From positions 372,001 to 436,000 of the forward strand of contig NW_020289987.1 in assembly GCF_003144245.1 (NCBI RefSeq): a DNA stretch of 64,000 nucleotides, read 5' to 3'. The stretch is from Jaminaea rosea. Taxonomy: Eukaryota > Basidiomycota > Exobasidiomycetes > Microstromatales. The translations under genes were made by a program, and so were the position numbers. The notes beneath the pieces are model-generated. The model was not told the DNA's origin. It ran no database searches and saw only the letters and a program-made list of their open reading frames with translations. This document shows, one piece after another, positions 1-64,000 of this stretch (positions are counted from its first letter, which is position 1; each line of letters starts with the position of its first letter).

Positions 1-1366
1 ACGAGGTTGCCCTCAATCAACGGTGTGGGGAGCGCAAAGGGCGACGAGTAGAAACCCTTCCCACCCCATGACCGTCTCAAGTTTCTACGACCATCAATCT
101 TCTAGCACTCTGCTTCGGTTCCCTTTCCATTTGTAAATTTTCTGAACTCTTCGCATCTACCATATCCAACGAGACAAATAGCTTGCTTGCACGAAATTGG
201 GCTATGGACTGACTGTGTGACAAGGGCCGCCGACGTTGGGACCGCTGCCTGGCCTTCGATCTTCTCGATGCCTTGTAGTTTCTCGCGGGCCTGCACCAGC
301 AGCTCACTTGGGAGCCATTCAACTTGATTTGTTCGATTCAGCCACCATACCGGGCTTAGAGTAATACTGTCTCGCTGGACCCTGAAGCACGAACTCCCCG
401 CCAGTCACAGTGAGTGGCGTGGCTTGGCGTAGCGAGATGGTCGCGATCGCCGTTCTTTAGCTAGCGTGCCAATATCGGCGGTCGCTTCTTGGGTGCTGAT
501 TCAGCTCTCGGCGCTACGAGGACCAAAGCTCTATCTGCCCATGGGGCTCCTCTCCCTGGTAGGAGGACCATGTGGCAGCTCTATTCAAGGGTCCACGCTT
601 ACTATTGCATCGACCGATGGACCTGACCTGACGGAGGCGATCGCCCGAGACAGTGAGCTGGGAGTGGCGGGGCGTGCGAGGATGCCTTGCTCCATCTATT
701 CCTCACTCTCCCACGAGGCTGGTGGCTCGGCCATTGACTGAGCATCATTGCGGCCGAGGTAGCGGCCAGTCGCAGAGTCATCTCTCGCTTTCATTCGAGC
801 CCGAGGCTTTCACGTCGGAGCGAAGAGCGTTGTGCGTCATCGAGCGAATGCAGAGATGCAGCCGTGTCGCGCGGCCTCGGCAGGAGAGGACTCTTGAATC
901 GTGCGGGATCGATGCTTGCCAATCGCGGGCTCCACTGCCTAGCCTAGCGCGAGACACGGCCTTCGACGATCGAAGAGAGAGCAAAAGTCTGAGAGCAGTG
1001 CCACTGCAGAGGGCGGGGTACGCCGTGCGTCGTACGTTCGCGGGGCGTCCGTCGCCGTCGCCGTCGCCGTCGCCGCTTGCCACTCGCATGATGAGTAGAC
1101 GGAGGATGGGGGTGCGATGCGATGTCATGTCGATGACTGCACTGGTGGGCGGAGGTTTGAAAATCGACGCTTTCAACTGGCTTATGCAAAGCAAGGGGAT
1201 GCGGGGGCCAGACAATGATATGAAGTCGTGGGTGACATTTATCTCTTCTTTCTCTTCCTTACCATCGCCACTGCGTAGTCACAACTCAATACCCCTGGAA
1301 GACCTCAATTTTTCGCAAGCAAGCGCACATTCAAATCACATCCATCGCAGCGCGCACGCCGCCACT
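1..1366. other. Left-edge region without a supported gene
   Basis: No reading frame here shows a recognisable family. A frame in phase with the downstream hydroxylase stays open from about 653 to its start at 1367, but its composition is arginine/serine-rich and unlike the family. The last 100-150 bp look like a 5' leader. A short hexamer microsatellite lies at 1051-1074. The far left may hold the 3' flank or promoter of a gene beyond the edge. Confidence 0.5.
1051..1074 (+). repeat. GTCGCC hexamer microsatellite, 4 copies
   Basis: Four perfect head-to-tail copies of GTCGCC, about 290 bp upstream of the hydroxylase start codon. It lies in the proposed leader or promoter. Confidence 0.9.
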
Positions 1367-2639
1367 ATGACATCCAAGGCCGACATCCCCAAGGAGGCAG
1401 GTCGCCCACCTCTCAACGTCCGCCCTTCAATGGAAGGTCAACGTCGTGACTCAGGCTCACAAATGCCCACTCTTCCCCCCGACAATGCCTGCGACGAGCC
1501 CGCTCCCGAGGCACCGGGAGGAGCAGGTAAGGGCGCCATCGCCACGGACCCTGCCACCGGCAAGGGCTTCGACAAGGTGTACGGTGTCCGCCCCAAGACC
1601 ACTTGGCATTTGAAGCCTTCGATGGAGAAGAATCTGTGGGAGTACATTTGCTCGCTCGACATCGGTCCGGACACGGCCTATCAGCGTCGCGATGACAACA
1701 GCGAGCTGAGGGGCCCTCCGCCTATCAGGCCGATGTGGGAGGAGAACCTCTTCATCATCTCGACCGGCTCGATTCCCCTCCTGCTCCACACTGCATGGAA
1801 CTTCCTCCTCCCAGGTGAGTGCGCTGAGCAGTATTGCGAGGTACCTTCCTTCCATCAAAAGGCTAATCATCTTTCGTCTCTCTTCTCCGCGCACAGAGCA
1901 CCCCATGCACTGGGCTCCCGCTTGGGTCATGTACCACCTCAGCTTCATCGTCTTCGCCAAGGTGATGATCCGTCGCCTCCACTACTTCATGGCCGAGTAC
2001 GGCTGCTTTGATGAGCAGAACCGCGGTCGTGACATGGTCGACGACAAGCACGTCAACCACTTGGGACGCTCCATTTTCATCTACACCGTCTTCCGTACTC
2101 TCGGCCCTTTCCTCCTCGCCTGGCGCGGTGACATGGCCAACCCTCTCGCTGGCCTGTCATGGGCTACTCCGTTCAAGATGGCTTGGTGGGAGATTGCTCT
2201 CGACTACTGGTTCTACCTTTACCACCGATCTACCCACGAGTTCGACGCCCTCTGGTTTATCCACAGGCAGCACCACGCCACCAAGCACCCGACGCCCATC
2301 CTCTCCATCCTCGCAGACGACATCCAGGAGTGCCTCGAGATCTTCATCATCCCCTTCCTCGCTACGGCAGTCTCTCCCAAGTTGTCCTTCGCTGAGCTGC
2401 ACCTCCTCGTCGTCTACACTCTGTACGTCGAGGCCCTCGGCCACTCCGGCATTAGGGCAATCTGGCGTCACCCTATCCTCGGCCAGTTCCTCCGCGTCAT
2501 GGGCGCCGAGCTCGCTGTCGAGGACCATGACCTGCACCACCGCTTCGGCAAGTCGGGCAGGAACTACGGAAAGCAGACGAGGATTTGGGACAGGCTGTTC
2601 GGCACTATCGGAGAGAGGATTGAGACGCCTCTCAACTAA
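1367..2639 (+). CDS. Sterol desaturase / fatty acid hydroxylase superfamily membrane enzyme
   Basis: Two exons, 1367-1814 and 1897-2639, with an 82-bp intron (GTGAGT...CACAG), give 396 aa. The C-terminal half carries the di-iron histidine boxes of the fatty acid hydroxylase/sterol desaturase superfamily: HRSTH, HRQHH and EDHDLHH. Hydrophobic stretches surround them, as expected for an ER multi-pass enzyme that hydroxylates or desaturates a sterol or acyl chain with O2. The first ~130 residues are hydrophilic and proline-rich. The start at 1367 is the last ATG before the conserved part and follows leader-like sequence; the same frame stays open upstream, so a longer N terminus is not excluded. 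The substrate (C-5 or C-4 sterol, or a lipid acyl chain) cannot be told. It converges on the GCIP-like gene. Confidence 0.88.
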
Positions 2640-2818
2640 AAGGAGCGGACGCAGTCATGCGTATTTACTATTTCCAACGGAGTCTCGTCTTTGCTTGACC
2701 ACACCTTTCCTTTAATCACTCTTTGCTATGCGATGCTACTACTGTGTTTCCTCACGTCTTCATGATGAATGATATACGTTGATCAATCTATGCTTGTGTG
2801 CGTGTATGAAAACGGCCT

Positions 2819-4379
2819 CTACTCCTCGTCCTCGTCATCGTCCCCTTCCTCAAGGGCGTCACCCCCGACCCATTCCTCCTTAGGAATTCCCTCGTACAGC
2901 CTCCTCATCTCCTGTAGCGCTACCATGGCCTTCTCCTTTCCGGCTGATGCCTCGACGAGTCTTTGCGCAGCCATAAGGTAATCCTCAGCGACTGCCGAGC
3001 GATCCCATCCCTCCTGATCGCTCTCCTCATCCTCATCATCTTCTCTCTCCGGCCTCTCATCATAGAGAACCGCGGCGACGAGGTCATCCTGTGCCGTCGC
3101 AACTGCCTCGGCGCACTCATCTAGCTCGTCCACATCCAGCTTCAACGCCTCCCCGTCCGTCAAGCAGAGCTCGCCCGTCCTGTCGTGGAGTAAGCGTCCC
3201 AAGCGTATAAGGGGGAGAACCTTGCCCAGTAGCTGGCGATCACGTTCGTCCAGTCCGCCAAGGGCGGAAAGACCAAACTCGTCGTCCTGCTCAGCGGCCG
3301 TAGAGTTGCCGCTGGGCTGCCCTTCTGCCTCCTCGCTCATCTCGCGCTCCCCATCCTCCATCAAGGCTCGACGTTGAGCCCACCTAGTCCGAACAGCAGC
3401 CACGTTATCCATCGGTAGTGTCTTGGAAGCTTCATCGCACGCCTCCCAAACTGCAGCCGTTCGAGACAGGCATTGCTGTCGCATAGCAGCTGGCGTCCTC
3501 GCTGCCTGTGGTGTAGCCTCTTCTGAGGCAGTCATTGCCGCCCCACCTTCGCGCCGTTCTCTCGCAATTTTCGCAGCCTTGACAGCCTTCTTCGTCCTTT
3601 CATCCATGCAGGCTTCCCCCAACTGCGCAATTGCTGTGCTCACAGCTTGGACGTGTGTGCGCAGCGCCCGAGTCCAAGTGGAACCCACCCCTAGCCCAGG
3701 GAGCTTGCGTAGCTGTTGACTCGAGGGCAGGCCGAGCTCTGATGCCGTCATGACTTGTCCGCCCATTGACTTTGCCAACTCTTCGAGCTCTTTGCGACTC
3801 TGAGTGGCTGAGGCTGAGGCGTCTTGGTCGCTGCCAGAAGATGCCTTGGACTTGTCGTCCATTTGCTCGTCTTCTTGAATGTACACGCCTCTCTCCTTCA
3901 TAGCCTTGCCCCAGATGAAGAACAATTTGGGCAAAACATCGTTGGTGAAGGCATCAATCTGCTGCTGCGCCGCCGCAATGGACGCCGCATCCAGCCCACT
4001 CAGAGGGGACGTTGAGCTCGATCCACCAGCCTCGGTGTCGCTCTGTTGCTGTTTCGCAGACTTCTTGAGCGCCAAGCTCAAGTTGGTGGCTCGCTTGGCC
4101 GCATCCGTGACCAGGGCCAGGGCATCGTTGCGTAGTTGGGAGCGCAGCTTGTTGAAGGCCGCGTGCGGTGGTGCTGAGGCATGGCTTGAGACGATGTGTA
4201 GTGATGAGGGGTCAAAGTCTTCCGACGATTGAGCGAAGGAGGAGAGACCCGTGGAGCAGAGGATGACTAGCCGGAGCAGGCTTCCTTGAAAAGCTGAGAG
4301 CGCGATACGCGGGAATCATTTTCAGCTCACAGCGTCGTTGTTGCAAGGGCACGGCGAGATGCTCACCTTGCTCTGCCAT
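2819..4379 (-). CDS. GCIP / cyclin-D1-binding-protein-1-like protein
   Basis: Two exons are read on the minus strand. A 13-nt first exon (4379-4367, encoding MAEQ plus one base) is followed by a 100-bp intron (4366-4267) and a second exon (4266-2819), for 486 aa. The helical body with a conserved KLFFIWGKAMKERG segment matches the Grap2 and cyclin-D-interacting protein (GCIP) family, in animals a cyclin-D-binding negative regulator of the cell cycle. The middle is acidic with serine-rich linkers, and the protein ends in a run of Asp/Glu. The first exon is inferred from splice signals and frame only. It is head-to-head with the lipoyl synthase gene, starts 237 bp apart. The role in fungi is not clear from sequence. 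Confidence 0.72.
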
Positions 4380-4616
4380 TTTGGATCGTGAATATATGCT
4401 GGTAACGACCACTTTGCAGCTTCGATGCGCTCATCCAGCTCGCTCGGCCAAATAATTCTATCCGCGCTTACGTCAGCCTCACGCCACTCAATGTGGCCCT
4501 CCCCGACCGAGCGGTGCCGTGTCGGTGGGGCTGAATTGAAATCCCAAAGACAAGGCTCGACTCCATTCCACCGTTAACCCCACAACTCTCCTCTCCTCAT
4601 CCTCACCATCGCCACC

Positions 4617-5873
4617 ATGTCATCCAGCATGGTTGCATCCTCATCGAGGCAGCTGCTCACTCGTTCGAGGAGCGCATCCCTCCTTACGGTCGCTGCCTCA
4701 TCGTCGCAGCAGCTGGGAGCACGCAGCTTTGCCACCGTGCCCGAGTCGCCTACGCCCGTCCCTTCGTCCTCGTCTCAATCACAACCACGTCTGGCAGCCC
4801 TCCGTGCCCGTCTGGCAGACGAAAAACTGGCATCCGACGCCGTTCACTCCTCTCCTCTTCCCCCACCAGGCAGCCGTGTAGCCTTTGGCCGTACAAATGC
4901 CCCTCGTCTCCCTTCGTACCTCAAGACCTCGATCCCTACCGGCGACTCCTTCAAGCAGATCAAGAAGGACCTGCGTGGTTTGGGGCTAAGCACCGTCTGC
5001 GAGGAGGCACGTTGCCCGAACATAGGCGAATGCTGGGGTGGAGGAGGCAAGGAGAAGGCTACTGCCACCATCATGCTAATGGGGGATACCTGCACGCGTG
5101 CCTGTCGATTCTGCTCCATCAAGACCAGCCGCACACCAGGTGCATTGGATCCACACGAGCCAGAGAACACGGCAGAGGCGATCCGTCGATGGGGATTGGG
5201 GTACATTGTGTTGACCAGCGTGGACAGGGACGATCTACCTGATGGCGGTAGCAAGCATATTGCCGAGACCATTGCCAAAATCAAGAGCAAGGCGCCCGGT
5301 ACGCTGGTGGAGGCGCTTGTGCCAGACTTTCAGGGGAAGTTCGATGAGGTGGACCGCGTAGCTAGGAGTGGATTGGACGTTTATGCACACAACGTCGAGA
5401 CGGTGGAGCGTACTACACCGCGGGTGAGGGACAGGCGCGCAGGATATCGTCAGACCTTGAGCGTTCTCAAGCGCGCCAAGGAGGCTCAACCTGGCCTCAT
5501 CACCAAGACGAGCATCATGCTCGGCTGTGATGAGACGGATGAGGAAGTTCTGCAAACTCTCAAGGACCTCCGCAACGAGGCAGACGTAGACGTTGTCACT
5601 TTGGGCCAGTACATGCGCTCTAGTAAGCGCTTGATGCCCGTGAGCGAGTATGTGCCGCCAGAGAAGTTTGAGTATTGGAAGCAAAAGGCGGAAGAGTTGG
5701 GTTTCCTCTACGTGGCGAGCGGGCCGCTCGTGAGGTCGTCGTACAGGGCTGGAGAGTTCTTCATTGAGAATGTCTTGAAGAAGAGGAAGGAGCAGATGGG
5801 ACAGGGTAGCGCAATCAATGCCGCTGCTGTTGAGGGGGCTGAGGCGAAGTCAGAGGAGATTAGGGCGAGGTGA
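4617..5873 (+). CDS. LIP5: Lipoyl synthase, mitochondrial (radical SAM)
   Basis: An intronless 418-aa enzyme that inserts two sulfurs into protein-bound octanoate to make lipoate for pyruvate and 2-oxoglutarate dehydrogenases and the glycine cleavage system. The N terminus (about 45 aa, Ser/Arg-rich, no acidic residues) is a typical mitochondrial presequence. Both iron-sulfur motifs are complete: the auxiliary CX4CX5C (Cys128, 133, 139) and the radical-SAM CX3CX2C (Cys159, 163, 166). The family's RSSY motif is present near the C terminus. Length and order are normal. It starts at a CACCATG context 237 bp from the divergent GCIP-like start. Confidence 0.98.
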
Positions 5874-6181
5874 GAAAGCGAGGTCGAGGAAGTCCAGAGG
5901 GGTCAATCAACTACATGTCACGCAGCTACAACAATTTCATCACATCACACATTCGAGTAGGATCTTACGTAGTGGTATTTTGCGCGAGCATATACAGGTG
6001 GAGCGCAAATCAGGAGGTCGAGACGAAGGTGAAGCCAAAGGGAGAAGAGCGGCGAGGTCGATGACGGAGGGTGGAGCGGCGAAACGAGGAGGAAGAGGAA
6101 GCAGAAATGGGTACTAGAAGTGCCGTACTTGCTGTGTGGATCAGCTGAGGATCTGCGGGGGTCAAGAAGGCATCGAAGTCG
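5874..6181. other. Convergent intergenic stretch
   Basis: About 308 bp between two convergent stop codons (lipoyl synthase and syntaxin). I see no gene; it should hold both 3' untranslated regions. Confidence 0.6.
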
Positions 6182-7409
6182 TCAGCATTGCTCTCGCTGC
6201 CTACCACCCAAGCTCTGTCTCCTACTCACTGCCACCAACACCACGGCGACCACAAATCCAACGACCAGCATCAAGCATGCCGCCCTGCGTCCAGCCTTTC
6301 TCTGATAATCACTAGCTTGCACCAATTCTCGATCTGCGCCCTCGGTATTGGTCGCAATCTCCCCAATGTTGTACTCGATGTTATCGATCATTCCGCCCTG
6401 CTCTTGCACTATCGTGCCCAAATCGCGGAAGATCTCATTGAGCTCGTGGATCCCTGACTCGATCTCTCGGATCTCGGACTCGCGCTCGGCGATGAGAGAT
6501 TCTTGGAACTCGAGATCAGCTTGAGATGGACCGGCTGTTGCTTGAGTCTGGGTCTGGGTCTGAGTCTGCTCCTGGAGAGCAGAGTCACTGTCCTCATCGC
6601 CTTGTTTGGCAGCCTGCTCGTCCGCCTCAATCTGTACCAGCGAGCTACTCGTAGCCGGTCCAGCGTCTGCATTCGCAGCCGCAGCGGTTGCTGCCCTTCT
6701 CTTTGCCCCTTCGAGGTCCTCCTTCGTCCTCCTAGCGCTCTGCCTCTGCGCTTCGGCGAAGGCCTGGACCGCCTGTTCGAAGTCGCGCTGGAGCTTGGAG
6801 AGGGTGAGGCGATATTGCGGTGGGCAGCGAGACTCATAGCTGACGATGAGCGTGGAGAGTTGCTTGAGTTGAGGGGTGGTAGACTTGATGACTGAGCGGG
6901 TGGATTCGACGAGGTCGTGGCTATGGGATGGTGGAGTTCGACAGTCAATCAGCACGAGTGAAAGTGAGGTCGCGGATTGATTGTGCTACTCACGCCCTCT
7001 TTGTCCAGTCTCTATTGCTTTGCTGCTGTGTCCCTCCCCTCGCCCCCTTCTTGGCTTCGTCTCCTGCCAACTTGACCAGCTTCTCCACAGCAGCCGTGTT
7101 ACTATTGACCTTGAACAGCTGCGCCCCAATCCCATCTGACAAGCGCTTCAATTCCGCCAGCTGCTCGGCAGAGAGGGACTCCTCGTCCTCATCGTCTGTC
7201 GAAGGTGATATGCTAGAGGCAGAAGCATGATAGAGGGGTAGGGAGGAACCTCCGCCTGTTGAGGCGTTATTGGCATCGTTGCGGCGTGAGGGTGAGCCAC
7301 GAATGGAGCCCGGGCCGGAGGTGATGGCGCCGCTGTTGTTCTTGGCACCATACCCGCCGCGAGTGCTGCTGCTGCCGCCTGTCCCTCTTTCTAAGTCGTT
7401 GAAGGACAT
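6182..7409 (-). CDS. Qa-SNARE syntaxin, endosomal/vacuolar (Pep12/Vam3/syntaxin-7 type)
   Basis: Two exons (7409-6994 and 6920-6182) with a 73-bp intron give 384 aa. A serine/glycine-rich N terminus is followed by a helical N-terminal domain, a low-complexity linker with a Gln-Thr dipeptide run, a SNARE motif ending in a NIEYNIGEIATNTEGADREL segment, and one C-terminal transmembrane helix (about residues 352-371) with a short basic tail. This layout is that of endosomal/vacuolar Qa-SNAREs, which drive fusion of vesicles with endosome or vacuole. The first ATG is at 7409. The intron joins DWTKRA to HDLVES in frame. Assignment to Pep12 versus Vam3 is not possible by eye. Confidence 0.88.
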
Positions 7410-7797
7410 TTCAGTACGGGGATGGGAGTCAAAGGACAAGATGGATGGAATGGATGGCTGGCTCAGGAGTTCAAGTTCATTGGCCGGCGAGATGCATCGC
7501 TGAACGCATCACCCGCTCGGCTGCTCTGGTTCCGCCCTCGACCATCAGGTGCCGCACGCCACAGAAGCCAAAGACCAGATTGGACTTCATGACGATGCTT
7601 TCAGGCAGATACAATTTCGACAGAGTTGAGATGCATTGCGATTGCGACTGCGTGGGTATGATGATACAGAGAGTGAGGTCGGCGAAGACGAGACTACGAG
7701 AGGAGGCAAGAGGAGCTACGCGAGCAGCCGCCGTTGCGAGGGGGTCTAAGGGCCATGGCCAGGTAGAGGGCTGGCGGATGCTGCTTGGCCGAGCTGA
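7410..7797. promoter_or_regulatory. Upstream region of the syntaxin gene
   Basis: This 388-bp gap lies between the syntaxin start and the stop codon of the next minus-strand gene. It should contain the syntaxin promoter. I see no clear motif or RNA gene. Confidence 0.5.
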
Positions 7798-8159
7798 TTA
7801 CCATTTACGACCCATCTGAGCAGCAGCGGCGCAAGAGAGGGAGACGAGAGAAAAGGTCCCAGTCAGCATCGTATCGTCTCTCGTGTCAGCTGGCTGCTGT
7901 ATCGCAGGCTCTGCCGACCCAAACCTCCTCTTCGGACGCTCACCTTCTGTTGGACACATTCCTTGAATTCCCTGAACTCCTTCTCGCACATATTCTTGTC
8001 CACAGCCTCGTACTGAGCAAGGACACAAGCCCCGTATGCCTTGCTGGCCGAAGCGCAAGCTGCTGCTGATCGGCCTAGGGTCATGACTGGCTGGAGGTCC
8101 CGCGGCTTGCCAGCCTTGGTGACGGCAGATGCGGCGGCAGTAGCAGAGGTTGGGAGCAT
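7798..8159 (-). CDS. Small twin CX9C (CHCH) mitochondrial protein, NDUFAF8-like
   Basis: Two exons (8159-7944 and 7815-7798) with a 128-bp intron give a 77-aa protein. It has a perfect twin CX9C arrangement (CASASKAYGAC and CEKEFREFKEC), the signature of small proteins imported into the mitochondrial intermembrane space by Mia40 and oxidised to a helical hairpin. The size and the SAAACASASKAYGAC context resemble NDUFAF8-type complex I assembly factors, which is a family-level guess. The last exon is only 18 nt and encodes MGRKW plus the stop. It is divergent from SNU13. Confidence 0.8.
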
Positions 8160-8592
8160 GACTGGATCTTGTTGAAGTCGAGGTAGAAAAGCGAGGTTTG
8201 CAGTGAGGCAAATGAATGAAGCTCTAGTCTCACGAAGCTGTGAAATGGCAATAAAGTGAGGGACAGCTCGTGGAGGCTTTCTTGGGTCAGCGGAAGGAGC
8301 GGCGTGTGCTTCCGATCCGATGGCCACGCGAAGAAGATTTGACCTCGTCCGCTTCCCGCTCAGCGTCGATCATCATCGTCCTTTCCATCCGTATCATCGA
8401 TCACCCTCAACGACCAGACATCTGTCTTCTGACGTGAGCATAGCCTTTGCCTTCATACCCAGCTGCAAAAGAGCATCCACTGACATCGTCTCCTCCTCTT
8501 CACCCGCACACACAGCCGTGATCCCTAGTCGTGAGGTCCTCCCGCAACTCCCTCCAACCCACACCACACCCGCTTCCAACCTCCTCGCAAAC
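8160..8592. promoter_or_regulatory. Divergent promoter region, CX9C gene / SNU13
   Basis: The 433 bp between two start codons pointing apart must hold both promoters and 5' leaders. The SNU13 side is rich in TC/CA, as in many fungal leaders. No specific factor site is called. Confidence 0.55.
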
Positions 8593-9063
8593 ATGTCCGG
8601 CGCAGCAAACCCCAAGGCCTTTCCCCTGGCCGATGCCTCTCTCACCTCCCAGATCCTCGACCTGGTCCAACAAGCTTCTCACTACAAGCAGCTCAAAAAG
8701 GGAGCCAACGAAGCCACCAAGACGCTGAATCGCGGTATCTGCGAGTTCATCATCATGACCGCAGACGTTGAGCCCATCGAGATTGTACTGCATCTCCCTC
8801 TCCTCTGCGAGGACAAGAATGTGCCTTACGTCTTTGTGCCATCCAAGACGGCTTTGGGTAGGGCCTGCGGTGTGAGCAGGCCTGTTGTGGCGGCTAGTGT
8901 TACGACGAATGAAAACAGGGAGTTGCAGGGACAGATCACTACGATCAAGAACGCGGTGAGTAGAAATCATTTATTGAGAGGGCGCAGTGCCAAAGATACC
9001 GTACTGACATTCTCGCTCTTCTCCTTCCCCTCGCCGTTGCAGATCGAGCGTCTTCTCATCTAG
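8593..9063 (+). CDS. SNU13: SNU13 / 15.5K (NHP2L1) U4 snRNP and box C/D snoRNP protein
   Basis: Two exons (8593-8955 and 9043-9063) with an 87-bp intron give 127 aa, the normal family length. The protein is the L7Ae-type kink-turn RNA binder of U4 snRNA and box C/D snoRNAs. Diagnostic stretches include [30 protein letters not shown] and [11 protein letters not shown]. The last exon is 21 nt and supplies IERLLI, the conserved C-terminal end of the family, which confirms the splice. Confidence 0.98.
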
Positions 9064-9354
9064 ATGGATTCTCCAGCAGCGTGGGCGTTTGCAGTCTGAC
9101 TTGGAGAAGCGGCGGGAAAAGGGCGTGGATGGCAAGGAGCGGTAGAGGGCTCGTTGTCGGTTGTCTTGACAGGCTCAGTAATGGCCACAGCTCATTCATG
9201 CCGACCTTCTCCGAGCTTGGTTCGTGTTGATTGATGTCATCGATTAGGGAAGGAAGTCTACATTCGCTGCTACATGCTGTTCACCCCTGGCCCCTTTTCG
9301 AATTCCTCTTCCTTTCCTTCATCACCCTGTCAGAGACGATCTGGCTCTCGCCTC

Positions 9355-11401
9355 CTACATGCGCTGCAGCGGCGACAGGGTGAGCCTGTCGAGCGGAAAA
9401 GAAGGGATAAAAGAATGGTCAGCTTCGACGGCTTCTGCTCATTCCATCCCCCTGCATGCTATACTCACAACTCCAAAGCCGCGGCCAGTACGACCCTAGT
9501 CGAGTCAAACAGGTACAGCCTCGCCATAGCGGTATCCCTCTCTGCTCCCTTGACAATAAGCACCTCCCACGCACTAGAAATCGCCCTAGCCAACCTGAAG
9601 GCAAAGTGCACGACGGTCGAAGGCTGCTGGTCGCGCGTGGCCGAACGAACCACATCGGGCCATGAGGCAAGGAGCATGACGACGGTTTGGGCCTTGGGCT
9701 CCGACGAGAAGAGGGTGGTGTCGATGTCGTGCAGGCCAGAAGAGGTGGAAGGCAGCGTGAAGCCATACTCTGATGCGGCCTTTCGGACGACGGAGCAGAG
9801 GCGGACGTGGTTGCTTTAGATGGGTCAAGGAGTTCGAAATCGTGGGTCAGCTTCGCCTCACATGCAGTGCCCGCGCTCGCTCGTACTTACTACTGCAAGA
9901 AGACGCCCGTGTCTCCCTCGTTGCTGAGACACCTCTTCCACGAGAACTCGTAGTTCAAATGCCTCTTACCCGTCAGGTCCTGAATCTTCACTCCCGACTC
10001 TCCAAGCACATACGCGACACGCTGCGGGTCCTCGATGAGCTTGTACCTGTCCTCATTCTGCTTCATGATAGACTCCATAGTCTCTTGCGCCTCCTCCAGG
10101 ATCTTGTCCAAGAAGACTGCCGTCCCCTTACGAGTGGACATGCCAAGGACCATACCGAAGTTGACGTGCTGCAAAGCTTTGGCGCCCTCGAAACCGGAGA
10201 GATCGAGGATCTTGAAGAATTGGGCAAGGTGCAAGTCCTGCTGCGAGGCAACGACGTAGATCATCTTGTCGAAACCGGCTCCGTACTTCTCTTTGAACAG
10301 GTTCCATCGCTTCTTCGCTTCAGCGAGGTCACGCGAGATGTAGAGGGCGGTTCCGTCTGCGCGTTCAATGACCGTCTTCTCCAGCTTGTACTTGGTCAGG
10401 TCGATGAGCATTGCCCCGTTCTCTGCCCTCTCGACGTACTCGGAGTCACGCACGGCGTCCAGAGCGGAGGAGATGGACTGCTTTGTGACCTGTGATTCGC
10501 CAGAGTAGACGTCAAAGTGGATGTTGAGGCGTGCATAGGTCTCTTCGTACTTGGCGATGCTCAAGTCGCGGAACTTGCGCCAGAGAGCCAAGGCAGACTC
10601 GTCGCCATCCTCCATTCCCTTGAAGTAAACGCGAGCCTTTTCGTGGAGCGAAGGGTCGGCCTCGGCAGCTGCATTTACCTCGACGTAGACGTCGTAGAGG
10701 TGCTTGATGGGGTCTTCCTTCAGCTTCGCCTCGTCACCGGATCGCTCCCATCCAACGGCGAGGAGACCAAATTGCTTCCCCCAGTCACCAAGGTAGTTCC
10801 ATCGCTCGACGTACCATCCGTTTGCTTCGTAGAGGTTGGAGAGGAATGCGCCAATAATGGTGGAGCGCAGATGCCCTGCATGGAAGGGCTTTGCAATGTT
10901 CGGTGACGAGAACTCAATGATCATCCTCTGGCCCTTGCCCGACTCGTTGTGTCCGTATGCTGACTTGATTGAGCCCTTTGACTTGCTAGCAGAAGGAGCG
11001 TCGCCCTTGTCCTCTCCACGGCTGGAAAGCTCCGTGATGGTCGCGAGGGTCAGCTTTGCCATCGTCTCATGGTTGACCTTATAGTGAACAAAGGCTCCCT
11101 GATGGCTCGCCTCAGCAATGTACGCCGAGGGCTGGAAGTCTCTGTACGCCTTCTCTGCAACATCATTGGGCTTCCCGGGAAGCTTGAAGCGGGGGAACGC
11201 AACGGAGAAGTCTGCGACTTTGCTGGCGGTAGAGACGGCCTCGAATGCTTTCTCTACGGGAATGTCAAGGCTGGAGTGCAGCTGGCGAGCCACATCCAGG
11301 CGGAAGGCGTCCAGCGGATTGCGAAGCGGGTCTGCCTCGGGGACGTCGTTCGAGGGCAAGTCGCCAAAGGTAGCGACGAGGGAGCGGATGTGGTCGGTCA
11401 T
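9355..11401 (-). CDS. Arginyl-tRNA synthetase (class I)
   Basis: Three exons (11401-9891, 9813-9469, 9385-9355) with 77- and 83-bp introns give 628 aa. Ahead of the Rossmann core is an N-terminal Add1-type region. The HIGH motif is HAGH (residues 174-177) in a PFHAGHLRSTIIG context, and MSTRKG (421-426) is the KMSKS-loop equivalent. The C-terminal anticodon-binding domain spans the introns and ends in LTLSPLQRM, matching the family's usual end; this fixes the 31-nt last exon. It charges tRNA-Arg with arginine. No mitochondrial presequence is evident, so it is probably cytosolic, though fungi can use one gene for both compartments. It is divergent from the next gene. Confidence 0.97.
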
Positions 11402-11909
11402 TGCGAGCGAAGGGGAGGTGGTCAAGGTGCGACGACCGATGAGGGGGAGAGGAAGAGAGGGCGCTCGAAGGAGGTGCCTGCGCGTGGTCGGAGCGAGGCA
11501 GAAGAAGAGGGAGGAGGAGGAAGAGAAGCGACCTGCAGTGGCGTGAAGGAATGGCCGTATGATCGCGGCGTTTGGCTTGGTAATCGTGGTGGGCGAGGTT
11601 GTATGCGGTCTGAAGCGCTGAAGTCGCTACGAGTCAAATCTTCGACCTGGGGCTCGCTCGCTCGTCTTCCGTTCGCCTGAGACCTCGCAGCCATTGCCAC
11701 ATGGCGTTGCTTCCGTCCAACACTTGGAAGCGGAGGTCCAAGTAGTGTGGGCGGCGAGGAGTGTGCGTCTGGCCGTGCCATCGATCTGGGGGCGGCGGGG
11801 CACGACGAGGCTCCTGACCTGCCTTGCATTGATTTACCCTCGAATAGCGCCCTCCAGATACCCTTGCTCCTCTCCCCTCTCCATAACGAGTCCCTCTTGG
11901 CTCGACGTC
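11402..11909. promoter_or_regulatory. Divergent promoter, ArgRS / unknown coiled-coil gene
   Basis: 508 bp between start codons. The frame of the downstream gene stays open back to 11694 without an ATG that looks better than 11910. No specific site is called. Confidence 0.5.
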
Positions 11910-13421
11910 ATGAACGACTTCGAAGATTACGACCCCTACGACGTTGAGCTTAGCGGCAGTCAAGGTGCTAGTGGACACGAGGAGCATCTCGACGACTCAC
12001 CAGCTCGTTCATCTCGCCGTAGACGTCGAAGCAACGACCATGGTAGTCACGACGCCTCGGTAGATGCAGACGAGCTTGCAGGCCTGGGTAGCCAGCAACT
12101 GGACGCCTCCCATGCGTACGGCTACGATCAGCAACATGGCACGACTGCCGAGGCTGGTGGCCTTTCCCTTGCTGATGAGCTTGGTGGGCTCAGTGGTGGG
12201 AATGACGGCTCAGTGGATCCTTCTCACGATGCCTCGACGCTTGCAGACGAGATGAATCGGCTCAACACCACAACCTCAACAGTAGCGCCAAAGGCTTTGG
12301 CTAGTGATCTGAACGACGGCCTGCCCTCCTCTTCCTCTGCGGCGGCACCATCGTCCTCCCAGGACTCAGCGTATACAGCGGCACCAGCCACAACCTCGGC
12401 CTCTTCCTCCTACGACGATGACATTGCCGAGGCTCGGGCGCGCCAGCAAGAGGCAAGCCTGCAGGATCTCTCCAAGTCCATCGCCGAGAGTGTCGCTCAT
12501 ACGGACGAGTTTCTTGCCAAGCTGCGAGCGGGGGATGAGGATGGCCAAGCGCCTGTCGCAAGTACCGCTACTGCTTCATCGTCCTCGTCATCAAGGCCGA
12601 GCTCAGCCGCCGCCCGCGATATCTCTCATCTAGAATCACTCGGACACTCGCTGGGCTTATCCCTGCGCGAACAGGCAGAGCTGCGTGTCAACCAGACGCG
12701 CGAGCTCCGGGATATCGAGCGAGCGCTGAGTAGGGACGACCCGGCTCTTTGGATGGCACTGGCCCATGTCGTGGGCTCAGCGGCTGCAGCAGCTGCTCAC
12801 GAATCTTACCAAGTCAACGGTGATGGGCCAGATGGTTTGCAGGCGATGGCTCTCGATCTAGATCGGGACCTTACCCCACCAGCAGCGCAAGACGTGCTTG
12901 GCTACTCTCGCGACCCTGTTTCCGCCCCTTCGACGTCATGCTCTTCAGCAGGCCCCAGCCCCTCCTCCCCGCTTCACGCGCACCTCACCCACCTTTCCTC
13001 CCTAACAGCCTCCCTCACCACCTCGTTACGCTCCATCTCCGAGACACTCCAAGTATCCGCAGCTTCCTCCCGCGAAGCGGCCAAACGTCTTCGCTCACTT
13101 CGCAAGGCTGTCGAGGAGGCAAGGCGCGAAGCGGAGGAGACGGAGCGGGCGAGCAGGGCAATTGAAGCTGAGAGGAGTGAGACTACTGAAGGGGTTGGGG
13201 AAAGCAGGCGAAGAAAGAGCGAGGCAATCAGGCGCGAGATGGACGAGGTGCGCAAGGCCTTTGAGCGGGCGGAGGGGCTAGTTAAGGAGAAGGGATGGGG
13301 AAGGACGTGGATCGAGAGCGAGCTCATGGATGATAGATTAGAGAAGCTGCCGAAGGAGAGTTGGGGGAAAGGATATCTCAGAGTGGTAGATCAGCACCCT
13401 GCCGTCGCGGGACTCGTGTGA
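11910..13421 (+). CDS. Unknown acidic protein with C-terminal coiled coil
   Basis: A single open frame of 503 aa begins MNDFEDYDPYDVEL. I do not recognise a family. The N-terminal third is acidic and serine-rich and carries three spaced copies of a short ADE[LM]xxL motif (ADELAGL, ADELGGL, ADEMNRL). A middle helical segment (LESLGHSLGLSLREQAEL...) may be a small folded domain. The last ~130 residues are Glu/Arg/Lys-rich and predicted by eye to form a coiled coil, ending with a conserved-looking tryptophan-rich tail (KGWGRTWIESELMDDRL). There is no signal peptide or membrane segment. It is divergent from ArgRS and convergent with eIF2B gamma. Confidence 0.8.
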   Translation: MNDFEDYDPYDVELSGSQGASGHEEHLDDSPARSSRRRRRSNDHGSHDASVDADELAGLGSQQLDASHAYGYDQQHGTTAEAGGLSLADELGGLSGGNDGSVDPSHDASTLADEMNRLNTTTSTVAPKALASDLNDGLPSSSSAAAPSSSQDSAYTAAPATTSASSSYDDDIAEARARQQEASLQDLSKSIAESVAHTDEFLAKLRAGDEDGQAPVASTATASSSSSSRPSSAAARDISHLESLGHSLGLSLREQAELRVNQTRELRDIERALSRDDPALWMALAHVVGSAAAAAAHESYQVNGDGPDGLQAMALDLDRDLTPPAAQDVLGYSRDPVSAPSTSCSSAGPSPSSPLHAHLTHLSSLTASLTTSLRSISETLQVSAASSREAAKRLRSLRKAVEEARREAEETERASRAIEAERSETTEGVGESRRRKSEAIRREMDEVRKAFERAEGLVKEKGWGRTWIESELMDDRLEKLPKESWGKGYLRVVDQHPAVAGLV

Positions 13422-13617
13422 GCGGTAGAGGGCAGAGTGGGTAAAGGAGACGACTTCGACGACGATAGACACGACGGACCACATACAGTTACAAGGCTCA
13501 CGACGACAAGCCCATGTAGAGGCGATGAGCGCCTCAACGATCTCACAGAGCACTCAATCTCAATAATTGGCGTCTAGACTTCTTCGATTGATGCAACTCC
13601 GCGCTGTTCGACTCTCC

Positions 13618-15731
13618 TCAATCCTCCCCTCCGGCCACCTCGTCCCCTTCATCATCACTTTCCTCCTCCCTCGAGAACTTCTCCCCTCTCCCCTCCCTCC
13701 TCTCCCCAACTTTGGCCCCACAGCCCAAATCGCAGTCCTTGAGCGCGCTTCTTTCCCCGACTCTCGCCCTCGGTCCAACGATGCAGTTCTCCAGCTTAGC
13801 CCCATCCCCAACGACTGCGCCGTCCATGAGGACACAGCCGGATAGACGGACATTCTTGCCGATGGTGACGCGGGGTGAGAGGAGACAACGTTTAATGCTT
13901 GAGCGGTCGCCGATTTTGAGCGTCGAGGACGAGGATGAGGAAGTAGCAGGCGGTAGAAGCGTATCTGGTGAGAGCTGAGCTGTTGAGCTTATGTCGTGCC
14001 CTGTCCCTGAACCGGCACCCGCAGCATTGCCGTCCATCGAGCCAACAAGCAGTGGGATCGCTCCGCCACTGACTGGCCTGCCCGACTGGCCTGCTGCGAC
14101 CAAGGCACGAAGAAGGTATCGGTTGCACTCCAGGTAGGTAGGAAGAGTGTTTGCGCGTGCGAGGAAGTGCGAAGCCTCTTCTGCTGCCGCTTCAGCCGCT
14201 GCAGTGGCGGCAGCCGAGGCGTTGTTGTTGCCCTTGCCACCACCTTGCTTGCCGCCCCCGCCGCTACCTGTAGGCACCGACGTTGCCGTGAACATTGACG
14301 CCGTAGGCGCGATGCAGGTCACAGCTCTCACCAGCTGAGCGCCACCAGCCTTTCGTGGCTTCGAAAGTGAGCTACGCTCGAATGCCAGCCGCATCAATGC
14401 CTGCCCTTGCCTCGCAATCGTCTTCTCGCTCGGTCTGTCGAGATCCTCCTCCTCGTCCTCCTCCATACCGGATCCCTCTGAGCCGGTCTTCCTCGCCTCA
14501 CCATCCGCGGCAAGCTTCCAACCGGCCTTCTCTGGCAGGCCCTTCTGCCAGCTCGCCTTGGCAAGAAAGGGGACAACATGCTCTCTCAGACTGGTGAAGT
14601 CTCGCCTGGCCTCCAAGAGCGGCAGAACGTGGTCGCGGCGCAGCACATAGACGTGTGAGTCGAGCAACGCGGTACTGATTTTTGCGCGTGGGTGGGCGTG
14701 CAGCATGCCCGTTCGGATGGGGAGAGAGGGCATGGCGGCCGCTCCTGTCGCTGGTGGCTCGCTGAGGAGCAGCAGCGGGTGGGTTGCTAGAGGCGCGCTG
14801 CTGGATGATGAAGAAGTGCCGTAAGCTGCGAGCAGGCGCGCCGGTCCTTCCTTTTCTCTTTCACGGCCGACAGCCTCGCCTGCGCCGCGTTGGTATAGGA
14901 GAGACATGAGTGTTGGTGGAGTCGGGTCGCATTCTGAGTAGTAGGAGAGGAGGAAGGATGAGAGAGGGACGGACGGGGAGACGAGGTCGAGGGGAAGGAC
15001 GAGAGGGTCGGTCTGTACATTTGAATGGAAGGTAGAGTCTGTCAGAGATTGGTTGACATCGTCGAGTGATCGCGCTCGCTCGTACGCACCTCCAGCTTTC
15101 CTATGCTAGCCACCCATCTGAGCAGCTCTGCAGTTCCGGGTCGGGCGATCCTCCTGAAACCGTCGTTCTCGTCTTGCCCATCACCTGCAGCGGTATCCTT
15201 TGAGCTCTGGTTGCTGTCCTTGCCATCGTAAGGGCCGAGAGGAAGCAGCTCGACGACGATCGCTGCATTGGTCGAAGACTCCCAGTGCTTGGATCCTGCA
15301 GAGAGACCATCAACTACTGCGATGTTGGACGAAGTAGATGACGAGGCTGCCGCTGCAGCAGCAGCAGCCGCTCCCTTCTGCCCAACGACGGCTGGCGGGT
15401 GAAGCCTGACGCCCTTGAGGGCCCCTTCGATGGCCTTGTGCTGATGCGAAGGAGCGAGGACAATGGCATGTTTGAATCCTGCTGAGACCAAATGCTGCAA
15501 GGGGAAGGAAATGAGCGGTCTGTTGGCCAGAGGAAGCAAGGCCTTGGGCAGCGCGTCGGTTGTAGAGGAAGAATAGGGATCACAAAGAGGGTAGAGGTTG
15601 CTTCCTGGCCCAGCGAAGATGATGGGCGTGAGTGGTCTACGCCCTCGCGAGGCAAGGTTGTTGTCTCCGAGAGAGGAGCTGCCACCACCTCCTATCGAAG
15701 AGGCGTTGAGGAGGTCCATCTGCGATGGCAT
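13618..15731 (-). CDS. GCD1: eIF2B subunit gamma (GCD1)
   Basis: Two exons (15731-15090 and 15012-13618) with a 77-bp intron give 678 aa. The N-terminal nucleotidyltransferase-like domain has PIIFAGPGSNLYPLCDP and LPKALLPLANRPLISFPLQH, and the exon junction runs into TDPLVLPLDLVSP, all as in the gamma subunit. The C terminus is a left-handed beta-helix of hexapeptide repeats (ISPRVTIGKN-type, GDGAKLENCIVGPRARVG). eIF2B recycles eIF2-GDP to eIF2-GTP; gamma pairs with epsilon in the catalytic subcomplex. The family core is interrupted by unusually long low-complexity inserts (poly-Ala near residue 110-130, Gly/Asn/Ala-rich near 440). It is head-to-head with the delta subunit gene. Confidence 0.95.
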
Positions 15732-15888
15732 ATACTGAGGAAGAAAGTGAATGACTAGAAGGAAAGGAAAGCGCCGCGCAAGTCGCAATCAAGTCCTTCC
15801 GCCGGAAGACGAGAAAGTCGAGGCGAGGCGGAGGCGAAGCTGCAAAGTGGATTGGCGTCATCTTCCACTCCATCTTCATTGCGCAACA
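15732..15888. promoter_or_regulatory. 157-bp bidirectional promoter between eIF2B gamma and delta
   Basis: The whole space between the two start codons is 157 bp. It contains CTTCCGCCGGAAG at 15796-15808, an inverted repeat of CTTCCG around one central base, placed near the middle. ATTGG (inverted CCAAT) lies at 15851-15855, directly followed by CGTCA. Which factors bind these is unknown. Confidence 0.7.
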
Positions 15889-17526
15889 ATGTCAGCGCCC
15901 AAAGACGCAGCAGCTTCGGCCTCCTCCTCCTCCTCAGCGCCCAAAGACGGTGCGGCTCCCTCCGCTAGCCTATCATCTAAGGACGCCAAGGCTGCGGCAA
16001 AGGCAGCAAAGGCAGCCAAGAGGGCTGCTGCCAAGGGCCTTGCCGTTGGAGAGAGGCAGCATCCTCCCAAGAATGAGGCAGGGACAACAGCTGGCCAACA
16101 AGCAGCTGCTGCTGGTGGACAGGCGACCCATCAGGGGCGAGGGCCAAAGGAATCGTCTTCAGCAGCTGGCGCGGCATCGGCGTCGTCATCAGCTCCAGCT
16201 TCGAGCGGCGCAGCAGCTGCCACTCCTTCTCAGACTCTTGCTTCGCTCGCCTCAACCAACGCCTCCCTCCTTCAGCCTACCCAAACCGCAGCAGCAGGTC
16301 CGTCCTCATCCACTGGAACTCTCTCCTCACACGACCTCATTACCACCGTCCACCCTCCCTCGACCTCCCACTCGACACGCTCCACTCTCCTCACGACGTC
16401 CCTCACCCGCTCACTCCACCCGTCAATCCTTCAACTACAACAACACCTCGCGTCCCACACCTTGCTGGGCTCTTCAGCTCGAGCCATTGCCACCTTGGCC
16501 GCTCTGAGAGACTTCATTGCTGACTATAAGACACCGCGAGGTGCGGTGCTTAATCGTGACTTGGTAGGGAAATTGGGAGCACAGATTGGCGGTATCACCG
16601 CTGCTAGGCCTTTAGGTACGAGTGCCGGCAATGCTGTCAGGTATCTCAAGTACGAGATCGGAGTCGTGCCTGCGGACATGGGCGAGGACGAGGTGAGAGC
16701 GCAAGTGGGGAGCTGTAGCTCGCTCGCTAGCGGATACTGACCTGCCCATCCCTCACCTTCTCGCACCCAGGCGAAGAACCACCTCATCTCCCGAATCGAC
16801 CACTTTGTTCGCGATCGCATCGTCCTCGCCTCTCGAGTCATCTCATCTCACATATCCTCCAAACTCCGTTCACACGGAGACGTGGTAGTCACCTTTGCCC
16901 GCTCCTCAGTCGTAGAGCGTTGTCTCCTCGATGCGTGGCAAGTCGAAGGCAAGAGATTCGAGGTCATCTGCGTCTCGGGTGAGACCTTCGACGAAGGGCC
17001 TAGGATGGCAGAAGCGCTGCTGAGCAAGGGGATCCCGACTAGCTGTGTGCCGCTTACGGCCTTGGGGAGCGTTATGCCGCGAGCGAGCCTAGTGCTGCTG
17101 GGTACGGCCAGTCTCCTCGCCGACGGGGCGTTGTACTCGAGGGCGGGGACAGCTACCGTCGCTATGGTGGCGAACAGGAGGAAGGTCCCTGTCATCGTGT
17201 GTTGTGAGACGTACAAGTTTAGTGAGAGGGTGAGGCTCGAAGGGGTAGGAGGCAACGAAAGGGGTGAGTAGCGCGACGTCATTGCCCGCCAGATAGCCAA
17301 GCTGACCATCTTCTTCTCCTATTCTCACGCGCCAACAGCCGACGGTCACGACGATGACTTGGAGGACGGTTCCTCGACCCCGTCCAACCTCACGAAGCTC
17401 AACCTCGTCTACGACCTCACGCCCGCAAAGTACATCACCGCTGTAGCGTCCGAGGTCGGGCTCAGTGGGCCAGAGAGTGTGGCCATCTTGCTACGAGACT
17501 ACAAGAGCATCTTGTTCGGCAGCTAG
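15889..17526 (+). CDS. GCD2: eIF2B subunit delta (GCD2)
   Basis: Three exons (15889-16692, 16771-17263, 17339-17526) with 78- and 75-bp introns give 494 aa. The first ~140 residues are Ala/Ser/Lys-rich and disordered, as in delta subunits. The rest is the IF-2B alpha/beta/delta fold: a helical part with AIATLAALRDFIADYKTP, then GNAVRYLKYEI, then the Rossmann-like part with VVVTFARSSVVERCLLDAW, VSGETFDEGPRMAEAL, ALGSVMPRASLVLLGTASLL and VPVIVCCETYKF. It is a regulatory subunit of the eIF2 exchange factor, whose alpha/beta/delta core senses phosphorylated eIF2 alpha. It shares a promoter with gamma. Confidence 0.95.
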
Positions 17527-18112
17527 TCAAGTCAAGGGTCAGGAGAGAGACTCAATCGTATCGTTTGGTCATACATGCTTTGGATTGCTTTGTGTCTCGC
17601 TCTGGTCTGATATGGAAGGCTATAGGATCGGAGGATGACGCCGAGGAAGATGGTCAATCGTCTGCTGGATCAGGGAACAGAGGCTTCGAGTACGTGACGG
17701 AGCGTTGCGCGTTGTGGTCGTATCTGAAGGTGAGGGAAAGACGAAAGAGGAAAGAGTGCATGCTGAAGAGTCGTCGCGGTCGTGTATGCTCCGCTAGCTG
17801 CTGTTCGTCGTGTTTGAAGTGCGTGTGTGCCATCATGCTTGGAGGGAATCGTGAGATGGGCAAGTAAGATTGAGGGGATGCTGAGTGGGCCTTATATTCT
17901 GAGAGGATGAAAGCGTCTGCTTGGAAACCGCGAGCGACCTCGGTCTTGTAGGAGATGGCCTCGATCGTAGTTTCCCGATGCGACTACGATATCTTGGCCT
18001 GTACTTTCTCGATTGGCTGCTCTGGCGGCGAGGCGGCTACTGTCGTGTTCCCATGGCCGTCACTGGCCTCAACGTCACCTCCTGAGCTCTTGTCTGCAGC
18101 CTGGCAGACTCC
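17527..18112. other. Convergent intergenic region
   Basis: 586 bp between two convergent stop codons. No frame here has family support; I see nothing beyond expected 3' untranslated sequence. Confidence 0.5.
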
Positions 18113-21100
18113 TCAGGACAGGGTCAACCCCCTCTCAGTGGGCTCAAGCGTCGAGTTCATTGTGGCGGAAATGCTGGCGTTTGCTACGGGGAGAATAGGA
18201 CTACCGTCTCCAGGTGCATTTGCTCCATTCTTTTTGACGGCAACAGCTCGAGGATCAGACACCGTCTCGTCCTTGTGACCAGCCGGAGAGGAAGGACCCG
18301 AGATGGTCTGCCGATTTTGAGCCATCGTGAGCTGCTCGGTGGTCTTGGTCGCGGACGATGCGTAGGAAGAAGCGAAGAGCTGTCCCTTACCACCAGCGGT
18401 GGGAGCAAGGTCACGGGATCCAGAAGCAAAGCCGCTGTCCTTGCTATATGCATCATTGGTGGCATCGAAGTGTGAGCCTCCAGCGCTTGAAAGACTAGGA
18501 TGGCGATATCGCTGCAGATCAATCGACTGCTGAAGCTGCTGTTGATCCTGGCTGTGTGAGCGCAGGTGATACCCTCCGCTGCTTGCACCATAGCTGCCGC
18601 TTCCCCTTCTCTCATGCCCATTGTTAAGACCGGAGGCCTGCTGCACGAATGCGCCGCGCAGGTAGTCGGCATCGAGAAGTCCGCGGAGGCTGCTGTACGA
18701 GTTGGGAGAGAATTGAGGTAGATTAGGGAGAGTTGGGTACTGTTGAAGAGGATGCGAGTCATGCTGCCTCACAGGGAGGGATTGGTGCTGAGCGTCCGAG
18801 GAAGAGCGAGAGGAGAGGTTGGCAAGCTGAAAGAGGCGATCGGGGCTGTTGTTAGCGGGCTGCGCCGCTGTGTGACTGAGGTCGACCCCACTGTCCCTGC
18901 CGCTCATGGTGGCGAGGGAATTGCCACTTCCACTGTCTCCATCGAGCGGGACGAGATCCATGGTGGAGTTGGCTTGACGCTCGTCTGCTGCGTCACCTGG
19001 CTTGCTGTTGGCAGTGGCGAAGGATTGGTCGAGAGAGCGGTCGTGAGAAGCCGTGCCACTGACGGCGTAATGAGAGTTGCTCTGATGAGCTGGAGCATCA
19101 GGATCCATGCCTCCCTGTCGTTCGGCACGTTGCTGCTTCTGAGGCAGAAGCTGCTCAGAGAGCATAGAAGAAGAGGTCCCAGCAGTGATTGATGCCGCAG
19201 CGCTTCGTCCTCTGCCGTCTCTCCCTTTCCCATCAGCCTCTCGCGCCGCAGCCCCCCACGTCCTGACTACCCTGTCCACGACGTCGTCAGCACAATTGAT
19301 GCCATTAGGCAACAGTGAGTCTACCCACCTGCCCTCGATCCACGCGCGGATCTCTGAACAGGTCATGGCGTCCGAGGTGAGCTTATAGCCTCGGGCAAGA
19401 AGGGCGGCAGAGAGTTGCTGTTCTTTGACGTCGCGCATGATCTGACGGCGACTTTCGTCTGTGTTGGCAAAGAGGGCAGAGGAAGAGGCAGAGTCTGATT
19501 CATCCCGCTCAACGGAGGCATCTTCGTCCTGTTCGTCAGCCTCCTCAGGCTCTTCATCGTCGTCCTGCGGGCTCTCAGCAAGCTCGTCGAATTGAGAGTC
19601 AACGTATCCGCCTGCTGGGAGGGAGGATCCTTTGGTCACTTGCTTCTTCAGTGCGGGTGCGGAGGAGCTTCCGCTAGGACCAGCCTTGGGGGCAGGGCTG
19701 CCACTGGGACCAGCCTCGTCGGCGTCGTCCTCGTCCGAAGTAGGCTGTCTTTTGGCCTTACGCTTGCGGGAAGGAGTGGTCCTCTTCTTCTTTGGCATGG
19801 CCGGCTGAGCCTGGCGTCTCCTCGCCTGACGCTCGGCTGCGGCGGCAGCAGCGGCTTCAGCCTTCTCCTGCGCAACCCTGCGCAGTTCAGCCTGCCTAGC
19901 CGCACGCTCAGCGGTCTGCTTCTGGATCTCTGCTTGCTTGCGGGCGATCCTTCGCTGGTTCTCTTTCTCACGCTCAGCCGCCCTGCGTTGCTTCTCGCGC
20001 TCACGCTCTTCGGCACGGACACGCTTGGCTTCATCGCGTTCGGCTTGCCGGGCAGCCTTCTCCTCCAGCGTCTTGGCGGCAGGTCGACGGGTCTTCTTTG
20101 CCGGCGGCTGGGCAGGAGATGTGCTAGCTTTGTCAGGCTGACTGATGCTTGCGTTGGCGGCGCTGCTGCCGGTGTCCTTGACTTTGGCGCTGGAGCTAGC
20201 CTCAGCCACGGACTCGCCTCCCAAAGGAGCGGCAGGAGCAGCTCGGAGGCCAGGTGTTGAGCCTGCGGCTGGCTGAGGTGACTTGGGCTTGATTTCCCCC
20301 GTCCCTTGGCCCGCAACAGACGTGGCAGTATCGGGTGTGGCAGTGACCGGCTCACGAGAAGAGGTCATCGAGTTATCGCCGGTGGTAGGAGGACGCGGTA
20401 GGCTGCATTCGACGTCGCTGCCGCTGCCAGCACCCTCAGTAGAGGTGGGTCGGTGGTCAAACGCTGGCAGGAGATAGTTGCGCCAGAAGTAGTCGTCGCT
20501 GGACTGGGCGCTGTTTGTGGCGAGGGAGGGACGACTCTGTGTGCGAGAGTGGCCGACATGGCTTGTAGCGTCGGCGTGACCCAGAGCCATCCGCACCATA
20601 TTCTCGGCGGCCTGAGACGACGTTGCGTAATCTTGATAGAGCTGCTGCTGATGTTGATGATGAGATTGAGCGTACTGGGGCCAGAGCTCGAAGGGGAGTA
20701 CATTGCTATGGGCTGGGCCTGCGGGAGGAGGTGCCGCATCTGACGTGCCGTGACCATGGGCTGGAGGGACAGCTGTGTCTTGACGGTGAACGATGTCGTT
20801 GATAGAGGTGGCCTGAGGGTTGCCGATGTCGGCGAGGAGGCGCAAGCTGTTTGCCTCAGCAAACAGGCTCTCGCTCGAAGAGTCGGCGAAGAAGACACTG
20901 CGCTCCATCTCAAGCGACGGCTGAGCCTGAGCTTGAGCGGTAGCCCAGCGCAGGATGTCGGCCTTGACACGGAGCACATCGACGTAGCGATACCAGCGCA
21001 CTCCATCGACAAGGATGGATTCCTCATTCATGACGGCAAGTGAAGTGAGCTGCCAGAGGTTCAGATGGTTCTCAGAGATGAATTGCCAGATTGGAAGCTT

Positions 21101-21594
21101 GATGCAAGTTGAGCAGAACCAGCGCTTGATGATCCAATGAGCCAAGGCATCGGGCCACATGTTGGAGTCGCGACCGATGAAGACGGGAAAGCCTCGCCTT
21201 GCGACCGACTCCCACGATACGAGAAGCGGCGTGTGGCAGCCGTGACAGAAGGCTTGAATGACGCCGAAGAGTTGGCAGATGGCTGTGGCATGAGGCTTGA
21301 GGGTGACACCGAGAGACTGGGCCCGTTGTCGCCAGTAAGTCTCTCCCTGGTAGCGAGCGCGAGGGGCAGGATGGTCAATGTGAGGCTAGGGCTTGAAGGA
21401 GGCGGATCTGTGTTGGCATTTACCAATAAGCTGTGCAGTCGCGAATTGCATACGCTCAGGCAGAAGACGTCTTGGGGGTAAGCCATCGAACAGACTTGAA
21501 GCAGCAGGTCGTCGGAGAGGAGCATGAGCGGCGAGGTGATAGACGGCGTAGAGCACAGGCGCGAACCCCTGATAGTGGGAGGCGTGAGCGCCAT
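18113..21594 (-). CDS. Large F-box-like protein with CxxC pairs and a charged helical domain
   Basis: Two exons (21594-21424 and 21346-18113) with a 77-bp intron give 1134 aa. Residues ~17-57 resemble an F-box (SPLMLLSDDLLLQVCSMAYP, then LSVCNSRLHSLL), suggesting an SCF ubiquitin-ligase substrate receptor. Next comes a compact region with two CxxC pairs (Cys91/94 and Cys135/138) and many aromatic residues that could bind zinc. From ~475 to ~590 there is a highly charged Glu/Arg/Lys/Ala helix ending in a basic KKKRTTPSRKRKAKR patch that could be a nuclear localisation signal. The C-terminal third is Ser/Gln-rich and disordered. Fungal F-box proteins of this layout are common, but the substrate is unknown. 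Confidence 0.75.
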
Positions 21595-22327
21595 GCTGAA
21601 CAATCGTAGAGCAGTCGCGATGAAGCTGAAGAAGGTAGGAGTGGAACGAGGTGGCGCAAAGGCGAGAGTAGCCTAAAGACGCCGTCCTCGACGATGAGCG
21701 GGAGTGGTGGAGGCGTTGAGCTTGAGGGAGTAACGGTGATGGGGCGTCCGATGGTACGACGATTCTAATGGCGAGTGGACGACTTGTGGTTGGTCGATGA
21801 TGACGACGTCGTTGGCGCTACAAGCTGATGTGTTGTGGCGAGTTGTGTCGAGGCAGGGAAACGAGGCCGCCTGCTTGAGGCAGGTGGACGATGATGTTGG
21901 GAAGTGGGACAGAGCGGGATATACAGGTGAAGGGGAGGGAGTAGGGAGGGAGGGGGAGGGGAACTGGTGGTTTGGTATCAAAAAGGGATGTAGGGAAAGG
22001 GAAGGAAGAAGAGAAGCAGCGAAGCGGCGAAGCACCTATCGAGAGAGCAAACGAGGGAGAGGCCAGAGCCGCTGAGCGGGTGCAGAGAGGCGGTTGAGCG
22101 GTACGCGGAAGTACGCCCATCGATCGAGACGCGTCACTTTCGCAGACGTAGGCAGGCAGAGCTTGATCTGCACCAGGGCGGCGAGGGAGCAGCAGCCTGG
22201 CTACGTCGTGTTGGAAAGCGGCCAGAGTAGGCAGACCAGTGTGGCCATGAGTGAAGGCACGATGTGTACGATATTAACCATTGCAGCCTTGGGCAAGTGG
22301 GTGACTCTACGAAGCGTTCCTACATTA
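21595..22327. promoter_or_regulatory. Upstream region of the F-box gene
   Basis: This 733-bp gap separates the F-box gene start from the stop codon of the MFS gene on the same strand. It should hold the F-box promoter and leader. The notable element is the G-run tract at 21932-21961. Confidence 0.55.
21932..21961 (+). other. G-quadruplex-capable G-run tract
   Basis: Six runs of three to five guanines separated by 1-3 bases lie on the + strand (C-rich on the coding strand of the F-box gene), about 340 bp upstream of its start codon. The pattern meets the simple G3+N1-7 rule. Whether it folds is untested. Confidence 0.6.
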
Positions 22328-24274
22328 TCATCTCTGGCGTCGAAGCGTAGGCAATCCCGCCCTCCTGAAAATGAGCGTGATGGCCAAAAACACTGACAAG
22401 GCCGTAGCGACCGCCGTGATCTCGAACGCCGCTCGATAGCACTCCTCGCCGTCCGGGCACTGGTGGCTAGGAGACGTCTCTGGCACATGCCTATCGAAGA
22501 TGGTCCCAAACAACAAGTTGAAGATGTTGCCGGAGAAGACGGGCGCCAAGCTCGCCAGACCCCAGTTGAGAGCCGCATACTTGAGGCCCCAGATCTCGAA
22601 GGTCAGGCAGGGTGCGATGCCGAAAAGGCCGCCGTACATGAGCCCAGTAGCGAATGAGGCGGGTAGCAGGACCGTGACATTGTCGATCGTGTTGGGCAGG
22701 GCAAAGACGACTTGCGAGGAAAACGCGAGGAGGGTCACGGGCAGAAGAAGCCAGACACGTTGGCGCGCTGAGCCCACGTATGAAACAAAGACGTCTGATA
22801 GGAAGCCGATGAGTATGCGGCCAGAGGCGTTGCCGAGCGAGATGGCAGAAACTTGGTGCGCTTGCTCTTGTTGAATCATGGCGTTGGGCTCGTGCTTGCG
22901 CAATGCTTCGGCAAAGGAGTCTACTGCGACGCTGGCTGCACGCTTGGCCGTCTGGCCAAGCGCTTGCACTCGGTCAATGGCTGCGGCCGCCTCCTCCAGG
23001 TCCGCAAGGGCACTGCCACCCGAGGAAGAAGGTGGCTTGGGCGCAATGCCGTGGTTGTACTCGTAGAGCGTGCGAGTGACTGTGCCCACATTGTTGATGA
23101 GGAGCAGTCCCGAGCCAGAGATGAGGCACATGATGAGGAAGAGGAGCTGGAAGTCGTGGTGCTTGATGAGCTTGCGGCCTGTGATGTCCAGCGGCTGCTG
23201 CGAATCAGTGTCTCCGCTTGACGGCTTTGGTGTCGCTCCTGTTCGGCCGCGGCCACCAAGCAGCCCTCTCCTCTCTGCATCGCCGTCATCTGCTCCTTCG
23301 TCCTCGTCTGGGCTGCCATCGTCTGAGTGCAGGTATGCACGAGCTGACAGGTCGGACGATGTACGCCTTCGCCCCACCGATGCCAGCGTTGGTCTATTGA
23401 TCCCTTCCTCCAGCGCTCCATCCTCGGCATCATCCACAGCAGACGCATCCGCCTCCTCTGCGGGTGAAGGGGCAATGATCTGAATGAGAACAGCGCCGAC
23501 GAGGAAGGACAGGGAGCTGCCGAATGCGAGGAGCATCAGGTAGTCGCCCGTATTGCCCGGGAAGAGTTCGTGTGACAAGGTCGAGTACATAAAGGCTGAA
23601 AGCCCGAAGCCCGCCAGCACAGTAGCCGTTGCCGACCCTCTCTGCGAACCCAGCCACGTTTTGGCCTGAGCATTCATCGCGGCTGTGAACGCGGCTGAAT
23701 TGCCTACGCCGGTCATCAAATTAAGGACGGCAGGCAAAACAGCTGATCGCTGCCAGTAAGAATGAGTGTAGGTCAAGCTGAGGCCGCCATAGCCGCAAAG
23801 AACGACTGCTGCGCCGATGAGGATGGCGACTTTGGGTCCTCGCTTGTCCACCCAACGGCCCCAGAGGACGCCAGACAGGTAGACGCCCATGTTACCGAGC
23901 ACGCCTACTACATTGAGCTGTGTACTGGTGAGGTGTAGCGACTGCGGGCGAGCGAAAGTGGACAAGTAGGTCAGCATAGGCGAGGAAAGGCTTGACTCCT
24001 GAGACGAAAGCCAACCCACTTCTTGAAGCTGCGGAGCGAAGCTGCTGAATGCATAGTTGGATCCAGCGCTCAAAGCGACGAGCACCGACCCCGCAAGCGA
24101 AAGCAGCTTCCTCTGCGTGTGCTTGCTAGGCATCTTGAAGCGCCTCCGACTCTCCTGCTGCGGCTGATGATGAAGGCCTGAAGAGGACGAAGCGCTGTGG
24201 CGCGAGGAGAGGGCTCGTCTGGTCCTGCTCGTCGGCCGCGGTGGAGTGAGAGAGGAGTCGACGTTGGATGCCAT
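22328..24274 (-). CDS. MFS transporter, MCH1/nodulin-like group
   Basis: A single exon of 648 aa begins at ATG 24274. About twelve membrane helices are visible, in two blocks separated by a long acidic cytoplasmic loop (roughly residues 245-335). The first block begins KLLSLAGSVLVALSAGSNYAFSSFAPQL and has the RWVDKRGPK loop typical of MFS; the second has GRILIGFLSDVF and ALNWGLASLAPVFSGNIFN. These features match the nodulin-like/MCH1 branch; yeast Mch1 is a vacuolar protein related to monocarboxylate carriers but with no proven substrate. The N-terminal 50 residues are Ser/Arg-rich. A stop-free extension upstream of 24274 exists but is judged to be leader. Confidence 0.88.
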   Translation of the reverse strand: MASNVDSSLTPPRPTSRTRRALSSRHSASSSSGLHHQPQQESRRRFKMPSKHTQRKLLSLAGSVLVALSAGSNYAFSSFAPQLQEVGWLSSQESSLSSPMLTYLSTFARPQSLHLTSTQLNVVGVLGNMGVYLSGVLWGRWVDKRGPKVAILIGAAVVLCGYGGLSLTYTHSYWQRSAVLPAVLNLMTGVGNSAAFTAAMNAQAKTWLGSQRGSATATVLAGFGLSAFMYSTLSHELFPGNTGDYLMLLAFGSSLSFLVGAVLIQIIAPSPAEEADASAVDDAEDGALEEGINRPTLASVGRRRTSSDLSARAYLHSDDGSPDEDEGADDGDAERRGLLGGRGRTGATPKPSSGDTDSQQPLDITGRKLIKHHDFQLLFLIMCLISGSGLLLINNVGTVTRTLYEYNHGIAPKPPSSSGGSALADLEEAAAAIDRVQALGQTAKRAASVAVDSFAEALRKHEPNAMIQQEQAHQVSAISLGNASGRILIGFLSDVFVSYVGSARQRVWLLLPVTLLAFSSQVVFALPNTIDNVTVLLPASFATGLMYGGLFGIAPCLTFEIWGLKYAALNWGLASLAPVFSGNIFNLLFGTIFDRHVPETSPSHQCPDGEECYRAAFEITAVATALSVFLAITLIFRRAGLPTLRRQR

Positions 24275-24556
24275 GATGTCCAGCAGCGACGACCGAGCAG
24301 GAGTGATCACGTCGCAGAATTGACAGCGATAGGTGAAATTACGGGCCGGCTGGAGGTTGATGAGCAATGAAAGAGGGCAGCGTCGTCGTAGTCTCGTCGT
24401 CGTCTGACCCTCGACCCTGCGCCGATGTCGGTCCGACGCTGCGAGACTTGAGACGATCCGCTGCACGCGAGTTGAGCGAGCAACGCCCAGGCCTCCTCCC
24501 GCGCGAGCCATGACGGAAGCGCGGCGGCTGGGCACGCTTCTTGGTCTGCAACCGCA

Positions 24557-25501
24557 ATGCTCAAGCGCAAGAGGATCGTCCCAGGCCAAGGCAGCGCAGC
24601 GCAGACTCAAGTAGCAGCAGCATCGTCAAGCCAGCCCTCGAGCTGGAGATACCGCAGCAGGGCTGCTGCACCGCAGTCCGCCCCGCACCAAGGAGACACG
24701 AGACGTCGCAGAAGAGACTCTACCACGCCTGCGTCGCCCGCTGATCAGACGCCGAGTCGAGGAGCTCATTCAAGGAGAGAAGATACTGAGGAGCCACAAG
24801 GAGCGACTATTGATGAGGAGGACGATCAGCCTGTAGATCGGCCACTGAGGCGGATCGATCAGCTGCAGGAGTATAGACAGCTTGGCCCCCTGGCAGCCCA
24901 CGCTTTGAGTGGTGAGTGACGATGACGACTTGCGCAAGATGGGGCCTGACCAGGGTAAACCCACTTTGCAGTTCAATCACCATCGCGCGACGATCAATTG
25001 CTTAATCTGGCCGGTGCTATCGACTTCTACTCTCAAGCGTACTACACAAGCAGAGGATCGCTACGGGGACCCGAGAAGATCGGACGACGACGACGCCCCA
25101 AACTCGAGCAGAAGCAACTGCACGCCAGCCAAGTGAACGTCAGCCAGGATGACCTCGATGGGGGGGCATCAGCTCGCGCCCAATCCGAAGAGAGCTACCA
25201 GGAGGAGGGTAGCGATGACAGCGCCAGCGAGGCTGCCGAACCGGTCAGAGCATCCGGCTCCCTGCAAAAGAAACGTCGCACAAGCTCGCGACATGGCGAA
25301 GATGAGGTTGTTAACATGGACGGCGCCTTTGATGACTCTGCCATGTTTGTCTTCTGTGAGCACACGCCGTCCCGATTCTAGCAATATCTGCACCACATCA
25401 TCTGACTCCGTCCACCCTTCTCCTCGTCAGGCGCCTTCGTCGAGGAGCTGATCCGCCATCAGATGGGAGACCATTCTCTATCCAACAAAATTCGGCCTTG
25501 A
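24557..25501 (+). CDS. Unknown small basic/acidic protein
   Basis: Three exons (24557-24911, 24972-25355, 25431-25501) with 60- and 75-bp introns give 269 aa. I do not recognise the family. The N terminus is basic (MLKRKRIVPGQG, later RRRRRD), followed by acidic and serine-rich sequence. Two hydrophobic islands look conserved: DQLLNLAGAIDFYSQAYYTS after the first junction, and DDSAMFVFCAFVEELIRHQM spanning the second. The helix at the end suggests a subunit-interaction module and the basic stretches a nuclear protein, but this is speculative. It is divergent from the MFS gene. Confidence 0.65.
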
Positions 25502-26459
25502 TCAGCCAAGCATTCTCCACCTGTCACTGTCAAATACCATCCATATCCTGCCGCTGTCCTCACGGGCCTAACCCTCGTCGTGACAGCGCCCATTCCGTCC
25601 TCACGCTCGCACGCACTGAGGGCCTCCGTTGTCCTCCTCCTCTTAAAAAAGCTTCCCACCGCCTCCGCAGGGCCCTTATGTGAGATCTGGTTCTCTTTCT
25701 TGACGCGAGCATTCCAAGCAAGCCACGGTCTCCGCGTCCGCGTCCGCGTCTCTTGTCAACCTTCAACCCCGCTTGCCGATGGACGCTTGGCCGCTGGCTG
25801 TTCAGCGAGCTCGTGCGAATTCGTTGTCGCCGCTCTCACGTGTTCACTTTTGATTCAAGGTCAGAAAGAGCATGGCGATAAGGACCGCACGAGGGTGGCG
25901 TCACGTTGAGCTTCACTATCTTTTACTGGACCCTAAGCATGAGAGCATGATGCAGGATAGGAGCTCCAGCAAGAGGGGAAATCGGGCGGGCCTCCTTTCT
26001 CCGCGCGTCGTGTTGTCTGTTCGGCGCGCCTTGTGTTGCTTGCCCGCTTGCCGCCCGCTTCTCGTGAAAATGCAAAGCCACGAGCTGCTCTCAGGCCGAT
26101 GCGAGACGTGCAAGGCGGAAAGTGTTGCTTTCGTCTGTCTTTCTCGGCAGGCACGCAGAGGGGCTCCAAGCTTGCAAGCTTGCAAGCGTGGACGTGAGAG
26201 ATGGGCCCGAGCGTGTTGCATTGCGATTGATCTGAGACAGCTTAACCCGAGGTGAGACTTCACTCGACACCTCAACTCCAGCTTTGCCTCTCATCTGCTT
26301 CGCTCCTACCCTAATGACTCTATTCTACTCGACCCTACCCCTCACCACCACCTATTACACCGCCTAGCTCTGCCCATCCATTCCCCTAGAGTAAAGGAGC
26401 AGGCATCGTAACCTCCTGGGCATCATTGTCAGCATCGCACTCAGCCATTACGCGGCCAG
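25502..26459. promoter_or_regulatory. Intergenic region upstream of the motor-adaptor-like gene
   Basis: 958 bp between two same-strand genes. No coding potential supported. It contains three copies of TCCGCG at 25731-25748. The last 200 bp before 26460 are pyrimidine-rich and probably the 5' leader. Confidence 0.5.
25731..25748 (+). repeat. TCCGCG hexamer, 3 copies
   Basis: Three perfect tandem copies of TCCGCG in the intergenic region, about 710 bp before the next start codon. Confidence 0.85.
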
Positions 26460-29400
26460 ATGATGTCCAGCGGTCCTCACCTCGATGTGACGGCATCAAG
26501 ACCTCGTCCAAGACCGCCAGGAGCAAGGCGCATTAGCAATACAAACCAGCGCATCGACCACGATGACATCGACGTAGGACAGCCATCTTCGTCCTCCTCG
26601 CAACCTTCCTCATCGACTGCAGGCCCACCATCCCCTCGCAAGGCCATTCCCAAGATCGCCTCACATTCGCACCTCGACCTCGATTTAGACCTCGACCTGC
26701 CCTCTCACCTTACAGCCGCACTTCAGGAGAGCGCGCGGGTCGGTCACAGCGGCGGCCAAGGCCATGAACGCAGGAGTACAGCTGGCGCGGCTTCATCGCC
26801 ATCGCCCGAGATGATCGCTGCCCTATGGGAGAGAGCGAGAAGCCCAGGTCTCAGCCAGGCAGATCCATTCGCTGCGGTGGCCAGTTTAGGTGCTGCCTCG
26901 CAACAGGGCAGTGACCTCGCTGAAGCGGCAGCACCGGGCGGCGAGGTGCTGGATCAAGAGTGGGTCGGAGGTCTGGCCCGCGAAGAGCTCGAGGCTATGC
27001 TGTTCCACGCAAGCTCAGTCATTCGCGATCGAGAGCGAGATCTAGGCATCGCTGCTGCCATCGGGCAGGCGCTGCTCCAAAAGAACATATCCCTTCGTGG
27101 CCGCCATGAGAAGGTCATGAATGAGCTTGACTCATCGATGGCGTACGACGACGACGACGACGATGACGAAGACATGGACGACGTCGCCGAGAATTTCACT
27201 CCTCCAACCAATGATACCGTCGGAGAGGATGAAACGCCTCTCGCCACCGAGCGCAGCGGCTACTTTGGCACAAGCTCTCCCGTCAAGGCCTTCCGACCAA
27301 CTTACACTCCGTCACCCGCGAAGCAACGCCCGCCACTAAGCCAAGTGGTCTTCAATGCTGGTCCAAATACAGATGGTCTCATCCACTCACCGAGCGCTAC
27401 AAGCCTTGCCGACTCTCAGCTCTCAAGCACGAGCGGATACCGCAGCGCTACCCAACGTGGCGGGCGTGCATCAACGCCGTATGGCATGCAGACTTCGGAG
27501 ACGCAAAAGCAACTCTCCCTCCTCTCGACGCAGAATGAGAAGCTCCTCGGCCAGCTGACAGAGCTGCAGGACGAAGCAGAAGATGCCAAGCGTGAGGGCG
27601 GGAAAAAGCTGCGCAAATTGAACAAAGAGATCGAGGTTCTGCAAATGGAGTTGGAGGCTGCGACGCAGAGAAACAGCGAGTTGGAGCAAGAGAACAATGC
27701 GGCGAGTGGTGATCGTGCAAGAGCCTCGCCAGACAAGGCTAGGAAAAGCTGGGCCTTCTCTCAGCCTGCTTCCCCTTCCATCAGTCGCCGCTCCACCTCT
27801 CTCTCCCTCTCTACCAGCATCTCGGGCGGAATCGACGCTTTGCTGAGCAAGACAGGCGGCCACGACTTCGATGATGCCCAACGCGCCCTCGTAGTACGCC
27901 TGCTAGACAAGATGAAGGAGCTCGAAGCGACAAATAAGGTGCTGGAGGGCGAGAAGAAAGAGAGGGAGAGTCGCCTCGGAGCTGCGCTGGAGAAGGGAGT
28001 GCGCATTTCGGACGAGTACGACGCTGTGCTCCACGCCCACGAAAGCACGTGGAGTCTCCGCGATCACTTCAGTGGGGACACCAGCAGGGGTGGCTCACAG
28101 CTTTCGTCGGCGGTCAATAGCCCGCAGCGTCACACCCAGCAGTCCAAGAGAGCGATAGGAAATCGGGTGCAGGTAGAGGGGAGGAAGACTGTAAGAACGG
28201 CAATGCGTTACCATGACGGCGAGGGAATAGAGGTTGCCGGCATAACTCCCTCCTCGACACTATCGAGCTTGGCAAGCTCTTCTTCCTCCCTCTCCTCGCT
28301 CGCGGCGGGTCGAAAGCCTCGCCGCAAGCGCAGTGCCTTGGCTCTCAATCGGCCACGCATCCTTATCACCCCGAGCATGGAGGATCTGGCTACTAGACGA
28401 CGCGAACAAGCGGAAGGGTGGGAAGATGAGAATGTGGCAAGGTCTGCACAAGGCGCAGCACCGGACGCTGGCGAGCCTGGCGCTTCGTCCAAGGACGAGA
28501 CGGCTGACACGCTGATGCGCAGGACAAGGGAGAACTCACTCGACCCCAGCGACGCGAATAAGATCGCCTGGCAGATGCGACGCTCCAGTCTTGAGAGCAT
28601 CGACGACAATGCGCCTCGTACACCGGCCAAGCAGCGCAGAGCGTCTCCACCAAGCGCGGCCGCCTCTCCTGCCTCGGCAGCAGCGACGAGCGATGGTGCC
28701 TACGATCGGTACATGGCCCATTTCTCCAGCACTCCGGTCAAAGACGACAACGCTCAGCCGATGACCACCCCCAGCGCTTCGCCTTGGCAGCGTCGTCCCT
28801 CTTCTCGCTTCTACCGGCGAAATAGTGACGCGTCGCTCCATCAGAGCCAGGAGGAGGGAGGTCGTCGTCACCAGCAGACCTTGGGCAGCGAGCTAGGTAG
28901 CGTATTTGGAGATCAGCGTACCCTAGACGGTGGGGACGACACACTGCGCGTCAACGAGACGCCTGCTTCAGGTCGCCACTTGCGAGCGGTCACCAGCTTC
29001 GAAAGCTTGCGGGCGCCCAGCGAGGCCATGTCCGATATCGCTCATCTCCGCTGGTCGTCGTACGGCGGCAAAGAGCTGGGCGGCCAGTCTTCGTCAAATC
29101 ACACGATCGACGCTGGAGGATACGAGGGCGCTGCTTCTTCTCCCTTGCGACTCACCGGAGCGGACAGCAGCCGTCAACTAGTACACCGTCGCACAACTCC
29201 CCACCTTTCTTCTTCTCTTGAAGGAGAAGAAGCTGACGACTCCCTCTGGTCCACCTCCCTTTCTCATCCGCTCATCTCTCCCGGCTCCCTCCGCGATCGC
29301 CACCAAGAGCCAGGGGAAGAGCAGTACACTCTCCTCGGACAGATGAGTAAAGATCAGCCGGTGATGTGGGCTGATGATGAGGACTACGGCGTGCCATTGA

Positions 29401-30308
29401 AGGAGAGTGAGGCTCGACGCTTAGGCCTGGCACCAAGGAGAAAGGCGCTCCCCGCTTCGATGACGGCAGGAGGAGGTAGTGGTGTGAGGAGGATGCTTAG
29501 GGGGAGAACAAGTACAGCTGCCCTTGGGCTACTGAACTGGGTCACCGGTGCAGGCACTAGGGCAAACACGACGGACTCTCGCCCCTCTGCTGCTATTCAG
29601 AGTGCCGAGCAGCTTCGCGAGGAGCGAGAGAGGGAAGAGATGCTACGCGAGAAGTACCACATTGCTCGGCAGCGGCGTATCGGGCACCGCGCCCAAGAAG
29701 AACTACATGAGGAGGACGACGACTGGGAAGTGCAGGAGCGCTCCATGGCTCTGGCCTCTGCTGGAGCACTGACAACGCCGCAAAGACGTAAGGCGTGGTA
29801 CAATCGTCCCCGACCCATGGGATCACCAGTAAAAGGTGTAACGTACGAGCAGCCCCTCGTCGACTCCCAGCCTGGCCCGCATCTTCCCTCTTCACCCTGC
29901 CCGACGCAGCCCAACCTTCCCACATCATCATCAGCTCTCGCTCTTCGCTCCGTAACCTCTGCATCTGTCCGACGCGGGCGACGCTCCACAGCCTCCGCAG
30001 CAGTGGAAGAAGTGACAGCGTGGGTCTCCCTCGTCTTCGTCCTTATCCTCGCCTTCTTCGTCTCTGCAAGTAGGGGACCGAAGAGGATCTTGGGTGGAGA
30101 AGAGGGACAAGAGTGGCGAGGCAAACAGAGGGCTGAAAGGAGAGATCAAGAGGCTAGGAGGTATATCCAGTATCGCAGCAAGCAGCAGGGAATGGAGCGC
30201 GATGATGAAGGGAGTGAGGGACGCTTTCCTCGCTCTGCGCTCGCGGGCGCGAGGAGGAGAGGGCAGCGAGGAGCGCCGGAGGACGCCGCGTCCAGGAGCT
30301 CGAGATAG
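26460..30308 (+). CDS. Predicted membrane-anchored motor adaptor with HAP1/TRAK-like CC1 box
   Basis: A single open frame of 1282 aa. The N-terminal ~170 residues are disordered. Residues ~174-226 form a helix, REELEAMLFHASSVIRDRER, followed by DLGIAAAIGQALLQKN; this closely resembles the HAP1 N-terminal region of HAP1, TRAK/Milton and related proteins, including the AAxxG motif (AAAIG, residues 198-202) of the CC1 box that binds dynein light intermediate chain. After a poly-Asp stretch comes a second coiled coil (about residues 340-415), a third (~485-520), and long Ser-rich linkers. Near the C terminus is one hydrophobic helix (about 1187-1206, AWVSLVFVLILAFFVS) and a ~75-residue basic tail. 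Inference: an organelle-bound adaptor for dynein/kinesin. The end beyond the helix could be altered by an unseen intron. Confidence 0.72.
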   Translation: MMSSGPHLDVTASRPRPRPPGARRISNTNQRIDHDDIDVGQPSSSSSQPSSSTAGPPSPRKAIPKIASHSHLDLDLDLDLPSHLTAALQESARVGHSGGQGHERRSTAGAASSPSPEMIAALWERARSPGLSQADPFAAVASLGAASQQGSDLAEAAAPGGEVLDQEWVGGLAREELEAMLFHASSVIRDRERDLGIAAAIGQALLQKNISLRGRHEKVMNELDSSMAYDDDDDDDEDMDDVAENFTPPTNDTVGEDETPLATERSGYFGTSSPVKAFRPTYTPSPAKQRPPLSQVVFNAGPNTDGLIHSPSATSLADSQLSSTSGYRSATQRGGRASTPYGMQTSETQKQLSLLSTQNEKLLGQLTELQDEAEDAKREGGKKLRKLNKEIEVLQMELEAATQRNSELEQENNAASGDRARASPDKARKSWAFSQPASPSISRRSTSLSLSTSISGGIDALLSKTGGHDFDDAQRALVVRLLDKMKELEATNKVLEGEKKERESRLGAALEKGVRISDEYDAVLHAHESTWSLRDHFSGDTSRGGSQLSSAVNSPQRHTQQSKRAIGNRVQVEGRKTVRTAMRYHDGEGIEVAGITPSSTLSSLASSSSSLSSLAAGRKPRRKRSALALNRPRILITPSMEDLATRRREQAEGWEDENVARSAQGAAPDAGEPGASSKDETADTLMRRTRENSLDPSDANKIAWQMRRSSLESIDDNAPRTPAKQRRASPPSAAASPASAAATSDGAYDRYMAHFSSTPVKDDNAQPMTTPSASPWQRRPSSRFYRRNSDASLHQSQEEGGRRHQQTLGSELGSVFGDQRTLDGGDDTLRVNETPASGRHLRAVTSFESLRAPSEAMSDIAHLRWSSYGGKELGGQSSSNHTIDAGGYEGAASSPLRLTGADSSRQLVHRRTTPHLSSSLEGEEADDSLWSTSLSHPLISPGSLRDRHQEPGEEQYTLLGQMSKDQPVMWADDEDYGVPLKESEARRLGLAPRRKALPASMTAGGGSGVRRMLRGRTSTAALGLLNWVTGAGTRANTTDSRPSAAIQSAEQLREEREREEMLREKYHIARQRRIGHRAQEELHEEDDDWEVQERSMALASAGALTTPQRRKAWYNRPRPMGSPVKGVTYEQPLVDSQPGPHLPSSPCPTQPNLPTSSSALALRSVTSASVRRGRRSTASAAVEEVTAWVSLVFVLILAFFVSASRGPKRILGGEEGQEWRGKQRAERRDQEARRYIQYRSKQQGMERDDEGSEGRFPRSALAGARRRGQRGAPEDAASRSSR

Positions 30309-30594
30309 TGCTTTGATCGCCGATGATTGAGATCTTGCGGTGCTCTACATATTTGAACCATCACACACATATGCTATAGCATTTACCCTGCCTTGCCTTT
30401 TGGTCTGTCTCCTCTCGCACTCGCACCCCTCTGCATGCATGCAAAGGCGTGGTGCGCTCGAGCCATCCTGTTTTTCTCCCCCACGCACCGCACACCGCCT
30501 TGCCCCGCATGCATGACCCCGGTCTGCTGCCGCTCCAAAGCTCCGTCGGGCCCTCGATCCGCATCTCTCCTCCCTAGCCACTCACTCGATTTCA

Positions 30595-32702
30595 ATGTCA
30601 AGCAATATCCCCTCCTCCTCCTCCTCAGCATCATCCGCACCGACGATCCATCTGCCCCTCGTAGCCGGTCAGTCCGCCGGCCCCTTTGTGCTTGGATCCT
30701 CCCTCCCCCGGACACTTGCCTACTTGCGATCCGGCTCATCTCCACCTGGCAGCGTGCCACCCAACCTCCTCTTTCCCAGCGTCAACATCTGCTACGATGA
30801 GGGAAGTGAGTCAGGGCAATCCCCGCCAAGCAGTAGCCAGAGTCTAGCCGGCAATAAGCAGGGAAGCAGCAGCAAGCCATGGAGCATACATCCAGCCTCC
30901 TCCTCGACGAGCGGAGGGCTGGCGCCAATACGCATCCAGCCCTGCCCTGGTGTAGATCTGATCTTCGCCACATCGCAGGCCGGAGATATGGTAGCTGGAG
31001 CGCCAAGGCTGCAGTGTATAGTCGTGTCCCTTGACGATGATGAGGAGGCGGCGGGCGCGGACCCCACCGATCAGCAACAATACCATCGGCCCATCTCTCT
31101 GACCTATCGCGGCCAAAAGCTGGAGGATCTGCGTCCTGGTAGAGGTGCCAAGACCACTGAAAAGCTGACGCGAGGAGCGATACAGCAAATCTTTGGACCT
31201 ACGTATCCGGCAACGCGATACGTCCAGGGGGACGGACTGCACGCCTTAGAGGACGTAATGTCAAAGAGTGGCGCCTCAGGTACCAGTAGCAAGAAGATGG
31301 CAAGCAATGGCACAACAGTACCGATGACGGGTAGCAGTGTTCCTCCTCGAAGCAAGTGGATGATCGCCTATGCGGGTCTGACCTTCGTCTTCGATGGAGA
31401 CTCATCCGCGCCCAATACGAGTCGAGGCGGACAACGCAGTACCAGCTCAACTACCAACACCTCGGGCGGCGGCGATGTCTCCAAAAGTACCCACCCAACG
31501 CATCTCATCATCCATCATGGCGATGATGTGCTTCACCCGACAGAGCTGGCTTGGCCCGTCGCGGCGCCGCAGCACGGAGAGGACCCGGCGGGAGGCCAGG
31601 TGAGCCTACCCCGGCACACTACCGCATACTCCGCTAGGAGCACCGAACCTATCGCGGCAGGCCAGCTGCTCCTCCACTCCGCACGGCTACTACCAGGAAG
31701 TGGAATGGATCTCTTCCTCTTAGCTGCGCCTTTTCCTCCGCCATCGACGGCGGCCCCGAACTTGGCGAAGGTGGAGCTCAGACTGGGCGAGACGAGGCAG
31801 CAGGATGTGCTACTGGAGCTAGGAGCTGCAGAGAGGAAGTGGACGAAGGATGGAGCAAGTTCTGCGAGAAGGACTGCCAGCAGCAGTGGTACCCAGAGTG
31901 CTGGGCGTCGCGAGCGTCAAGGTGGGGTCGATGTAGCTGATGGCATCAATGGCCACATCTCCCCGAGGCGACAGAGCAACGGAGAACATGGCCGAGCAGA
32001 GTTCTGGTCCTACCCTTCACTTGGTCTCGACCTTCTCTTCTACCACCAAAGGCCTCAGAGCCCATCTTGCGGCCGCCGCGCCGCTGCTCAACAGGACGAT
32101 GACGACGCGTCCGACTTTGACGACTTCGTCGGCGACAGTGAGGATGGACGAGACGGTGTAGACGGCGGCGCGGTACTGGCCAAGATCGTTGTCCACTCTG
32201 ACGTGCCCGGCTCAGCGCTCTGGGGACGGTACGAGTGTGTGCCCTGGTACATGGAGGAGCAGGACCAAGAGGCCGGGAACAAGGCAAGGAGCAAGAGGAT
32301 CGACCGCACCACACCTGTAAGCCTGGCTTCCACTTATCGACTTTGTCTCTCCACGGTCTCACTGACACCTGTTCATTCCCCATCGCACAGCCCTCCCAAT
32401 TGCGTTCCCTCACTTCATACTTCCCTCGCACCAAGACGTCCTCTCCTTCCACGTCCACGCACGAAACAATGCACCTCGACCGATCAGCCGACGTGGGCGA
32501 GTTTTGCCCCACACGCGGGACCTTGAAGCTGGACGTGAGGACGAGCCTCGAGGGATTCCCGGGCGCAGTGGCGGAGGTATTGCTGAGGGGCGCGAGAGGT
32601 GGGGAGGTAGGGCACGAAGATGGAAAGGCAACGGATCACGGTCAGGGTCAAGGTCAAGGTGAGGGAGGGGTCGTTGTGGCTTGGACGATCGTGAGGGCAT
32701 GA
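30595..32702 (+). CDS. PHAF1 / UPF0183 (C16orf70) family protein
   Basis: Two exons (30595-32316 and 32391-32702) with a 74-bp intron give 677 aa. Landmarks of the UPF0183 family are present: PCPGVDLIFATS (near residue 118), YRGQKLEDLRPGR, then FGPTYPATRYV, IAYAGLTFVFDGD (near 258) and YPSLGLDLLFYHQ (near 472). In animals PHAF1 pairs with BCAS3 on the phagophore in autophagy; the fungal role is not established. The protein is larger than animal members because of Ser/Gly-rich inserts, and ends with a Gly-Gln repeat before VVVAWTIVRA. The start is the first ATG in a CAATG context. Confidence 0.85.
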
Positions 32703-32944
32703 CAAGGAGCCGGAGGGGCGAGCACGTGGTGCAACATCCTGCGCTATTGAATTTGGAAGTGAACACAAGCCATATCGAGCGTCTAGCATGAGAGGAAGCA
32801 AGAGGAGACTGAAGGGGGGAAAAATATTGCTCATGAAGAGAGGAGGAAGGACGTCCGGGTAACGGAACGCCACGGAACGCGGGACGGGAAGGTCGTAGGT
32901 GTAGGAGGGATGGAATAGCGACAAACGATCCAACGAGCTGCTCC

Positions 32945-34486
32945 TCAAGCCGCAGCAGCAGGCGTGGCACCAGCTGCCTTTCCACCAGCTGGGGTAGACG
33001 TCCCACTCTCCCCCGCCTTCTCGCCAGCCGACTTATCCTTCTTATGCTTGTCTTTGCCATGCTTTGACTTCCCAGCCGCCTCAGCAACTAGCCTCTCCAA
33101 CTCTCGCCTCTCCTCATCGCTCTCGTCCGGCTTGACCTGCTTGTAGATGGTCCCTAGCAGCGCCAATGCCCTAGCGCGATGCAGGAGGGTCTTCTGGTCT
33201 ACCCCCTTCTCATTGAGAACAGCATCACATACCCTCCTCAGCACGCCCGTTACCTCCCACCTCGTGCCACGCCAGGTAGCGAGGAGCATCTTGCCGCTCA
33301 TCTCCTGTTCGAGCTGACGAAGCTCGTCTTCAGGGATTTCCCCCTTCTCTTGTCGTTTGGCCAGATCCTCCATTGACATCTGAACAGAGACGGCTGATCC
33401 TAGGAGGTTCCATGTCTCCTTGACCATTCCTCCCTTTTCCTTGAGGCGGCTGAAGAAGCCAGGCAAGCCGAGGAAGTGGTGTCGCTGCGACTTGATCCAG
33501 GTAGTGGACTTGGAGAGGTAGACGGATCCGATGACGTGGAGGAGCTCAACGCCGAACGACTCGAGTTTGAGGTCCTCAGCTTCTTGGCGCATCTTCTTCT
33601 CGAAGAGCTGCGTCTCGCTGTCGTTTGCGTCTCCGGGGTTGCGCGAGGTGACAAAGGGCCTGATGCGCTCGAGGAGCTTTGCGGTGAGGTCTTTGATGCG
33701 CTGTTGCTCCGCGGCGCTCTTCTGTGTCTCGAGCTCCTCGAGCTTGGCTTTTTGCTCGGGAGTGAGCTTAGTTGAGGGGGTAGAAGAGGATGAGGGGCGT
33801 TTGCTAGACTTGGGGTCGTGCGCTTGCAGGTGGGTGTCCCCAGCCGAGGATGGCGTGGAGCCAGAGGCGCTGGCCGTCTCTGATGTTGCGGTCGCATTGG
33901 TAGTCGCGGTGGTAGCTTCACCTTTACCCGCAGGGGTCGATGCCGCCGCTGTAGCAGCAGCAGCAGCGGGCGTGGCGCTTGCTCCAGGCTCAGTCGCCCC
34001 CGTGGCCGCCTCACCGCTCTTGCCTTGTTCTTCTTTCAACTTTGCCTCCATTTCAGCCTTTTCCTCTTCGCTCATCATAATCTCGCTCGCCTTTCCAAAG
34101 TCCTTGAGCAGCGAAATCTCGCCAATGTAATCCACAAATCTCTCCCCACCAAACAAGTTGCCAAACATCTCCGTCGCCTCTTTGAGTCCTACTTCATCTG
34201 TTGGCTTCTTCTTTCCATGACGATCGTAATCAGCGCGCAGATTAGAATCAGAAAGGACGCGATATGCTTCTCCGACGAGCTTGAACTTCTCCTCATCACC
34301 ACCTTTGTCCGGATGATTTACTATGGCGGCTTTACGATAGGCCTTCTTGAGCTCGAGATCAGACGCTGAGGCGGGGACAGAGAGGAGGTCGTAGTATTCC
34401 ATGTCGGCGACCTTGCCATCTCGTCCTTGATCGCGGGGCTTGTCAGCCGCGGGCGCTGTCGCTGTAGAGGGAGCAGGCTCTGTCAT
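32945..34486 (-). CDS. J-domain co-chaperone with DnaJ-X domain (Caj1/Djp1 type)
   Basis: A single exon of 513 aa. Residues ~29-97 are a J domain with the HPD triad at 58-60 (NHPDKGG), which stimulates Hsp70 ATPase. It is followed by EMFGNLFGGERFVDYIGE, the start of the DnaJ-X region found in yeast Caj1 and Djp1 and their fungal relatives. A Ala/Thr/Ser-rich linker (about 155-245) interrupts it, and the rest of the X domain runs to ~470, then a Lys/Asp-rich stretch and an Ala/Gly tail. There is no Gly/Phe or zinc-finger region, so it is a class III (C) J-protein. Djp1 helps peroxisomal import; the role here is not determined. It is head-to-head with a BAG gene. Confidence 0.93.
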   Translation of the reverse strand: MTEPAPSTATAPAADKPRDQGRDGKVADMEYYDLLSVPASASDLELKKAYRKAAIVNHPDKGGDEEKFKLVGEAYRVLSDSNLRADYDRHGKKKPTDEVGLKEATEMFGNLFGGERFVDYIGEISLLKDFGKASEIMMSEEEKAEMEAKLKEEQGKSGEAATGATEPGASATPAAAAATAAASTPAGKGEATTATTNATATSETASASGSTPSSAGDTHLQAHDPKSSKRPSSSSTPSTKLTPEQKAKLEELETQKSAAEQQRIKDLTAKLLERIRPFVTSRNPGDANDSETQLFEKKMRQEAEDLKLESFGVELLHVIGSVYLSKSTTWIKSQRHHFLGLPGFFSRLKEKGGMVKETWNLLGSAVSVQMSMEDLAKRQEKGEIPEDELRQLEQEMSGKMLLATWRGTRWEVTGVLRRVCDAVLNEKGVDQKTLLHRARALALLGTIYKQVKPDESDEERRELERLVAEAAGKSKHGKDKHKKDKSAGEKAGESGTSTPAGGKAAGATPAAAA

Positions 34487-34793
34487 GATGAGAATAGAGC
34501 GATGATTGTAATGATAATAGGGAAGAGGAGAGAAAAAGAAAGTGTCGTTGAATCAAGTCGTCTGTCTGCGAGCTCCTCTCCTCTCTCTCTTGCTCAGCCG
34601 CCCGCCCTGCACAGCCGTCTTGTTTCGTCTCATCTCGCCTCGCCTCGCCTCACCTCGTCTTCGCCCTCCACCCGGCACTGGGCCGCCGACTTTGCATCTC
34701 GACGATCCGTCGTCCTCGTTGCCTTGTCAGAGAGCTCGGACGGAACGACGTTGGGAGTACTGATCTTCCTCACAACACAACACCTCGTTCACG
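34487..34793. promoter_or_regulatory. 307-bp bidirectional promoter, J-protein / Ubl-BAG protein
   Basis: The space between two divergent start codons. It contains CTCGC-type pentamer repeats around 34644-34662. I looked for alternating GAA/TTC heat-shock elements and saw no clear three-unit site. Confidence 0.6.
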
Positions 34794-35757
34794 ATGTCCT
34801 GGTTCTCGAATCAGTGGGATCGCCTATCCAAAGCATGGGACGGGCAGGGCAATCAAGCTGACCCAGAAGCTCCCATTCATGACTTGGAGATTACATGGGG
34901 TAGAGAGAGGTATGTAGTACGCAACCTGCAAGCACCTCTGCGGCGGCCATTGGTCAATCTATGCTAACCTCATCACCCTCTCGCACAGGCTTCGTCTCAA
35001 TCTCCCGCCCCGTTCCACTCTTGGCTCTCTCCGCTCAGCAATCACACACCACACCTCCGTACCCCCGGAGCAGCAGAAGTTGATCTATCACGGACTGATC
35101 CTCAGAGGAGACGAGGCTACCCTCCTGGCCAACTATGGCTTAGCTTCAGGCTCAAGGCTGGTACTAGTCGGCTCCACCACCACGGGCGATCGGGTGGGGA
35201 ACAAAGCGTATGCCGCATCCTCGAGCAAGAGGAAAGGGGCAGACGGGGGAGCGCGAGCGATGACAAAGGGCGAAGCGTTGGCGGAGGAGAAGAAGAGGAA
35301 GGAAGAGGATAGGACTGAAGCCGGAGTGACGGGGAGGATCAAGGATGTCGTAGACAGGACAAAGAAGGAGCTAGAGCCGCAGTTGAGAGGCTTCGAGGAA
35401 GCCGTGAGCGGGACCAACAACGTGACGCCAGCAGCGGCAGCGACTTCAGAAGCGCCGCAAACTACTTCGACCGCCACGCCCACGCCCACCCCCACCAGCA
35501 CGGCCTCAGCTCCGCAACCGGCGGCGACCCCCTCAGTGGCCCCTTCCACCTCCCTCCCGCACACACATCGCTATCTCAATGAGCTCTTATCCCGCTCTCT
35601 CCTCGACTTGGACGCAATCCCTGCTGTATCCGAAACTACGCGCGCCCTACGAAAGGAAGCAGTCAGGACCGTTCAGGGTTTCATCGATAGACTGGACAAG
35701 GCTTGGGAAGGCGTGTCTGAAGCGGAGAGAAAAGCGGATGGCAGGGCGAAGAGTTGA
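34794..35757 (+). CDS. Ubiquitin-like plus BAG domain Hsp70 nucleotide-exchange factor
   Basis: Two exons (34794-34909 and 34989-35757) with a 79-bp intron give 294 aa. The N terminus (MSWFSNQWDRLSKAW) is followed by a ubiquitin-like domain (about residues 31-100, with LIYHGLILRGDEATLLANYG). A charged helix and a Thr/Pro/Ala linker lead to a C-terminal BAG-type helical domain (about 210-285: RYLNELLSRSLLDLDAIP, ALRKEAVRTVQGFIDRLDKA). This is the layout of BAG-family exchange factors that release ADP from Hsp70; the Ubl can contact the proteasome. No membrane segment is seen, unlike yeast Snl1. The Ubl is split by the intron. Confidence 0.88.
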
Positions 35758-35840
35758 TAGAAGTCAGAGAAAGGGGGGTAAATGAAAGAAAATTCGCATC
35801 AAGCACATGACACGATGCATTGAACGGATAGTCTACGAGC

Positions 35841-37598
35841 CTAGTTGAGCGCCTCCCACCCTCTCCTCCTGCCCTCGCCCTCCCACTTGGCCTCTACCTT
35901 GCCTTCCAAGTACGCCTCCCCACCCACCGGTCGATAGATGTACAGCTTGCCCCTCATCAACTGACTCAGATCAAGCGTACTCCTCGTCACTACCACACCA
36001 GCAGACTGGTCCAGCACCTCGACCCAGCCGATCTCCTCCGGTCGCAGGGCGGTTTCGCCAGAGGGATCGGGCTGACGCTGCGAGGGGGGCGCGGGAGCGG
36101 AGACGACGATGGCGGTGTGCTCAGGGCAGGCCTTGGCTTGGTTGCCATAGTTGACCGTCGCCCCCTTGACAGGTGAGAGTTGCTTGCACTGCGCATACTC
36201 GTCCCACTCCAGTACGTCGCCCCTTTGCACACAACCAACGTCTCCACCCCTCCAGAGTCCCCCCTTACCCGCCTCAGCATAGTACATCAAGTGTCCATGC
36301 GTCCTTTCGACCGTCTGGAGCATCTTGCTCTCCTCTCCCCACCCCTGACTCTCATTGCACTGCTTGATCGCTTCGTTGGCTAGGGTCCAGCACTCCCCGT
36401 CTCCTACGATTTGCCCCTCCCACGCTTCGCACGCACGCGCGACGAGCTCTCCATACGAAGCTGCACTGCTCTGTAGTAGGCTGGAGTCGAGCCATGGTTG
36501 AGGAGGCTCGGCATAGGCTACCTTGCATTGCATGCTCTCCGCGGGGTTTGAGGGGGAGTAGGAGATCTTGTACCAGAGCGAGCTCAAGTCTCCAAATAGA
36601 ATAGCACCCACTTGCTCCTCCTCCTCCACCCTACCCGCACTACGTCGCATGACCGACGCGCTCCAGACTCGGTCATTTTTCCCCATCATGGTCGGGGGCA
36701 TGTTGACTGGGCTGCTCTGCGTGAGACGGAAGTACCATGGTTGGTTGCTGTTGGCCGGGTGAGAGGACCATTCGGCGTAATGCGTCGGGTAGCAGAAGAA
36801 GGTTGCGGATTCGAGAGCGGAGCAGGGGGAGGTGGAAGGCCGACGGGAGGCGGTTAGGGGACCTAGTGGCTCGGGTGAAGCAATGGGTGGAGGGGGAGGT
36901 GTGGAGGTGCTGATGGATACGCTAGCCAAAGCAGCCGTGGGAGGCTGGGTATTGATGCTGGTGCGCTGCGGTACAGCTGGTGGCTTTGGTTTGTTGGTAG
37001 GGATGGCTGGCGCGGGCTTTCTTCCTGCTGCGGGAACTGGTGGTGGACCACGACGTGCTGGAGGCGGTGGAGCAGGTCTTGATGATGCTTCTGGCTCCGT
37101 GTAAGGGGGCGGAGGGTTGGGGGTACCAGCATCATTGTTCATTCGTGGGGGCAGGCGTGGCGGTGGTGCAGGGGCCGAGGCGCTGGAAGAGGAAGTGGCA
37201 GAGTTGCCTCTTGCTGGGAGTGGCGGACGAGAAGACGAGCCATTGCGCTGCGGTGGTGGTGGGGGCGGACCCGTTCCTGCGCCAGCTCTTTGAGGAGGCG
37301 GTGGTGGCCTGGCAGGAAAGGGAGCAGCAGCAGGTGCCTGTCTCCTCGCTGGCGGTGGAGGGGCTCCTCCATCTTCCTCTCCCTCTTCTCCTTCAGCCCT
37401 ACCAGCAGCTACCCTTCTAGCGTTCTGCTCCTTGTTCCATCTCGCTCCGATGGCCGTCTGTCCCTGGCCGGATCGTGCCACCTTGAGCCTCTCCCCCATG
37501 GAGCCCTCAGCATTCTGCGAAGCTCGCAGCCGATTCTGGGCCTTTTCGCCCAGCTCGTCCAGCTTCGCCATGTGTTTTGCTGCGGGATTCCAGGGCAT
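35841..37598 (-). CDS. Bbc1/Aim3-like proline-rich protein with cysteine-protease-fold C-terminal domain
   Basis: A single exon of 585 aa. Residues ~75-245 are a dense polyproline region (PPPP, PPALPAR-type), the kind that binds SH3 domains and profilin in actin patches. The C-terminal ~330 residues resemble the domain shared by fungal Bbc1 and Aim3, described as having a cysteine-proteinase fold. Cys403 sits in GDGECWTLANEAI, VQRGDVLEW follows, and His494 lies in CPEHTAIVVSA: the order Cys, then Gly-Asp, then His of papain/NlpC-like enzymes. Bbc1 regulates type I myosin and Las17 in endocytosis. Whether this domain is catalytic is unknown. No N-terminal SH3 domain is visible. Confidence 0.78.
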   Translation of the reverse strand: MPWNPAAKHMAKLDELGEKAQNRLRASQNAEGSMGERLKVARSGQGQTAIGARWNKEQNARRVAAGRAEGEEGEEDGGAPPPPARRQAPAAAPFPARPPPPPQRAGAGTGPPPPPPQRNGSSSRPPLPARGNSATSSSSASAPAPPPRLPPRMNNDAGTPNPPPPYTEPEASSRPAPPPPARRGPPPVPAAGRKPAPAIPTNKPKPPAVPQRTSINTQPPTAALASVSISTSTPPPPPIASPEPLGPLTASRRPSTSPCSALESATFFCYPTHYAEWSSHPANSNQPWYFRLTQSSPVNMPPTMMGKNDRVWSASVMRRSAGRVEEEEQVGAILFGDLSSLWYKISYSPSNPAESMQCKVAYAEPPQPWLDSSLLQSSAASYGELVARACEAWEGQIVGDGECWTLANEAIKQCNESQGWGEESKMLQTVERTHGHLMYYAEAGKGGLWRGGDVGCVQRGDVLEWDEYAQCKQLSPVKGATVNYGNQAKACPEHTAIVVSAPAPPSQRQPDPSGETALRPEEIGWVEVLDQSAGVVVTRSTLDLSQLMRGKLYIYRPVGGEAYLEGKVEAKWEGEGRRRGWEALN

Positions 37599-38281
37599 GC
37601 TGGATGAGTGAGAATGGGGACGTCGGGATGGAGTGAGAAAAGGGGCAGAGAGTGAGGTGCCGAGTCAGGAAAGAAGTTGCCAAGAGAGAGATGCTACACT
37701 CGCGGCAACCGGCCATCGCTCCGTTGAACCTGTCTGCACGGACGGGCCGACGAGGCCGATTCGCTTCAAGGCTGTGCCGACCACGTGGAGGATGAGCATC
37801 CTTGGTTGGCTCCAAGCTCAGGGCAGCCTCACCTTCTCGAGAAGTCAGCCATCACTCGCAAATACTAGCACATCTGCAATGCCGTCGGATCCTTTGTATT
37901 GCCTCCAGCTTTCGACATAAAGGTTCAACATCCTTTTGTTCGTGAGATGGGCTCAAGGGACCAGCTGACGCCCAGACGTTTCGGCAACGCTAGGCAGCCT
38001 TGCTTTGTCCCAATCCGAGACGCGCTGCGCCACGGCGCCAGGGAACAAGGCAATGACTGAGACGTCAGCATGCTTTGTGCTCGAGGGCATCGTGACGAGA
38101 CGATACGATCAAAGACATATGATCAAGCCCAATAGATCCTTCTTGAACATCATACTACACCAGACAGCAACGAGACTCTCTCAGCCTCCTTACCACTTCT
38201 CATCATCGACCGGCAGGCCCGCATCACCACTTTTCTCTGCCCTTTGACAAGCCCCAGGGCCATCTCAGCAACATCGTCGCG
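37599..38281. promoter_or_regulatory. Divergent promoter, Bbc1-like / PalI-like genes
   Basis: 683 bp between start codons that point apart. No supported coding sequence; no specific site called. Confidence 0.5.
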
Positions 38282-40804
38282 ATGCTTGACCCGACCGCGT
38301 CCAAGCCATCTCGTCGTCCTTGGCTTCCACTCTTGCAGCCTCTTATACTCCTCAGCTGCTTCTTTCTCACACTCATCGTATTCTCTTGCCCAGACCCGCT
38401 TAGCCCCAGTAGTGGGATAACGCTCTTGACTGTGCGACCGTACAATATCTCAGCAGCAGCCGCTAGCTCCTCCGACCTGGACGGCTCAGGTAACAAGACT
38501 TCGTCGGCTGGTTCGACGATCACCTTCGGTGGCGCAAACGCTACGGCCACGACTCTGCCCGCGAATGCGACGGAGCCTACAGCTCTTGCCACCTCGTCTT
38601 CCAGCGAGAACAGTGTCACAGCTTCAGCGGCCTCGACACCTACCGTGGACCCTTCATCTGCAAACAATCGCACCCTCGCAGCGCAGACATCCATCGCTGC
38701 TCCGGCACAGGCCGCAAGCACTCAACCGCAAGGTCAAACAGCAGACAAGAGATCTTCTCATGTCAATGAACCGCGAGCTGAGATTCAGCCGCTGATGTCC
38801 AACTCCACCACCTCACGCGGCCCGACCCTAGTCAGCTTTGAACGAGTGCCCGAATCCAACGGCACCAACGAAAGCAACTCCCCCCTTGCCTCACCTTTCA
38901 CTCCTAGCACTCCCCTCCTCACAGGCGAGGCTCTGTCTTTAATCGAGCTCAAGATCTCCCCTCTCGGATCATGTTTCCGCACCTGGTCTGGCGCAAGAAG
39001 CTGCACGCCCGCCTCCCTCCGGCCTACGTACGATTCCAGCCACCTGACGATGAAGGCGCTCGGAGGGTACGATACGAAGGGCTTGCCCAGCACGATCAAG
39101 ACGACCCCAATCCTCCTCGTGGTAGTGGTCAGTCTACTTGGTTCGCTCTCTCTATCCTCGACCTTGGGTGCATCGCTCCGTGTCTGGCCAGGCGCCACCT
39201 TCGGCCAGCCGCTCCTTCAAGGCGGTGCAGCTCAGCGTGCGTGGGCAAGTACGCAACGCGTAGCCCTCTGGCTGCGTTTGGGGGTGGCCCTCCTTCTCCT
39301 CGGTACTGCAGTCAGCATGCGCCTCGTAGTCAGCAAAGCCGCCTACGCATTCAATGCCTCGAATGCAGCGCGCACCCTCAACACGGCCTACCTCACACCG
39401 GAAGCGATGGCCCTCCCTGGCGCTGGTCAACAGGTGGGCCTCCAGGCTGTGACGGGTCGAGCTTTTGGTTTGCTATGGGCTAGCGTGGTACTGCTGCTTG
39501 CGGAGTTCTGGTGGGAGAGAAGGAGGCTGAGGATGGAACAGGCCATCGCCGTTGCGAGAGCGGATCTCGAGGCTGCTTGGGGTCGAGATGCGGCTGTTGC
39601 GATGAACAATCTTGGCCGAGACGACGTGAAGCGGCAGAAGAGTACGAAGATCGTCAATATGCCACCCAAGCAGGACGAAGAGACTTGGTCTGACGACGGC
39701 TACGAGCAAAGCTCTGAGGCAGCCAAGCAGCAGCAACCGGGCTTCTTCTGGCCCGCCACCACGACTCCCCACGCGCCACCTTACGTGGCGCGTAAGGCCG
39801 TGCCGAGCTACAAGGGCGGGCTTGCGCCTGTGCTGGGCCCGCTCTTCAAACCTGCTCCCGCAGCCGCTCGCGCCATGGATCTCAAATTGCGAGGAGCTAC
39901 CGCTGCTGATGGGCAAGGAGGAGGTGCAGTCTACTACATCCAGGGCAATGCCCCTTGTGCTGCTCCTGCGCAACGTGTAGTGACGCGTACGATCGAGAAG
40001 GGGCAAAATCACCATTACCATAACTATCAACAACTCCAGCCGCAGCTCGCACCAACGCTCTCGCGCAAGGACTCCTACTCTTCTTCCTCGTACGCCGCCC
40101 CATCTCTTGTGGGCTCGACTCGCAGCTGCCACCCCTACCAGCCGGCCTACCCACCTCAGCAGCAACAACACCTCCACCCCTCAGCAGCAGCAGGCATCAT
40201 GCCTTACGAAAGCACGGCGAGCGGGCTCTCTACGCCACCTTGGGCCAGCACCTCCGGTCACTCACAGCAGCAGCAACAGCGTGGCCCTCATCCTCTTGTC
40301 TATCACGCTGCCGCGGCAAGCAGTGACGCCCTCCCTGCGTACGTAGCTGAGCCCCAGCCGGGAGCGCCTTTTGGACAGTACCATCGCCACGGGAAGACAG
40401 ATGGCGACTACGATGAGGACGCAGAAAGGTGGCACCGTAAGCTTCGAGCCGCGGGTATCGAGCATCCGCTCGCACGAGCGGCCAGTGTTGACTCGCCCCG
40501 CGGCCTTGCCTTTACGGTGAAGCCAATCGGCAGGGCAGAGCAGTATCATCACCAAGGCGACGAGCATCCGATTCAGCGCAGTAACAGCCTCACGGGCCTC
40601 GCAGATGGCACGACTCGTCGTGAGGGTGCCGCGTTTCCCAGCTGGAAGACGCACGAGGCTTTCGAGCTTCAGGCTGCCCCTGCTCCCAGGACTCAGCAGC
40701 AGAGGGGCCGACACGGGAGGAGCAACTCTGTCTCATCGGCTAACTCAATGGGAATGCGATCCGTCGCGGGTATGGGGATTGGGTTGCGATATGTGCGCTC
40801 TTGA
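38282..40804 (+). CDS. PalI/Rim9-like plasma-membrane protein
   Basis: A single exon of 840 aa. It starts with a hydrophobic segment (about residues 17-37, LLQPLILLSCFFLTLIVFS) and a ~230-residue Ser/Thr-rich part with many N-glycosylation sequons. A Cys-containing segment (GSCFRTWSGARSC) precedes three more membrane helices at about 273-295, 331-350 and 393-411. The remaining ~430 residues are a cytoplasmic tail rich in Tyr, Gln, His and Pro. One helix, an outer loop with a cysteine pair, three helices and a long tail is the plan of the SUR7/PalI family, whose PalI/Rim9 members act in ambient-pH signalling. The match is topological rather than by strong motifs. Confidence 0.6.
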   Translation: MLDPTASKPSRRPWLPLLQPLILLSCFFLTLIVFSCPDPLSPSSGITLLTVRPYNISAAAASSSDLDGSGNKTSSAGSTITFGGANATATTLPANATEPTALATSSSSENSVTASAASTPTVDPSSANNRTLAAQTSIAAPAQAASTQPQGQTADKRSSHVNEPRAEIQPLMSNSTTSRGPTLVSFERVPESNGTNESNSPLASPFTPSTPLLTGEALSLIELKISPLGSCFRTWSGARSCTPASLRPTYDSSHLTMKALGGYDTKGLPSTIKTTPILLVVVVSLLGSLSLSSTLGASLRVWPGATFGQPLLQGGAAQRAWASTQRVALWLRLGVALLLLGTAVSMRLVVSKAAYAFNASNAARTLNTAYLTPEAMALPGAGQQVGLQAVTGRAFGLLWASVVLLLAEFWWERRRLRMEQAIAVARADLEAAWGRDAAVAMNNLGRDDVKRQKSTKIVNMPPKQDEETWSDDGYEQSSEAAKQQQPGFFWPATTTPHAPPYVARKAVPSYKGGLAPVLGPLFKPAPAAARAMDLKLRGATAADGQGGGAVYYIQGNAPCAAPAQRVVTRTIEKGQNHHYHNYQQLQPQLAPTLSRKDSYSSSSYAAPSLVGSTRSCHPYQPAYPPQQQQHLHPSAAAGIMPYESTASGLSTPPWASTSGHSQQQQQRGPHPLVYHAAAASSDALPAYVAEPQPGAPFGQYHRHGKTDGDYDEDAERWHRKLRAAGIEHPLARAASVDSPRGLAFTVKPIGRAEQYHHQGDEHPIQRSNSLTGLADGTTRREGAAFPSWKTHEAFELQAAPAPRTQQQRGRHGRSNSVSSANSMGMRSVAGMGIGLRYVRS

Positions 40805-41048
40805 TGAGAGTAGGCGGGAAGAAGAGATAGGAGAGGGGGAAGGGTGAGACTCACGGACTTACTTTATTCTTGCGCGAATTGTCAGTCAAGTCAATACATG
40901 CTCTGGTCTCACTCTGACATCTCAATCGTGCCCCACATCGCCATCGATGTTCCCAGAGCTTGCTGAATCTCGAAAAGCGTTCGTTTCACTGTGAAGGCGT
41001 GAGCCGGACATGCAGCACTGCTACCATACTTCATCTCCGAGCTGCGGC

Positions 41049-41811
41049 CTACTGCCCCTTGGACTTGCCCATGACTCTTCCCACGAGATCCTGCACCACC
41101 TTAGCCCCGCCATTCTGCCACCACAGGCTTCCATTCAAGTACGTAGCGTACGTGCTCCAAATCGCATACGGCAAGTTGAGCCAGAGGACTCGCTCATCGA
41201 CATGACGGGCCGTGTCCAGCCACACGAAGATGGTGGAGGTTAAAGCCGTGATATCGAGCAGGGCGAAGCCGAGCGATCCGAAGCCGAAGTTGAGAGGCGT
41301 CCAAGATTGGTTGAGAGCGAGTTGAATGTAGTAGAGGGAGAGGGAGCGAAGAGCACGCTGACGACCGAGACCGGATGGGGTGCGGTCCAGAGCTTTGACG
41401 AGGAGATGGGATGACCATCCCATTGCTGCGTAGAGAGTTGGCCAGACGACGCCAAATGCCCACCTGTTGCAGCGGATCACCATCCATGCGATGCGAGTCA
41501 GATCAGCCCACCGCCCTACCTGGCATCTCCCTCCTTGCCGCTCTGTCCCACTCACTTAGGCGGGTCAAATCTCGGCTTGTTCAGACTCTTGTACCAGAGA
41601 CTGTTGGGCCCGTAAGTGCCATTGCGAGTCAGCAGCCCCGTGCCTGCTCCGCCGATTGATGAGCATGTCAGTCCCACCTCGAACGAAGCTGCGAGCGATC
41701 CCCCTGTCTTTTGAGTGCTGCAGACTCACCGATGCCCAAGCCGACGGGGATGCCCACCGCGACGAGTGGGTTGCGAGGAAGATCGATCAGAAGTGGAGGA
41801 AGAGATGCCAT
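41049..41811 (-). CDS. TspO/MBR-family translocator protein
   Basis: Three exons (41811-41730, 41643-41556, 41463-41049) with 86- and 92-bp introns give 194 aa. Tryptophan-rich family motifs are intact: SLWYKSLNKPRFDPPKWAFG across the second junction, VVWPTLYAAMGWSS, LALNQSWTPLNFGF and LNLPYAIWSTYATYLNGSLWW-type sequence (start ~41172). Five membrane helices are expected. TspO/TSPO proteins bind porphyrins and sterols, in mitochondria in most eukaryotes. The first exon (27 codons) lacks strong motifs but supplies helix 1. The C-terminal tail is basic. Confidence 0.95.
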
Positions 41812-42425
41812 TGTTGCGCTGAATGCAATGGTGATGGTGAGGATGAGGAGGAGAGAAAGAAAGATTAGAGTGTGACCGTGCGAGGGGCGCCTGGGCGGAT
41901 GGGCGGGCGGACGGGCTTGGCGAGGGTCCACCGCATTTCAGATGCGGGCAGCGGGGCAATGACACAAGGGCCGAGACAGGCGCAGCGCAGATGCGCTGCG
42001 TGTTGGTTTCGACTGAGGTGGAGCGGAGCGAGCCAAAGTCAAGTCAAACAGAGCTTGTCTTGGGGCGTTGCGCTCACGAGACCAAAACAGGCTACGACGT
42101 AGGGGCAGCCGAGCAACAGCGCATCGTTCGGGCCATCGCGACCATCCATGTTAGCATGCAGGCGTCGCCCATGAAGCTGTCAGCAGCTGTATGGATTGCT
42201 TGAGCGATGCAAGGCTATCGTCTTCAATGAATGTGCAGGATGAAGAGATGCAGGCACACAACAAGAGCAGACCAAAGAGGCTGACAATCTTGGTGGTGCA
42301 TCCCGGCGCAGCGACCTCTGCGCACTCCTCCTGGCCTTGCTTTGTTCAGACTTCTTGCTTGCCACGGTCTGAACTTGCTCATGTCACTGGCCTGCTCTCG
42401 TCTTCCAATCTTCCCATCGCAATTC
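41812..42425. other. Intergenic region between TspO and the unknown family cluster
   Basis: 614 bp holding the TspO promoter and the 3' flank of the next minus-strand gene. No further family copy or fragment is visible here. Confidence 0.5.
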
Positions 42426-44138
42426 TCAAGGCAAGCCTCCTCTCCCTAACTGACCCGTCACGAAGCCGGCCTTCCCCTTCGGCCAGACACCGTACATCAG
42501 CCCGTCCCTCCAATTCGCTTCGTTCCTGTCGGTGACGAGCAAGATGATCTCCTGCGGTCCACCATCAGGCAGCGGATCAACCTTCAGTCGTCCCCGGCCT
42601 GCGCTTCCGCTTTCATTGCGGGAAGAGCCAGCTCCTGCTGCCTTGCCATTGTGCCCGCCCAGCTGAGGGTAGCGAAGATACTCTTCCGAATAACCAGGCA
42701 AGACAAACTCGGACCATCCACCGCCACAGTTTTCCAGGGGCAGACGAGCTCCACCGTCTCGCAGCCGGGCGGCAATACCGGCAGTGAGATCCCCCGCGGG
42801 CTTTGAGACGTATTGGTGGCAATAGAGGAGACGATCTTTGTCAGTGCTGTCGACTGTGACGGCCTCAGCGATGATCTTGAAGAGCTTCTCCCACTCCTGG
42901 TTGACTTGAGCGGCGCATGGGTTGTAAATGCGACGCTTCTGGTTCCTTGCCTCGACGTGAAGCTCGTAGCGGTTGAGAACGAAGGAGGCTTCGGGGCTGC
43001 AAGCCATGGGCTGATATTTGGCCGTGAACAGTCTCGAAGCGATGGGATGAAGCTTGACGCGCGCGTTGATGCCATCGTCGAAGGGCTGAGGCGAGATGTG
43101 CTCTTGAACCAAGGTGAGCGTCCTGCCGCAGACTGCCAGGCAGACCTTGCCGTCAGCTATGCGGCAGGGCCAGCCGGTGGTGGCGAAAGCGTAGCGGATC
43201 TGCTTGCGCTGCTCATGGTAAAGGGATGCCTCGCGTGTGATGGTGTAGGGCTCTTCCTTACCACTGGCGGGTTTAGAGCGCGAGGACAGGTGACCGCACT
43301 CTTTGACAAAGTAGATTAAGTCTTCCTGCTTGATGCGAGAGACAATGCGAACCCAGTTGGTCCTTGGTGGGGCCATTGTTGTATCTTGAGAGCTTTCTTC
43401 CCAGTCGACAAGGATGGAGTGACCTTTGGTCAAAGCTTCGTAGGCGCTGTCGCTGCCGACGGGTAGCTGTGCTCTGAGGTCAGGGTCTTTGAGGGCGTCG
43501 GCAAGATACTTGTTGCGAACAGAGATCATTGAGCCGTCCATGTTGAGGAGTCCCGTTCCTGAAGGTGAAGAAGATACGTGAGTTGCACTGAGATTGTACA
43601 CAGCATCGTCTCCAGCGCAATTGACAGCTTGCTCACCTGCTGGAGCTACTGAGATACTGCGGCGTATGGGCTCGACTGTCATGTCAAGGGAGGGTAAATT
43701 CGGTGATGGCTGATGAGTGACGCTCTCGGTAGACTGAGCTGATTGGGTCTTTTGCTCCGACCGGCTTTCGAAGCCCATGCGATCGTACATGGCCCTCAAT
43801 TGATTCGCCGTCTCCTTCGCATGATCGTAGATTTGGCGTTTGACCTCGAGGTTGAAGAGTTGAGTCTCGCCGGGGCGAGGTCTGCCGGCCGGATTGACGA
43901 ACATGAGTATCTCCACTGCTCTTGCGATGAGAAATTTCGGAGGGACACCGGTAATTGTGAGCTCAACGGCCCTTGAAGGGAGGTCACAACCGGTGGCACG
44001 CGCATCATCGGCAAGCCAGCGGCGGACTTCAGCGACAACGACGTCCCCCTCAGGTGGTGCAATGAAGGGGCCCGATGGGAACCTGACGCAGTACGTCATC
44101 CCGAAGAGGGTGGTGTGGTAGTCACTTGAGCATGACAT
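42426..44138 (-). CDS. Unknown family, paralogue A of three
   Basis: Probable exons 44138-43637 and 43558-42426, with a 78-bp intron (GTGAGC...TTCAG) that is a multiple of three and stop-free, so the protein is 544 aa spliced or 570 aa if the intron is kept. I do not recognise the family. The N-terminal ~110-residue module has YHTTLFGMTYC, then EVRRWL and GRPRPGETQLFNL; a variable linker follows; then a ~330-residue core with SVRNKYLADALKDPDLR, RIKQEDLIYFV, EECGHLSSR-like sequence, GWPCRIADGK, YQPMACSPEASFVLNRYEL, EWEKLFKIIAEAVTVD and RLRDGGARLPLENCGGGW. No signal peptide, membrane helix or catalytic motif is evident. It is the most divergent of the three and lies head-to-head with B. Confidence 0.8.
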   Translation of the reverse strand: MSCSSDYHTTLFGMTYCVRFPSGPFIAPPEGDVVVAEVRRWLADDARATGCDLPSRAVELTITGVPPKFLIARAVEILMFVNPAGRPRPGETQLFNLEVKRQIYDHAKETANQLRAMYDRMGFESRSEQKTQSAQSTESVTHQPSPNLPSLDMTVEPIRRSISVAPAGEQAVNCAGDDAVYNLSATHVSSSPSGTGLLNMDGSMISVRNKYLADALKDPDLRAQLPVGSDSAYEALTKGHSILVDWEESSQDTTMAPPRTNWVRIVSRIKQEDLIYFVKECGHLSSRSKPASGKEEPYTITREASLYHEQRKQIRYAFATTGWPCRIADGKVCLAVCGRTLTLVQEHISPQPFDDGINARVKLHPIASRLFTAKYQPMACSPEASFVLNRYELHVEARNQKRRIYNPCAAQVNQEWEKLFKIIAEAVTVDSTDKDRLLYCHQYVSKPAGDLTAGIAARLRDGGARLPLENCGGGWSEFVLPGYSEEYLRYPQLGGHNGKAAGAGSSRNESGSAGRGRLKVDPLPDGGPQEIILLVTDRNEANWRDGLMYGVWPKGKAGFVTGQLGRGGLP

Positions 44139-44416
44139 TGGACGAATGCAGGTGGGGCGTCGTGGATTGGGAGGCAACCTGTGCAGCGGTGTCGCAAGAC
44201 TTCATTAAGCGGCGCTTGCTCGGTCGAGGAACGCGTCGTTGGTCGCCCTCTACGGCTTCCCTTTCCGTCCCAGGTATGAGGCGCGGGACACAGCTCTCGT
44301 GCCTGGAGTCAGCGCCCGCTCGCTCGCAGACGACATCCGACTCATCAATGACCGTTGAGCGCAATCAAGGTTGCCTTCTCTCCTCCTCAACGACGACCAA
44401 CACCACGATCAGCACC
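44139..44416. promoter_or_regulatory. 278-bp divergent promoter between paralogues A and B
   Basis: Space between the homologous start codons (MSCSSD in A, MTCPGR in B). An in-frame upstream ATG for B at 44348 exists but lacks support from A or C. Confidence 0.6.
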
Positions 44417-46290
44417 ATGACGTGCCCAGGCCGCCACATTACCATTCGTGGCGTCACGTACTGCATCGTCCTCCCTCCCAGTAACACGACGCCTCCTCTC
44501 GATGGAGACTTTGTCACGGGTGAGGTCAGACGCTGGCTCGAGGCCAACGACTCTGGCCCCGGCTGCTCCTTTCCCGCGAACACTGAGCGTGTGACGCTAG
44601 ACTTCGACGAAGGTGAGGTGAGCTTCGACTACCCACCCTATTTTCTAGCCTTCGCTCCTCCCAAGGGAAAGCCTGCGCCCGAGCAGACCCAGTATTTTCG
44701 TCTTCCCATCGAGCGTCGTCCATCTCTAGAGAGTACGCTCAACGTGTCGAGGATGGTGGAGAAGATGTCGGCGACTCGACTGTTCGACAAGCAAAGTAGT
44801 GCCTCTACAGGCAGGTCAGCAGTGGACGGGGAAGCCGCTCACCAGGCCAACATGACAAGCACCGACGGCGAGAGTGAGTTGCGTTCTGTCATGTTGATGC
44901 TCAATCTGCTAAGGAATCACTCATTGTGCCCGCTCGCAGGCGTTCTCAAGTCCCCTTCGTCCCTTTCCACCATCAAGGAGAAGCGGCGCCAGATTGTCAT
45001 CGCTCCTGCTACGGTCAAAGCCAGCTCCACCGCCGACGTACAGACGGGCGAGAAGTACTCTAGCCAGACAGCTGCGCAGCAAAAGCTCTCTGTGCTCAAG
45101 GGTGAGTGAACTTGACGACGACCGGCGCAGCCTTCACTCGCACGCTGCTCACCTTCTTTCTTCGGTCCCTGTGTACTGTAGCATCGGGCGTCAAGCTTGG
45201 CGACTCGCCCCTCGTTGTCCGCAACAAGTACCTGATTGACGCCCTCAGGGACCCCAGCCTGAGAATTACGTCGCCCTGCGACATCGACACGGCCATCGAA
45301 GGCCTGACTCAAGGTCAAACCGTCACCATCGAATGGCAAGAGCCCCAAGATGACGAGCAGCAAGAAGTCGATGATCTCTGCTGGCTGCGCATTGTACCTC
45401 AGATCAAGGCAGACGACGCCATCTACTACGTCACCGAAAGTGGGCAGCTCTCGTGCCGCCCGCCTTTGCGAGTCCAGGAGCACAACACCATCACCCGCCC
45501 TGCAGTTCTCACCGAAGAGCAGCGCAAGGAGCTCCGAGACAAGCTCGTGACTGCAGGTTGCCCATGCCGGGTCGTGCAAGGCCAGATTGTAGTTGACCTC
45601 CCCAACGGCAAGACGATCACTCTTGGCCAAGCTCATTTGCGCCCTAAGCCCCTCCAAACAGGCATCAATGGTCGTCTGAAGCTTCGCCGCCTGCGTTGCG
45701 GCTACAACGAGTTTGTCTGCCAGCCTATGGCTACGAGCCCTGAGGCCTCGTGGGTCATCCGTCGCTACGAGATCACCTTTGAGTACAAGTCCATCCGACG
45801 ACGCTATGAGCCCTTCGCTGCTGTCCTCGAAGCCCCTTGGGAGGCCCTCTTTTCTTTCTTGGCCGAAGCGATGACCGTCAATCTCACCAACAACGCAGAC
45901 GGTCGCCTTGTCTGCTGCAACCGCAAAGACACAGGCCCGGAGGCTGATCTCATCAAAGGCGTCTTCGTTCGTCTGTACGACGGGGGCACGCGAATCCCGC
46001 TGAAGAATGTCGGCGACGGCTGGGGTGAATACCACTTGCCAGGTACGGCGGCAGCGTACTCTCGTCGAGGCGTGTACAAGACGCTGCTGGGCATGAAGGA
46101 CCAGGGGCCGGACACAGAGAGGATCAAGGGGCCAGCGACGATGAGTAGCAACGCACCGCATGATATGCTTATGGATGCTAGGGACAGTAGCGAAACCGAT
46201 GTGATGGACGGGATGTGGTTTGCTGTCGTGCCAAGTGGAGTGCCAGCCCACACCACGCACAAGATGTCTCCCATCCTCCATTCCTTTTGA
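44417..46290 (+). CDS. Unknown family, paralogue B of three
   Basis: Three exons (44417-44873, 44940-45101, 45182-46290) with 66- and 80-bp introns, both phase 1, give 575 aa. The first intron is a multiple of three and stop-free. Same plan as its neighbours: MTCPGRHITIRGVTYC start, EVRRWLEANDSGPGC, KGKPAPEQTQYFRL; linker with KRRQIVIAPA; then VVRNKYLIDALRDPSLR, VEWQEP-like IEWQEP, WLRIVPQIKADDAIYYVTES, GCPCRVVQGQIVVDL, CQPMATSPEASWVIRRYE, AEAMTVNLTNNADGRLVCC and RLYDGGTRIPLKNVGDGW. The start is fixed by alignment with A and C. No known domain recognised. Cytosolic or nuclear location is expected because no targeting signal is seen. Confidence 0.85.
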
Positions 46291-46772
46291 GCACTGTAGC
46301 AGCGGTACATGTGTGGGCGGGAGAGAAGTCTGGAGACAGTGAGACCAAGGAGGTGGGAGCCGGCAGGGAGAGGGGCGCTTGGAGAGCAGCGGCACATGAC
46401 ATGCTCACATCCTCCGGCGGCGATCAGCGTTGAGCGTGGCATCCATTTGAGGTCGATCTCAACGTCTCAAGTTCAGGCAGATCCAATCCCAATCTAAATT
46501 TCTTGACAAGCTTTGTACTCGCAGCATGGCCTGAATTGCAAGTCGCCTGCTTCTGTCTCCCTTGCACTGTGCGTTGGCCTGATCATGGTCGCAACGGGCC
46601 TCTGCTATACGCCTTTGCGTTCCTCAGAGAGCGGGCAAGCGGCAGTCGTGTGCCTGAAGTCTCCGCTTGTGTCTCCCAGCCATGTCGTTCGCCTGCTCTT
46701 TTCGGTAAGTCTGGGCTGATCGATCTTGCCTATCAAGACCACACCATCAATCCACCACGTTTGGCTGACAAG
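46291..46772. other. Intergenic region between paralogues B and C
   Basis: 482 bp holding the 3' flank of B and the promoter of C. I see no remnant of another copy and no transposon ends that would explain the duplication. Confidence 0.5.
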
Positions 46773-48596
46773 ATGTCCTGCACTGGTCCACACACGACCG
46801 TCCGTGGCGTGCAGTACTGCATCCTTCTACCTCAGATCCCTTTATCATCCAGTGGCAGCGACATGGTCTTGGCTCAAGTCCGTCGTTGGCTGGAGGATAC
46901 CTCAAGCGTCGCTTGTCTCTCTCCACCCGATACTCAACAGCTCTGCTGGGACGTCGAGAACTTCACCGTGTCTCTCAATTGTGACCCCCTCTACGTCACC
47001 TTTGCACCACCCAAAGGTTGGCCAGCGCCGGGCGAGACGGACTTCTTCCAATTGATGCTTCACCGCCAACACATGGCGCAAGTGTTCGGGCCTGACTACA
47101 AGGAGACCTTGAGAGAGCACTTGAAGGCAACGCAGTCATCGAAAGGCGAAGCGAATGATACTGTGGCGAAGCCTGCCCCTGGAAAGGCAGGCACGGCAGC
47201 TGAGCTGCCCAAGATGGAAAGCCAGAACAAGGGTGAGTCTCGATGCGCAACAGATCCACTCACATGAGAGTGACTGACGTGGATACGCTTGCTCATCCCA
47301 GAAGAGCGCCGCCAAATCCTCATCGCTCCGGCAGACGCCAGAGCCGACCAAAGTGGGGACGTAGAAATGGTAGACGACAACTACAAGGGTACAAGTGAGC
47401 GTTCTGAGCAGCAAATGACTTCGTATACACTCACTGAATGTCTCTGCTCTCTCTCAACCGCATTGATAGGCGTCCTGAAGCTTCTCATTGACGGCTCCCT
47501 CGTGCTGGGCAACAAGTACCTGATCGATGCACTCAAGGACCCTGATCTCAAGTACTCCACTTCACACAGCGCCGATAACGCCCTCGAGGCTATCCAACAA
47601 GGCTACAAGATTGTTGTTGAATGGCAAGAGCCTCAGGAGGACGGCGGTGAAGATATCCCATCTGACACTGAGTGGCTTCGCATCATCCCTCGAACCAAGC
47701 CAGAGGATACGGTCTATTTTGTCACCGAGGATGGCCACCTCTCATCTTCCTCCTCTGGAGACCGTTCGGAAGTCCGTGACGAGTACAACACCATTGATCG
47801 ACCCGCCGTCCTTTTCGAGTCGGAGCGCAGGGAGCTTCAGGCCGCGATCACGGGCGAAGGATGGCCATGCAAAGTCGAACAGAACAAGGTTGTTGTCGAG
47901 CTCTTGGGCCAGACGCTCCACCTGAGCCAACAGAATATCCAGCCTCAACCGATTGTAGACGCCGCCGCTGGACGCATCAAGGTTCGCCGCTTGAAAGGTA
48001 GGGCCAGCGACGGCGCTGCATGTCAGCCAATGTCGTGCAGCTCGGAAGCCTCGTGGGTCTTGCACCGTTACGAGCTAGTCATCGAGCTCGAAGGCAATGC
48101 TGAGCAACTTCGACTCTACATGCCCTTCGCGATCCAAGTTGACACCGAATGGGAGCGCTTGCTCTCCCCGTTCGCCGAAGCTCTGACGGTAGACTTGCTC
48201 CACAAAGAGGACGGTCGCCTTGTCTACTACAAGCAGCGTGACTCCGGCACGCAAGCTGAGCTGCTTCGTGGCATTCACGTCCGCATCCGAGAAGGAGGAG
48301 CACGCTGCCCTCTCACGACTACGGAGGATGGCTACTGGCAGTTCGTCCTGCCTGGCGGACAAGACAAGTCGATTGGTGGGATCACGGAGCCGCATGGCTT
48401 TAAGTCTCACGATCCCATGGCCGCCTTCACTGGGTTGAGGATCAAAGGCCCACCGGAGAAGATGATCGAGCCGCATGACGTGCTGCTGACAGGGAACGAT
48501 AGTGCGGATGAGGTAGCATTCTGGGGCGGGGGCATCAGTTTTGACTTGGTGAGGCGGGGGAAAGCCCAGCCTAATTTCGACGTGAGGGTGTGCTAA
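46773..48596 (+). CDS. Unknown family, paralogue C of three
   Basis: Three exons (46773-47232, 47302-47394, 47470-48596) with 69- and 75-bp introns, both phase 1 and at the same places as in B, give 559 aa. Hallmarks: MSCTGPHTTVRGVQYC start, QVRRWLED, GWPAPGETDFFQL; linker with ERRQILIAPA; core with LGNKYLIDALKDPDLK, IVVEWQEPQED, WLRIIPRTKPEDTVYFVTED, GHLSSSSS, EGWPCKVEQNKVVVEL, CQPMSCSSEASWVLHRYEL, EWERLLSPFAEALTVDL, DGRLVYYKQRDSG and RIREGGARCPLTTTEDGYW. The second intron is a multiple of three without a stop. Function unknown. B and C look closer to each other than to A. Confidence 0.85.
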
Positions 48597-48961
48597 TGGA
48601 ACAGCCCTGATCGCTGGCGGGCAAGGCTGAGATGGGCCCGAGAAGCGCAATGCTTCGAGAATGAAAAGTTTCAAGCCAGCCGTAGTGTTCCGGCAATGCG
48701 ATGATCATCTCTTCGCCAACTAGGAGGAGGAGAATGAGAAAGAGAAAGAGAAAGGGGGGGTCCGACCTGACGCGTCTGTGCAGCGCATCCACCGGCGCGG
48801 TCCGACTGAGGCGCCGCACGACCAACGCACGACCAACGCACGACCAACGCACGACCAACCACCTCGGCTCCTTCCGATCTCCTCCATCTCGCCTCCCCGT
48901 CCATCTCTTCTATCTTCTCCTCTCCTACTACTTTATCCTTCTACTCGCCTCGCGCGCATCC
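48597..48961. promoter_or_regulatory. Promoter/leader of the LRR-CCCH gene
   Basis: 365 bp between paralogue C and the next start. It carries four 11-bp tandem repeats at 48815-48858. A frame continuous with the next gene opens at an ATG at 48701, giving 87 extra basic residues that run through the repeats; judged less likely than the start at 48962. Confidence 0.55.
48815..48858 (+). repeat. 11-bp tandem repeat CGCACGACCAA, 4 copies
   Basis: Four perfect head-to-tail copies, ending 103 bp before the LRR-CCCH start codon. The unit length is close to one helical turn of DNA, so equally phased binding sites are possible, though simple slippage is enough to explain it. Confidence 0.9.
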
Positions 48962-51900
48962 ATGTCGCAGGCAGTCAAGGAGGCCATAGCGCAGCGTCGA
49001 GCGGCGCTTGCGCAGGCGCAAAAGGCAGCCGCTGATTCTCCTCTGCCATCGCCAACCAAAAGCACCTTCGAGGGTGCGGACATTGTCCAGCGAACAGAGG
49101 AAGATCTCCTGTATCGTTCTACCTCTACTGCCCGCCTCAATCTCTCCTCTCGCCTTCCTGCCCTCACCTCTCTCCCTTCTGCCCTCTTCAGCCTCCTCGA
49201 TGGCGAGGCACCAGCCTGGTACCTCGAGTCAGAGCCAGACGAGTCGAAGCGTCGCCCCTGGTACGAACGCGAGGATCTGCGGGTTCTCTCTTGCGCCAAT
49301 AATGATCTCACCGGCACGTCCGATGAGCGAATGGGCGACTTCAGAGGTCTCGCGAGGCTCGAGCTGCAGAACAATGCCCTCACCTCAATACCTCGCACAA
49401 CCTTCCAACTCGTCAACCTCACGACCTTGAACCTCTCCAAGAACAAGTTCACCTCAATACCCTCATCTCTCCTTGCCCTCGACTCCCTGATTGAGCTGGA
49501 CGTCTCGCACAATGCCATTTCCCAGCTCTGGAGCGACGCAGAGGTCGACCAGGCTAGGCAGGATCGGCGTGAATGGGACGAGGAGAATGCAGACGAGGAA
49601 GGTGGGGTGTGGGCCGGCTTGATTGCGAGGACAGGCAGCCCAACTAAGCGTGAGCGCCCCGGCCCACCCAAGACGCAGCGACAGCGCAGTCAGCCTATGC
49701 GCTCGCTCAGGATCTTGAATCTTGCCAACAACAGGCTGGACGATGCGGCCTTGCACGCGGCGAGGGGGACATGGACTTGGCCACCCACTCTGACAGACTT
49801 GGACGTCAGCGACAATCGCTTCCGCTCTTCGCTGCCACTCAATACCTTCGGACGACTAAAGGACCTACGTCGCCTCTCGTTGGGCGGTAATGGCTTTGGC
49901 GACGTAGTTTTCTCCCTCGACGAGACTCGCGGGGACAGGCCTGAGACGACACCCTTCGGCGGAAGGGAGAAGCAGACATTTTTCCCAGCGCTGGTAGCGC
50001 TAGACCTTCAGAGATGCGAGATGGACGATCTGACGTCGCTGCAGGGCGTGTTTGAGACAGGTTGCGAAGGCAACATTGAGCAGCGCAAGCTTGTGAGGGT
50101 AAATGCGATGGCGAACGCCCAGGGCGAAGCTACTGAAGGCAACGAGGACGGCTCAAAGGTGCTCAGCGTAGTGCTAGAGGGCAATCCCCTGCGCGAAGAG
50201 ATGTACAAGAAGAAAAGAGGTGGCGCACGGCCTGTCAAGCCGGACACGACGAGCTCGGCAGAGGCAGCAGCTCCAGTTACATCAGCTCCCTTACACCAGC
50301 CAACGTCCGTACGCGCACCTACGGCTGCTTCATCAACATCGGCAGCGACCAGTGTGGCTCCTGCGCAAGCGTCACCCCGGAAAGAAGCCTGGGAGCTCGA
50401 AGCAGAGGCTGGCCTCTCGACTGAAGGAGGGCGTAGGAGAGCGAGGGCAGAAGCAGCAAGGAGGGAAAGAGAGGCGGCAGCTGGCGGCGCTGCCCCCTCA
50501 ACAACCTCCACAGCACCAACTGCGCCCCTTCACAACGGCAACCGCTCACAGGGCATCAACCGTACAGGGCTAAGCGACTGGGATGGAACTCCGGCCCCGT
50601 CTCCCCGCAGGAACCAGACCAACAACGCAAGAGGTGAGGAGCGTGAGCAGACGCGAAACGGAGTAGGGGCGTCAGGCAGCCGCACTACCAGCCTAGGCTC
50701 TACGCTCGCGAATGCGAAGCTCACAAAGCGGCAAAGCGAGGCGCTAGGACGAGTCCCGTGCAAATTCTTTCGCTCAGCGAACGGATGTTCTGCGGGGACA
50801 GCTTGTCCCTTCTCGCACACGCTGCCTGGTGAAGGTCGTAATGGCGGTGGCCCTGGTGGCGTCAATGGTGCAGGAGAGAATGGCGGCGGTGGCAAGGCCG
50901 TGTGCGAATTCTTCCTCAAGGGCAACTGCCGCTTCGGTCACAAGTGTGCTCTGGCGCACGTCAGGGAGGGAGAGCCTATGAGCGTGCGTGTCGTCGTGGC
51001 GTGGCGTGGCGTGGCGTGGCATGGCATGGTGGCTAGCGGTGCGGTCGTGCGAGCTCCAGGGTACGTTAGTGGCACGAAGAGCTGACACCGTCCTCCTCTT
51101 GCCCTCTTCGCGTGCACAGATGGATAGACATAACAAGAAGATGCAAGCAGCAGCACAACGGGCGGGTACGGCTGCTGCTGCGGGGGGTTTTCAGTCAGGA
51201 GGAGTAACAGGAGGAAATGCATCGTATCAACAGCAATCATCGTCATCTCAGCACTTCGCACCATACGCAATGCACAACAACAGTCAACAGCATCAGCATC
51301 AGCATCAGCATCCTCAGCCTTCCAGCCAGCATCAGCAAATCCCTTCCCTCAACCACAGCACAGCGCCCTGGCCACCCCGAGACGACTTTGCTTTCGGGCT
51401 TCCCGATGACATGCAAGGACCTCAGATCACGCAGCAGCAGCAGTACCGTGCCTCTCTTGCCCTGCCCACTCCCGATGTCGCACAAACCGCGCAGAGTTCT
51501 CAACCCTACGCTATCTCTCGACCAATGCCCTTCAGCTCAGGCTCTTTCGGGGCACGCGGAACTCCCCTCCAGAGCAATGGCTTAGGTACCAGCCCCTTTG
51601 GCACCAGCCCCTTCGGGCAGACGGTCTTCTTCTCCGGCTCTCACGATGATCGCAGTGCTACTGGTCTAGATGCTCCCTCCACAGTTTCCGGCTCCTTTGC
51701 GGCCCGCAACAAAGCTCACCGTGGTGGGGTCCAGAGCGCGCTCCACGACGATGACGACGACGACCATAATGGCGAGGACTTCCTACCCTCGAGCTTGTCG
51801 GACCTCTTGACCCCGGCAGAGCTGGAACGGAGGAGGAGAACGAGCTTCAATGCTCAAGGCCTTGCTGCGGGTAGCTTCGGGGCCTCTACGGCATTGACGC

Positions 51901-52748
51901 AGAGCATGCCTGCCGGTTACGGCCTCGATGAGGACGAAGAAGTAGTGGGTGGTGGGATCTGGCATGTGGGAGGGAATGCTAGGCAGAGGCCAGCGGCTAG
52001 GATGAGTGTGGGCGGGTACGAAGATGAGGACGAGGAGGGGTACGGCCTTGCGAGCGCTGGCATGGGCCCTACGGCTGCAGCAGCACGTCGCCGCGATTTA
52101 GACCGCCTCTCGCATCACCATAGCCCTGGTCAGAGCTTGCCAAAGGGTCTCGCCGCTGCCGGTTTAAGCCGACTACGCATATCAAGCGATGGACGTGGTG
52201 GCGCTACACCCTCTGAGCCAGTGCAAGCAGCCTCGCGCATTCCGTCATACTCGCACTCGCAAGCTCAAGTCCACGCATCTCCACATCGTCGTGCCCTTTC
52301 CAACGCGCAAGCAACGTCCTCGTCATCTTCGTTCAAGGCTGCTTCGCTCCTCACAGCCGACCTAGGCCCGATAGCGCCGTCCAGCTTGCACCCTCATCTG
52401 CCAGGTGGAGTGCTGGCTGCGAGGAGCGGGACGCCTTCAAAGGGTGGTGGCTGGGCGAGCGGATCGCCGCTGGGGGTCACACCTCCGCCGACTCAGCGTG
52501 AGGCCATCGCTATTGGTTCGATTTTGGTATCACCGCCCGCGGGCGAAGATAGAGGCATGGAAAAGGGCGGCATGGGAGGCAGAGGAAGGACTGGTGCGCC
52601 TTCCTTCCGAACAGCGAGCAAAGAGGGGCTCAGCGTGGGTGGTGGTGGTGGTGGTATTCGAGGTAATGCTGCTGGTAGCCCGCTAGCATTGCAGCCGCGT
52701 GATAGTGAGGATGATGCTGGTGAGGAGGGTGTCTTTGAGCTGGAGTAA
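48962..52748 (+). CDS. Leucine-rich-repeat protein with two C-terminal-side CCCH zinc fingers
   Basis: Two exons (48962-50983 and 51120-52748) with a 136-bp intron, phase 0, give 1216 aa. Residues ~106-405 contain leucine-rich repeats (LARLELQNNALTSIPRTTFQ, LTTLNLSKNKFTSIPSSLLA, LIELDVSHNAISQL, LRILNLANNRL, LTDLDVSDNRF). A disordered Ala/Ser/Thr-rich linker follows. Then come two CCCH fingers: Cys600 (CX8CX5CX3H, GRVPCKFFRSANGC...) and Cys648 (CX7CX5CX3H, CEFFLKGNCRFGHKCALAH), resembling the RNA-binding fingers of fungal Cps3-like proteins. Exon 2 is Gln/His/Ser/Gly-rich with a SPFGTSPFG repeat. One gene is inferred because LRR and fingers share an unbroken exon; two adjacent genes remain possible. 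Confidence 0.75.
50996..51030 (+). repeat. GTGGC pentamer array inside an intron
   Basis: Five perfect GTGGC copies (50996-51020) and two variants (ATGGC, ATGGT) lie 13 bp inside the intron of the LRR-CCCH gene, just after its donor. The array makes additional GT dinucleotides next to the donor. Confidence 0.9.
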
Positions 52749-53910
52749 TTGCTGCGCAGAGAAGAGAGAGAAGGTGAAGACGGGCCATTTTCTGCGAGCA
52801 AATGCCTATCCAACTTTCCTCCAATTACTCCCCTTGCATCCGTGCCCTCTTGTCTCACACACACACACCCGCACATCCCACCCATCCATCCCTCTTTCGG
52901 TCTTCAAGATCCGAAGGGATGTGGGAGACGTCACTAGTCACCAACCCCGCTGCGCTCCCAGCCTTTATTAGTGAGCCTAGGCCCTTGACACGGGACGTTT
53001 CTGCTGCCGCTCGATTTCTTGGGACCGCGATGCGATGAAAGTGCGCAGCGGGCCAAAGAAGAAGTGAATGACACTCTAGACGTGACCATTCGAGGTGGGA
53101 TCAGTAATGGCAACGGAGCTGTCGCGACCTCTAGATTTGAAAAAGGATGCAGCTTCGTTGCTCCGTGGGGATCAGCTGGTGGTCCGATGGACGACGTGGG
53201 AATGCTCGCCCCCAGCTAGGCAGCCGCTGCCAGTCAGGTCCGTCCTGTCTTTTCTCTTTGCTGGCTCTTCCCTATTCATTGGTGTCCAATCCCGATCATG
53301 TCGCTCATTCACTCGTAGACACATTCAGATTTCCGGCTCGTCAATGACGTGAGAAAGGGGACAAGGTTTCAGATCTCACACTTCCTGTCGGGTGCGCAGG
53401 CGTGGCGTGCGTGCATCTCTGACGCCGCCTACCTACGAGAAGAGAGACATCGGCGTTTATTTGTGGGCTCACGCGAGCGCGAGAAGAGCAGACCTGGCTG
53501 CCGCTCGACTCAGCTCTTCTTCTCTCTTTCTCTCCCTGGGTCTTCTTGTCTTCTCATCATCGTCATTGCGTCTTCGCCTCTCAACAGCCTCACTGTAGCC
53601 CAGTCTTGCATCCCTCCCGTCGCTCCATCGACGAGGGATGCGAGGACTCGAGTGAGCGCCAGGCCATCATTCTACCACCAAGAGCTCAGCAGCGTGCTCG
53701 AGGTCAGCGCTGACTTTGCGACTTTGCCCGCCAGGAACCAATCACGACGCGCTTCAGCCCTCGCGGCTCGACAAAGTCGATAGGCAGCAGCAACGACGGC
53801 AGTAGAGGAGCTTCATCACATCCTCTGCTTCATCACATCCTCTTATCACCAACCGTCGTACGGAGATTGACGTCGAAGCCGTCTTCATCTCTCTTCCCCC
53901 AACGCCTCCT
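52749..53910. promoter_or_regulatory. Long intergenic region upstream of the Cys-rich gene
   Basis: 1162 bp between same-strand genes. No coding sequence with family support. A short CA run lies near 52856-52868, and a 17-bp direct repeat at 53810-53843 sits ~70 bp before the next start codon. Confidence 0.5.
53810..53843 (+). repeat. 17-bp tandem duplication in a 5' leader
   Basis: Two perfect adjacent copies of GCTTCATCACATCCTCT immediately upstream of the Cys-rich gene. Probably a recent slippage duplication. Confidence 0.9.
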
Positions 53911-55862
53911 ATGAGGATGTCGTCGTTCAATCAGCCACAGGCAATGCAGCTCTCACAAGACGCAGCAGCAGCAGTACCACCAGCTGCAAGAGCTGCTACA
54001 ATGACACAACTCAGCCATCGGGAGCCGGCTTCAGCCTCGACGCCACCCTCATCAGCCTCTTCCTCTTCGTCATCAGCAATCAGAGCGAATGGCTCTGTAT
54101 TGGTCGATCCAGCTTTAGAAATGTCTGCCATCCCCTCGCCCTCCGTAGCCACCTCTTCGCTCAAGCGCCGACAGACTGAAAGTCCAGAGAGGGAGACTTG
54201 GGAGGACTGTGATACCGGTGTCGAGAACGAGAAGCGCCCTCATTCGCAGCCCGCCACACTACGACCTTCGCCTGTCGTTGATCCGGACATCGCTCGCTTT
54301 CCCCTCTCCCTCTTCCAGTCAGACAACAGCGATGATGCGGCCACAAGTGGGCAGAGTGCCTCTACTATCAGCAATGGAGATCGACAGGGGAGCGCGCCAT
54401 CTCCCGAGGTTCAACAGCAGCATGAGTTTTCCCCGCAGGTAGAGCAGCGTGAGATCCGACCAATACCAGCAGCACGTCGAGCGGGCAAACAACGAGCCCT
54501 GTCACCTAGACAAAGCAGACCGCCTGGCTCCTGGGGAGCAGGAGTGGGAAGCAGTCGTAGCGGTGACAGCGGCGGCAGTGGCAGCAGTCAAGCCAGCTAC
54601 GATGATCTCCAAGACGTCAACATCGATGAGAAAATGCTGCGCGTCTGGCCTCGCGACTTTATCGTGAGCGTCGGTCAGCAGTTGGCTTGGGATGCCGCCC
54701 ACAAACCGGCACAAGGAATACCAGCATCAGTCGTCGCAAGAGGGGAGAAGGTAAGCCGTCCATCCAAGTGAGCATGCACATGTGCCTAGGCTAACGTTCT
54801 CTCTGCTCTTGCTCGCCTCTACCTCGCAGTACGTCCGCAAGTACAGCTATTTCATGCAATTACGCACTTACCAGAATTGTCGTCTCCTCGACTTGCGCTG
54901 GCAAGATGCCTGTACGTAGGGCCCCTGACACGATCGCCATCCCATCCCTCATTTCGAGCTGACACTTGCTCCTTGTCTTCCGCAACTACCAGTCGATTCA
55001 GACGACACGATCGTTCGTGCCTTCGAGCATGTTACGGGTCTCCGTCGCCCATCTAGTGGCTATCCCTACCCAGTCGAGAACCTCCATAATGCGCTGCGCA
55101 GACTCTGCTTTGCCTGCCTGCTCAACGACATGGACGGAGATCTGCGTGGCTACGAGAAGGGCTTTGTCATTCTGCACACGAAGAGATTTGGCTACATCAA
55201 TGTGAGTTGCGCGACAGAGTGAGGCACTGCGCTGGCAATGCGATCAAGAAGCTCACAAACCTCACTGACCACGACGCGTCGCACTCAGCTCTGTCATCTT
55301 CACTGTCAGACATGGGCGGCTGCCACTCGAGGCAAGAATCCCAGCTTTTTGATCTGGTAAGCACTGATACCAGTCTTCTGTCCAATCACGCACGCCTTCC
55401 TCGCCTCGCTTTGCTGACGTTGAGCTGTTGCCCTCGCTCTTACCCGCCTGCAGCGATATCTGCCTCATGGAAGGCTCGCGCAACTCATGCAACCATCTCG
55501 ATGGGAAAATCCTGACGAACCAAGACCTGGCTGTGGGCGATACGGCCCTCAACACGTGCGAGTCCTGCCGCGTTGACCACTTCTATGACGCCTGGTCTCT
55601 TTTTCCCGTCACCGTCCCACGCAAATACCGCGAAGGCCTACAAGCCACTCGCGCTTTCTCCCTCTTCACGGCGCACGGGAGGGGTGGAGCGGGCGTGGCT
55701 GCGGCGGAAGCGCATGAGGAGTTGGAGCAGATTTGGGAGCGTCAGAGGGAGAGGTGCGAGTGTGGGATCTGCAAAAGGATGAAGAGGGTGAGGAAGGAGG
55801 AGATCAGGGGGTTGCGAGGGGACGTGAAGAGGAGGGAGGAACGGCGGACCCTGAGGCAGTAG
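53911..55862 (+). CDS. Unknown cysteine-rich, probably zinc-binding protein
   Basis: Five exons (53911-54750, 54830-54911, 54993-55201, 55289-55356, 55454-55862) with introns of 79, 81, 87 and 97 bp give 535 aa. The first ~230 residues are Ser/Gln/Pro-rich and disordered. From RVWPRDFIVSVGQQLAWD on, a folded domain runs through four exon junctions: YVRKYSYFMQLRTYQNCRLL, FEHVTGLRRPSSGYPYPVEN, RRLCFACLLNDMDGDLRG, then LCHLHCQTW (Cys379/His382/Cys383), CDIC (400-403, formed at a junction), TCESC (435-438) and CECGIC (501-506). Paired Cys/His suggest several zinc sites. The C terminus is basic and helical. I do not recognise the family; DNA or protein binding in the nucleus is only a guess. Confidence 0.72.
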
Positions 55863-56377
55863 CTGCGCTAACTCGCGAAGATGCAGAGGATCGAGCTGAT
55901 CCGCGCTAGCAGTGGCATTGACTGCAGAGGGGGCAAGCAGCGGAGCAACTTGGAAAACAGGCGACATCGTGGCGAGCAGGGCGGGTCAGCTACGAGCTGG
56001 TGCCGGGGCTAGGAGAGACTCGACCAAAACGCAGGCGCAAGCACATACACAATACGCACTCAGCACGCAAGCATTCAACGTCACGGCTAATCAGTCACAC
56101 TCGCGTCACTCAGCTCATGCGCCACCAGTCCTACACTTTACCAGGTCATAGACATTCACCAGCTCGATCACATGTCAGTATTCCTCTCGACTCATCTCGA
56201 TCACCCATATCACACATGTACACCACGTCATCCGTCAAGCGGACGAGGCTGTGAGATTGCGACTGCGTTTCCGATTACGATCCAGGACGAATGTAGAAGT
56301 GGCAGGCGGACGAGAGAAGAGGGTATCTAGTGAAGAAGAAAGAAGAAGTACAAAGGGTGATCGCGCGCCGATCTCGC
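55863..56377. other. Convergent intergenic region
   Basis: 515 bp between two convergent stop codons. Nothing beyond expected 3' untranslated regions is seen. Confidence 0.5.
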
Positions 56378-59176
56378 TCAGCGAGGCAGCTCAAAGTCCA
56401 GCGCTGCCGTCTTCGTCGGCCACATCTCCTCCATCCACTGCTGGAACAGGCTCCACGTCTCCTCCTCGCCCTTGCCTGGAATGACGTCGTCATTGACACC
56501 AATGAAGGCCAAATTGTGCTGCCTCCTCTTGAGGCTGTCCAGAATCCTCTTCGCCCCCTTGGGCTCCTTGAGCATCTGGAAGTCCAAGGGCGCACCAGCG
56601 ATCGTGTAGGCGTAGCGTTGGATGAGGCGAGTGGCAAAGATACGGCGCGAGGCGAGGGAGGAACCCGTGTTGCGTGCGACCGACGAGAGTGAGAAGTCGC
56701 AGTCGTCCCAACGTGAGTCGAGGGGCAGGTGAGGCGTGGTCTGGTCTGCCTGCACGGGCGTGGCTACCGCGGGGAAGCGGGTGTCGGCAGAGGGGAGGAA
56801 GACGTCCAGGCCCTTCTTGCCTGAGCGGGCTACGAGGTATGTGAGGAGGAAGTCACCGCAGGCCGTGTTCTCAAAGGCCATGTGCCTGAAGAGAGCGATT
56901 GGGTCGTACGCCTTGTCAAAGGGCCAGCAGACGCGCCAGTTCATGATGGCAGCAGGCTGGTGAAGGTCGTGCTCCTTGGTTCCTGGCTCGGTGTGGAATG
57001 TGGGGAATTGATGGCCAGAGACCTTGTCGAAGCGAACACCAGCGAGGGCGTATCCATCCTGCGAAGAGAACTGGTACGTGCTCGCCCCCGGGCGGGGGAA
57101 GAGAGACGCATCAAAGGTCTCGTTGACATTCTTGCGAAGCATGCTGTCGCGCTGTGGGGTGTGGATAGGAATGTTGTCCTGCAGCCAGATGGGCTTGTAG
57201 TCGGTCTCATCTGCGTCGTATCCAAGATCGAAGAGAGCGCCCTTGAGCTCATCCGTGCTGTACTTGCCATCTCCATCAACGTCCAGCTTGGCGACGAACC
57301 AGGACCAAAGCAGGGCCTCACGGTGACGCTCGATCTGAAGGTTGTACGAGAGAAGGTGCGAGTTGGCACCTTGACCATCGCCGCGGAAACGACGGCCAAC
57401 GGTGCGCGCGAATTGGTCGCCCCAGAGCATACGGGCCTCGTCGACTAGCGGGCGAGAGTGAACCTTCTGCACGTGAATGATGTAGTGACGGTCACGCTTG
57501 CCGAAGCGCTGTGCCAGGAGGTAGGCAGAGTAGCGCATGCTGGGAAGCTCGCCCTTCATGATAGGCGGGTGCTCATAGGGGCCAATGACGAAGAAGCGAT
57601 TGATGTGCATGACGGTGCCATACAGCGGGGAGGTGAAGTCGCTGACGGATAGGTCGCGATTGCCGAGGAAGTGGTCATCGTTGCTGTAGAAGAAGTTCTC
57701 GCCCAGCCCAGGAACAAGAAGGCCGAGCGAGGCTTCAGCGGCGAGCGAGTTGAAGGTAGGGAGAACACGCAACTTGTGGGCGAGAGTCTCGGCCTCAGAA
57801 AGCGGCTCGGGTCGCGACTGCGTGATAGGATCGACGGAGTGCAGGTCGGCCGTGACTTGCCAATCATGGTGTACTTTGATCTTGGGCGGTGCGGCTCCCT
57901 CCTCGACATCCTGCTGGCGGGAAGCTTGACCGACCATGACACCGGGAGCGTCGACATCGAGCCACTGCGGGAGCTGCCCGTAGCGCATGAGGCCCGCCTC
58001 GATCTCGAGCACGTCACTGCGGCCGCTGCCGGGCACGAAGGCGACTTGAGCTCCAGAAGTGGCACGAACAGGCTCGACAGAGGGCGCGACATTGGCGGCC
58101 GTGGCGTCTGCCAGTGCATTCATCTCCGGCTTGCCGCTAGCCCAGAAGTCGGTAGTGATCAAGTGGCTAGTACGCAGCGAGTCGCCCAAAGCATTCTTGG
58201 CACTTCGCATACTGTATCGCAGCTCGTCGTGCTCGCGGAAGCGATTCTCGGAGTTTTGCAGCTTGAGCGTGTCGTCGCGACGAGCAAGGGCGTGGCCTTG
58301 CGCGTCTGAGCTTCGAGGCTCAGCGACGTTGGCGCGGTAGGGGTCCAGGGCGTAGAAGTTGCGAGCGGCGTGATGACGAGGGTCGGAGCCATTGACCCAG
58401 AACCAAAGACCGTCGATGGTGTTCTGCTGAGAGAGGTCAAGACCCGGCAGGATCTCGCCACGGGCGACCCACGCGTCGAGGTACTTGGCGTCTTCCGCCA
58501 GGAAGGGCTCGTGCATTTGCATCGTCTGAGGGCGACGGGCGAGTTGCATGACAGGCTGGCCCGATGCTCCGAGGGAGCCCTTGGCTGCGGTGCTCTTGGA
58601 TGAGTCTGATCCTGTAGGCCAGAAGAAGATGGTGCGGCCACCGGTGTCGCCATCGGCGTTGAGGTGTCGCTGCTCAAGGAGCATGAGGAAAATGGCGCCG
58701 CAGAGGAGGACGAGAAGGCCAAGCAGGAGGGTCACGGGTCGTGACGCGCCCACACGGAGAGTTGAGGAGGATGCTCGACGCAGTGAAAAGTCACGGAGTG
58801 ATCCGCGGCCCAGTCCAAACCCGCTGTCATGTCTACGTCGCCACAATGATGGCCTTCGCGCTCGCTGCCACCATGGCGTGGCGTTTGGGTCGTCAGAGTA
58901 CGGCGGTGGCACGCTCTCGACGTCGCGCGCAAAGGGCGTCGATTCGCTGGCATCATCATCGCCATCCTCGCATTCTTGCTTGTCCGAGTGGTACATTGAA
59001 GGAGTGGTGGGCGTGGGGGGTACCATGCCTCTCGAAGCCATGGCTGGTGTTGAAGAAGGTGAAGCCGTCATAGGAGTGGTCCAGCCAAAGGAAGGGCGGC
59101 GCTGAACAGAGGGGCGAGATGAAGGTGATTGAGAAGGAGATTGACCGCCGAATGGCAGTCGGAGATCGCCGCCCAT
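56378..59176 (-). CDS. Stealth-family sugar-phosphate transferase (Xpt1-like), Golgi type II membrane protein
   Basis: A single exon of 932 aa. A disordered cytoplasmic N terminus is followed by one membrane helix (about 148-168, TLLLGLLVLLCGAIFLMLLEQ-like), the topology of Golgi glycosyltransferases. The Stealth conserved regions appear in order: CR1 IDGLWFWVNGSD (~250-265), CR2 ENFFYSNDDHFLG then SVSDF (~495-515), CR3 HVQKVHSRPLVDEARMLW, and CR4 AFIGVNDDVIPG (~890). Between CR3 and CR4 is a canonical EF-hand, LDVDGDGKYSTDEL (~630), as in GlcNAc-1-phosphotransferase. The family transfers sugar-1-phosphate to glycans; in Cryptococcus, Xpt1 adds xylose phosphate to O-glycans. The donor sugar here is not determined. 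Confidence 0.93.
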   Translation of the reverse strand: MGGDLRLPFGGQSPSQSPSSRPSVQRRPSFGWTTPMTASPSSTPAMASRGMVPPTPTTPSMYHSDKQECEDGDDDASESTPFARDVESVPPPYSDDPNATPWWQRARRPSLWRRRHDSGFGLGRGSLRDFSLRRASSSTLRVGASRPVTLLLGLLVLLCGAIFLMLLEQRHLNADGDTGGRTIFFWPTGSDSSKSTAAKGSLGASGQPVMQLARRPQTMQMHEPFLAEDAKYLDAWVARGEILPGLDLSQQNTIDGLWFWVNGSDPRHHAARNFYALDPYRANVAEPRSSDAQGHALARRDDTLKLQNSENRFREHDELRYSMRSAKNALGDSLRTSHLITTDFWASGKPEMNALADATAANVAPSVEPVRATSGAQVAFVPGSGRSDVLEIEAGLMRYGQLPQWLDVDAPGVMVGQASRQQDVEEGAAPPKIKVHHDWQVTADLHSVDPITQSRPEPLSEAETLAHKLRVLPTFNSLAAEASLGLLVPGLGENFFYSNDDHFLGNRDLSVSDFTSPLYGTVMHINRFFVIGPYEHPPIMKGELPSMRYSAYLLAQRFGKRDRHYIIHVQKVHSRPLVDEARMLWGDQFARTVGRRFRGDGQGANSHLLSYNLQIERHREALLWSWFVAKLDVDGDGKYSTDELKGALFDLGYDADETDYKPIWLQDNIPIHTPQRDSMLRKNVNETFDASLFPRPGASTYQFSSQDGYALAGVRFDKVSGHQFPTFHTEPGTKEHDLHQPAAIMNWRVCWPFDKAYDPIALFRHMAFENTACGDFLLTYLVARSGKKGLDVFLPSADTRFPAVATPVQADQTTPHLPLDSRWDDCDFSLSSVARNTGSSLASRRIFATRLIQRYAYTIAGAPLDFQMLKEPKGAKRILDSLKRRQHNLAFIGVNDDVIPGKGEEETWSLFQQWMEEMWPTKTAALDFELPR

Positions 59177-60624
59177 GATTGATTAAAAGAGAGTGTTGGC
59201 GGTGTTGGCGGGGTGTGGCGATGCCGAACGGCGAGAAGCACAGCAACGGCAGGGAGGATGACCCGGCCGGATGGGTCAGTGGCGGTATCGATGAAGAGCA
59301 AGGGGATGAGAGAGAAGGAAACGATGAAATGGGATTTGATGGGGACCTTCATCGCCGTACTCGACGTCCATATAACTCTGGCTGGCCGAACTGGGATCAC
59401 AGCCTCCGCCGGACGCCATTGAGGGTCTGGTTGCCGGCTTCACAGTGCCAGTCGGACATGCAAAAAACAAGCTTTGAGTTGGCCATGGAGCCCTTTTGCG
59501 AGGCATGGCAACGACGCCTGCTCACACGAGCTTGCTCTCTCGCACCTCCTCACACGATAAGGATGAACCCTGTCGCAGGCCCTATTTCCCCCAGGCTACC
59601 CTGGTGCTGTCCATGATCACACGAGCGAGCAAGTTGAGGTTCCTGCGGCCTACGCTTGTCGCTTGGCTGCTGATGGCGGCGAGCATGACTTGACATGACA
59701 GGCCAAGGGGGCCATGTATGCGAGGCACGACTGTCGACGTGCATGCTCAATGCGGGTCGTGAGCGGTGCGTTGTGGCCGGCATCGTGTGAGTAGTCGAGA
59801 GAAGCCCGGAGGCTTCCGTGGGTGGGTAATTGAAGAGGCGCTTGCGGGGACTCAATAGGGCGGATCTCGATCCGTCGACTGGCAGTTGCTCTCTCTCCTC
59901 GCGTTCGCCGCACTCGAGGCAGGCTTGCGCGGCTTGCGTGTCTCGGCACGCATACACGTCGGTGGACGGGTGAATCGCGGGGTGCTGGCCGCTCAAAGCT
60001 AAGCTCAGGTGATTTTTTAGCTCGGCCCGCCCGTACAAGTCGAGGTCCTCGAGCTCTCAGTCGTACAAGGAGGCTTCGCTAAAGTTAACGTTGATATTGA
60101 GCATCAAAGTTGGGACCAAGTCGCGTGAGGCATGGCGAATGCGATGGCGATATTGACAAGCAGGACGACGGCGTGGACGCAAGCAGATCGACGAGGGAGC
60201 GAAAAGGCGCGGATTCCTCGAAAGGGGTAAGGGCCATGGTCTTGACCGAAGTGCAACCGTGAGCCACAGCATTAGCTAGAAAGTCGACCAGCCGGCATCC
60301 ATCACAGCCATGCAGCCGCAGCGGTCAATTCGCCCAGTGGCGTCGACGAGCAGCGGCATCGACGGTGATGGCGGTGAGGTGGGTGCCGCTGTACTGCTGC
60401 GCAGCCTGTGCTGTGCTTTCATCGGCCGCCGCGCCGCGTCTTGCCGTCCGTCGCATGGCTGCCAGTCCGCCCGCGCGTCTCAGCGACTGAGCTCTATCCG
60501 GCCTCCGCTCCTTCCTCTCCTTTTGATCTCCCTCTATCCCGTCTGAATGCTTTGAAACCCTCGCCGATCATCGACGTCGTACTCGTGTAGCTGTCAGCCG
60601 TCGTTTGTGGCTGTCGTCGCCAAG
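59177..60624. promoter_or_regulatory. Divergent promoter region, Stealth gene / HEI10-like gene
   Basis: 1448 bp between two start codons pointing apart, the longest gene-free stretch between recognised genes. No frame has family support and no RNA gene is recognised. I could not identify a meiosis-specific promoter element by eye. Confidence 0.5.
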
Positions 60625-62456
60625 ATGGACGAATCGCTCCATTGTAATTGTGAGCCTATTAACAAGCTCATAGGCACGCCGATCACGAATCCGAACCAGA
60701 ATCCGAGTCCTTGACACGCGGCAACTGCTCCTGCCCACGCCCAGGGCTCAAGTGTCGCAAGTCGCTCCTAGTCGAGGGTAAAGCCGTCGCAACCACTTGC
60801 AGTCGTGCGTCGAGGAGTAGGCAGGCGAGAGTGCTGCGTCATGTCTGACAGCTGTGGATTTCGCCTTTGCTCGTTGCCTTGCTCGCCCTAGATATCTTTT
60901 GCGGTGCGCCCTGGAGATAGTAGCATCCTGACCTTCGTGAGCCACGTCTGACGACGCTGTGCTATCTTGCCCCGCAGTCTCGTGTGCCGAGACCCTCTTC
61001 AATGGCAACAAGCAGTGCCCAGCCTGCAAGACAGTACTCGACCAGCCCGACGACGTAGTGCTCAGCTCCCTCAACCCTTCAGCAGACTACCGAACCGTGG
61101 GTGCGCCCTGTCCGAAACGCGGCACCACCCAAGCTGCTTCGATCGCCTACGAAATAGAGTTCTGATTTGGACCTTCCTCTTTCCCACACACCTTTTCACT
61201 TCCCGTCGCCGTACCCACGACCCCGCAATCCGCATCGAACGCCACCCTACGCCACGCCACCTATGGCGAGCTTCTCTCCACTACCAGTCAGTGCTCGCAG
61301 GCCTCGCCCCTGACGTCGTGGTCGATATTGCAGCTCGAAGCCTTGCCTTCTGGCAGTATCAAACCTCGCAGGAGGTGAGCGAGCGGACAACAGAAGGGCA
61401 AATTGCGTGTATGCTGCCAGGAGCTCACCCCGCCCCTACCTCTCGGTCCTGTAGGCCGCCTTCCAAGCCATGATCCTCAAATCAGCCCAAGAGCGCAACT
61501 CAGTTCTCGAGAAGCGCATGCAGTCTCTAATCGTTGAGGCCAACGGCGAGATCAATATCCTCAAGCAGAAGAATGCAAGCCTTGACAAGGGTGAGCCGAG
61601 GTTGCGAGATGCCTGCCAATTCCTGCCTCGCACCTGCCTCGGATCCCGGCTCAACGTCGCGCCTCGCCTCCGCGCCTTTTATGACAGATCTCGCTCACGA
61701 GAAGCGCAGGGGTAGGGAGTTGCAGGAGACGCTAAGAGCCGTTTCGAAGGACTACGAGAAGCTCAAGGTCAGCCAGGACATGGTCGTGTGATGCGAATCA
61801 GACGCAAAGATAGCAGAGCTGACGACCGCCAATTTGATCTCGCGCTCACGCACGTACGTCGCGATCCGGACCCTTGCTCCTCATTGTCTTACTCGCACTC
61901 CGCTTGTCAACAGTCTCGCGCCGATCAAGAGCAGGGCCAAAACCAACACAACCAGCAGCAGCAGCAGCAGCAGCAATCTCAGCGTAGCCTTTTCAACAAT
62001 AGCAGCAGCGGCCGCCTGCACACAACCACCGCCGCCACGCCGCCCCTTGGCCCAGCAGGCGTGGCGCAAGCTGGCCCTACCCCGTTTTGGCAGGCCAATA
62101 CGTCCCAGCAAGGTCCAGTGCATCGTCAAAGCTTTGTTGCTCCTACGCCCGTACGAGGCGTCAGCTCGGGAGGTATCGGCGGCGGTGTGGGAAGCACAAT
62201 TTACAACGATCGAGCAGTATCCAGCCCACAACACGGCCGCTTCACGCCGACGGGGATGAGGTCGAGCGGTACGAGGATTTCGAGGGACGGAATCGGAGCA
62301 AACATGCCTAGCGTATTCGGGCAGACTGCCACCTCTTCCGTCATGGGGCCGCCTACAGGTGATGCGGGGGCGGGCACCGGAGGTCTGTTAGCAACGCCCT
62401 CGAGGCGCAACAATACGGCTGGCTCTGGGTACGTCATGGGCACGCCCAGGCGTTGA
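60625..62456 (+). CDS. HEI10: HEI10/CCNB1IP1-like meiotic RING E3 ligase
   Basis: Eight exons are proposed: 60625-60649, 60745-60804, 60892-60903, 60978-61096, 61288-61374, 61455-61590, 61688-61785 and 61914-62456, for about 359 aa. They assemble a perfect N-terminal C3HC4 RING (Cys7, 12, 27, His29, Cys32, 35, 46, 49) followed by PDDVVLSSLNPSADYRT, SVLAGLAP and ARSLAFWQYQTSQE, typical of HEI10-type proteins that mark crossover sites in meiosis. A coiled coil (MQSLIVEANGEINILKQKNA, REL..., KDYEKLK) and a Gln-run, Gly/Ser/Thr-rich tail ending GYVMGTPRR follow. Exons 1-6 are well supported by frame and family. The junction from exon 7 to 8 is less certain, with an alternative short exon near 61802-61850 possible. 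Confidence 0.85.
61950..61977 (+). repeat. CAG microsatellite encoding poly-Gln
   Basis: An almost pure CAG run in the last exon of the HEI10-like gene encodes eight or nine consecutive glutamines. It is a likely length-variable site. Confidence 0.85.
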
Positions 62457-62955
62457 ACAAGGGGCCCAGCCGCGATACGATACACATTCAGCACGACGTC
62501 GAGCATTTCACAGTCACTACCAATCCACGACTCCCACAGCGATACCTTACCACACATCATCTTACGGGCGAAGTTACCCCTCACCACTTCCGGCTGTGTT
62601 TTTGTCTTCTCACTCACTTCCCCTCCATCCTTCGAGTCAGAGAAGCGCGCTCGACTCAGGCTCGAGTTGAGCTGGCCGAGGGCGAGCGCGAAAGCGATGT
62701 AAACTTCAATTCGATCAGAGTATTCACAGCCACATCAGCTCGGGTGATTTGCACGAGATAAGTTGAGCGTGAAGTGAAGGAAATCGTTACAGGAGCAAGG
62801 AGAGCCAATGCCGAGCGCGAAGATTGAGAGAATAAGGCAAGCAGAGCAGAGGGCTGGATGACGAAAGCAGGAAGTCTGGGGCAGGATAGCAGGAGAATCT
62901 CAGGATGAGTCTCGGCGGTGGGGAAGGCTATTGCTCATCAGAGAATGATGCTCCC
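62457..62955. other. Convergent intergenic region at right
   Basis: 499 bp between the HEI10-like stop and the stop of the edge gene. No gene seen. Confidence 0.5.
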
Positions 62956-64000
62956 TTACTCTGCCTCTCCCTGCAAGCTAGGGTGTTCTGCCGCGCCTTG
63001 ATTGTCCCCTCCCTCCTCCTCTCCTCCCGCACGATCCTCAGCGATGGTTGGCAGGAAGCGAGCCTTCATATCCTCCTCAACTACCATACTCGGCGCCCCT
63101 TCTTGATGATGCGGAAGAGCCTGACCCATCGGCTGGAAATGATATTGATGCTGGCCCTGACCGTGGTGTTGAACAGAGTAGGAGCGTTTCAGCCCCGGCA
63201 GGAGGCTCAGACCGTCTGCTGCCTCGACTCGAGACGTGCTTGTCTCAGCTGACGACGAGCAGGCTGTGAGCCCAAGTCCTGCTTCAGCGCCGGCACCGCC
63301 GCAGTGTATCGTAGGCATGGAAGTCAGCGTTGGCGAGCACGCCGAGGGGCCGTAGTGGCTTTGGCCGGTAGTGATGGGCGCCCCTGTTGCAGCGGTGGTG
63401 CTGGAGGAGATGAAGGCCGAGCTGGACCATGGAGCCATTCCAGCTGTAGAGGCGCCGCTGTTCGTGTCGACTGCGTGTTGGTATTGGTTCAGAAGCTGCT
63501 CCCCAGAAGTCGCTGCCGCAGTGGTTGAGACTAGCTGACTCGTGTTCCCGCCGGCAGATCCAGTTGTCTCCCAGTAGGCTTGAGACATGAGAGGTACCTG
63601 CATCGTACTAGGCGAGGACTCGACGGTAGCTGGAGCGACCCCAGTGCAACCGTGCCCCTCCGCAACTGAGGAAGGCGCATAATTCATCATCCCATCCATG
63701 CTCGCCGTAGTTACACTGTCACCGACCCCACCGGTAAAACTAGCCTGCATCGTTGGGCTGGTGGCGGGCAGAGCTTGAATCGAGTCCGCACTGCCTGGGC
63801 TGCTAGCAAAACCCGAGACCTGTTGTTGCGAGCTTGAGGCTCCGCCGTGACTGCTGATCGAGATGGTGCGATCCCGACCCGTCGTGACAACGTGCAGGGT
63901 GTTCCCACCTTCAGACACATCGACATGTTGTTGATACTGGTGCTGATCCTGCGGATTGGATTGCATCGAATGCCAATTTTGCTGATAAGCGGTTACGTAC
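62956..64000 (-). CDS. Partial unknown Gln/Ser/Thr-rich protein, cut by the right edge
   Basis: The frame is open from the window edge to a stop at 62956, about 347 residues. An ATG at 63966 exists, but codons before it remain open and keep the same glutamine-rich style, so the true start is probably outside. The sequence is low in complexity (Ser, Thr, Gln, Gly, His), with a more structured-looking segment GLSLLPGLKRSYSVQHHGQG and MVVEEDMKARFLPTI before an acidic end. Such C termini are common in fungal transcription regulators, but nothing here proves it. Confidence 0.6.
   Translation of the reverse strand, partial: YVTAYQQNWHSMQSNPQDQHQYQQHVDVSEGGNTLHVVTTGRDRTISISSHGGASSSQQQVSGFASSPGSADSIQALPATSPTMQASFTGGVGDSVTTASMDGMMNYAPSSVAEGHGCTGVAPATVESSPSTMQVPLMSQAYWETTGSAGGNTSQLVSTTAAATSGEQLLNQYQHAVDTNSGASTAGMAPWSSSAFISSSTTAATGAPITTGQSHYGPSACSPTLTSMPTIHCGGAGAEAGLGLTACSSSAETSTSRVEAADGLSLLPGLKRSYSVQHHGQGQHQYHFQPMGQALPHHQEGAPSMVVEEDMKARFLPTIAEDRAGGEEEGGDNQGAAEHPSLQGEAE

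Follow-up and report, generated by a model that had tools for sequence, protein, structure and literature searches.

The 64-kb window, by which we mean the whole stretch of DNA analysed, has a G+C content of 58.8% and carries three neighbouring genes, here called A, B and C. Our gene models place them at the coordinates, on the strands and with the module order given by an earlier sequence-only reading, and all three are intact. The genes and their parts are as follows.

42426..44138, minus strand: gene A, 544 aa, exons 44138-43637 and 43558-42426 (gene model, alignment, intron phase)
43636-43559, minus strand: predicted intron of gene A, 78 bp, phase-1
44417..46290, plus strand: gene B, 575 aa, exons 44417-44873, 44940-45101 and 45182-46290 (gene model, alignment)
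46773..48596, plus strand: gene C, 559 aa, exons 46773-47232, 47302-47394 and 47470-48596 (gene model, alignment)
43824..44138, minus strand: N-terminal module of A with the candidate metal site (invariant C, H, C, C) (alignment)
44417..44722, plus strand: N-terminal module of B (alignment)
46773..47078, plus strand: N-terminal module of C (alignment)
42429..43556, minus strand: core and C-terminal tail of A (alignment)
45184..46287, plus strand: core and C-terminal tail of B, within one exon (alignment)
47472..48593, plus strand: core and C-terminal tail of C, within one exon (alignment)
44139..44416: interval between the start codons of A and B, 278 bp (gene models)

Genes A and B are divergent, while B and C stand in tandem. 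The 278 bp separating A from B could hold a putative shared promoter; a scan of this interval with bacterial promoter and terminator models, which are uninformative for a fungus, returned nothing. One intron is predicted in A and two each in B and C, all five phase-1 and 66-80 bp long. On account of these spliced genes we take the DNA to be eukaryotic, and nothing observed contradicts the mention of basidiomycetes in the earlier reading. The reading frame of A remains open across its predicted 78-bp intron (43559-43636), giving an open frame of 570 aa, and as this frame runs through a probable intron, protein A is probably 544 aa long rather than 570.

The three proteins are homologous from end to end, with identities of 33.4% for A-B, 34.3% for A-C and 38.3% for B-C over 567-596 aligned columns. 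Local alignment scores of 716-891 stand far above those of shuffled sequences, whose highest value in 50 shufflings of each pair was 59, which bears out the proposal that A, B and C form a paralogous triplet. The sequence motifs quoted in that proposal are for the most part common to all three proteins, namely YC, VRRWL, RR.I..APA, NKYL.DAL.DP.L, PC, QPM..S.EAS.V..RYE and GG.R.PL, but several are not invariant: B has GCPC for GWPC and PEQT for PGET, A has YQPM for CQPM and VDWEES for VEWQEP, and the Y preceding HTT occurs in A only. On these identities, and with three sequences that lack an outgroup for rooting, the suggestion that A is clearly the more diverged member is weak. No fourth copy was found in the window by a profile search of its ORFs, taken from stop to stop with a minimum of 25 aa, the next match having an E value of 1.3. 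To speak of an undescribed system, as the sequence-only reading did, is too strong, as nothing beyond shared descent ties the three genes together.

A phase-1 intron precedes the NKYL motif in each gene, 14 residues upstream in A and 13 in B and C. These three introns fall in alignment columns 211, 223 and 219, and because their distance to NKYL is similar across this gapped stretch, they are likely equivalent. The presence of a phase-1 intron near NKYL in every gene suggests a single intron-containing ancestor. Pairwise Nei-Gojobori estimates gave dN of 0.56-0.66 and dS of 1.73-1.80 (pS about 0.68), so that synonymous change per site is about threefold higher than non-synonymous change; with dS near saturation, the dS values and the dN/dS ratios of about 0.31-0.38 are rough. 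Different codons are used at about half of the identical amino acids (94/194, 105/190 and 114/220). With dN well below a near-saturated dS, we read the proteins as being under constraint and the duplications as dating far back. The locus is an old tandem triplet derived from one gene, with intact frames and protein-level constraint on all three copies. Given the near-saturated synonymous divergence, orthologues of every copy may well exist in related species, and long-standing, possibly widely shared copies are at least as likely as a lineage-specific family. Tandemly duplicated orphan gene families are a general class in fungi, and A, B and C resemble them as adjacent, intact paralogues with similar intron positions and no known domain, but differ from this class by their old divergence (dS about 1.7-1.8).

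Conservation is distributed unevenly along the proteins. The N-terminal module of about 105 residues has 27 invariant columns, although only two invariant positions fall within columns 61-90 when the whole proteins are aligned. In the linker (columns 121-180), 0-1 columns per 30 are invariant; the RR.I..APA segment comes next, the core (columns 181-510) has 6-11 per 30, and the tail past column 510 has 1-4 per bin. In the N-terminal module, Cys is invariant at columns 3, 17 and 51 and His at column 8, with the spacing C-x3/4-H-x8-C-x31-33-C. The modules of A and B contain three Cys each, all of them invariant, and that of C has two additional Cys. In the core a single Cys and no His is invariant, along with many polar or charged residues (D, E, R, K, W, Y). 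As the invariant C, H, C and C of the N-terminal module contrast with so few in the core, it is possible that the module carries a putative metal site, perhaps for zinc.

Two further statements of the earlier reading concern localization, and we assessed them by hydropathy, a crude measure. The maximum 19-residue hydropathy of 1.14-1.28 is in line with the stated lack of a membrane helix. Near the N-termini, the best 8-residue means are 1.6 for A, 2.1 for B and 1.71 for C; by this measure no clear signal peptide is present, although B is borderline and may bear a sorting signal at its N-terminus. Internal repeats were not found by hhalign among five segments compared in ten pairs (best E 0.03 at a probability of 1.7%).

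That the proteins hold no recognisable domain is supported, as no significant match was obtained in Pfam, NCBIfam, PHROGs, PADLOC or the PDB sequences. With whole proteins, Pfam-A gave no match up to E 10 for A and C, and the sole match of B, Telomere_reg-2, had an E value of 0.21 and 12.4 bits against a cut-off of 23.6, so that no curated cut-off was reached. Nineteen fragments (10 + 9) yielded several sub-threshold Pfam matches, none of them convincing. The best was DUF2835 (PF11197), matching B fragments near GCPCRV...LRPKPL with E values of 0.015 (51 aa) and 0.041 (79 aa), where scores of 15.7 and 14.3 bits fall short of the cut-off, 25; neither the corresponding fragments of A and C nor the whole proteins matched it, and we regard it as a chance hit. 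The best matches elsewhere came from one of the three members each, with E values of 0.19 in NCBIfam (VirB5), 0.21 in PHROGs (phrog_6979) and 0.04 among the PADLOC anti-phage models (JukA, not significant). Profile searches against the PDB gave best E values of 0.22 for the whole alignment, 0.21 for the C-terminal core piece and 1.2 for the N-terminal core piece, none of them significant. For the N-terminal module, 9 of the 11 chains listed were the complex I subunit NDUFA12 (6g2j_q among them), with a best E of 0.05. This top match is likewise not significant and is absent from the Pfam scans; in the alignment, both invariant Cys within the matching region stand opposite Thr in NDUFA12, and we attribute the resemblance to chance.

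Stretches of the core were considered to resemble the sequence patterns of PB1-like (beta-grasp), SH3-like and transthyretin-like domains. None of these readings was adopted, as no such Pfam family appeared up to E 10 for nine core fragments of 37-81 aa, in a scan where the HMMER filters drop most matches above about 0.1; a distant fold relation of the core to these domains may nevertheless exist. Beyond the domain libraries, pattern scans combined with tblastn gave 76, 76 and 165 candidate stretches in IMG/VR viral contigs and 218 and 226 in bacterial and archaeal genomes (one per species), none of which was confirmed as a relative, and tblastn of plasmids with the core of C only returned no match. 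Such a result is expected for a fungal gene and says little. Among the literature titles and abstract openings searched, none dealt with such a family.

AlphaFold models were poor, with at most three sequences per alignment position. The core of C was predicted with a pLDDT of 38.3 and a pTM of 0.25 (302/374 residues below pLDDT 50), and the frame of A with the probable intron read through with a pLDDT of 45.5 and a pTM of 0.34 (342/570 below 50). In the numbering of this unspliced frame, residues 301-370 reach ten-residue block means of 59-86 and comprise a helix (308-321) followed by strands up to residue 365, so that the central part of the core probably forms a compact alpha-beta unit. With the low-confidence A model, Foldseek gave no match at E<=0.001. 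Up to E 10, 59 PDB and 151 BFVD matches were obtained with best E values of 1.1 (salicylate synthase) and 0.059, respectively, and these were rejected on query-normalised TM-scores of at most 0.10 (best 50 of 59 and best 50 of 151) and on the low confidence of the model. The absence of a Foldseek match is no evidence for a new fold.

The four 2-kb bins covering the genes (42001-50000) have G+C fractions of 0.560-0.594 within a window range of 0.560-0.611, the bin at 46001-48000 being the lowest of the window. Repeats of at least 20 bp reported between 40 and 50 kb were confined to the paralogous exons, a tandemly repeated 11-bp unit and one short tract. The window holds 44 ORFs with a length of 150 aa or more. 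Five of these lie on the triplet, one of them antisense to B, and 30 of the remaining 39 were scanned; 17/30 have a Pfam match at E<=0.001 and 15/30 reach the curated cut-off. The description of the neighbours as conserved genes is supported in part, several of the matched ORFs being housekeeping genes. Lipoyl synthase, arginyl-tRNA synthetase, a syntaxin-like SNARE and an L7Ae-type ribosomal protein are found among them, as are a DnaJ-X protein, BAG, PHAF1 and an AIM3/BBC1 C-terminal domain. Just beyond the triplet, a TspO/MBR protein adjoins A and a leucine-rich repeat protein with CCCH fingers adjoins C. These neighbours do not suggest a gene cluster serving a common pathway.

Our preferred, if tentative, explanation is that the family consists of soluble binding proteins built from two modules, the three copies having been retained by division of labour. 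The protein would reside in the cytosol or nucleus, with an N-terminal module, perhaps stabilised by zinc through C-x3/4-H-x8-C-x31-33-C, connected through the variable linker to a larger core that mixes beta and alpha structure. Most likely it would bind a partner, whether a protein or a nucleic acid, and not act as a catalyst, and the three copies may have been kept because they bind different partners or serve under different conditions. A related reading, to which we give even weight for and against, is that the triplet is old and widely conserved, each gene having its own orthologue in related basidiomycetes, and that the family is simply uncharacterised. The near-saturated synonymous divergence and the conserved genes nearby speak for it, whereas no relative was found, in searches that covered viral, bacterial/archaeal and plasmid collections only. 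This reading is compatible with the binding-protein explanation and contradicts the local lineage expansion claimed earlier. It seems quite unlikely that the genes represent an undescribed two-module fungal family in the full sense, with a new zinc-binding N-terminal domain, a new core fold and an ancient triplet of copies with distinct intracellular jobs. If the core fold did prove new, the triplet would found a new domain family and offer a clean example of tandem copies retained over a long time; an uncharacterised conserved fungal family, the more likely outcome, would add one more fungal protein group without a function. The gene models and the alignment make the family easy to search and test.

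The many invariant polar residues of the core and its length of about 330 aa, a usual enzyme size, would also suit an enzyme too diverged for recognition, with A, B and C as isozymes. We consider this unlikely, as the core lacks an invariant His, has a single invariant Cys and is without a significant match in Pfam, NCBIfam or the PDB. A tandem array of diverged copies without a known domain is what one might expect of a fungal family devoted to recognition or conflict, whether self/non-self or antiviral, that expands through tandem duplication. Against this stand invariant residues along most of the length, the variable parts being columns 61-90, columns 121-180 and the tail after column 510, as well as dN well below dS and the lack of a significant anti-phage defence match (JukA, as given above, for one of three members), which make such a role very unlikely. 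Almost no weight can be given to a reading as mobile-element genes that were domesticated or have decayed: the close grouping of several unrecognised gene copies would fit, but the frames are intact and interrupted by predicted introns, no inverted repeats of at least 20 bp occur at 40-50 kb, no Pfam transposon family is matched and the G+C content over the genes stays within the range of the window.

Other features of the window were recorded alongside. The ORF next to C (48686-51082, plus strand) is a single frame with leucine-rich repeats and two CCCH zinc fingers and an ATG at 48962, upstream of which the 11-bp unit CGCACGACCAA occurs in four head-to-tail copies (48815-48858). Three long ORFs have no Pfam match at E<=0.001, namely 11622-13418 (plus strand, 599 aa), 18116-21385 (minus strand, 1090 aa) and 38147-40801 (plus strand, 885 aa). 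At Rfam gathering scores, nothing was detected in the 64-kb window. An ORF at 56381-59182 on the minus strand contains Stealth_CR2, at 40.5 bits just past its cut-off of 39.4, together with a CR1 match below threshold; we take Stealth proteins to be sugar-phosphate transferases. Adjacent ORFs on opposite strands at 13621-16737 show sub-threshold eIF2B matches (LbH_EIF2B with 46.9 bits against 54 and IF-2B with 21.8 against 22.4) and may represent a neighbouring pair of eIF2B subunit genes. Finally, a tRNA-Val (CAC) gene lies at 52445-52538 on the plus strand, whose length of 94 bp makes an intron possible.
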